This document shows, piece by piece, positions 1-37,606 of a stretch of 37,606 nucleotides of DNA (its first letter is position 1; each line of letters opens with the position of its first letter). A program made the translations under genes and the position numbers. Source of the DNA: Peptoniphilaceae bacterium (GTDB lineage: Bacteria > Bacillota > Clostridia > Tissierellales > Peptoniphilaceae); contig JAQYEZ010000047.1 of NCBI GenBank assembly GCA_028723425.1, forward strand, positions 1-37,606, written 5' to 3'. The notes below the pieces were generated by a model. That model did not search any database. It saw only the letters and a program-made list of their open reading frames with translations, and had not been told where the DNA came from.

Positions 1-141
1 AGAAAAAAATATCCTATTGTGTCCAGCCAATTTAATTGGCTGACGAATCCTTCGAGGATGGGGTTTGGGGCAAAGCCCCAAGGAAAAAACCGGGCTAATG
101 TTTTGATATTTTTACTGACATTTTAATTTGCGCTTGACAGA
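1..141. mobile_element. Possible end of an inserted mobile element
   Basis: This stretch is richer in G and C than the rest of the window. It holds three consecutive perfect hairpins: CAGCCAAT/ATTGGCTG (24-42), ATCCT/AGGAT (47-59) and TTGGGGC/GCCCCAA (65-81). No gene reads through it. Right after it, at about 127-145, the reading frame of a DUF1538 protein begins in the middle of a conserved region. The simplest reading is that a mobile element inserted into that gene and this is its end. Hairpins of this kind also occur around transfer origins of conjugative elements, but no integrase, relaxase or terminal repeat is visible, so the element type is unknown. An assembly junction is an alternative. 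Confidence 0.35.
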
Positions 142-342
142 AAAGTTGCACCGATTTTTGTTGGAATAGCCTTTGATTCAGGTGGGGTTGCCTCAGGTCC
201 TATGACAGCGACCTTTATCTTAGCTTTTTGCCAAGGGGTAGCAGGTAGTATTTCAGATGGTTTTGGAGTGATAGCATTTGTAGCCATGATGCCTATAGTT
301 ACTATAATGACTTTAGGATATTTATATAAGAGGAGCAAATAA
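127..342 (+). pseudogene. 3' fragment of DUF1538 membrane protein gene
   Basis: The frame ending at TAA 340-342 encodes KVAPIFVGIAFDSGGVASGP followed by MTATFILAF and a hydrophobic tail that ends YLYKRSK. The FDSGGVASGPMTATF block is the hallmark of the C-terminal part of DUF1538 proteins, predicted multi-pass membrane transport proteins of unknown substrate. An in-frame stop at 124-126 and the unrelated sequence upstream mean that most of the protein is missing. Only about 66 residues remain, without a proper start. The stop overlaps the ATG of the following PII-like gene by one base, an arrangement expected of an intact DUF1538-PII operon. The family call is firm; the cause of truncation is inferred. 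Confidence 0.75.
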
Positions 343-947
343 TGAAGCTTTTAACAATAATATTAGCAAAAAATAAGGGCACTAAGATTATGAAAGTCCT
401 AGATTCCTTAGGGGCTGGTTTTACATCATGTTTACTAGGAGAAAGTAGGTGCGATGATCAAATATTAAATATGCTAGTAATGGGTAAAGAAAAAAAAGAA
501 ATAGTTAGAACTATATTAGAAGATGATAAGGCAAATGAAATCTTAGATTCTTTAGAAGAGAAAATAAAAGAAGATAATACGGCGATTGCTTTTACTATAG
601 ACATAGAAGATGTAGAAGATAAAGGAGCAAATGATATGGAATATGAAGCTATTCATGTTATAGTTGATAGAGAAGAAGGAGATAAAGTTATAAAAATTGC
701 TCAAGAAAATGGAGCAAAAGGTGCCACTGTTATGCATGGCAGGGGAGCGGGTATAAATAAAAAAGCCTTATTTATGAATATGACAATAGAGCCTGAAAAA
801 GACATAGTATTGATGCTAGTAAAAAAAGAACTCTCAGAAAAAATAAAAGATGCTATCTATGAACAAATGAATTTAGATAAAGAGTCAAAAGGAATAATAT
901 TTAGTCTAGTTGTTTCAGACGTTAGGGGGCTTGTTGATCAAAATTAA
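342..947 (+). CDS. Tandem PII-like (nitrogen regulatory) protein
   Basis: The 201-residue product holds two PII-like ferredoxin-fold halves, about residues 1-95 and 104-201. The second half carries the PII signature GAKGATVMHGRG near residues 124-135. Classical GlnB/GlnK is about 112 residues, so this is a double-domain variant; the first half lacks the signature. PII proteins bind ATP/ADP and often 2-oxoglutarate or other effectors and gate partner proteins. Genes for such variants often sit beside DUF1538 membrane proteins, and here the start codon overlaps the stop of the DUF1538 fragment, so the natural partner is probably that transporter. Because the partner is truncated, the regulator may be orphaned and may lack its original promoter. 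A more specific role cannot be given. Confidence 0.8.
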   Translation: MKLLTIILAKNKGTKIMKVLDSLGAGFTSCLLGESRCDDQILNMLVMGKEKKEIVRTILEDDKANEILDSLEEKIKEDNTAIAFTIDIEDVEDKGANDMEYEAIHVIVDREEGDKVIKIAQENGAKGATVMHGRGAGINKKALFMNMTIEPEKDIVLMLVKKELSEKIKDAIYEQMNLDKESKGIIFSLVVSDVRGLVDQN

Positions 948-959
948 AAAAGGTATAAT
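931..959 (+). promoter_or_regulatory. Sigma-A type promoter for trxA
   Basis: TTGTTG (931-936) and TATAAT (954-959) are separated by 17 bp. They lie at the end of the PII-like gene and 35 bp before the thioredoxin start codon. The -10 is perfect and the -35 matches at four of six positions. Confidence 0.5.
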
Positions 960-993
960 ATCCCTTAATTGAAAGTTTTATAAGGAGTATAAA

Positions 994-1302
994 ATGAAAG
1001 AATTAAATAAAGACGAATTTAAAAAATCAGTTTTAGAATCACAAGGAATTGTCTTGGTAGATTTTTCTGCAACCTGGTGCGGTCCTTGCAAAATGCAAGC
1101 TCCAGTTTTAGAAGACTTAGCAAAAGAAGTTGACTATCCAATCTATAGTCTAGATATAGACCAAGAACCAGAAATAGCTGGAAAATATAATGTAAATGCA
1201 GTTCCATCTCTTATGGTCTTTAAAGATGGAAGCTTAAAAGCAACTATGGTCGGCTTCCAAGCAAAAGAAGTTATAGAAGAAAAAGTATCAAATATTAAAT
1301 AA
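994..1302 (+). CDS. trxA: Thioredoxin
   Basis: This 102-residue protein has the standard thioredoxin fold and the redox motif WCGPC at about residues 28-32 (TWCGPCKM). The conserved cis-proline region reads NAVPSLMVFKDG. It is a cytosolic disulfide reductant that passes electrons to enzymes such as ribonucleotide reductase and peroxidases. AAGGAG lies nine bases before the ATG. Its stop codon overlaps the start of the next gene, a thioredoxin-reductase-like flavoprotein, so the two form a reductase/thioredoxin operon. Length and motifs are normal for the family. Confidence 0.95.
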   Translation: MKELNKDEFKKSVLESQGIVLVDFSATWCGPCKMQAPVLEDLAKEVDYPIYSLDIDQEPEIAGKYNVNAVPSLMVFKDGSLKATMVGFQAKEVIEEKVSNIK

Positions 1303-2168
1303 TGAGATATGATATAGCAATAATAGGACAGGGGCCAGCAGGTCTATCTGCTCTAGTAAATGCAAAAATTAGAAATAAATCTGTAATTGTATTTGGAGAG
1401 GATTCAAAATCACTAAATAAAACTTCAACAATAAAAAATTACCTAGGCTTTGAAGAAATATCTGGCTATGATTTAAATCAGAAATTTAAAAAGCAAGCGG
1501 GTTTTTACAATTATTACAAAAGCCATAAAAAAGTCAGCCAAGTTTATGCTATGGGAGAGTATTTTGCCATAGAAGATGAGAGTCATCAAATAATAGAGGC
1601 AACAACTTGTATAGTTGCGACAGGTAGGCTTATAAATAAAGATATAAAAAATGAAGATAAATTCTTTGCTAAGGGTATAAGTTATTGTGCAACCTGTGAT
1701 GCTAGTCTTTACAAGGGAAAAAAGGTGGTTGTAATTGGCTACAACCAAGAAGCTATAGAAGAAGCAAAATTCACATCAGAAATAGTAGATAAGCTTGTAT
1801 TTGTTAACATGTATAAAAAAGGCTTAAACTTGGGTAAGAAAATAGACTTAATAGAAGGCGTAAAACCCATAGAATTTAAAGGAGACACTAGAGCTAGAAG
1901 CATAATTTTAGATGATGGAACTGAGATCTATGCAGATGGATTTTTTATCATTAAAGATTCATCCAAGGCAGAGCGCCTAGTACCTTCTTTAAAAACAGAT
2001 GGAGTTCATATTTGCGTAAACAAGGATATGGAAACTAACTTAAAGGGACTTTTTGCGGCAGGAGATGTAACTGGAAATCCCTACCAAATAGCCAAAGCTG
2101 TTGGTCAAGGTCAAGTTGCTGCCTTAAATGCTGTTAAATATATTTACAAAAAAGAACAGAATAAATAA
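1302..2168 (+). CDS. Thioredoxin reductase-like flavoprotein, degenerate NADPH site
   Basis: The 288-residue protein has the two-domain plan of low-molecular-weight thioredoxin reductase. An FAD-binding glycine motif opens it (IGQGPAGLSA), the redox-active cysteines are CATC (C129 and C132), and a C-terminal FAD motif reads GLFAAGDVTGNPYQIAKAVG. The pyridine-nucleotide part is unusual. The usual GGGxSAxExA motif is GYNQEAIEEA, and the usual HRRxxxR stretch is replaced by NMYKKGLN. Known Clostridium ferredoxin-dependent thioredoxin reductases (FFTR) lack these same motifs, so this enzyme may take electrons from ferredoxin rather than NADPH. Overlap with trxA points to thioredoxin as substrate. 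Reductase identity is firm; the electron donor is inferred. Confidence 0.85.
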   Translation: MRYDIAIIGQGPAGLSALVNAKIRNKSVIVFGEDSKSLNKTSTIKNYLGFEEISGYDLNQKFKKQAGFYNYYKSHKKVSQVYAMGEYFAIEDESHQIIEATTCIVATGRLINKDIKNEDKFFAKGISYCATCDASLYKGKKVVVIGYNQEAIEEAKFTSEIVDKLVFVNMYKKGLNLGKKIDLIEGVKPIEFKGDTRARSIILDDGTEIYADGFFIIKDSSKAERLVPSLKTDGVHICVNKDMETNLKGLFAAGDVTGNPYQIAKAVGQGQVAALNAVKYIYKKEQNK

Positions 2169-2184
2169 TGTTTCACGTGAAACA
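2169..2184 (+). promoter_or_regulatory. parS centromere site (ParB/Spo0J binding)
   Basis: The 16-bp sequence TGTTTCACGTGAAACA is a perfect palindrome. It equals the parS consensus recognised by chromosomal ParB/Spo0J proteins. It begins on the base after the stop codon of the reductase gene. In Firmicutes, parS sites load ParB and condensin and cluster around oriC. No parA/parB gene or DnaA-box cluster is visible here, so the site only suggests the origin-proximal part of the chromosome. Confidence 0.85.
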
Positions 2185-2200
2185 AAATATCATCTAGCTT

Positions 2201-2260
2201 ATATAAGCTGATATAAGATTTTATAAGTCTATATAAGATTTTATAAGTGTATATAAGATT
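2201..2260 (+). repeat. Six TATAAG blocks at exact 10-bp spacing
   Basis: TATAAG occurs at 2202, 2212, 2222, 2232, 2242 and 2252, always ten bases apart. The array is close to two and a half copies of a 20-bp unit (atataagattttataagtct type). Ten-base phasing places every block on the same face of the helix, which suggests bent DNA or cooperative protein binding. It sits 17 bp from the parS site and upstream of the MarR gene. Simple tandem duplication in AT-rich DNA is the dull explanation. Confidence 0.75.
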
Positions 2261-2323
2261 TTGCCAATAAAACTATAAAAGATTATTTAAAAACAAAATA
2301 ATAAATAATTTATTAAAAATAGG

Positions 2324-2382
2324 TTGAAAAAAATAGTTTTATTTGTAAAATAATTATTAGATAAAAAATTGTTTACAAACAA
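2324..2382 (+). promoter_or_regulatory. Candidate promoter and operator for the marR-ftsH unit
   Basis: TTGAAA (2324-2329) and TAAAAT (2346-2351) are 16 bp apart. Just downstream lies an inverted repeat with arms TTGTTT and AAACAA around AC (2369-2382). MarR proteins commonly repress their own promoters through such short palindromes, so this may be the autoregulatory operator. The promoter match is moderate. Confidence 0.4.
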
Positions 2383-2439
2383 AGTATCAATAGTTTCAAA
2401 TAAAGACAATTTTGGAGAGGAAAGTATAAGGAGGCTAGA

Positions 2440-2910
2440 ATGGCTAAAAAACACATAGATTTCTTTGAATTTAACAATTCGATTTTTTCAATGATTAGAG
2501 AAATATCACATAAAATAGATTTGCTTCTACAAGAAACATCTCAAGAGCTAGGTATAACTACCCTACAATTAAAAATGATAATAGCTTTATCATCTTCTGA
2601 TCAACCAATGAGCATAGGTAGTTTGGGAAAAACAATTGGGGTAACAGGTGGAAATATATCTAATATTTGTAAAAAACTTGAGAAACAAGGTTTTGTATCA
2701 AGAATTAGATCTGACGAAGACGAAAGAGTAGTTAATGTTGAATTAACAGAACAAGGAAAAATGGCATCAAAGAAAATTGGAGATTATTTCTCACAAATAA
2801 GAACAGAGATGCCTGAAGATAATATAAACATCAATCTTCAAACTATAATAGATGAACTAAAAGAATTAGATAAGTTACTTGATAATTATATTTCAAGGAG
2901 TGGTTTATAA
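2440..2910 (+). CDS. MarR family transcriptional regulator
   Basis: The 156-residue protein has MarR architecture: N- and C-terminal dimerisation helices around a winged helix at about residues 35-115. Recognition-helix residues are GVTGGNISNICKKLEKQGFV. The wing contains the MarR-typical DERVVNVELTEQGK. An RBS (AAGGAGG) precedes the ATG. The stop is immediately followed by ftsH, whose RBS lies inside this gene's last codons, so the two are transcribed together. MarR proteins usually respond to small phenolics, oxidants or metals; the ligand here cannot be told. Co-transcription with a membrane protease gene suggests a link to envelope or stress physiology. Confidence 0.85.
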   Translation: MAKKHIDFFEFNNSIFSMIREISHKIDLLLQETSQELGITTLQLKMIIALSSSDQPMSIGSLGKTIGVTGGNISNICKKLEKQGFVSRIRSDEDERVVNVELTEQGKMASKKIGDYFSQIRTEMPEDNININLQTIIDELKELDKLLDNYISRSGL

Positions 2911-2911
2911 A

Positions 2912-4888
2912 ATGTCACAAAAAGGTAATAAGAAAAAGCCTTTGATATATTATTGGATCTTAGCCATAGTGCTGTTTTTGGTTATAAAATATGTAGCAAG
3001 TCCTATAACCAATGAACAAGACCCAGAAGAAGTTTCATATTCTGAGTTTATAGATATGCTTGAAAAGGATGAGATTACAGCTATAAAACAAGACCAATAC
3101 CAATATACCTTTACTGTAGAAGAAAAAGGAAAAGAGAAGGTATATAAGACAGGACTTTGGAAAGATGATCAACTAACAGAAAGACTTCTTGCTAGCAGAA
3201 AAAAAGATGGGAAAATTGAATTTGGTAAGGAAATAGAAACAAGGATGAATCCTTGGCTATCAATCTTTATAACCTCTATCCTACCATTATTATTACTATG
3301 GATCTTCTTCTATCTTGCTTCAAGGTCTTTAACCAAAACCATGGGTGGCCGTGGTGGCGACTTTATGAGCTTTGGAAAATCAAATGCCAAAGTTTATGTA
3401 GAAAATAAAACTGGCAAAACTTTTAAAGATGTAGCTGGTCAAGAGGAAGCCAAGGAATCCCTAAGTGAAGTTGTAGATTTTCTACACAGACCAAAAAAAT
3501 ACAAGGACATAGGAGCGATCCTGCCAAAAGGTGTACTTTTGGTTGGCCCTCCAGGAACAGGCAAGACCCTACTTGCAAAGGCAGTAGCTGGTGAAGCCAA
3601 CGTTCCCTTCTTTATAATTTCAGGTTCAGAATTTGTGGAGATGTTTGTAGGACTTGGAGCAAGCAAAGTAAGAGATTTATTTAAGCAAGCCAAAGAAAAA
3701 GCTCCATGTATAGTATTTATAGACGAAATAGATGCCATCGGTAAAAAAAGAGATGTATCAGGTTATTCAGGTAATGACGAACGTGAACAAACCTTAAACC
3801 AACTACTAAATGAGATGGATGGTTTTGATGCTACAGAAGGAGTAGTCCTCCTAGCTGCAACTAATAGACCTGAAATTCTTGACCCAGCTTTGACAAGACC
3901 TGGTCGTTTTGATAGACAAGTAAGAGTAGAACTACCTGATATCAAAGGTAGGGAAGATATACTCAAAGTACATGCTAGAAATGTCAAAAAAGAAGAAGAT
4001 ATTGACTATGGAGAAATTGCAAAAAGAACTGCAGGAACTTCAGGTGCTGATCTTGCCAATATTGTAAATGAGGCTGCTCTAAGAGCCGTAAGAGAAGGCA
4101 GAAGCAAGTTAAGCCAAGAAGACTTGGAAGAGTCAATAGAAACCGTAATAGCTGGTCAACAAAAGAAAAATGCAGTAATTTCTGATGATCAAAAGAAGAT
4201 TATAGCTTATCATGAAGTAGGACATGCTCTAACAACAGCTATTCAATCACACAAGACACCAGTAACCAAGATAACTATTATACCAAGAACATCGGGAGCT
4301 TTGGGTTATACTATGGCTGTGGATGAAGATGAAAAATATATAATGACCAAACAGGAACTATTTAATGAGATAGTAACCCTTGCAGGTGGTAGAAGTGCAG
4401 AAGAATTAATCTTTAACACAAAGACTACAGGTGCCTCTAACGATATAGAAAGGTCAACAGCTATAGCAAGGTCTATGGTAACAATCTATGGTATGGATGA
4501 TGACTTTGACTTTATGCAACTTGAGCAAATCCAAGGTAGATACTTGGGAGGTCAAAGAAGCCTAATAGTTTCACCAGGAACTGGCAACAAGATTGATGAA
4601 AAGGTAGCCCAAATCATATCACAAGCCCATATGAGAGCTATAGAAATCTTAAAAGATAACCTTGACAAGCTCCATGAAATTGCTGATTTCTTGCTAAAAG
4701 AAGAAACAATCACGGGTGAACAATTTATGGAAATACTAAACAGAAAACCTGTCCAAGAAAACCATGAAGAAAACACCCAAGTAGATTTGGACAAGCTTAG
4801 CCTAGATGAAGAAACTGAAGAAGTAGAAGTAAAAAACGATACAAAAGACACAAATGATTTATCAGAAGAAGATAATTCTAAAGAATAA
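2912..4888 (+). CDS. ftsH: ATP-dependent zinc metalloprotease FtsH
   Basis: The 658-residue membrane AAA+ protease has two transmembrane segments (about 11-30 and 113-135) around a small extracytoplasmic domain. An AAA+ module follows with Walker A GPPGTGKT (near 211-218), Walker [12 protein letters not shown], and the second region of homology ending in RPGRFDR. The zinc protease domain has HEVGH near 433-437; Ala to Val inside HExGH is a mild variant. The C-terminal tail is strongly acidic. FtsH degrades misassembled membrane proteins and selected regulators. The start chosen is ATG 2912, with AAGGAG at 2895-2900. A longer TTG-started frame from 2879 would overlap the MarR gene and lacks a better RBS. 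Being downstream of a marR gene rather than tilS/hpt is unusual. Confidence 0.97.
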
Positions 4889-4896
4889 TATAAAAA

Positions 4897-4936
4897 CTAA
4901 TCCCATAGCTTAGCTTGCTTTGGGATTAGATTTTCT
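4897..4936 (+). terminator. Terminator after ftsH
   Basis: A nine-base stem CTAATCCCA/TGGGATTAG (4897-4905 and 4921-4929) is followed by ATTTTCT. It ends the marR-ftsH transcript. Confidence 0.75.
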
Positions 4937-4959
4937 ATAAGTTTAAATGAGGAGAGAAA

Positions 4960-5337
4960 ATGTTAAAAAACAATCCAATATTTATGGAATGTGTAAAAGA
5001 TGGTGGCGGTATAGTCTCTGTAGTCACATCTTCCCAAAGCTACGGTCATGTTGCCAATACATGGAACAAATATTTAATAATAGATGATGATAAAATTCTG
5101 ATGCCCTGCTTTGGCTTTAGAAAAACAGAAAAAAACTTGAAGGATAACTCCTATACGGAAGTAATCATTGGCAGTGACAAGGTCCAAGGAAAAATGGGCA
5201 TGGGAACAGGTTTTTTATTAACAGGAAAATCAGAAATTTTAAAAGATGGTCAAGATTTCTAAAGGATGCATGATAAATGTGACTTTGCCAATAGAGTCTT
5301 AGTATTTACAGTAGAAAATATAAAACAAACAATCTAG
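4960..5337 (+). pseudogene. Pyridoxamine-phosphate-oxidase-fold protein with in-frame stop
   Basis: A GAGGAG RBS and ATG begin a 125-codon frame with the split-barrel FMN-binding fold of the pyridoxamine 5'-phosphate oxidase-like family. Residues 1-100 include the substrate/FMN region HVANTWNKY and MGTGFLLTGKSEI. A TAA at 5260-5262 (codon 101) interrupts the frame. The same frame then continues with MHDKCDFANRVLVFTVENIK and stops at 5337, which matches the ordinary end of this family. A single base change therefore separates it from an intact gene. The 100-residue product might keep partial function. Natural mutation and sequencing error cannot be distinguished here. Family members are small flavin reductases of unknown substrate. 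Confidence 0.75.
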
Positions 5338-5343
5338 AATTAA

Positions 5344-5390
5344 AAGGTCTGCTTAAGTATGCAATTTACTCGGCAGACCTTATATTTTTA
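5344..5390 (+). terminator. Terminator after the flavin-fold pseudogene
   Basis: Stem AAGGTCTGC/GCAGACCTT (5344-5352 and 5373-5381) has a 20-base loop and is followed by ATATTTTTA. Confidence 0.7.
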
Positions 5391-5510
5391 TGAGGAAAAT
5401 TAAATTTTTTACTAATATTTTTTATTTAAATTGAGATTAGCATCAAAAAGATCTTTATAATTAAAGAAATAAGACCAATAAGTACAAGTAAAATATGGCT
5501 TGTAGTGAAT

Positions 5511-6269
5511 TTAATTATTTGGATAAATACATTTTACACCATTTTCTTTAAAGAAATCAAAATACTCTTCCTTTACAGGCTTATTTGTAAACACTGTATC
5601 TATATCCTCAAGTCGTGCAAAAGTAAGAAGAGAAGATTTATCAAATTTTGAACTATCTGCCAGTAAATATTTTTTATCAGATATAGTACATATTTTTTTC
5701 TTAATTTGTTGTTCAAGAGGATTGTTGTTAGCAAGTCCATTTTTGATACTAATGGAACTTGCTGCCATAAAGGCTTTATCTATATTAAAATTTAACAAAT
5801 CATTGGTATTTGTTCTATATATAAAAGAATTACTTAACCTAAGGTAATAATTACCAACAATATATAACTCTATATTAGGCATATCTCTAATTTCATTAAT
5901 AATATATAAATTATTTGTTATTAGAGTGATATGTATTTTTTTATCAATATCCATAAGTAAATATCTTACAGTTGTACCAGAATCAATAAAAATTGAATTA
6001 CCATCTTTGATATATTTACTAGCTAATTTGCAGATTTCCTTTTTTTCATCAAAATATAAATTAGATCTTTGATCAAATGTTTGGAGTTTAACAGATTTAG
6101 ATTTTGCTCCTCCATATATTTTTTCTATTAAATTTTCTTTTTCTAACTTTCTTAAATCTCTTCTTACAGTTACAATGGAAACATCAAATAAATTTGCTAG
6201 CTCATCTATTGTAGCTTCTCCTTTTTTCAATATATATTCAGCCATCATTGTGCTTCTATCTTTATTCAT
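5511..6269 (-). CDS. iolR: DeoR/GlpR family regulator, probable inositol operon repressor
   Basis: The 252-residue protein has an N-terminal winged HTH of DeoR type (GEATIDELANLFDVSIVTVRRDLRKLEKENLI at about 17-50; the VRRDL block is typical). A C-terminal DeoR effector domain follows, with FIDSGTT and LADSSKFD motifs, which senses sugar phosphates or related metabolites. The start chosen is the ATG at 6269, with GGAG seven bases upstream; a longer frame to 6311 lacks an RBS. It is divergent from the iol operon, and B. subtilis IolR is of the same family, so repression of iol genes until an inositol catabolite binds is likely. The specific ligand and the iolR name rest on position and family. 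Confidence 0.8.
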   Translation of the reverse strand: MNKDRSTMMAEYILKKGEATIDELANLFDVSIVTVRRDLRKLEKENLIEKIYGGAKSKSVKLQTFDQRSNLYFDEKKEICKLASKYIKDGNSIFIDSGTTVRYLLMDIDKKIHITLITNNLYIINEIRDMPNIELYIVGNYYLRLSNSFIYRTNTNDLLNFNIDKAFMAASSISIKNGLANNNPLEQQIKKKICTISDKKYLLADSSKFDKSSLLTFARLEDIDTVFTNKPVKEEYFDFFKENGVKCIYPNN

Positions 6270-6301
6270 AATAATTCTCCAATAACAATATTCATAAATA
6301 A

Positions 6302-6330
6302 ATAATATCAAAAAAGAAATATAAAAACAA
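6302..6330 (-). promoter_or_regulatory. Candidate promoter for the iolR-like gene
   Basis: On the minus strand TTGTTT (complement 6325-6330) and TATTAT (complement 6302-6307) are 17 bp apart, about 32 bp upstream of the ATG at 6269. Confidence 0.4.
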
Positions 6331-6375
6331 GTTAAGTAAGCTGGAAAAGATTCAAAAAAAAGGATAAATTTTTTA

Positions 6376-6404
6376 TTGACAAGTGATTAAATTAATCATA
6401 TAAT
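6376..6404 (+). promoter_or_regulatory. iol operon promoter, consensus sigma-A
   Basis: TTGACA (6376-6381) and TATAAT (6399-6404) are both perfect consensus hexamers with the ideal 17-bp spacer. The iolB start codon follows 51 bp downstream. A promoter this strong in front of catabolic genes implies tight repression, in line with the operator in its spacer. Confidence 0.9.
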
Positions 6405-6445
6405 ATGAACAAGATAATCAAATAAAGAGAACATTTAATCAAATC
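6384..6445 (+). promoter_or_regulatory. Candidate IolR operator sites
   Basis: TGATTAA-A-TTAATCA (6384-6398) is a perfect inverted repeat filling the -35/-10 spacer of the iol promoter. Two further copies of AATCAAAT lie downstream in the leader (near 6417 and 6437). The half-site resembles the YCAA-type core reported for IolR in B. subtilis. A repressor bound here would block RNA polymerase directly. The binder is assumed to be the divergent DeoR-type protein. Confidence 0.6.
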
Positions 6446-6455
6446 AGGAGAAAAT

Positions 6456-7274
6456 ATGGCTAATTTATTGAGTAAAAGAATGAATTTAATGTGTGATAAT
6501 ATTAGATTTGTTCAAAATGTAGAAATAGGTAATTCTATATTAAAGTATATAGGAACAAAAGTTATAGAAATGAAAAGAGGGGCTAAGTATTCTGCAAGTC
6601 TTGATGGATGTGAAGCTTGTATAGTTGTTTTAAAGGGAAAAGCAAACGTTTATGTTGGCGATAAAAAATATGAAAATATAGGTACAAGGTCAAATATTTT
6701 TGACAAAAATCCTACAGACAGCGTTTATATAGCCAATAAAGATAAATTTACAATTACATCAGATTCAAATAATAAGATTTTAATTGCCTACGCCTTAACA
6801 AATGAAATTAAAAAATCACAATTAATCTTAGCCCATGACAATCTTTGCGAAGACAGGGGCAAAGGAATGAACAAAAGGCATGTGAATAATATGCTAGGTC
6901 CTTCTAATAATATATCAGATAAACTAATAGTTGTGGAAGTTTATACAGATGAAGCAAACTGGTCTTCATATCCTCCTCATAAACATGATGTCGATAGTGA
7001 CGAAGAAACTTTATTAGAAGAAATTTATTATCATGAAATGGATAAACCACAAGGCTTTGTCTTTCAAAGGGTATACACAGACGATTTAACCCTTGATGAA
7101 ACAATGACTGTTTGTAATGAAGATTTGGTTTTGGTTCCCAAAGGATACCATCCAGTAGGTGTTCCATATGGCTATAATTCTTATTACTTAAATGTAATGG
7201 CAGGACCTACAAATAATTGGAAATTTCATAATCAAAAAGAGCATGAATGGATTTTAGAAAGAGAGGACGTATAA
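6456..7274 (+). CDS. iolB: 5-deoxy-glucuronate isomerase
   Basis: The 272-residue double-cupin protein converts 5-deoxy-D-glucuronate to 2-deoxy-5-keto-D-gluconate in myo-inositol breakdown. The family fingerprint is clear: [11 protein letters not shown] with metal-ligand histidines, the acidic [13 protein letters not shown] stretch, then [11 protein letters not shown], and [14 protein letters not shown] with YYLNVMAGP in the second cupin. AGGAG precedes the ATG. It is the first gene of the operon and lies one base from iolA. Length is normal for IolB. Confidence 0.95.
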
Positions 7275-7275
7275 A

Positions 7276-8736
7276 TTGAAAAAGATAAGAAATTATGTCA
7301 ATGGAGAGTGGAAAGATTCTAAAACAGAAGAATTTCTTGATGTATATAATCCTGGTAATGGAAAGGTTATAGGAAAATGTCCTTTAAGTACACAAGAAGA
7401 AACTAAGGAAGCAATAGAGGCGGCAGCTAAGACATTTGAAAGTTGGTCAAAGGTTCCTGTTACCAAAAGAGCTAAAATTTTATTTAAGCTACAAAATATA
7501 CTTGTAGATCATCAAGATGAACTTGCAGATTTAATAACTGAAGAAAACGGTAAAAATCATTCAGATGCTTATGGAGAAGTAGGAAGAGGAATAGAAAACG
7601 TAGAACATGCGGCATCTATAGTAAATTTGCTTATGGGAGATTCACTTTCTACTATAGCTACAGATGTAGATGTCACAAATTATAAGTATCCTATAGGTGT
7701 CATTGGCTGCATATGTCCATTTAATTTTCCTATGATGGTTCCATTTTGGATGTTTCCTATGGCAATAGCTTGTGGTAATACGGTTGTTTTAAAACCATCA
7801 GAAAAAACTCCAATCCTTACTCAAAGAATCATTGAATTATGTGAAGAAGCTGGCCTACCAAAAGGCGTTTTAAACGTTGTTAATGGAGGAAGTGAAGTCG
7901 TTAATGAAATTTTAGTAAATCCAAACATAGTTGGAGTTTCATTTGTAGGAAGCAAAAATGTTGGAGAATATGTATATCATACAGCCAGTGCTCATAATAA
8001 AAGAGTTCAAGTTCTAGGCGGAGCCAAGAATCATACAGTCATATTAAAAGACTGTGATATGGAAGATACAATTAAAAAGGTAATTGGTGGAGCATTTGGG
8101 TCTGCCGGACAAAGGTGCATGGCTGGATCAGTAATTTTAGTTGAAAATGAAATTGCAGATGAATTTGTAGAAAAGTTTACTTTAGCTGCAAAAAAATTGA
8201 AAATAGGAGATGCATCTAGTCAAAGCGATGTTGATTTAGGACCAGTTATAAGAAAAGAAGCTCAAGAAAGAACTTTCAACTATATACAATCAGGTGTGGA
8301 TCAAGGAGCTACTTTAGTATTAGATGGAAGAAAGAATATTCCAAGCGAAGGATTCTTCGTTGGACCAACAATTTTAGACAATTGTACAACCGAGATGAAA
8401 GTTTGGAAAGATGAAATTTTTGCACCTGTAGTATCAATCATTAGAGTAAAAAATTTAAAAAGTGCTATTGATATAGCTAAGAAACATGAATTAGCAAATG
8501 GAGCATGCTTGTTTACAAATAATGCAAAAGCTATCAGATACTTTAGGGAAAATATTCCTGCAGGAATGATAGGCATCAATTTAGGAGTACCTGCACCTGT
8601 GGCATTTTATTCATTCTCTGGCTGGAAAAATTCTTTTTATGGTGATTTACATGCAAATGGAAAAGACGCTGTCTATTTCTATACTAGAAGAAAAGTTGTA
8701 ACTGCTCAATTAAGAACAGGGGGATTTGAAGAATAA
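7276..8736 (+). CDS. iolA: Methylmalonate/malonate semialdehyde dehydrogenase (acylating)
   Basis: The 486-residue CoA-acylating aldehyde dehydrogenase oxidises malonic semialdehyde to acetyl-CoA and CO2 with NAD, the last step of the inositol pathway. Visible features are the NAD-binding KPSEKTP and [12 protein letters not shown] segments and catalytic Cys281 in [11 protein letters not shown]. The catalytic glutamate of ordinary ALDHs is absent in this family; the corresponding region reads [10 protein letters not shown]. Translation begins at TTG 7276, with GAGAGG nine bases upstream; no ATG fits better. The stop overlaps the iolC start by one base, implying coupled translation. Confidence 0.93.
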
Positions 8737-9776
8737 TGAAATACATTAACTTTCCTGAAGATAGGCAATTTGATATTGTCTGTCTGGGGAGAATAGCTGT
8801 AGATTTAAATCCCGTTCCTGAGGAAGGATTTAAGCCTTTAAAAGATGTAAAAAGATTTGAAAAATACATTGGAGGCTCTACTGTTAACACTGCTATAGGT
8901 GTTAACAGACACGGTCTTTCAGTTGGCCTTATGGCAAAAATTTCAGACGATCAATTTGGAGATTTTGCCCTAGATTTTTTAAACAATGAAAAGAATATAG
9001 ATACAAGTCAGATAAAAAGAGCTAAAAACGGTGAAAAAATAGGTCTAACTTTTACTGAAATGCTAGCAGAAAATGAAAGCAACATATTAATGTATAGAAA
9101 TAAAATAGCGGACTTATCAATTGATACTGACGATATAAGCTATGACTATATTAAAAAATCTAAAGCAATTTTAATTTCAGGGACGGCCTTGGCAGAATCA
9201 CCATCTAGGGATGCCGTATTAAAAGCTGTTATCTTGGCAAAAAAGGCTGGTTGTAAAATTATTTTTGATATAGATTTTAGAAATTATAACTGGAAAAATT
9301 ATGATGAGATAGCTATTTATTATTCAATAGTTGCTTCTAATGCAGATATAATTATGGGATCAAGAGAAGAGTTTGATTTAACAGAAAAATTAATTACTGA
9401 CAAAAAATTTACAGACCAAGAAAGCGCAAACTATTGGTTTAAAAAAGGAGCAGAGATACTTGTAATAAAGCATGGAAAAGAAGGGTCTAAGGCATTTACT
9501 AAAAATGGCGAAAGTTACTCTATAAAACCATTCCCAGTAAAATCTAGGAAAGGATTTGGTGGTGGCGACGGATATGCCTCTGGATTTTTATATGCCTTAT
9601 TTAATGATTATGAAATGATAGAATGCCTAGAGATTGCATCTGCAGAAGCATCTATGATGGTTAGAAGCAATAATTGTTCAGAAGACTTGCCTAATACACA
9701 AGAAGTGAAAAAATTCATTGAAGAAACAAAAAAAGAATATGGTGAATTTGTTGCTAGAGGAGATATAAATGACTAG
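8736..9776 (+). CDS. iolC: 5-dehydro-2-deoxygluconokinase
   Basis: This 346-residue PfkB/ribokinase-family enzyme phosphorylates 2-deoxy-5-keto-gluconate with ATP. N-terminal GRIAVDLNP and GGSTVNTAIGVNRHGL form the substrate-binding start. The C-terminal PfkB signature is GFGGGDGYASGF, with the catalytic base at Asp278. The second glycine-rich element is a variant of the common GAGD. The gene starts within the iolA stop codon and overlaps iolD by eight bases. Place in the iol operon settles the substrate among PfkB kinases. Confidence 0.92.
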   Translation: MKYINFPEDRQFDIVCLGRIAVDLNPVPEEGFKPLKDVKRFEKYIGGSTVNTAIGVNRHGLSVGLMAKISDDQFGDFALDFLNNEKNIDTSQIKRAKNGEKIGLTFTEMLAENESNILMYRNKIADLSIDTDDISYDYIKKSKAILISGTALAESPSRDAVLKAVILAKKAGCKIIFDIDFRNYNWKNYDEIAIYYSIVASNADIIMGSREEFDLTEKLITDKKFTDQESANYWFKKGAEILVIKHGKEGSKAFTKNGESYSIKPFPVKSRKGFGGGDGYASGFLYALFNDYEMIECLEIASAEASMMVRSNNCSEDLPNTQEVKKFIEETKKEYGEFVARGDIND

Positions 9777-11691
9777 ATTAACCACAGCTCAAGCTATTAT
9801 TAAATTTTTGGATAATCAATATATTAACTATGACGGTAAGATAACAAAATTTGTTGATGGGATGTTTACAATTTTTGGCCATGGTATGGCAGTAGGACTA
9901 GGTCAAGCCTTGGACGAAAGAGGACACAATTTAAATGTTTATCAAGGAAGAAATGAACAAGGGATGTGTCATGTAGCTATAGCCTATGCCAAACAAAATA
10001 ATAGGAAAAAAATTATAGCTTGCACAGCATCAGTTGGACCAGGATCAGCTAATATGGTCACTGCTGCAGCTTCTGCAACAGTTAATAATATACCTTTGTT
10101 ATTGTTCCCATCAGATACTTTTGCTTCTAGACAACCTGATCCTGTTTTGCAACAAGTACAACAAGCCTACGATCTTACTATAACTACAAATGATGCCTTT
10201 AAGCCAGTAAGTAGATATTGGGATAGGATAAATAGGCCAGAACAAGTTATGACTGCTTTAATTAATGCTATGAGAGTATTAACAGATCCTAGTCAAACTG
10301 GAGCCTGTGTAATTTGTTTACCTCAAGACGTTGAAGGTGAAGCTTATGATTATCCAGATTATTTCTTTAAAAAGAGAATTCATAAAATTTCAAGAACACT
10401 ACCTACACAAACAGATATAGAAGAAGCGATAGAAGCTATAAGAAAGTCTAAAAATCCTATAGCAATTATTGGTGGTGGTGTAAAGTATTCAGAAGCTTCA
10501 AAAGAAGTTTTGGAATTTTTAGAAAAATATAAGATACCTTTTGGAGAAACTCAAGCAGGTAAAAGTGCACTAAAATCTTCATCAGACATGTGCCTAGGTG
10601 GAATAGGAGTAACAGGAACTTATGCTGCAAACGTTATAGCAAAAAAAGCAGACCTAATTTTAAGCATAGGCTCAAGGATGACTGATTTTACAACAAGTTC
10701 AAAGTGGTTATTCCAAAATAAAGATGTAAAAATAGTATCTTTAAACATAAATAGATTTGATGCTTATAAAATGGATGCTATACAAGTAGTAGCTGATGCA
10801 AAAGAAGGAATAAAAGCCTTAGATGAGTGTTTAGGAAAATATAATTATAAGTCATCATATGAAGGAGAAATAAAAGAAGCAAAAGATGTTTGGGATAAAG
10901 AGGTAGAAAGATTAAAAAATTATAGGTATGAAGACCAAGGTTTCACACCTTTGATAAAAAATATGGATCCTAGAACAATAGAAGAATTTGTAAATTTGAC
11001 TGGAGGAAAAATAACACAAACATCGGCAATATTAAAATTAAACGAATTTATGGGCGAAGATGGAATAGTAATAACTGCTGGTGGATCTTTACCAAGTGAC
11101 TTACAAAGGTTGTGGACTACAGATAAAATAGGGGGATATCATGCAGAGTATGGATATTCCTGTATGGGCTATGAAGTTTCGGCAGCTTTAGGAGTAAAGA
11201 TGGCTGAAAAGGACAGTGAGGTTTATGCTGTAGTCGGAGATGGTAGCTTCCAAATGTTACATAGTGAAATGTCTACCATAATTCAAGAAGGCAAAAAGGT
11301 CTATATAGTTGTCTTTGATAATGCAGGTTTTGGCTGCATAAATAATTTAGAGATGAATAATGCGGTTGGTAGTCTTGCTACAGAATTTAGATATAAAAAC
11401 GGAAACTACCCAGAAGGAAATTTAATAACAACTGATTACGCTAAAATAGCAGAGGGATTTGGTTGGAAATCTTATACAGCTAGAACTTTGGAAGAATTTG
11501 AAGCTGCTTTAATAAAATCAAAGAATGATGACAAACCAGTTTTATTTGATTTGAAAGTTATACCAAAAACAATGATTGATGGATATGAAGCTTGGTGGAA
11601 TGTAGGAGTTGCTGAAGTATCAAAAAATGAAAAACAAATGGAAGTATGGGAAAGCACTAAAAAAGCAAGAAATCAAGCTAGAAAATATTAA
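9769..11691 (+). CDS. iolD: 3D-(3,5/4)-trihydroxycyclohexane-1,2-dione hydrolase
   Basis: The 640-residue thiamine-diphosphate enzyme opens the ring of the diketo intermediate to give 5-deoxy-glucuronate. It has the three-domain acetolactate-synthase fold. The N-terminal PYR domain has the catalytic-glutamate segment GRNEQGMCHVAIAYA. A central domain follows, and the C-terminal PP domain has the ThDP/Mg motif GDGSFQMLHSE running to NNLEMNN (about residues 490-520). The ATG lies inside iolC, with GGAG upstream. Length and motifs are standard for IolD. Confidence 0.94.
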   Translation: MTRLTTAQAIIKFLDNQYINYDGKITKFVDGMFTIFGHGMAVGLGQALDERGHNLNVYQGRNEQGMCHVAIAYAKQNNRKKIIACTASVGPGSANMVTAAASATVNNIPLLLFPSDTFASRQPDPVLQQVQQAYDLTITTNDAFKPVSRYWDRINRPEQVMTALINAMRVLTDPSQTGACVICLPQDVEGEAYDYPDYFFKKRIHKISRTLPTQTDIEEAIEAIRKSKNPIAIIGGGVKYSEASKEVLEFLEKYKIPFGETQAGKSALKSSSDMCLGGIGVTGTYAANVIAKKADLILSIGSRMTDFTTSSKWLFQNKDVKIVSLNINRFDAYKMDAIQVVADAKEGIKALDECLGKYNYKSSYEGEIKEAKDVWDKEVERLKNYRYEDQGFTPLIKNMDPRTIEEFVNLTGGKITQTSAILKLNEFMGEDGIVITAGGSLPSDLQRLWTTDKIGGYHAEYGYSCMGYEVSAALGVKMAEKDSEVYAVVGDGSFQMLHSEMSTIIQEGKKVYIVVFDNAGFGCINNLEMNNAVGSLATEFRYKNGNYPEGNLITTDYAKIAEGFGWKSYTARTLEEFEAALIKSKNDDKPVLFDLKVIPKTMIDGYEAWWNVGVAEVSKNEKQMEVWESTKKARNQARKY

Positions 11692-11711
11692 ATATCAAAA
11701 AGGAGAAAAAT

Positions 11712-12614
11712 ATGACAATAAAATTAGCGTGTGCACCAATTGCTTGGACAAATGATGATTTGCCAGAATTAGGTAAAGAGAATACATTCGAACAATGTAT
11801 TTCAGAAATGTCTTTAGCAGGATATCAAGGAACAGAAGTTGGTAACAAATATCCAAGAGATCCTAATATTCTTCATAAATATTTGGATATTAGAAATCTT
11901 GAAGTTGCTTCAGCTTGGTTTTCAGCTTACTTAACAACAAAACCATATGAAGAAACAGAAAAAGCCTTTATAGAACATAGAGACTTCTTACATGCTATGG
12001 GAGCAAAAGTTATTGTTGTTGCAGAACAAGGCCATAGCGTTCAAGGCATGGAAGATGTACCTGTATTTGATGGAAAACCTTATTTTACAGATGAAGAATG
12101 GAAAAAATTAGCAGAAGGATTAAACAAATTAGGTGACTTGGCTCTAGAAAAAGGAATGAAGATAGTATATCACCATCATATGGGAACAGGAGTTCAAACA
12201 AGCGAAGAAGTTGATAAACTAATGGAATTAACTGATCCAAATAAAGTTTTCTTATTATATGATACAGGACATTTAGTATTCTCTGGAGAAGATCCTATAG
12301 AATTTTATAAGAAATATTCAGACAGAATAAAACATATTCATTTTAAGGATGTTAGACAAGATAAGGCAAGAGAAGCTAAAGAGAATAAATGGTCATTCTT
12401 AAAGGCAGTTAAAGAAGGAACCTTTACTGTACCATCTGATGGATGTATAGATTTTGAACCAATTTTAGATCTTATCTATGAAAGAGGTTATGATGGTTGG
12501 ATTGTAGTTGAAGCAGAACAAGACCCTGCCATAGCTAATCCATATTTATACCATAAGAAGGCAAAATCATATATAGACTTATTATTATTGAATAAACAAT
12601 TAAAATATAAATAA
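11712..12614 (+). CDS. iolE: Inosose (2-keto-myo-inositol) dehydratase
   Basis: The 300-residue AP-endonuclease-2-like TIM barrel dehydrates scyllo-inosose to the diketo substrate of IolD. N-terminal APIAWTNDDLPELG is the typical IolE opening. Metal-site motifs include YHHHMGTGVQT, LLYDTGHL, HIHFKDVR and VVEAEQDP. AAGGAG stands before the ATG, 20 bases after iolD. No anomalies are seen. Confidence 0.95.
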   Translation: MTIKLACAPIAWTNDDLPELGKENTFEQCISEMSLAGYQGTEVGNKYPRDPNILHKYLDIRNLEVASAWFSAYLTTKPYEETEKAFIEHRDFLHAMGAKVIVVAEQGHSVQGMEDVPVFDGKPYFTDEEWKKLAEGLNKLGDLALEKGMKIVYHHHMGTGVQTSEEVDKLMELTDPNKVFLLYDTGHLVFSGEDPIEFYKKYSDRIKHIHFKDVRQDKAREAKENKWSFLKAVKEGTFTVPSDGCIDFEPILDLIYERGYDGWIVVEAEQDPAIANPYLYHKKAKSYIDLLLLNKQLKYK

Positions 12615-12635
12615 ATTTAATAGTAAGGAGATTAT

Positions 12636-14246
12636 ATGTTTTTTGTAATAGCAAGTTTTGCTTTAGTAGTTACTCTTATAGGCTTTATAGCCTATAAGAA
12701 AACTAGAAGTATGGTTGATACCACTAATTCGGAAGGATATTTCCTAGGCGGTAAATCGTTAGCAGCTCCTGTTGTTGCAGGTACTATTATTATGACAAAT
12801 TTGTCTACAGAACAAATTGTTGGTCAAAATGGTCAAAGTTATGTTGCAGGAATGCAAGTAATGGCATGGGAAGTAACTGCTGCTATATCAATAGCACTCT
12901 TGGCGGCGATTTTTTTACCAAAATATTTTAGGTATGGAATCAATACAATATCTGACTTTCTAGAAATAAGATATGATACAGCAACCAAAAGAATTGTATC
13001 AATCCTATTCATTATTACTTATATGGTAAGCTTCATGCCTGTAGTCTTGTACTCAGGATCATTAGTATTTAATAAAATATTTCATGTTGATGAAATTTTA
13101 GGAGTAGATCCTATAATAGCAGTAGCAATTATGGCTATGTTTATTGGAGTTGTTGGAGTATTATATCTATTTTTAGGAGGAATGACTTTATCAGCCTATA
13201 GTGATACAATTTATCAATTTGGTCTAATAATTGGTGGTTTATCTATTCCATTTTTAGGCTTAAAAATTTTAGGTGATGGTAATTTTGTTCAAGGAGTTCA
13301 AAGTATGATTAATACTACACCTGAACTCTTAAATTCAATAGGAGCTATAGACTCAAACTATGTTCCTTGGCCTACTTTATTCACTGGAATGTTTTTTAAC
13401 AACTTATTTTTCTGGTGTACAAATCAAATGATTGTCCAAAAAGCATTTGCTGCTAGAAATTTAAAAGAAGCTCAAAAGGGAGCTATTATGGTAGGAGTCT
13501 TTAAAATATTTGGTGCCTTATTTTTAGTATTACCAGGAGTTGTAGCTAGAAATCTTTTTGGAGGCAAATTTATGGATTTACCAGATTCAGCTTATCCAAG
13601 TTTAGTAGTTGAAGTTTTGCCCCAATGGGCAATGGGCCTATTTGGAGCAGTAATCTTTGGAGCAATACTTTCTTCATTTGCTGGTAGTCTTAGTTCAACA
13701 AGCACTCTATTTGTTTTAGATTTCTACAAGCCAATGATCAATAGTGAGGCTACAGATGCTCAGATGACAAGAGTAGGAAGAATAGTAAATGTAGTACTTG
13801 GATTTACAGCTATAATAGTTGCACCTTTTATTTCAAAGGCGGGTGCTGGTCTATATGCTTTTGTTCAAGAATTTAACGGCTTATATAATATGCCACTTTT
13901 AATTATGATTTTTTGTGCATTTTATTATAATAAAGCAACGGCAAGCGCTGCAAAAACAACAATGATTTTCCATGTTATAGTATATTCATTGTCAAAAGTA
14001 TTTTTAAAACAAATACATTATCTTTATGTTTTAAGTATTTTATTTTTTGTAGACTTGCTAGTCATGATACTTGTAAGCAGACTTACAAGTAAGGGTAAGG
14101 TTCAATTTGATTTAAGTGAATTTTCAACAGCAACAGAAGTAGAAAATTCACAATGGGGAAAAGTAAAGATAGCGTCAATTTTAGTAACGTTAGTAGTAGT
14201 AGCAGTATACCTATTCTTCTCACCATTAGGTATAGCAAAAGTATAA
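12636..14246 (+). CDS. Sodium:solute symporter, probable inositol uptake
   Basis: The 536-residue protein of the SSS (SLC5/SGLT) family has about 13-14 hydrophobic spans. The family signature appears as FFWCTNQMIVQKAFAARNLKEAQKG, and the first span is followed by GYFLGGKSLAAP. It couples solute entry to sodium. Within the iol operon, between iolE and iolG, its likely cargo is myo-inositol or a stereoisomer, although SSS proteins span sugars, vitamins and acids and substrate cannot be read from sequence. AAGGAG lies close to the ATG. Confidence 0.85.
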   Translation: MFFVIASFALVVTLIGFIAYKKTRSMVDTTNSEGYFLGGKSLAAPVVAGTIIMTNLSTEQIVGQNGQSYVAGMQVMAWEVTAAISIALLAAIFLPKYFRYGINTISDFLEIRYDTATKRIVSILFIITYMVSFMPVVLYSGSLVFNKIFHVDEILGVDPIIAVAIMAMFIGVVGVLYLFLGGMTLSAYSDTIYQFGLIIGGLSIPFLGLKILGDGNFVQGVQSMINTTPELLNSIGAIDSNYVPWPTLFTGMFFNNLFFWCTNQMIVQKAFAARNLKEAQKGAIMVGVFKIFGALFLVLPGVVARNLFGGKFMDLPDSAYPSLVVEVLPQWAMGLFGAVIFGAILSSFAGSLSSTSTLFVLDFYKPMINSEATDAQMTRVGRIVNVVLGFTAIIVAPFISKAGAGLYAFVQEFNGLYNMPLLIMIFCAFYYNKATASAAKTTMIFHVIVYSLSKVFLKQIHYLYVLSILFFVDLLVMILVSRLTSKGKVQFDLSEFSTATEVENSQWGKVKIASILVTLVVVAVYLFFSPLGIAKV

Positions 14247-14265
14247 AAAAATTAAGGAGAAAAAG

Positions 14266-15270
14266 ATGAAAAAATTAAACGTTGGAATATTTGGAGCAGG
14301 TAGAATTGGACAAATTCATGCAAATAATTTATCAAGAAATCCTATTATCAATATAAAGAGAATTGTAGACCCTATGGCAGATAAACTTGGTGAATTTGAA
14401 AAACAAATAGGAATAAAAATAGAAACAGATCCACAAGTTATATTTGACGATGAAGAGATAGAGGCAGTTTTAATTTGTACACCAACAGATACCCATGTTG
14501 ATTATATAATAAAATCTGCAAAGGCAGGCAAACACATATTTTGTGAAAAACCTGTAAGTTTATCAGACGAAGAATCTATGAGAGCTTATAAGGCCGTTAA
14601 GGAAGCTGGCGTAAAATTCCAAATAGGCGTTAACAGAAGATATGATAGGAACTTTGCATATGTTAAAAAAATGGTTGATGAAGGCAAAGTTGGAAAATTG
14701 GAACTTTTGAGAGTTGATTCTAGAGATCCAGAACCACCTTCACTTGATTATGTAAAATCTTCAGGTGGTTTATTTATGGATATGATGATTCATGACTTTG
14801 ATATGGCTAGATATATTTCAAATCAAGAAATAACAGAAGTATATGTAAATGCAGATGCAATAGTTAATAAAGACATCAAAGATATAGATGTTGATACAGC
14901 TATTGTAAACTTAAAATTCAGTGACGGAGCAATAGGAGTAATTTTAAATAGTAGAAGAGCAGAATATGGATATGATCAAAGATTAGAAGCTTTTGGATCT
15001 AAAGGAACTGCTATGGTAGAAAATGACCTAGATGCAAATGTTATATATGCCGATAAAGACGGTTATCATACACCAAATCCACAATATTTCTTCTTAGAAA
15101 GATATACACAATCTTATATAGATGAAGTAAATGACTTTGCTCAAGCAGTATTTGAAGATAGACAAACAAGTGTTACTTTTGATGATGCTATCATGGCCCA
15201 AAGATGTGCGATTGCAGCAAAAGAATCACTAGATACTAAAAAACCTGTAAAAGTTAGGATGATTGATTAA
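14266..15270 (+). CDS. iolG: myo-Inositol 2-dehydrogenase
   Basis: The 334-residue GFO/IDH/MocA-family oxidoreductase oxidises myo-inositol to scyllo-inosose with NAD, the entry step of the pathway. Rossmann motif GAGRIGQIHANNL begins the protein. The EKP motif (FCEKPVSLS) supplies the catalytic lysine. GGLFMDMMIHDFDMARY holds the Asp and His of the active site and is the IolG-typical form. AAGGAG precedes the ATG, and its stop overlaps the next ATG by one base. A second paralogue lies 320 bases downstream; of the two this one looks more like classical IolG. Confidence 0.9.
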   Translation: MKKLNVGIFGAGRIGQIHANNLSRNPIINIKRIVDPMADKLGEFEKQIGIKIETDPQVIFDDEEIEAVLICTPTDTHVDYIIKSAKAGKHIFCEKPVSLSDEESMRAYKAVKEAGVKFQIGVNRRYDRNFAYVKKMVDEGKVGKLELLRVDSRDPEPPSLDYVKSSGGLFMDMMIHDFDMARYISNQEITEVYVNADAIVNKDIKDIDVDTAIVNLKFSDGAIGVILNSRRAEYGYDQRLEAFGSKGTAMVENDLDANVIYADKDGYHTPNPQYFFLERYTQSYIDEVNDFAQAVFEDRQTSVTFDDAIMAQRCAIAAKESLDTKKPVKVRMID

Positions 15271-15578
15271 TGTCAAAAAACATATTGATTATAGCAGAAA
15301 CAGGCATATCATCTAAACTATTTTTAGAAAAATTTGAAAATTTCTTAAACTACGCCTCTTCAAATTCAAAGGTTGAGCTTACTAGTTTAAATGATTTTGT
15401 TGAGAATCTAGACAATGAAAAATATACAAATGTCTTATTAGCACCAAATGCACATGTTTTAGAAGTTCATGTCAAAGATTATTTGAACAGGGTAAAATCA
15501 GATGCCAAAGTTTCTCTGATATCAGAAAAAGATTATATGATGATGAATGTTGAAAAAATAGTGATAGATTTATTATAG
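15270..15578 (+). CDS. PTS lactose/cellobiose EIIB-like protein without the active-site cysteine
   Basis: The 102-residue protein follows the EIIB plan of the lactose/cellobiose PTS family. It opens with beta strand ILIIAETGISSKLFLEKF, then a central NVLLAPNAHVLEVHVKDYL that aligns with the EIIB DVVLLGPQ...L block, and ends with KDYMMMNVEKIVIDLL, like the usual DYGxMNGEKVL ending. EIIB proteins are phosphorylated on a cysteine in the first loop (CxAGMS). Here that position is alanine (IAETGIS, residue 9), and the protein has no cysteine at all. No EIIA or EIIC is nearby; uptake appears to use a sodium symporter. Phosphotransfer is therefore not expected, and a regulatory or scaffold role is possible. 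It is coupled to iolG by a one-base overlap. Homology is my reading of the pattern; function is unknown. Confidence 0.65.
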   Translation: MSKNILIIAETGISSKLFLEKFENFLNYASSNSKVELTSLNDFVENLDNEKYTNVLLAPNAHVLEVHVKDYLNRVKSDAKVSLISEKDYMMMNVEKIVIDLL

Positions 15579-15590
15579 GAGATTAGGGCA

Positions 15591-16595
15591 ATGATTAATA
15601 TTGGACATATAGGTCTAGGAAGAATGGGAGAATTTCACGCTAGAACCTTAAAATCTTTACCAAATGCAAATTTATATGCAATTTGTGATTTAGATGAGAA
15701 AAAATTAAATGAAATTTCAGATCAATTAGAAGTTGAACATAGGTATACAGACTTTGATGAGATGATAAAAGATGAAAATATAGATGCAATAACTATAGCA
15801 TCTCCTTCTCATTTACACACCCAATTTATAACTAAGGCATTAAATGCAGGCAAACATGTTTTTTCTGAAAAACCATTAGGAGTTACAGTTGAAGAATGCA
15901 AAAAAGCAGAAAAAGCTGTAGAAGCAAATCCAGACAAAATCTTTATGCTTGGTTTTATGAGGAGATTTGATAAATCATACAGATATGCTAAGGAGGCAAT
16001 TGATCAAGGAAAAATCGGAAAAGTTTATATGGTAAGATCATACTCTCAAGATCCGACATCAGCTATAGAGGGAGCTATAAAATTTGGACCACATAGTGGT
16101 GGAGAGTTTCTTGATATGTGTGTTCATGACATAGATTTGATAAGGTGGTATACATCGGCAGAACCTAAGCAAGTATGGGCGATAGGAGGCTGCTATGCTT
16201 ATGATGAATTCAAAGATTGGAATGATGGCGATAATGTCTCTGCTCTATTAAAATTAGACAATGATGCAATGGCCTTCTTGTTTGCAGGTAGAACTGCCCC
16301 ACATGGTTATAATGTGGAAACAGAAATTATGGGCACAGAAGGAATATTAAGAATTGGATCAGTTCCACAAGCAAATATGGTTGAAATTTTAGATAATAAA
16401 GGCGTAAGAAAAGAAATATCTCAATCATTTATTGAAAGATTTGGAGATAGCTTCAAAGCTGAATTAAAAGAATTTGTAGATTGCATTGAGAAAAATAGAA
16501 AGCCTGAAATAACAGTTTATGATGGAACAAGAGTATCAGAGATAGCATACAAATGCAAAGAATCATTTGAAACAGGAAAATTAATTAATATTTAA
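15591..16595 (+). CDS. Second inositol dehydrogenase (IolG-like)
   Basis: The 334-residue GFO/IDH/MocA oxidoreductase has Rossmann motif GLGRMGEFHARTL, catalytic EKP (FSEKPLGVT) and GGEFLDMCVHDIDLIRWY with the Asp/His active-site pair. It is a paralogue of the iolG two genes upstream but clearly diverged. In other bacteria, additional copies act on scyllo-inositol, D-chiro-inositol or rare sugars, so the pair may broaden the range of inositol isomers used. AGGAG lies upstream of the ATG. It is the last gene before a strong terminator-like hairpin. The precise substrate cannot be set from sequence. Confidence 0.85.
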   Translation: MINIGHIGLGRMGEFHARTLKSLPNANLYAICDLDEKKLNEISDQLEVEHRYTDFDEMIKDENIDAITIASPSHLHTQFITKALNAGKHVFSEKPLGVTVEECKKAEKAVEANPDKIFMLGFMRRFDKSYRYAKEAIDQGKIGKVYMVRSYSQDPTSAIEGAIKFGPHSGGEFLDMCVHDIDLIRWYTSAEPKQVWAIGGCYAYDEFKDWNDGDNVSALLKLDNDAMAFLFAGRTAPHGYNVETEIMGTEGILRIGSVPQANMVEILDNKGVRKEISQSFIERFGDSFKAELKEFVDCIEKNRKPEITVYDGTRVSEIAYKCKESFETGKLINI

Positions 16596-16603
16596 TGAAT
16601 TGT

Positions 16604-16690
16604 AAAGACTGCTTTTAAATTAAGGAGACCGCTTAGATGATTTTAAGTTAATCTTTTGAGGTTTATCTTAATAAGCAGTCTTTTTTTTAT
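16604..16690 (+). terminator. Large hairpin terminator of the iol operon
   Basis: Outer arms AAAGACTGCTT (16604-16614) and AAGCAGTCTTT (16673-16683) are followed by a T run. A second helix, ATTAAG/CTTAAT, extends the stem. The loop contains AAGGAG and an ATG that opens only a four-codon frame, which is probably coincidental. Confidence 0.8.
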
Positions 16691-16920
16691 TTTAACATTT
16701 ACAAAATGCCATTGGATACTATAGACTGGCATAATGGAATGATAAAAGAGGCTACTGGAGACTATAAAGCATAATGTTTACTGTTTTAACTATCTACCTA
16801 AAGATAAATTTAAAGCATTCTTCTATCTATGCCAAATTATTTTCTTTTTTACAATAATAAAGTAAAATACTTATAAATGAAGACACTTAAAAGGTAGTTA
16901 ATAATTAAGAGGAGATATAA
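16691..16920 (+). other. Intergenic region upstream of thrS
   Basis: About 230 bp separate the iol terminator from thrS. A 22-codon frame (16706-16774, MPLDTIDWHNGMIKEATGDY...) has no RBS and no recognised relative; it may be a gene remnant. No T-box leader, with its conserved GGTGGNACCGCG-like element and terminator, is seen before thrS. I could not assign a convincing promoter. Confidence 0.5.
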
Positions 16921-18795
16921 ATGAGTGATAATTTAAGCATAATAAGAAATTCATTATTATTAGTAATGGCTAAGGCTGTAAAAGAGATTTATGGACAAGA
17001 AGCTCTTATCGCCAAGGGAGAGCTAAAAGAGGATGGTGGCTTTTATGATTTTAAATTAGCCGATGGAAAATCTATTGGTGAAGCTGATTTGGGGCTAATA
17101 GAAGAAAAAATTGCAGAAATCCTTAAAAGAAAAGAAGCTTTTAAAGTAGAAAGTTTGTCTAAACAAGAAGCTAAGGAAATATTTAAGGATAATAATTTTA
17201 AACTTGAATTAATTGATGAAAAAGACGGCGATAGGATTGATTTGGTTTATATAGGAGAAGATTTTGTAGATTTAAAAGAAGGTCAAGTGGTAGAATCTTC
17301 AATAAATTTATTATCTTGTGCATATAAAATTACAAGCACTTCTATGGCTTATTGGAAGTCGGATGAAAAATCAGAAAAACTTCAAAGGGTCTATGCTTAT
17401 ATATTTTTGGATAAAAAATCTTTAAAAAATCATATCAAGGCTATTGAAGAGGCGAAAGATAGAGATCATAAGAAGATAGGAAAAGAATTGGAACTTTTCA
17501 TGTTTGATCAAACAGCTCCAGGCATGGCTTACTGGTATCCAAGGGGATGGATAATGTATCAAGCTCTTCTAAAATTTTCTAGAGAAATTCAAAGAAACCA
17601 CAATTATACAGAAATTTCTGCTCCTCTTATTAACAACAAGAAACTTTGGCTCGTTTCTGGTCACTGGGCTCACTATATTGACAACATGTTTATTATCCCT
17701 GGAGTAACAGGCCATATAAAATATGATGCTAATATCGAAAATGTATACAAAGATTTATCTGACAAGACAGAAGAAGGTTCGACTGTTAAAATTGAGGAAG
17801 GCTCAGTTATATATAATCGTGAAGACCTTGATACAATGGCTGCCAAACCAATGAATTGTCCAAATGCCATGACCATGTATAAGAGTAAAAAACACTCTTA
17901 CAAAGAACTTCCTATAAGATATTCAGAATATGATGTTTTGCACAGAAAAGAAAAATCTGGACAAATGAATGGACTCTTCAGGGTTCAAGAGTTCAGACAA
18001 GATGATGACCATACCTTTGTAATGCAAAGCCAAATAAAAGAAGAAATAGCAGATATAATTGCCATAGCCGATGAGATTTATTCTACCTTTGGTCTAACTT
18101 ATAGGGCAGAATTTTCAACAAGACCTGATGACTTTATGGGCGATATAGAAGTTTGGAATGAGGCAGAAAGAAATCTAAAAGAAATCCTTGACGAAAAATA
18201 CGGAGAGAGTGGCTATGATATAAACCAAGGGGACGGAGCTTTTTATGGACCAAAAATTGATTTGCAAATTAAAGATGCCTTGGGCAGAGAATGGCAATGT
18301 GGAACCATCCAATTAGACTTCCAATTACCACACAACTTCGGCCTAACCTACACAGATTCTGATGGAAGCGAAAAAATGCCGGTAGTAATTCATAGGGCAA
18401 TTTATGGATCTTTGGAAAGATTTATCGGAATAATTATAGAAAATTTCAAGGGTGTTTTCCCATTTTGGTTAAATCCATATCAAGTTGCTGTAGTTCCAAT
18501 AAGAGAAGACCACAACGACTATGCAAGAGAAATATCCAAGAAACTTGTGGAAAATGGAGTCCGTGTAGAAGCAGATTACTCTGACAAAAATATGAGAAGC
18601 AAGATAAAGGAATTCAAGCTTATGAAAGACCCTTATATTGTAGTTATTGGAGATAAGGAAGTAGAAAATAATACGGTTTCAATCAATATTAGAGGTACAA
18701 ATAAACAAGTAGCTGATGTTGATTTTGATAGATTCCTTGAAGTATGTAAAAAATTAAATGCAGAACATACTTTAGAATTAGTTGAAGAATTCTAG
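16921..18795 (+). CDS. thrS: Threonyl-tRNA synthetase lacking TGS and editing-site residues
   Basis: The 624-residue class II synthetase charges tRNA-Thr. The catalytic core is complete: zinc-site Cys in KPMNCPNAM, motif 2 FRVQEFRQDDDHTF with the second zinc ligand, motif 3 VIHRAIYGSLERFIG with the third, and a C-terminal anticodon-binding domain from about 530. The N-terminus is unusual. The TGS domain that usually precedes the editing domain is absent. In the editing domain the HxxxH motif reads NSLLL (Asn10, Leu14), and the CRGPH motif reads KEGQV (Lys119, Val123). All four residues needed to clear Ser-tRNA-Thr are gone, although the fold outline remains (GGFYDF, RDHKKIGKELELF). It may be the sole ThrRS or a second, specialised copy. 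AGAGGAG precedes the ATG. Confidence 0.93.
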   Translation: MSDNLSIIRNSLLLVMAKAVKEIYGQEALIAKGELKEDGGFYDFKLADGKSIGEADLGLIEEKIAEILKRKEAFKVESLSKQEAKEIFKDNNFKLELIDEKDGDRIDLVYIGEDFVDLKEGQVVESSINLLSCAYKITSTSMAYWKSDEKSEKLQRVYAYIFLDKKSLKNHIKAIEEAKDRDHKKIGKELELFMFDQTAPGMAYWYPRGWIMYQALLKFSREIQRNHNYTEISAPLINNKKLWLVSGHWAHYIDNMFIIPGVTGHIKYDANIENVYKDLSDKTEEGSTVKIEEGSVIYNREDLDTMAAKPMNCPNAMTMYKSKKHSYKELPIRYSEYDVLHRKEKSGQMNGLFRVQEFRQDDDHTFVMQSQIKEEIADIIAIADEIYSTFGLTYRAEFSTRPDDFMGDIEVWNEAERNLKEILDEKYGESGYDINQGDGAFYGPKIDLQIKDALGREWQCGTIQLDFQLPHNFGLTYTDSDGSEKMPVVIHRAIYGSLERFIGIIIENFKGVFPFWLNPYQVAVVPIREDHNDYAREISKKLVENGVRVEADYSDKNMRSKIKEFKLMKDPYIVVIGDKEVENNTVSINIRGTNKQVADVDFDRFLEVCKKLNAEHTLELVEEF

Positions 18796-18814
18796 TGAAT
18801 CTAAGGATGAAAGT

Positions 18815-18856
18815 AAAAATAGAGCCTACCCATAAAAGTAGACTCTATTTTTGTAT
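18815..18856 (+). terminator. Terminator after thrS
   Basis: Arms AAAAATAGAGCCTAC (18815-18829) and GTAGACTCTATTTTT (18838-18852) pair with one mismatch around an 8-base loop. The T-rich right arm makes it an intrinsic terminator that may also serve the opposite strand. Confidence 0.8.
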
Positions 18857-18871
18857 ATATTTTTAATATTA

Positions 18872-18899
18872 AAGAACTTTGTTAATATTAAAAGTTCTT
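18872..18899 (-). terminator. Possible terminator of the minus-strand ABC operon
   Basis: AAGAACTTT/AAAGTTCTT arms lie about 75 bp beyond the permease stop codon. The tail on the minus strand is AT-rich rather than a clean T run. Confidence 0.4.
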
Positions 18900-18974
18900 C
18901 TCATAAGATTTTCTCTACTATCACAACATATTTTACAACTAGAATTACAATTTCCTGTTAATCATAAATTGACA

Positions 18975-19694
18975 CTATTGAATTCCGTTTTTCCACCATC
19001 TTTTCATAAAAATATATGAAAAAATAAGAGAAATTGCTAAAATAATAATCACAAATAAATAATCATTAGCTACTAAAGCATATGGATTTAAAATTTTTTT
19101 ATCTATAATTTGTTCAAAAGTATTGTAATTTTTCATTGAAGCATCAAAGTAAGCTAAAAATGATAATTTCTTATTTGTTCCAGCAAGAACAATACCTCCT
19201 ATCCATAAAAATAGATTAATAAAAAATGATTTTGTAAAATCTTTAAAGATAAAAACTACTATAAGGTTTATTATACCAAATGATAATAAAACAGCTTCAA
19301 GCTTTAAAAAATAGGGTAATAACATAGATAGTTCTTTATAAAAAAGACTTATTATGCAAGCAACAAAAATACTTGTTATAAATGATATTATAAAAATAAT
19401 GCCAACTTTTTTTAAAAAATATTTAACAGAGTTATTTCCCATTTCTCTATAAAATACTATATTTTTATCCTTATAGTCAGAACTAATCAAAGTTATAGTT
19501 AAAGCTGTATATATCATTGGACCAAATTGGCTAAAAACTGTATATACACTCAATGAAATATCTGAATAAGTTATATTAGTAACTTTATCTATTGTTATTA
19601 ACAATATATATCCTAACAAAATAAACAATAGACCTACTCCAAAATAAAATAGGAAAAATTTATTTCTAAAAGCTCTTTTTATTTCACTCTTCAT
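18975..19694 (-). CDS. ABC-2 type exporter permease-like membrane protein
   Basis: The 239-residue protein has about six hydrophobic spans: near 15-35, 50-70, 95-120, 130-150, 155-170 and 205-228. It has the short basic N-terminus (MKSEIKRAFRNKF) typical of ABC-2 permeases. GGAG lies before its ATG, which sits inside the end of the upstream ATPase gene (11-base overlap), so the two subunits are translated together. The substrate is unknown. Two-gene exporters of this size often handle peptides, antimicrobial compounds or bacteriocin self-protection. No sequence motif confirms this. Confidence 0.7.
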   Translation of the reverse strand: MKSEIKRAFRNKFFLFYFGVGLLFILLGYILLITIDKVTNITYSDISLSVYTVFSQFGPMIYTALTITLISSDYKDKNIVFYREMGNNSVKYFLKKVGIIFIISFITSIFVACIISLFYKELSMLLPYFLKLEAVLLSFGIINLIVVFIFKDFTKSFFINLFLWIGGIVLAGTNKKLSFLAYFDASMKNYNTFEQIIDKKILNPYALVANDYLFVIIILAISLIFSYIFMKRWWKNGIQ

Positions 19695-20328
19695 AATCTA
19701 CTCCATTTATATAAAAATCAATAGCCTTATTCATCTCTATATTGCCTAAGATGTTCTTGTTTTTTACTATATTATACGTTCCAGGCATATACTTTAAATC
19801 AGAAAGATTATGAGTGATATTGATAAGTGTAGCTTTGTAATTTTTAACATAGTCATTTAAAAATTTATAAACATCTATAGACGTTTTTTTATCTAAAGCA
19901 CTTGTAAATTCATCTAAAATAACTAGTTTAGGACTATTTGCCATAAAAAACAAGAGTTTTAATTTTTGCTTTTGTCCATCGCTTAAACTTCCTAATTTAT
20001 TTTCAAGGGATATGCTTGATATATCTAAAGATTGGCTAAATTTTTTATAAAGTTCAAAATTATATTTTTCTTGTAAAATTTGCAAAATATCATTAACCTT
20101 GTATTCGTTTGGTATATTGGTATAGCTTCCTATTACTATGAAATTTTCATCTTTTGTATCTATTGTGCCAGTATATCCAACAGCTCCTAATATTGATTTT
20201 GCAAATGAAGATTTTCCTGATCCGTTTTTTCCTAATATATGATGTATAGTATGATCTTTAAATATAATATTTACATTTTCAAACAAAATATTGTCTTTAT
20301 ATTTTAAAGAATAATTCTTTAACTCCAA
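19684..20328 (-). CDS. ABC transporter ATP-binding protein
   Basis: The 214-residue nucleotide-binding subunit has Walker A GKNGSGKSS (near residues 32-40), a degenerate signature motif LSDGQKQKLKLL (LSGGQ is usual), Walker B LVILDEF and the H-loop in INITHNLSD. The start chosen is TTG 20328, where AAGGAG lies seven bases upstream and the product begins ELKNYSLKYKDN like other ABC ATPases. An earlier GTG at 20355 would place the RBS inside the gene. It energises the membrane partner encoded immediately downstream. It is somewhat short but complete. Confidence 0.85.
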   Translation of the reverse strand: MELKNYSLKYKDNILFENVNIIFKDHTIHHILGKNGSGKSSFAKSILGAVGYTGTIDTKDENFIVIGSYTNIPNEYKVNDILQILQEKYNFELYKKFSQSLDISSISLENKLGSLSDGQKQKLKLLFFMANSPKLVILDEFTSALDKKTSIDVYKFLNDYVKNYKATLINITHNLSDLKYMPGTYNIVKNKNILGNIEMNKAIDFYINGVDYEE

Positions 20329-20356
20329 GCCTTTTCTCCTTATAACAATATACACT

Positions 20357-20379
20357 TGTAATATTTATCTTGTATTACA
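20357..20379 (-). promoter_or_regulatory. Inverted repeat upstream of the ABC operon
   Basis: TGTAATA-N9-TATTACA lies 29-51 bp upstream of the ATPase start. The symmetry and position suggest a regulator binding site, GntR-like or other. No regulator gene for it is adjacent. Confidence 0.4.
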
Positions 20380-20470
20380 CTATTAAACATACTTATTGTA
20401 GCTCTAAATAAGAGGAAAAGTCAAATTAAAAAAAGGTACACTTCTCCAGAAAATTTGTAATATTTAAAAC

Positions 20471-20520
20471 TAAGCTTTTAATTATTCTTAATTAAGATGA
20501 TTTGAAAAAGCTTAATTTTT
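20471..20520 (-). terminator. Possible bidirectional terminator
   Basis: Arms TAAGCTTTT (20471-20479) and AAAAGCTTA (20506-20514) flank an AT-rich loop. Both strands end in T-rich sequence. It lies just beyond the stop of the 95-residue gene. Confidence 0.4.
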
Positions 20521-20536
20521 ATTGCAAATGAAAAAA

Positions 20537-20824
20537 TTATTTGGCAAAAGCAGATCCCAAAACCATTCCAAAGTAGGCTTTCCACTTATTTTTTTCTAAT
20601 AGTTTAAGAAAATCATGAAACTTTTCATCTTTTATAGCATAAGATTCTTCTTTGATATATGGATATAGGGCATAAGAAGCATAGGCTAGGTTGGTAGATC
20701 CATTTTCTAGTTTTTTATATTGCTTAATTATTTCTTGGCGAGTTTTTTCTTTTAAAGATATATCTTTATTGTTATATATGTAACTTAAATTATTTAGAAA
20801 GTTTTCAATTTTTTCTTTTTTCAT
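20537..20824 (-). CDS. Small all-helical protein, unknown function
   Basis: The 95-residue protein is rich in Lys, Glu and Tyr and is predicted helical throughout. It starts MKKEKIENFLNNLSYIYNN and ends with a hydrophobic helix (AYFGMVLGSAFAK). AGGAG lies seven bases before the ATG. Size and helical character resemble bacteriocin-immunity four-helix proteins of the enterocin A type. A two-gene ABC exporter lies downstream on the same strand. That resemblance is loose and no bacteriocin precursor with a double-glycine leader was found nearby. It is best treated as hypothetical. Confidence 0.55.
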   Translation of the reverse strand: MKKEKIENFLNNLSYIYNNKDISLKEKTRQEIIKQYKKLENGSTNLAYASYALYPYIKEESYAIKDEKFHDFLKLLEKNKWKAYFGMVLGSAFAK

Positions 20825-20865
20825 AAAATTCTCCTAAGCTTATATTTTTTTAATTAAAATCATGA

Positions 20866-20893
20866 CCTATCTTATCAAAAATCAAAAGATAGG
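20866..20893 (-). terminator. Hairpin downstream of rpoN
   Basis: CCTATCTT (20866-20873) and AAGATAGG (20886-20893) form an eight-base stem about 100 bp beyond the rpoN stop codon. The following minus-strand sequence is only partly T-rich, so termination is uncertain. Confidence 0.35.
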
Positions 20894-20988
20894 AAAGGAC
20901 TTGTTGTTTTTTTGTATAGCTAGTATAAAAATTCCTGCCAAATCATAGCATGCTAGGATAAGTGCTGTCAATAATCTAATAATTTTAG

Positions 20989-22296
20989 TTAAGGCTCACT
21001 TTTTATCTCATAGATTTTCTTTCTCTTATAGGATGATGGAAGAGCGAGGATTTTTCTGTATTTTTGGATAGCCCTTCTGCTTATCTTTATATCCATTTTT
21101 TTTAGTTTTTCTTCTATTTTTTGATCTGAAAGAGGATTTTTTTTATCTTCTTCTTTGATCAAGAGTCCTACTATCTTTAAGATGTAATCTTTTGATACTG
21201 TGTTTAACCTAGTAGCTGTTGAGAAAAGATCATGTAAGCCTATTATTCCTTTTGGGCTTTCTATATATTTATCAAATACAGCTCTTGACACGGTTGATTC
21301 TGATATATTTAGAGCTTTTGCCAAGTTTTTTTGGCTTATAGGCCTTAGGGGGAGATTTTTTATAAAATAATCTTTTTGGTAGTTTATTAGATATTTTGCT
21401 ATAGACTCTAGGGTTTGATTTCTTTTGTCTATAGACTTTTTTATTAGTAGAGTTCTTGAAAGCTTGTTTCTAAGGTAGGATTTGGTATCTTTGTCTATAT
21501 TTTTTCCCAAAAGTTCTAGATAGTGTTGGTTTAGGCTAATTGGATTAGATGTATTAACTTCTATATTTATTTTATCAAGATCAAAGCTTACGAATATTTC
21601 TGGAATTACAAGTTTTTCAAAATTTATCAAATCTAAAGTAGATCCAGGATAAGGATTTAAGTCTTCTAATTTTTTGATAAGATATAAAAGCTCGGTTTTA
21701 TTGATGGACATTTCTTTTAAAATCTTGTCATAGTTATTTTCATATAGGTCCATTAGGTAATTTTCTATAAGAATTTTTAATTTTTCATCTGTGGTTTGAA
21801 TTTGTGCCAACAGACAATCTTTTAAATTTATAGCACCAATGCCCAAGGGATCAAAGCTAGTTAAGATTTTTTGGCAGTCTTTTACAAAAGAAATGGAAAC
21901 ATTAAGCTTTGTGGATACATCTTTAAGGCTTATATCAAGATAGCCCTTACTATCTAAAGAATAAATTAGGTATTTTATTACCCTTTCCCTAGATGGATCA
22001 AGAGATTTTTCTATTAATTGAAAAATAAGGTAGTCTTGAAGGGTGGTTTTTTTAGAGTTTACTTGGTCAAAATCTATAGTTTCTTTTTTGATAGCTACTT
22101 TTTCTGTAGGGATTAAGTCAGCTATAAATTTTTCGTTAGAAAAATAATCTTTCAAGTCTAACATAACGTTTTCTTCATTTTCCTTTTTTAGAAAATTATC
22201 TAAGTCGATTTTTGACATAGAAAGGACTTTTAAAGACTGGATTAACTGGTTTGATATATTTATATTTTGTTTTAATAATAAGTCTAAATTAATCAT
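20989..22296 (-). CDS. rpoN: RNA polymerase sigma-54 factor
   Basis: The 435-residue sigma-54 directs polymerase to -24/-12 promoters and needs an ATP-driven activator. Region I is the N-terminal LLLKQNINISNQLIQSLKVL followed by the acidic linker. The core-binding domain spans about 80-260. The HTH has ISESTVSRAVFDKYI, and the RpoN box near the C-terminus reads ISRRAIQKYRKIL, a variant of ARRTVAKYRE. Its neighbour is a divergently transcribed TyrR-like activator with a near-consensus -24/-12 promoter, so sigma factor, activator and target promoter lie side by side. Confidence 0.93.
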   Translation of the reverse strand: MINLDLLLKQNINISNQLIQSLKVLSMSKIDLDNFLKKENEENVMLDLKDYFSNEKFIADLIPTEKVAIKKETIDFDQVNSKKTTLQDYLIFQLIEKSLDPSRERVIKYLIYSLDSKGYLDISLKDVSTKLNVSISFVKDCQKILTSFDPLGIGAINLKDCLLAQIQTTDEKLKILIENYLMDLYENNYDKILKEMSINKTELLYLIKKLEDLNPYPGSTLDLINFEKLVIPEIFVSFDLDKINIEVNTSNPISLNQHYLELLGKNIDKDTKSYLRNKLSRTLLIKKSIDKRNQTLESIAKYLINYQKDYFIKNLPLRPISQKNLAKALNISESTVSRAVFDKYIESPKGIIGLHDLFSTATRLNTVSKDYILKIVGLLIKEEDKKNPLSDQKIEEKLKKMDIKISRRAIQKYRKILALPSSYKRKKIYEIKSEP

Positions 22297-22347
22297 GCTA
22301 AATTTTTATTTAATATTCTTCCTTGAAATTTAAAGTTTTGTTTAAAT

Positions 22348-22393
22348 ATAAGCCATGGTACAAAAATAAGCCACATGGTTTGATAATAAACCA
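22348..22393 (+). promoter_or_regulatory. Candidate enhancer (UAS) for the TyrR-like activator
   Basis: TGGTTT-N6-AAACCA (22376-22393) is a perfect inverted repeat with the same 6-6-6 geometry as TyrR boxes (TGTAAA-N6-TTTACA). Two copies of ATAAGCCA lie just upstream (22348 and 22366). The palindrome is centred about 140 bp upstream of the expected sigma-54 start site, a normal enhancer distance. Confidence 0.55.
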
Positions 22394-22500
22394 CTTATAA
22401 GCTATAATTGTTTTAGGATTAAAGCTTTATAAAAGCCAAATATTTTTGCTGATATTGGGAAATGGTTTTTCTTGAGTTTATTATAACTCAAAAGATAAGT

Positions 22501-22516
22501 TGGCACAAATTTTGCT
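22501..22516 (+). promoter_or_regulatory. Sigma-54 promoter of the TyrR-like/nhaC operon
   Basis: TGGCACAAATTTTGCT matches the -24/-12 consensus TGGCACG-N4-TTGCW at every defined base but one, with exact GG-GC spacing. The expected start site is near 22527, giving a short leader with GAGGTAGG before ATG 22543. With rpoN divergent and the first gene encoding a sigma-54 activator, autoactivation is likely. Confidence 0.8.
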
Positions 22517-22542
22517 AGTATATATAGTGAGGTAGGAAATTA

Positions 22543-24054
22543 ATGATAAAGAGAATAAAGATAATTTTCACTATTGATAGACACCATATAACTTATGAGG
22601 TACTTAAAGTTTTAAAAGATCATGACATACCAATTATTTCTATGGAGGTCTATGCTAACGAGATCTATCTCAAACTTCCCCATATGACCAAGGAATTAAC
22701 AGAAAAAGTCTATAAGCAATGGGAAAAAATCAAAGGCTTTCATCATGTAGAAGAGATAGATGTGATGAGCTTTGAAAAGAAGGATGTTGAAATAGAGTCG
22801 GTATTAAATTTTATTTCAGAGGGGGTGATAATGCTAGGAAGGAAGGGAACAATTGAATATATAAACAAGAAAGCAAAAGCTTATTTTTCTCCCATGGAGG
22901 AAGGAGATTACATATATTCCCATATAGGTGGCAAAGAGTTAAGGGATTTTTTCCTAATGGATAAGAAAAAAATCAAAAATATGATGTTTATCCACAACAA
23001 CACAGCTTATATCATGGATATTGACAGAATATATTCTGAAGAAAAGATTTTTTGTGGATATTTTGCCACAGTAAATGAAGTTGATATGGCAAGATCGGCT
23101 ACGGCAAATTACATTACTTTTGATGATATTATAGGAAAGTCTCCAAAACTTTTGGATACTATAGAAATAGCCAAGCTATTTTCAGATTCTGATACTAATA
23201 TCTTGCTTTTGGGTGAAAGTGGTACAGGTAAGGAGATGTTTGCCAGGGCTATTCACTCTTATTCAAGACCAGAATACAAGTTTATGGGAATAAATTGTGC
23301 AGCTATACCTGAAGAACTTTTGGAATCAGAACTATTCGGCTATGAGCCAGGAACTTTTACTGGTGGAGCTGATGAAGGGAGAATAGGTATATTTGAAGCT
23401 TGCTCTGGAGGGACGGTTTTTTTGGATGAGATAGGTGAGCTAAATTACCACTTACAGGCTAAAATTTTGAGAGCTATCCAAGAAAGAAGAATCAGAAGGC
23501 TAGGATCCAACAAGGAAGTAAGTCTTGATGTAAGAATTATTTCTGCAACCAACAGAGATCTAAAAAAACTTATAGAAGAAGGAAAGTTTAGACTTGACTT
23601 GTACTATAGGTTGAATACTTTTACAGTAGAAATTCCGCCTTTAAGAGATAGAAGAGGGGATTTGAAAATTCTTACTGATTACTTTTTAAATAGGATGCAG
23701 GCTAGGTACAAAAAAGATAAGATAATTATCTCCAAAGAGGCTTATGATTTGCTTGACTCCTATTTGTGGCCGGGAAATATAAGGGAATTGCAAAATGTTT
23801 TGGAAAGGGCAGTTGTTCTTGCAAAAGATTCTATAATCTTACCTGAACATATCTTATTTGATCATGATGCAGATGAACTTCTTATATCAGAATCAAGTTC
23901 ATTGAAAGATGCCGTAGAAGCTTTTGAGAAAAATTATATAAAAAAAGCGCTAGATAATTCTATATCCATTAGGGATGCAGCAAGAAAGTTAGAAACGACT
24001 CACACATTATTGATAAATAGAATGAAAAAGTATTCTATAGAAAAAAAGAGGTAA
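22543..24054 (+). CDS. TyrR-like sigma-54-dependent transcriptional regulator
   Basis: The 503-residue activator has an N-terminal ACT-like domain (about 1-75), a PAS domain (about 80-165), an AAA+ sigma-54 interaction domain (about 195-430) and a C-terminal Fis-type HTH (RDAARKLETTHTLLINRMKKY). Walker A is GESGTGKE, and Walker B is GGTVFLDEIGEL. The sigma-54 contact loop GAFTGA reads GTFTGG, keeping the key Phe and Thr. ACT plus PAS is the TyrR layout, which senses amino acids. It lies three bases from an NhaC-family carrier gene with methionine gamma-lyase next, so it probably activates amino-acid uptake and breakdown. The ligand is unknown. Confidence 0.88.
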   Translation: MIKRIKIIFTIDRHHITYEVLKVLKDHDIPIISMEVYANEIYLKLPHMTKELTEKVYKQWEKIKGFHHVEEIDVMSFEKKDVEIESVLNFISEGVIMLGRKGTIEYINKKAKAYFSPMEEGDYIYSHIGGKELRDFFLMDKKKIKNMMFIHNNTAYIMDIDRIYSEEKIFCGYFATVNEVDMARSATANYITFDDIIGKSPKLLDTIEIAKLFSDSDTNILLLGESGTGKEMFARAIHSYSRPEYKFMGINCAAIPEELLESELFGYEPGTFTGGADEGRIGIFEACSGGTVFLDEIGELNYHLQAKILRAIQERRIRRLGSNKEVSLDVRIISATNRDLKKLIEEGKFRLDLYYRLNTFTVEIPPLRDRRGDLKILTDYFLNRMQARYKKDKIIISKEAYDLLDSYLWPGNIRELQNVLERAVVLAKDSIILPEHILFDHDADELLISESSSLKDAVEAFEKNYIKKALDNSISIRDAARKLETTHTLLINRMKKYSIEKKR

Positions 24055-24057
24055 ATT

Positions 24058-25416
24058 ATGAATAATATGGAAAATAAAAAAGGTAAGTTTTCGGCCCTAA
24101 TTCCATTTTTGGTTTTTATAGGGGTATATCTTGGGGTTGGAATTAAGCTTACAACTGGCGGAGAAGCTATGGGCTTTTATGCTTTTAAGGCACCTATAGC
24201 TGTAATTCTTGGAATAATTGCGGCTTTCTTCTTGATTAAAGGAAGTATTGATGAGAAATTTGATATCTTTATAAAAGGATGTGGAGAAGAAAATATTATC
24301 ATCATGTGCATTATTTATCTTTTGGCTGGAGCTTTCTCCACAGTATCAAAAGAAATGGGAGGAGTAGAGTCAACAGTTAACCTTGGCCTTACAATAATTC
24401 CTCCATCACTAATAACTGTTGGCATGTTTGTTATAGCATCCTTTATTTCTATAGCAACAGGTACATCAGTTGGAACAATAGTTGCACTTGCCCCAATAGG
24501 AATTGGTTTTGCAGAAAAAACTACTATATCTTTGCCACTTATGATTGGTTCTTTGATTGGTGGAGCAATGTTTGGTGATAACTTATCAGTTATTTCTGAT
24601 ACTACAATTGCAGCAACCAGAACCCAAGGTGTTCAAATGAAAGATAAGTTTAGATGTAACGTCGCTATGGCAGCCCCTGCTATGCTAGTTACTATAATCT
24701 TATTACTAATCTTTGGTAGACCAGAAGTTGCACCAGCAAAAGAAGTTTATAAGTATGACATTATAAAGGTTATTCCTTACATATTCGTTCTAGTTACAGC
24801 CCTTGCAGGAATGAACGTATTTATAGTTTTGGTTTCTGGAACTGTAATATCAGGAGCTATTGGCCTATATTATGGAGCCTTTGGTTTGTTAGATCTTACA
24901 AATCATATCTATGATGGTTTTGTTGGAATGTTTGAAATTTTCCTACTTTCTCTATTAACAGGAGGCCTTGCAGCCCTTGTAAGACATGGAGGAGGACTTT
25001 TATGGATAACAGAAAAAATTAGGGGAACAATTAAGGGTAGAAAATCGGCAGAACTTGGTATAGCTGCTATGACAGCCCTAACAGATGTTGCGGTTGCAAA
25101 TAACACAGTAGCTATTATAATTGATGGACCTATAGCTAGAAATATTTGCGAAGAATTTAAGGTAGACCCAAGAAGATCAGCCTCCTTGCTTGATTCCTTT
25201 GGAGCTATTTTCCAAGGCTTTATCCCTTATGGAGCACAAATTTTAATGGCAGTCCAATTTACAGAAGGTGCCGTAACTCCGTTTGCAGTTATGCCATATC
25301 TATGGTACCAATTTGCTCTTGCCTTCTTTGTAATCCTATCAATTTATATACCATTTGCAGATGGCTATCTAAACAAACATCCATGGGATTTCGAAAAGTG
25401 GCAAGATGCTGAATAA
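24058..25416 (+). CDS. NhaC-family transporter, possible amino-acid carrier
   Basis: The 452-residue protein with about 11-12 membrane spans belongs to the NhaC Na+/H+ antiporter family. Conserved segments include ATGTSVGTIVALAPIG, GGAMFGDNLSVISDTTIAATRTQGV and ADVAVANNTVAIIIDGPIA-like stretches. NhaC proteins annotated as antiporters include sodium-coupled methionine or tyrosine carriers. Here the gene follows a TyrR-like regulator and precedes methionine gamma-lyase, which favours amino-acid uptake, perhaps methionine. The cargo is inferred only from context. Its ATG lies three bases after the regulator's stop. Confidence 0.8.
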   Translation: MNNMENKKGKFSALIPFLVFIGVYLGVGIKLTTGGEAMGFYAFKAPIAVILGIIAAFFLIKGSIDEKFDIFIKGCGEENIIIMCIIYLLAGAFSTVSKEMGGVESTVNLGLTIIPPSLITVGMFVIASFISIATGTSVGTIVALAPIGIGFAEKTTISLPLMIGSLIGGAMFGDNLSVISDTTIAATRTQGVQMKDKFRCNVAMAAPAMLVTIILLLIFGRPEVAPAKEVYKYDIIKVIPYIFVLVTALAGMNVFIVLVSGTVISGAIGLYYGAFGLLDLTNHIYDGFVGMFEIFLLSLLTGGLAALVRHGGGLLWITEKIRGTIKGRKSAELGIAAMTALTDVAVANNTVAIIIDGPIARNICEEFKVDPRRSASLLDSFGAIFQGFIPYGAQILMAVQFTEGAVTPFAVMPYLWYQFALAFFVILSIYIPFADGYLNKHPWDFEKWQDAE

Positions 25417-25495
25417 AAATTTATATATTAAATATAAGATAAAAATTTGTTAAAAGAAGCTTAGTAAAAAGAGAAATATTTATAAGGAGTAAAAA

Positions 25496-26689
25496 ATGCT
25501 AGAAAATTTAAATGAAAAAGGATTTAACACAAAGGCTATACACGGTGGAGTATTTAAGGATCAATTTGGATCATTAGCAGTTCCAGTATATCAAACATCA
25601 ACATTTATCTTTGATAATGCAGAACAAGGTGGCAAAAGATTTGCCCTTGAAGAACCAGGCTATATCTATTCTAGACTAGGCAATCCAACAGTTAGTGTAG
25701 TAGAGGAAAAACTTGCTATGCTTGAAGGAGCAGAGGCTGCAGTAGCAACTGCATCAGGTATGGGAGCTATCACATCATCAATATGGCCATTTATTTCTGC
25801 GGGAGATCATATAGTAGCAGGTCAAACTCTTTATGGCTGTACCTTTGCCTATCTTAACCATGGAATTTCAAGAATGGGTGTAGATATAGACTTTGTAGAT
25901 ACATCTGATCCTATAAATGTTAAAAATGCAATAAAAGAAAATACAAAAATTGTTTATTTGGAAACTCCAGTAAATCCAACTATGTTACTTGCAGATATTG
26001 AAGAAATTTCAAAAATTGCTCACCAAATTCCAGGCTGTAGGGTAATAGTAGATAACACATTTGCATCTCCTTACCTACAAAATCCATTAGCTCTAGGTGC
26101 TGACATAGTTGTTCATTCTGCAACAAAATACCTAAATGGTCATGGGGATTTAATAGCTGGTATAGTTTGTGGTAGTAAAGAAGATATGGCAGAAGTTAGA
26201 ATGGTTGGCCTAAAAGATATGACAGGGGCAGTTATGGATGCTCATTCTGCTTTCTTGATGGCAAGAGGTATGAAGACCTTAGGAATTAGGATGGATAGAC
26301 ACTGTGAAAACGCACAAAAGGTCGCAGAATTCTTGGAAAGCCATCCTGCAGTAGAAAAAGTTTACTATCCAGGTCTAAAATCATTCGAACAATATGACCT
26401 AGCTCAAAAACAAATGAAGAAGCCAGGTGCTATGATGAGTTTCGAAGTTAAGGGTATAGAAGAAGGAAGAACGATAATGAATAATGTAAAACTTTGTTCT
26501 TTGGCAGTATCTCTTGGCGATACAGAAACTTTAATCCAACACCCTGCAACAATGACCCACTCAACATATTCACCTGAAGAATTAAAAGAGGCAGGAATCC
26601 CACAAGGACTTGTTAGACTATCTGTAGGTCTAGAAGATGTTGACGATATTATAGAAGATTTAAAACAAGCCTTAGATCTTTTAATATAA
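25496..26689 (+). CDS. megL: L-Methionine gamma-lyase
   Basis: The 397-residue PLP enzyme of the Cys/Met-metabolism family splits methionine to methanethiol, ammonia and 2-oxobutyrate. The PLP lysine is K211 in SATKYLNGHGD. The phosphate-binding region includes YSRLGNPT and ASGMGAI. YGCTFA carries Cys115 at the position of the methionine gamma-lyase-typical cysteine (C116 in Pseudomonas), which separates it from cystathionine lyases. AAGGAG precedes the ATG. No terminator lies between it and the carrier gene 79 bp upstream, so it can be in the same operon. Its product 2-oxobutyrate can feed pyruvate:ferredoxin oxidoreductase-type enzymes. Confidence 0.9.
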   Translation: MLENLNEKGFNTKAIHGGVFKDQFGSLAVPVYQTSTFIFDNAEQGGKRFALEEPGYIYSRLGNPTVSVVEEKLAMLEGAEAAVATASGMGAITSSIWPFISAGDHIVAGQTLYGCTFAYLNHGISRMGVDIDFVDTSDPINVKNAIKENTKIVYLETPVNPTMLLADIEEISKIAHQIPGCRVIVDNTFASPYLQNPLALGADIVVHSATKYLNGHGDLIAGIVCGSKEDMAEVRMVGLKDMTGAVMDAHSAFLMARGMKTLGIRMDRHCENAQKVAEFLESHPAVEKVYYPGLKSFEQYDLAQKQMKKPGAMMSFEVKGIEEGRTIMNNVKLCSLAVSLGDTETLIQHPATMTHSTYSPEELKEAGIPQGLVRLSVGLEDVDDIIEDLKQALDLLI

Positions 26690-26705
26690 GTTAAGCTTAT
26701 AAATG

Positions 26706-26737
26706 GGACTGGAAAAGAAATACAGCTTTTCCAGTCC
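26706..26737 (+). terminator. 12-bp perfect hairpin after megL
   Basis: GGACTGGAAAAG (26706-26717) pairs perfectly with CTTTTCCAGTCC (26726-26737) around an 8-base loop. The tail is TAAAATATATAAGG rather than a T run, and it runs into the next gene's RBS. It may be a partial terminator or an mRNA-stability element that lowers expression of the downstream gene. Confidence 0.55.
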
Positions 26738-26758
26738 TAAAATATATAAGGAGTAATT

Positions 26759-27976
26759 ATGTTATTTGACCCTGAATTAATTAAAAGCCAAGCCCAAATT
26801 GATGATAGCTTTTACCTATATAGCCAAAAAGAAATAAATAAGCGCATAGATCAGTTACAAAAGTATTTTCCAGAAATTGAATTTATCTATTCTATGAAGT
26901 GCAATTCTAATCCCTTTGTTACAAAATCTATATTCAATAGGTCCTTGGGAGCAGATGCTGCTAGTGCTGGGGAAGTAAGGCTTGCTTCATATTTAGGTTT
27001 AAAGAAGGATAAGATTTATTATTCTGCCCCAGGTAAATCAAATAAAGACATTGAAAGATCTATAAAAGATGCTACAATAATAGCAGATTCCTTGGGTGAA
27101 ATAGAAAAAATAGATAGGATTTGTAAAGACTTGGGTATCATTGAGAATATAGGGCTTAGGATAAATCCTGATTTTTCTTTCTATTCAAAAGAAAAAACAT
27201 CTTCCAAATTTGGCATAGACCAAGATCAAGTGCTGGATTTTTTGCACAATAATAAATATAGCCATATAAGAATAAGCGGAATACATGTTCATCTACATTC
27301 GCAAGAATTAGACCCTGATTGGCTTATAAATTACTATAAAAATGTACTAAATCTTGCAGAAAAGATAGCAAAAGAAATAAAAAAAGAGCTAGACTTTGTT
27401 AATATGGGATCAGGCATAGGCATAGATTATTCTATAGATGATAGGCCTATAGACTTGGAGTATTTGGCAAAAGAATCTAACAAACTTATCAAAAAATTTA
27501 GGGATAAGTACAAAAATACAAAAATCATAATAGAAACAGGTAGATTTTTGGTTGGAAAAGCAGGCCTTTATGTTAGTAAGGTTATTGACAAAAAAGTATC
27601 CAATGGAAAGACTTATGTTATCCTAAAAAACACCTTGAATGGCTTTATAAGACCTGCTATAGAAGAATTTGTAAGTACTTTGTCAGCTGATAAGAAAGTA
27701 AAAGCATGGGAACCTCTTTTTACAGGCAAGGGTTCCTTCCAATATAAGGTAATAAATAAAACTAAGGAAAAAGAAAGAGTAAATTTGGTTGGAAACTTGT
27801 GTACAGCAACAGATATGATAGCAGAAGATATAGAAATAGAAAGACTAGAACCTGGAGATCTTTTGCTAATTAACAATGCTGGCGCCTATGCGGCAGTTCT
27901 AACTCCTATGCAATTTGCATCATTAGAAAAACCTGTAGAATATCTTCTTAGCGAAGATAATCAATTATTAAATTAG
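26759..27976 (+). CDS. Fold-III PLP-dependent decarboxylase, substrate unknown
   Basis: The 405-residue protein has the alanine-racemase-like barrel plus C-terminal sheet domain of the ornithine/diaminopimelate decarboxylase superfamily. The PLP lysine lies in FIYSMKCNSNP. Barrel motifs are GIHVHLHSQ, MGSGIGIDY and IETGRFLVGKAG. The second-subunit active-site cysteine is in GNLCTATDMIAED, and the C-terminus holds NNAGAYAAVLTPM. It is shorter and more diverged than a typical lysA product. Possible substrates include diaminopimelate, lysine, ornithine or a related amino acid. Being last after the methionine catabolism genes hints at amino-acid decarboxylation. The ATG is preceded by AAGGAG. Confidence 0.8.
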   Translation: MLFDPELIKSQAQIDDSFYLYSQKEINKRIDQLQKYFPEIEFIYSMKCNSNPFVTKSIFNRSLGADAASAGEVRLASYLGLKKDKIYYSAPGKSNKDIERSIKDATIIADSLGEIEKIDRICKDLGIIENIGLRINPDFSFYSKEKTSSKFGIDQDQVLDFLHNNKYSHIRISGIHVHLHSQELDPDWLINYYKNVLNLAEKIAKEIKKELDFVNMGSGIGIDYSIDDRPIDLEYLAKESNKLIKKFRDKYKNTKIIIETGRFLVGKAGLYVSKVIDKKVSNGKTYVILKNTLNGFIRPAIEEFVSTLSADKKVKAWEPLFTGKGSFQYKVINKTKEKERVNLVGNLCTATDMIAEDIEIERLEPGDLLLINNAGAYAAVLTPMQFASLEKPVEYLLSEDNQLLN

Positions 27977-28010
27977 AACTTACTTCTTAAAGAATTATAT
28001 ATATCAATGT

Positions 28011-28047
28011 AGCAAAAAAGCAGAAATAGGGCTGCTTTTTTGCTGTT
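28011..28047 (+). terminator. Terminator after the decarboxylase gene
   Basis: AGCAAAAAAGCAG (28011-28023) and CTGCTTTTTTGCT (28032-28044) form a perfect 13-bp stem with an 8-base loop. T-rich sequence follows. Confidence 0.8.
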
Positions 28048-28353
28048 TTAGATAGAAAATTATAAGAGTAAATTTCAAAAAAAGCTTAGAGTATTTTGGG
28101 ATAAAATAGATAAGAAAGATTTTTTAATTTCTATTTTTTATGAATAATTATATGTCCTTATTCTAAATAAAAGATAAAAAGCTTGCAAAATATGAATAAA
28201 CATGCCTTATGCTTTATAAATTTTAATAAGTAACAAGACTTTACAAAGTCCTATATTTACATATTTTCCTATCTTACTTTTAAAAAATATAAAAATATGT
28301 TAACCTTTACATATGAATATATACATTATTTTTACATAAAGGGAGATATAATT
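28048..28353 (+). other. Intergenic region before the DUF554 gene
   Basis: About 300 bp of very AT-rich DNA with no convincing gene. A small inverted repeat GACTTT-AC-AAAGTC (28237-28250) could be an operator. No clear promoter was assigned. Confidence 0.5.
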
Positions 28354-29070
28354 TTGGGTACAGTTTATAATGTTATTCTCATTTTGTTTGGAGGATTAAT
28401 AGGAAGGCTTTTGGGTAAGTATCTTAGCCCCAAAATAGAAGAAACAACCTTAAAGATAACAGGTATTGCTATAATAATGCTTGGCGTTTCAGGTTGCTTA
28501 TCAAAAATGCTTGTCATGGAAGCAGACGGACTTAAAACTCGTGGGGAAATAGTGATCCTAGTAAGTTTGGGTCTAGGATCAATTGTTGGAGAGATAATAG
28601 ACTTTGATACTAAAATTTACAAGTTTGGTATGTGGCTAAAAGAGAAGTCTGGATCAAAAGATGATTCTACCTTTGTTACATCCTTTGTAGCAGCAACTTG
28701 TACTGTTTGTATAGGAGCTATGGCAATAGTAGGATCTATAGAAGATGGAATAGATGGCAATCACTCAATTCTTCTTGCTAAGGGAGTTTCTGATCTTATT
28801 GTTGTTGCTATAATGAGTTCAACCCAAGGAAAGGGACCGATTTTTTCTGTAATACCAGTTATTATTTTCCAAGGATCCATAAGCCTAATCTCACATTTTT
28901 TAGGACCCATCATACCTTTTTATGCTATCCATAATCTTTCCATGGTAGGAAATGTCCTTATATCAACTGTAGGTATAAACATTACTTTTGCTAGCAAAAT
29001 AAGGGTTGCAAACATTCTTCCAGCCCTTATAGTAGCAGGTCTTTTGGGTGGTCTTGGTTTTATAAATTAA
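28354..29070 (+). CDS. DUF554 family membrane protein
   Basis: The 238-residue protein has about seven hydrophobic spans. It starts LGTVYNVILILFGGLIGRLLG, the standard opening of DUF554 (GTxxNxxxIxxGGxxG), followed by GIAIIMLGVSG, and later FVAATCTVCIGAMAIVGSIEDG. The function of DUF554 proteins is unknown. The start chosen is TTG 28354, with AAGGGAG eight bases upstream; an upstream ATG at 28297 lacks an RBS and adds residues not seen in the family. It is followed after 11 bases by the YjjG-type phosphatase gene, so both are co-transcribed. Confidence 0.8.
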   Translation: MGTVYNVILILFGGLIGRLLGKYLSPKIEETTLKITGIAIIMLGVSGCLSKMLVMEADGLKTRGEIVILVSLGLGSIVGEIIDFDTKIYKFGMWLKEKSGSKDDSTFVTSFVAATCTVCIGAMAIVGSIEDGIDGNHSILLAKGVSDLIVVAIMSSTQGKGPIFSVIPVIIFQGSISLISHFLGPIIPFYAIHNLSMVGNVLISTVGINITFASKIRVANILPALIVAGLLGGLGFIN

Positions 29071-29081
29071 AGGAGAATTTT

Positions 29082-29765
29082 GTGATTAAATATATTTTAT
29101 GGGATATAGATGCGACTTTGCTTGATTTTGATCTAGCAGAAGATAATTCTATTAGATATTGTTTTGATTATTTTGATTTGGGCTTTTGTTCAGCTGATAA
29201 GCTTTTAGCTTATAAAAAGATAAATGATAAGTATTGGAAGGCTTTAGAAAGAAGAGAGATAGACAAAAAGCAAGTTTTGATAGGAAGATTTGTAGAGTTT
29301 TTCAATAAATATGGTTATGATGCATCTATTGCCGAAGATTTTAATGAAAAGTACCAAAAGTCCTTGGCAAAATTTTCAGAATTTAATCCCTTTGCCGAGG
29401 AAATTGTAGCCTATTTTCATGGCAAATACAGGCAATTTGGGGCAACAAATGGAACTAAAATAGCCCAAGTGGGAAAATTAAAAAAATCGGGTCTTGATAA
29501 AAGCTTGGAGAAAGTTTTTATTTCAGAAGAACTAGGAGTAGAAAAACCAGCCAAGGAATTTTTTGACTACATATTTTCCTATATTGGAGATTATAATAAA
29601 AATTCCTATGTGATAATAGGAGATTCCTTGACTTCAGATATTCAAGGTGGAGTAAATGCAGCTATAAAAACCATATGGTTTAATCCCAAAAACCATCAAA
29701 ATACCTTAAATCTTAGAACTGATTATGTTATTAAAAGCCTAAAAGATCTAAAAGAGATCTTATAA
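29082..29765 (+). CDS. HAD phosphatase, YjjG-type nucleotidase
   Basis: The 227-residue haloacid-dehalogenase hydrolase has motif I DIDATLLDF (Asp8 nucleophile, Asp10 acid/base), a helical cap, motif III lysine in EELGVEKPAKEFF and motif IV IIGDSLTSDIQGG. The WDIDATLLDFD...AE start and the overall length match YjjG-type pyrimidine nucleotidases, which clear non-canonical nucleoside monophosphates. Other HAD activities remain possible. It starts at GTG 29082, with AAGGAG directly upstream. A long imperfect hairpin follows the stop codon. Confidence 0.8.
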   Translation: MIKYILWDIDATLLDFDLAEDNSIRYCFDYFDLGFCSADKLLAYKKINDKYWKALERREIDKKQVLIGRFVEFFNKYGYDASIAEDFNEKYQKSLAKFSEFNPFAEEIVAYFHGKYRQFGATNGTKIAQVGKLKKSGLDKSLEKVFISEELGVEKPAKEFFDYIFSYIGDYNKNSYVIIGDSLTSDIQGGVNAAIKTIWFNPKNHQNTLNLRTDYVIKSLKDLKEIL

Positions 29766-29907
29766 AATAAAAAGCTTTTGCAAAATTAATTTCTATATAA
29801 GAGGGAAAAGTACCGGTAAACTTTAAATTTTAATCAAAGACTAGGCTTTAAAATTAAAGTTTTTCAAAATAGAAATACTAATTTTATGCTGCAAGAGCTT
29901 TTTTATT
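29766..29907 (+). repeat. 142-bp imperfect palindrome
   Basis: The left arm starts AATAAAAAGCTTTTGCA (29766-29782) and the right arm ends TGCAAGAGCTTTTTTATT (29890-29907). Inner segments also pair: AAATTA, TTTCTAT/ATAGAAA and AAACTTTAA/TTAAAGTTT. An unpaired internal block contains agagggaaaagtaccggt. The right arm's T-run could end the yjjG-like transcript. The nested symmetry also fits a miniature inverted-repeat element or structured RNA. Confidence 0.65.
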
Positions 29908-30257
29908 ATAAAAAATAGACATAGAAAGCAAAAAAACGTAAAAAAACAACCAAAATAATCGGAACGATGTTTCTGAATTTACGATAATATATACAAGGCT
30001 AAGATCATTTATGAATGAACAAGCTATAGGATGATTTAAAAAAATGATAAAGTTTAGCCTAATAATTATATCCTAATAGAGAGAAGAATTATAAAGGAAA
30101 ACGATAACAATAAGCCTTTTATAAGGCATGCGATATTTTTAGTTATATTTTTAAATACAAGAGAATTAGTCTTATAATCCACAGAAATTAGAAGAAAGCA
30201 AATTAATTTTTATTAATTTTATAAATATATTTTAAAAAAAGCAGAAAAAACCTTGTT
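29908..30257 (+). other. Intergenic region upstream of the DAACS gene
   Basis: About 350 bp without a convincing gene. It holds the small hairpin GCCTT-TTAT-AAGGC (30114-30127). A cre-like sequence lies at 30095-30110 and matches the 16-base consensus except for one position. Otherwise it is AT-rich sequence. Confidence 0.5.
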
Positions 30258-30281
30258 ATGAAAACGCAATCATGATATAAT
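30253..30281 (+). promoter_or_regulatory. Promoter of the DAACS symporter gene
   Basis: TTGTTA (30253-30258) and TATAAT (30276-30281) are 17 bp apart. TGA just before the -10 makes it an extended -10. The gene starts 50 bp downstream. Confidence 0.75.
30258..30273 (+). promoter_or_regulatory. cre site (CcpA binding) inside the promoter
   Basis: ATGAAAACGCAATCAT fits the catabolite-responsive-element consensus WTGNAARCGNWWWCAW at all 16 positions. It lies between the -35 and -10 hexamers, where bound CcpA would repress. This predicts shut-off of amino-acid uptake when sugars are available. Confidence 0.75.
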
Positions 30282-30330
30282 ATTTATGAACTTAAAATTC
30301 GCATAATTTGTTATTATTAGGAGGAAAAAA

Positions 30331-31533
30331 ATGAAAAAATTAGGTTTATTGCCAAGGTTGATTATTGCGATTGTTTTAGGTATTCTAATTGGTCTTTTTG
30401 GACCAGCTGTAATAGTAAGAATACTAATAACTTTCAACGGTCTATTTGGTAACTTCCTAGGCTTTGTAATTCCACTTATCATAATGGGATTTGTTATTCC
30501 AGGAATTGCAGATTTAGGATCATCAGCAGGAAAATTACTTGCAATCACAGCAGGTATAGCTTATTGTTCAACAATTCTATTTGGTACAGCTACATATATT
30601 GTTCAAAGTATAGCTCTTCCAAACTTTATCAAAGCAGGATCAATTAACTTTGACCCAGCAGCAAACAAGGGTAATGTTTTGGAACCATTCTTTGAATCAC
30701 CAATGGATCCAGTATTTGGAGTAACAACAGCTCTTATTATTTCCTTCATCTTGGGTGTTGGTATAGCAGCAGTCAATGGAGATGTATTAAAGAAAGCTGT
30801 TCATGAATTTTCAGATATCATAACAAAATTGATTTCAAACATAGTAATTCCATTATTACCAATACACATTTGTGGTATTTTTGCAAATATGGCTTACCAA
30901 GGAACAGTAGCAACAGTTCTTTCTGTATTTGCAAAGGTATTTATCATTGTAATAGCTCTTCACTGGATAACAATTTTAATCCAATACACTGTAGCAAGTT
31001 CTATTGGAGGCGGAAGTCCATTTACAAAAATCAAAAACATATTCCCAGCTTATATGACAGCTATAGGAACACAATCATCTGCAGCTACAATACCAGTTAC
31101 TTTAAGACAAACTTATCAAATGGGCGTTAACAAGGGTATAGCAGACTTTGTAATTCCTCTTTGTGCAACAATCCACTTATCAGGATCAACAATAACATTA
31201 ACATCTTGCTCTATGGCAATCTTAATGTTACAAGGAAAGATGCCTACTTTGGCTTCTTACTTCCCATTCATCCTTATGCTTGGTGTAACAATGGTAGCAG
31301 CTCCTGGAGTACCAGGTGGAGCAGTAATGGCAGCTTTAGGTATTCTACAATCAATGCTAGGCTTTACTGAACCAATGACAGCCTTGATTATAGCTCTTTA
31401 TGTAGCTCAAGACTCATTTGGTACAGCTTGTAACATTTCTGGTGATGCTGCTATAGCTTGTATAGTTAATAAGATTTCAGGTTATAAACTAGACCCACAA
31501 GCTAACAAAGAGCTAATAGAAGAAATTCACTAA
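30331..31533 (+). CDS. DAACS sodium symporter, probably serine/threonine or neutral amino acids
   Basis: The 400-residue protein has the glutamate/neutral-amino-acid symporter fold: HP1-type GTQSSAATIP, HP2-type APGVPGGAV, and TM8 QDSFGTACNISGD. In acidic-substrate members TM8 has an Arg (R397 in GltPh) that holds the side-chain carboxylate. Here the position is Gly364, while the Asp that binds the amino group is kept (D361). TM7 NMDGT is HLSGS, so one sodium-site Asp is also changed. QDS...TA.N resembles SstT, the serine/threonine symporter. This favours a neutral amino acid. Nearby threonine ammonia-lyase supports serine or threonine. A strong AGGAGG lies before the ATG. Confidence 0.85.
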   Translation: MKKLGLLPRLIIAIVLGILIGLFGPAVIVRILITFNGLFGNFLGFVIPLIIMGFVIPGIADLGSSAGKLLAITAGIAYCSTILFGTATYIVQSIALPNFIKAGSINFDPAANKGNVLEPFFESPMDPVFGVTTALIISFILGVGIAAVNGDVLKKAVHEFSDIITKLISNIVIPLLPIHICGIFANMAYQGTVATVLSVFAKVFIIVIALHWITILIQYTVASSIGGGSPFTKIKNIFPAYMTAIGTQSSAATIPVTLRQTYQMGVNKGIADFVIPLCATIHLSGSTITLTSCSMAILMLQGKMPTLASYFPFILMLGVTMVAAPGVPGGAVMAALGILQSMLGFTEPMTALIIALYVAQDSFGTACNISGDAAIACIVNKISGYKLDPQANKELIEEIH

Positions 31534-31545
31534 GAGAAATTAAAA

Positions 31546-31578
31546 TGAAAAATAGAACTCTTTGAGTTCTATTTTTCA
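31546..31578 (+). terminator. Terminator after the DAACS gene
   Basis: TGAAAAATAGAACTC (31546-31560) and GAGTTCTATTTTTCA (31564-31578) form a perfect 15-bp stem with a TTT loop and a T-rich right arm. Confidence 0.85.
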
Positions 31579-31595
31579 ATTACCGTTACATATTA

Positions 31596-31614
31596 TTCGC
31601 TAATAATAAGCGAA
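31596..31614 (+). promoter_or_regulatory. Palindrome upstream of the pyruvate oxidoreductase gene
   Basis: TTCGCT-AATAATA-AGCGAA lies 44 bp before the start codon. It could be an operator. No clear -35/-10 pair was fixed and no regulator is adjacent. Confidence 0.4.
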
Positions 31615-31658
31615 ATTAATCATAAAATGAGAAAAAATAAAAAGAAAAGGAGATTTTT

Positions 31659-34600
31659 ATGGTACTAAAAAGAAAAAAAGTAACTATGGATGGTAACACG
31701 GCAGCAGCTCATGTTTCATATGCTTTTACAGATGTTGCAACTATCTATCCTATTACACCATCTTCACCAATGCCAGAGCATATAGACAATTGGGCAGCAA
31801 ATGGTAGAAAAAATTTATATGGTAACACAGTAGCTGTAACAGAGATGCAACATGAAGGTGGAGCAGCAGGAGCTGTTCATGGATCTTTGGTTGCAGGTGC
31901 TCTAACTACTACATATACAGCATCTCAAGGTCTTTTATTGATGATTCCAGACATGTACAAAATTGCAGGTGAAAGACTACCAGCAGTATTCCATGTAGCA
32001 GCACGTTCTTTATCAACATGCTCTATCAACATGTATGGTGACCACCAAGATGTTATGGCAACAAGAGCAACTGGTTTTGCCCTACTTGCTTCAGGTTCTG
32101 TTCAAGAAATTATGGATCTTGCTCCAGTAGCTCACCTTGCAGCTATAAAATGTAGAGTTCCTTTCTTACATTTCTTTGACGGATTTAGAACAAGTCATGA
32201 AATCCAAAAAATCGAAGTTTGGGACTATGATCAATTAGAAGATTTGGTAGATTGGCAAGCAATCGATCATTTTAAAAATATTTCTTTAAACCCAAACAGA
32301 CCAACTATGAGGGGAGTATTTGAAAAAGAAGGATATTTCCAAAGAAGTGAAGCTCAAAACAAAGCTTATGCAGAAGTTAGTGGAATAGTTGAAGACTATA
32401 TGAACAAAATCAATGATAAGCTAGGCACTAACTATTCATTATTTAATTATGAAGGAGATCCAGAAGCAACCGATGTTATAGTAGCTATGGGATCTGGAAC
32501 AGATACAATCCAACAAACTGTAGATTATTTAAACAATCACGGCAAGAGAGTTGGTGTTTTAAAGGTACACCTATATAGACCATTCTCAAAAGAACACTTC
32601 CTAAAAGCTATGCCTGAAAGCGTTCAAAGAGTTTGCGTACTTGATAGAACAAAGGAAAAAGGTTCTGTAGGTGAACCTTTGTTACAAGATGTAGTCCATG
32701 TTTACCAACAAAGTGATAGAAATCCATTAATAATTGGAGGACGTTACGGTCTTGGTCAAAAAGATACAGCTCCAGCCCATATCAATGCAGTATTTGAAAA
32801 TTTAAGAAGTGAAAATCCAAAAGATCATTTCACAGTAGGAATTAATGATGATGTAATGGGAACATCTATAGAAGTTGATAAGAGCTTTGTAATAGATGAT
32901 GGAAAAACAAGCCGTTGCATATTCTGGGGCAATGGAGGAGATGGTACAGTAGGTGCCAACAAGTCTGCAATAAAGATTATAGGCGATAATACAGACCTCT
33001 TTGCCCAAGGTTACTTTGACTATGATGCTAAAAAATCTAATGGTTTGACCCTATCTCACTTGAGATTTTCACCAAACCCAATTCATGCAGCCTACTTGAT
33101 AGATGAAGCTGATTTTGTTTCATGCTCACCACAAGCCTATGTAAGACAATATGATTTGATTGGAAATTTAAAAGAAGGTGGAATCTTCTTACTTAACACA
33201 ATTTGGTCAGAAGAAGAATTAAAAGATCATCTTCCAAACAGATTAAAAGCTCAAATAGCTAACAAAAACATAGAATTCTATACAGTAAATGCTTCAAAGA
33301 TAGCAGAAGAAGTTGGTTTAGGCAATCGTACAAACATGGTAATCCAAACAGCCTTCTTTATGCTTTCAAAAGTATTGCCTATAGATGATGCTATCAAATA
33401 CTTAAAAGAATCCATAGAACATTCATATGGTATGAAAGGACAAAACGTTGTTGATATGAACAACGCTGCAGTAGATAAAACAAGAGCAGAACTAAAGAAA
33501 ATCACAGTTCCAGAATCTTGGAAAGACTCAAAGAATGACAAAATTATCTACTCAGAAAAAGAACCAGCCTTTATCAAAAACATGGTCCGTCCAATCATTT
33601 CTCTAAAAGAAAATGAACTTCCAGTTTCAACCTATCTAGCCTATGATGATGGTCTATATGAAAGTGCTACATCAAAATATGAAAAACGTGGTATAGCTCA
33701 TTATGTTCCAGAATGGAAAGTAGATAACTGTATCCAATGTAACCAATGTTCATATATTTGCCCACACGCAACAATCAGACCATTCTTACTTGATGAAAAA
33801 CAACAAGCTATGGCTCCAGCAGGTTTTGTAACAAAGAAAGCTACTGGCAAGGGACTAGAAGGATATCAATACAGAATGCAAGTTTCACCATATGACTGCA
33901 TGGGCTGTGGTAACTGCGTAGATGTATGTCCTGCTCCTAACAAAGCTTTGGAAATGAAACCAATAGAAGAACAAATAAACAAAGAAGCAGACAATTGGAT
34001 GTTTGCTCATGAAGATGTTGGCTACAAAAACGACCTAATTCCAGCTGATAATGTTAAAAATTCACAATTTAGCCAACCATTACTAGAATTCTCTGGTGCA
34101 TGTTCAGGTTGTGGTGAAACACCTTATGCTAAACTTGTAACCCAACTATTTGGGGATCACCAAATCATAGCCAATGCTACAGGATGTTCATCAATTTGGG
34201 GATCATCAGTTCCATCTATGCCATACTGTAAAAACAAAGAAGGCAAGGGTCCAGCTTGGGCAAGCTCACTATTTGAAGATGCTGCAGAATATGGTTATGG
34301 TATGTTACTAGCTGATAAGGCTAACAAAAACTCCTTAGAAAATCTAATGGAAAAATTCTTAGACCTAAAAGTTTCAAGTCCATTAAATGAAATATTTGAA
34401 TCTTGGATTAAAAATAGAACAAACTTTGATCAATCAAAGAAAGATGCCATCCAAATTGAAAGCCTAATAGCTAACAAGACAGGAAATGAAGAAGCAGACA
34501 AAATCCTTGAAAGAATTCATGCTCTAAAAGACTACCTAGTTAAGAAGAGCGTTTGGATCTATGGTGGAGATGGTTGGGCTTATGATATAGGATTCTCAGG

Positions 34601-35195
34601 CCTTGACCATGTACTAGCTTCAGGTGAAGATATCAACGTTATGGTATTTGATACAGAAGTTTACTCTAATACAGGTGGACAATCATCAAAGGCTACCCCT
34701 CTTGCAGCAGTAGCAAAATTTGCAGCAAGTGGTAAAAAAGTTAGAAAGAAAGACCTTGGTCTAATGATGACAACCTATGGTTATGTATATGTAGCCCAAG
34801 TAGCTATGGGAGCAAATCATGCTCAAACATTAAAAGCTATCAAAGAAGCAGAAAGCTATCCAGGTCCATCACTAATAATTGCCTATGCACCATGTATCAA
34901 CCACGGTATCAAGGCTGGTATGGGCAAGACTCAATCAAGAGAAAAACAAGCAGTAGAATCAGGATATTGGCACTTATGGAAATTCAATCCACTACTAAAA
35001 GAAGAAGGCAAGAATCCATTTGTCCTAGAATCTAAAGATCCAACAGCTTCCTTCCAAGAATTCTTGCAAGGTGAGGTTCGTTATGCTTCCCTAAAGAAGG
35101 CCTTCCCAGAAACTGCAGACGAACTATATTCACAAGCAGAAGAAGCAGCTAAGGAAAGATTAGATTCTTACAAAAGAATGGCTAACCAAAAGTAA
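31659..35195 (+). CDS. nifJ: Pyruvate:ferredoxin (flavodoxin) oxidoreductase
   Basis: The 1178-residue single-chain enzyme oxidises pyruvate with CoA to acetyl-CoA and CO2 and passes electrons to ferredoxin. Domains in order: an N-terminal pyrimidine-binding domain (VTMDGNTAAAHVSYAFTDV, YPITPSSPM), the gamma-type domain, two ferredoxin clusters CIQCNQCSYICPHA (about 691) and CMGCGNCVDVC (about 747), and a ThDP-binding domain with ACSGCGET and GGDGWAYDIGFSGLDHV (about 969). Length is standard. AAAGGAG precedes the ATG. The enzyme is central to energy metabolism in anaerobes. The reduced ferredoxin could also feed the NADPH-motif-less thioredoxin reductase near the start of the window. Confidence 0.97.
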   Translation: MVLKRKKVTMDGNTAAAHVSYAFTDVATIYPITPSSPMPEHIDNWAANGRKNLYGNTVAVTEMQHEGGAAGAVHGSLVAGALTTTYTASQGLLLMIPDMYKIAGERLPAVFHVAARSLSTCSINMYGDHQDVMATRATGFALLASGSVQEIMDLAPVAHLAAIKCRVPFLHFFDGFRTSHEIQKIEVWDYDQLEDLVDWQAIDHFKNISLNPNRPTMRGVFEKEGYFQRSEAQNKAYAEVSGIVEDYMNKINDKLGTNYSLFNYEGDPEATDVIVAMGSGTDTIQQTVDYLNNHGKRVGVLKVHLYRPFSKEHFLKAMPESVQRVCVLDRTKEKGSVGEPLLQDVVHVYQQSDRNPLIIGGRYGLGQKDTAPAHINAVFENLRSENPKDHFTVGINDDVMGTSIEVDKSFVIDDGKTSRCIFWGNGGDGTVGANKSAIKIIGDNTDLFAQGYFDYDAKKSNGLTLSHLRFSPNPIHAAYLIDEADFVSCSPQAYVRQYDLIGNLKEGGIFLLNTIWSEEELKDHLPNRLKAQIANKNIEFYTVNASKIAEEVGLGNRTNMVIQTAFFMLSKVLPIDDAIKYLKESIEHSYGMKGQNVVDMNNAAVDKTRAELKKITVPESWKDSKNDKIIYSEKEPAFIKNMVRPIISLKENELPVSTYLAYDDGLYESATSKYEKRGIAHYVPEWKVDNCIQCNQCSYICPHATIRPFLLDEKQQAMAPAGFVTKKATGKGLEGYQYRMQVSPYDCMGCGNCVDVCPAPNKALEMKPIEEQINKEADNWMFAHEDVGYKNDLIPADNVKNSQFSQPLLEFSGACSGCGETPYAKLVTQLFGDHQIIANATGCSSIWGSSVPSMPYCKNKEGKGPAWASSLFEDAAEYGYGMLLADKANKNSLENLMEKFLDLKVSSPLNEIFESWIKNRTNFDQSKKDAIQIESLIANKTGNEEADKILERIHALKDYLVKKSVWIYGGDGWAYDIGFSGLDHVLASGEDINVMVFDTEVYSNTGGQSSKATPLAAVAKFAASGKKVRKKDLGLMMTTYGYVYVAQVAMGANHAQTLKAIKEAESYPGPSLIIAYAPCINHGIKAGMGKTQSREKQAVESGYWHLWKFNPLLKEEGKNPFVLESKDPTASFQEFLQGEVRYASLKKAFPETADELYSQAEEAAKERLDSYKRMANQK

Positions 35196-35204
35196 TTGAT
35201 TTGT

Positions 35205-35242
35205 AACTAAGGACTAGGACTTTAGTTTCTAGTCCTTTAAAA
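35205..35242 (+). terminator. Hairpin between nifJ and the threonine ammonia-lyase gene
   Basis: AAGGACTAG (35209-35217) and CTAGTCCTT (35229-35237) form a stem followed by TAAAAATAAA. A competing pair AACTAA/TTAGTT (35205-35210 and 35222-35227) uses overlapping bases. It is likely a weak terminator or processing site. Confidence 0.55.
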
Positions 35243-35256
35243 ATAAAGGAGAATTT

Positions 35257-36465
35257 ATGACAGCAAATTTAGAAATGGTAAAAGAAGCTCAAAAGATTCT
35301 AGAAGGTAATGTAGAAAAAACACCTATATATACTGCATCTAGAATGGGCTCAAACTTATACATTAAGATGGAAAACCTTCAAAAAACAGGATCTTTCAAG
35401 ATTAGGGGTGCCTTTAACAAAATAGCTCACCTTACACCAGAACAAGCCTCCAAGGGAGTAATTTCTTGTTCAGCTGGTAACCATGCTCAAGGTGTAGCCC
35501 TATCTGCTACAAGACAAGGTATAAAATCATATATATGCATTCCATCTGTAGCTCCTCTTTCAAAAATTGAAGCTACAAGAGGATACGGTGGAGAAGTTAT
35601 AATAGTTGATGGTACCTTTGATGATGCCCAAGAAAGAGCCTATGAACTTCAAAAAGAATATGATTACACCTATGTAGCTCCATTTGACGATGAATATGTA
35701 CTATCTGGTCAAGGAACTATAGGTCTTGAAATTCTAGAACAACTACCAGATGTAGAATATATAGTTGTTCCAATAGGTGGTGGTGGACTAATATCAGGAA
35801 TAGCTTTGGCTGTAAAATCTATAAAACCAGATGTAAAAATAATCGGTGTTGAACCAGAAAATGCAGCTTCAATGCTTGCATCAAGAAAAGCTGGAAAAAT
35901 TGTAACCCTAGATTCAGCAAACACCATGGCTGATGGTATAGCAGTTAAAAAACCAGGCGAGTTAACCTTCCAACTTTGCGAAAAATACGTAGATGAAATA
36001 GTTACTGTTTCAGAAGATGAAATAACAAATGCTATCCTAAGACTATTAGAAGAATCAAAAGTTTCTGCAGAAGGAGCCGGAGCATCATCAATTGCTGCTG
36101 TATTAAATAACAAATACGACTTTTCTGGTGGCAAAGTATGCTGTGTACTTTCTGGTGGTAACATCAACGTAAACACAATATCTTCAATCATAACAAAGGG
36201 TCTTTTCAAATCAGGAAGACTTACAGAAATTACAACTACAGTACTAGATAAACCAGGTGAATTAATCAAACTTCTTGACATCATAAGAGATGAAGGAGCA
36301 AATATAATGACTATTCATCAAGAAAAATCAGCAACTATAGCAGATTTTGACCAAGCTTTAGTAAGAATTGTATGTGAAACCTACAATAATGAACACAGAC
36401 AAACAGTTTATGACAAACTAAAAGAAGCTGGCTACACAGAAGCTGTACTTGAAGTAAAACATTAG
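35257..36465 (+). CDS. ilvA: Threonine ammonia-lyase
   Basis: The 402-residue PLP enzyme deaminates threonine (and serine) to 2-oxobutyrate (pyruvate). PLP Lys48 is in TGSFKIRGAF, the substrate loop is SAGNHAQG, and the phosphate-binding glycine loop is GGGGLISGIA. A single C-terminal ACT domain (about 325-402) could bind an allosteric effector. This short, one-ACT form is typical of catabolic or mixed enzymes often named tdcB or ilvA in Firmicutes. No isoleucine-pathway genes are near; the neighbours are pyruvate:ferredoxin oxidoreductase and a neutral amino-acid symporter. A fermentative role is therefore favoured. An AAAGGAG lies upstream. Confidence 0.93.
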   Translation: MTANLEMVKEAQKILEGNVEKTPIYTASRMGSNLYIKMENLQKTGSFKIRGAFNKIAHLTPEQASKGVISCSAGNHAQGVALSATRQGIKSYICIPSVAPLSKIEATRGYGGEVIIVDGTFDDAQERAYELQKEYDYTYVAPFDDEYVLSGQGTIGLEILEQLPDVEYIVVPIGGGGLISGIALAVKSIKPDVKIIGVEPENAASMLASRKAGKIVTLDSANTMADGIAVKKPGELTFQLCEKYVDEIVTVSEDEITNAILRLLEESKVSAEGAGASSIAAVLNNKYDFSGGKVCCVLSGGNINVNTISSIITKGLFKSGRLTEITTTVLDKPGELIKLLDIIRDEGANIMTIHQEKSATIADFDQALVRIVCETYNNEHRQTVYDKLKEAGYTEAVLEVKH

Positions 36466-36488
36466 AAAAATAATTTCTGCCAAGAAAT

Positions 36489-36537
36489 AAAAAGCTTTAA
36501 TAGGATGAAAACTAGTCCTATTAAGGCTTTTTTTGTA
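36489..36537 (+). terminator. Terminator after threonine ammonia-lyase
   Basis: AAAAAGCTTTAATAGGA (36489-36505) and TCCTATTAAGGCTTTTTT (from 36516) form a 17-bp stem with one G-T pair and a seven-T tail. Confidence 0.88.
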
Positions 36538-36560
36538 TAAAATTTCAAAAGCCAAATAAA

Positions 36561-36610
36561 AAAGGGGACTCTTGTCCCTTTTATGTAAATAGTCTCTAAA
36601 ATGAGACTAT
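36561..36610. terminator. Two further hairpins, orientation uncertain
   Basis: AAAGGGGAC/GTCCCTTTT (36561-36582, 4-base loop) and ATAGTCTC/GAGACTAT (36589-36610) follow the main terminator. They may back it up, or terminate transcripts arriving from the other side. Confidence 0.5.
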
Positions 36611-37102
36611 ACAAAACTAATTGCGGTGTTAACGATAATTGTTTTGCATATTTATTGTACTAGATATAGGCCTAATATGCAAAAATTCGGTTAAAAAAGA
36701 CTCTTAAATTAAAATTACAGAAGTTTTATAGGTGAAAACAAAAAATCCTTCCATAGGCATTGATATTCCAGTATTTTTTGCTACATATGTATTATTAGCT
36801 AAGACTAAAGCTATAGGGAATAAATTTCATCTTCTATACATCAAGATGTTAATGTAGTATCATATTAATATGTTATTCGTTTAATATGTTTTTTATAAAG
36901 TAGGCTCTTCGCTAGGCGAAGGTCTACAAGGAGCTAAAAATTAAAGCCTATGGACTAAGTATGGAAGCAAAAATTAAAAATAATGATATTATAGAAAATA
37001 CACAAATGAAAACATTGATAAGCAATAAGCAAACCTTACATTTATAGTTATAGAAACTTTAAATTTGAAATTAATATAGTAAATGGAAAATTGAGGTAAC
37101 AA
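36611..37102 (+). other. Intergenic region with several palindromes before the last gene
   Basis: Nearly 500 bp with no convincing gene. It contains an 11-bp inverted repeat TTTTGCATATT/AATATGCAAAA (36642-36684), a 16-bp-spaced direct repeat TTAATATGTT (36865-36874 and 36881-36890), and a stable hairpin CTTCGC/GCGAAG with outer GTAG/CTAC (36900-36927). Short frames here lack RBSs. The structures suggest a regulatory leader for the following ABC gene. Confidence 0.5.
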
Positions 37103-37606
37103 ATGAGTATTATCGAAGCAAATAATTTAAATAAGGAATTTAAAATAAATAGAAAAAGAAATTTTATCGATTATTTTAAATTTCAGAAGAATAATGAAAC
37201 TATAAAATCTATAGATTCTGTTAATTTTAACATAAGTGAAGGGGAAAAAGTAGGTCTTATCGGGTTAAATGGAGCTGGTAAAAGTACGCTGATTAAAATG
37301 ATGACTGGAATACTTTTGCCAAGTTCAGGTAGTATTTCGGTTTTGGGTAGAGATCCTTTTACAGATAGGATTAAAAATAATAAAGAAATTTCAACGGTTT
37401 TTGGGCAAAGATGTAAACTAAGATGGGATGTTTCTCCTATGGAATCATATTATTTGATAAAAGATATGTATGATATTTGTGACTTAGATTTTGATAATAG
37501 ACTAAAATATTTATCTAGGCTACTAGATATAAATAGTTTTATATATTCTCCTGTAAGAACCCTAAGTTTAGGACAAAAAATGAAAGCAGAACTTGTAAGT
37601 AGTTTT
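37103..37606 (+). CDS. ABC transporter ATP-binding protein (partial, runs off the window)
   Basis: From ATG 37103, with GAGG seven bases upstream, 168 codons stay open to the window end. Walker A is GLNGAGKST (about residues 57-65). The Q-loop region is VFGQRCKLRWDVSPMES, and an ABC signature LSLGQKMKAEL appears near the end. The long N-terminal insertion (KRNFIDYFKF) and the FGQ...WWD-like Q-loop are typical of the COG4586 group of ABC-2-type ATPases, whose substrates are mostly unknown. Walker B and later motifs lie beyond the window. Membrane subunits are expected downstream. Confidence 0.88.
   Translation, partial: MSIIEANNLNKEFKINRKRNFIDYFKFQKNNETIKSIDSVNFNISEGEKVGLIGLNGAGKSTLIKMMTGILLPSSGSISVLGRDPFTDRIKNNKEISTVFGQRCKLRWDVSPMESYYLIKDMYDICDLDFDNRLKYLSRLLDINSFIYSPVRTLSLGQKMKAELVSSF

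Follow-up and report, generated by a model that had tools for sequence, protein, structure and literature searches.

A phosphocysteine-less EIIB-fold protein encoded in the inositol operon of a Peptoniphilaceae bacterium and its Anaerococcus relatives

An inositol operon with an EIIB-fold gene between two dehydrogenases

The window, the whole 37,606-nucleotide stretch of contig JAQYEZ010000047.1 that was analyzed, carries an inositol catabolic (iol) operon (Table 1). A DeoR-family gene is transcribed divergently from iolB, iolA, iolC, iolD, iolE, a transporter gene, iolG1, a 102-amino-acid open reading frame here called EIIBx, and iolG2. The iolB, A, C, D, E, and G products all scored over the cut-offs of their models (TIGR04378, TIGR01722, TIGR04382, TIGR04377, TIGR04379, and TIGR04380, respectively), and IolG1 and IolG2 both keep the catalytic EKP and DxxxHD motifs. 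A first-pass annotation had described a cysteine-less EIIB-like protein in this operon, with a sodium symporter as the operon's transporter. The frame and the symporter held up: EIIBx contains no cysteine, has its own start and stop without fusion to helix-turn-helix (HTH) or PRD domains, and carries the noted DYMMMNVEKI ending at residues 88 to 97.

TABLE 1 Coordinates of the iol operon and of features of EIIBx in the window
Feature	Position	Strand	Remark
DeoR-family regulator, divergent from operon	5511..6311	-	Several DeoR-family models, none over cut-off
iolB, 5-deoxy-glucuronate isomerase	6456..7274	+	Over curated cut-off
iolA, methylmalonate-semialdehyde dehydrogenase subfamily	7276..8736	+	Over curated cut-off
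iolC, 5-dehydro-2-deoxygluconokinase	8736..9776	+	Over curated cut-off
iolD	9769..11691	+	Over curated cut-off
iolE, inosose dehydratase	11712..12614	+	Over curated cut-off
Sodium/solute symporter	12636..14246	+	NF007790 over cut-off
iolG1, inositol 2-dehydrogenase	14266..15270	+	TIGR04380 over cut-off; EKP, DxxxHD kept
iolG1 stop codon	15268..15270	+	Base 15270 shared with EIIBx start
EIIBx, Cys-less EIIB(lac/cel)-fold protein, 102 aa	15270..15578	+	ATG start
Pseudo-active-site loop A9-E10-T11-G12-I13-S14	15294..15311	+	Invariant in 5/5 members; Ala9 is phosphocysteine position
iolG2, second IolG-type dehydrogenase	15591..16595	+	TIGR04380 just over cut-off; EKP, DxxxHD kept

A single-sequence scan of genome contigs returned no relative, and a profile scan found four, all in Anaerococcus (A. 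tetradius, A. porci, A. nagyae, and an Anaerococcus metagenome-assembled genome [MAG]; loci L015 to L018, with A. tetradius as L016). The iolG1 and EIIBx frames overlap at all five loci, by one base at four and by eleven bases in A. nagyae. One-base coupling had been claimed for both dehydrogenases; it is present on the iolG1 side, while iolG2 starts 12 bases past the EIIBx stop codon. The order iolG1-EIIBx-iolG2 is kept at four loci.

In the region between the DeoR-family gene and iolB (within 6290 to 6470) there is a TTGACA-17-TATAAT promoter whose spacer holds the inverted repeat TGATTAAATTAATCA; AATCAAA motifs come after it. The divergent DeoR-family gene is also present at L016, L017, and L018, and all three have a similar promoter (TTGACA-17-TATAAT, or TAAAAT in L018) and ATCAAA motifs before iolB; L015 ends inside iolD, so that its upstream end lies outside the sequence. 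The repeat and motifs are candidates for the operator bound by the DeoR-family regulator. No site fitting the cre (catabolite-repression) consensus was found in positions 5001 to 16700, and an Rfam search of the window gave no match at the gathering score. Farther downstream (20989 to 26689), a sigma-54-factor-like gene (minus strand) and a sigma-54-type activator gene (plus strand) diverge from each other, and the activator gene is followed by an NhaC-like antiporter and then a methionine gamma-lyase-like gene, as named from their translations.

Divergence from EIIB(lac/cel) and absence of the phosphocysteine

Several comparisons place EIIBx in the lactose/cellobiose-type EIIB fold of the phosphotransferase system (PTS). 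NF007155/PRK09590 matched all five family members; the match to the window copy (E=2.2e-5) scored 24.9 bits, under the curated cut-off of 101. CelA (PDB 2l2q) matched at E=0.0014, aligning its cysteine opposite Ala9, and hhalign of the five-row family against nine cysteine-bearing EIIBs (Cys-EIIBs) gave a probability of 98.8 and E=7e-17. The predicted structure is an EIIB(lac/cel) fold over its full length, in line with the EIIB outline read in the first-pass annotation. Pfam PF02302 does not match EIIBx, marking it as divergent from EIIB(lac/cel). In a tree, the EIIBx clade was supported at 100/100 on a long branch (1.83), with no firm nearest EIIB and a program warning of long branches meeting. 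Chance resemblance to EIIB is ruled out by the profile, profile-profile, and fold evidence, and alternative labels were far under cut-offs or at chance level (DHNA, E=0.1; FosLL, E=0.03; NXPE4_C, E=0.059; 2a58, E=0.14).

All five members read I-L-I-I-A-E-T-G-I-S across the P-loop, with alanine in place of the phosphocysteine, as had been claimed for residue 9 of the window copy. The same loop in every member rules out a chance or sequencing slip. The cysteine is kept in 30/30 PF02302 domains examined in the five carrier genomes, out of 36 matches of which six without a locus were left out; the 30 include one EIIB (L106) whose matched stretch starts after its cysteine, which was located by eye. 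EIIBx cannot pass phosphate by the EIIB cysteine route. The claim that no other cysteine exists applies to the window copy only, as each of the four orthologues has cysteine outside the P-loop, and one column, aligned with Asn32 of the window copy, carries it in all four. The structure model puts this column in the loop joining helix 1 to strand 2, at the opposite end of the fold from the active site, and judging by the alignment a redox or other cysteine role may exist in those four proteins.

The conservation of EIIBx is uneven. Using helix and strand limits taken from the structure model, invariant residues make up 16/24 positions in the active-site-end loops and first helix turns versus 6/21 at the opposite end, a contrast that is a description and not a test because the residue set was picked after the alignment was viewed. 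Invariant residues account for 8/18 positions in strands and 11/37 in the remainder. Among 100 circular shifts, including the true register, one reached 16, and these statistics are weak, with five members of which three are 85 to 95% identical. Ten of the 16 invariant face residues (9, 10, 11, 13, 40, 41, 43, 58, 60, and 61) occur in none of six compared Cys-EIIBs, and G12, S14, P59, and Y89 match all six. By the alignment, then, conservation in EIIBx is highest on the pseudo-active face, yet this face is changed relative to Cys-EIIBs. Because 10/16 invariant face residues are foreign to the compared Cys-EIIBs, we read it as a surface that docks a new partner and not as the retained site of an old one. 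The label "dead EIIB" undersells a protein whose pseudo-active face is both the most conserved region and mostly unlike that of Cys-EIIBs.

Selection, distribution, and linkage to iol genes

Estimates of dN/dS for EIIBx were 0.026 in the closest pair and 0.089 to 0.247 in the other six computable pairs, with dS near saturation and 3 of the 10 pairs not computable. Protein identity in the seven wider pairs was 49 to 66%, versus 74 to 81% for IolG1. The gene evolves faster than those for IolG1, IolG2, and IolE but is constrained, and these codon comparisons indicate that purifying selection acts on it.

EIIBx was found in 5/31 genomes of the genus Anaerococcus, in which the window's genome is also placed. 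The same five genomes are the only carriers of iolB among those 31 and of iolE among 130 genomes of the family. As EIIBx and the iol genes are passed on together, this co-occurrence may reflect a single event, in which case the five genomes are not independent. A. tetradius (G005) provides the one exception in gene content: directly behind an intact EIIBx, the best iolG2 match is a C-terminal remnant with one stop (L016:12360-12600, covering query residues 268 to 334). EIIBx function is therefore independent of IolG2. The other iol genes of A. tetradius read as full-length frames.

Outside the genus, matches led back to ordinary EIIBs. A class-level search (E<=1e-6) found EIIBx matches in 2/391 genomes, both of the same genus. 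A phylum-level search (E<=1e-4) found matches in 5/398, namely the window's genome and four whose matches keep the P-loop cysteine; when the open reading frames around these four were read, EIIA-like and EIIC-like genes lay beside three, and the fourth had an EIIC-like gene nearby. The best matches of the EIIBx profile outside the genus were likewise ordinary Cys-EIIBs. Plasmid searches returned 11 Ligilactobacillus records at 26.5% identity, labeled cellobiose PTS, and viral contigs gave no match. The first-pass annotation had also allowed that close orthologues might keep the cysteine next to EIIA and EIIC genes; the close orthologues all lack the P-loop cysteine.

Among the iol operons surveyed, the cysteine-less gene was seen in this genus only. 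No EIIB was detected in 26 regions that surround homologues of IolG1, a set that includes many loci other than iol operons, or in 15 regions representing one per non-genus genome with iolE over the cut-off (398 genomes searched; two with iolE under the cut-off, G674 and G654, were left out). EIIB matches in non-genus regions were at chance level only (best E=0.14 in the first set; two fragments in L154 of the second set, E=0.044), and contig ends truncate some of the regions (e.g., L161). The open reading frame filter drops iolE in L150 and L151; the profile search of the 15 regions used unfiltered stop-to-stop frames, and its positive control consisted of sequences inside the profile and shows that the search ran, no more. 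Within the searched set, the lack of EIIBs in these 15 regions and the cysteine in the best outside matches point to capture at the level of the genus.

The operon was said to lack EIIA and EIIC. No PF02302 or PF02255 match occurs on the window's contig, and no EIIA or EIIC gene lies beside EIIBx, where iol genes and the symporter flank it (EIIC being judged from annotated neighbors). The claim does not extend to the genome, which encodes EIIA-lac and many Cys-EIIBs elsewhere; nine PF02255 EIIA genes are spread over all five carrier genomes. In A. tetradius, a PTS locus adjoins the iol operon that carries the pseudo-EIIB: a Cys-bearing EIIB (L016:1188-1511; PF02302, E=4e-20) is about 0.8 kb from the iol DeoR-family gene, with an EIIA-lac match about 2.5 kb farther out.

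Candidate roles and relation to known EIIB proteins

Catalytically dead relatives of signaling proteins frequently turn into regulators. The proposal that a retained EIIB has a non-phosphotransfer job here is well supported by alanine in all five species, purifying selection, strict linkage to iol genes, and the EIIB fold, and EIIBx is probably a former relay part now serving inositol use by binding or control. A lactose/cellobiose-type EIIB would have lost its phosphocysteine, been captured as a pseudo-EIIB into the iol operon in an ancestral Anaerococcus, and been retained for a binding role. Translated together with IolG1 by coupled translation, it would use its remodeled face to dock a partner, the likeliest being the inositol 2-dehydrogenase IolG1. 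As an accessory or inhibitory subunit it would tune the step that opens inositol breakdown, and it may activate, restrain, or scaffold the enzyme. A partnership with both dehydrogenases had been suggested earlier. Since A. tetradius lost most of iolG2 and kept EIIBx, this narrows to IolG1, as the better candidate only. That EIIBx is made in step with IolG1 and binds it is a tentative proposal from gene arrangement, to which we give somewhat less than even chances. Frame overlap and gene order are also compatible with a partner encoded by another operon gene or present elsewhere in the cell, and IolG proteins in other bacteria seem to do without such a subunit, given the 15 non-genus iolE loci devoid of EIIB.

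An alternative we consider unlikely, yet worth weighing, is that EIIBx docks the lac/cel-type EIIA of another PTS without taking phosphate, acting as a decoy or sensor that links inositol use to the state of the sugar PTS. The conserved face of EIIBx corresponds to the face through which EIIBs contact EIIA. The four residues shared with all compared Cys-EIIBs fit such docking, as do the IIA-IIB complex entry 2wy2 among the fold matches and the PTS locus close to the A. tetradius iol operon. The presence of EIIA-lac in all five carriers also agrees but says little, as the count covers EIIBx carriers only, and the foreign residues at 10/16 invariant face positions favor a new partner. A fuller version, in which EIIBx reads the phosphorylation state of the sugar PTS by docking EIIA and relays it by contact to the inositol dehydrogenase or regulator, is doubtful. 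If true, a broken PTS part would have been made into a post-translational switch that sets carbon preference for a substrate outside the PTS.

It is about as doubtful that EIIBx modulates iol transcription by binding either the divergently encoded DeoR-family protein or a small effector, for example, the phosphorylated pathway intermediate. The DeoR-family gene is divergent at all four loci where it is seen, and EIIB-like domains serve as multimerization parts in regulators, as reported in PMC8560693. Yet EIIBx is near the distal end of the operon and is coupled to iolG1, not to the regulator gene, and the invariant Glu10 in the loop gives no hint of phosphate binding, even if some Cys-EIIBs have an Asp after the cysteine (e.g., L106).

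A passive relic, with a nearly idle peptide whose frame persists as an RNA-level spacer for iolG1-iolG2 translational coupling, is improbable: EIIBx is short, is flanked by two dehydrogenase genes, and changes faster than they do, but its low dN/dS, its invariant pseudo-active face, and its integrity beside the decayed iolG2 of A. tetradius oppose this. Active phosphotransfer through another residue, to which the fold, the part of the loop kept, and the cysteine of four of the five members might be thought to point, is scarcely credible given a window copy without any cysteine, the distance of the others' cysteine from the active site, a contig free of EIIA-lac and EIIB matches, and a sodium symporter as the operon's transporter.

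Because EIIBx is under selection, keeps a constant gene neighborhood, and has a single obvious candidate as partner, its role is open to simple biochemistry. If it controls the inositol dehydrogenase, this would be a new way of regulating inositol use in a host-associated anaerobe.

The closest known system is PTS EIIB(lac/cel) (PF02302; NF007155; solved as 1iib, 4mge, and 2l2q), from which EIIBx differs in having alanine for the phosphocysteine, a remodeled active-site face, no PF02302 match, no EIIA or EIIC partner genes, and a home in a non-PTS catabolic operon. In the E. coli fructose permease, a duplicated IIB' domain is cysteine-less and kept as a docking module. That domain is part of a working PTS permease and of the fructose-type EIIB, whereas EIIBx is free-standing and of the lac/cel type. 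In open-licence literature, the titles and abstract starts of the matches listed mention neither a free cysteine-less EIIB nor an EIIB in an iol operon. The EIIB-like domains of PRD regulators are reported to be needed for dimerization (PMC8560693), and EIIBx resembles the EIIB(Gat)-like domains of MtlR, AtxA, and Mga in that an EIIB fold would serve regulation or multimerization and not transport. In AtxA and RivR, a cysteine of the EIIB(Gat)-like domain is implicated in dimerization, whereas EIIBx of the window has none. The EIIB(Gat)-like domains belong to another EIIB subclass and form C-terminal parts of DNA-binding proteins, in contrast to EIIBx, which is a free protein of 102 amino acids.
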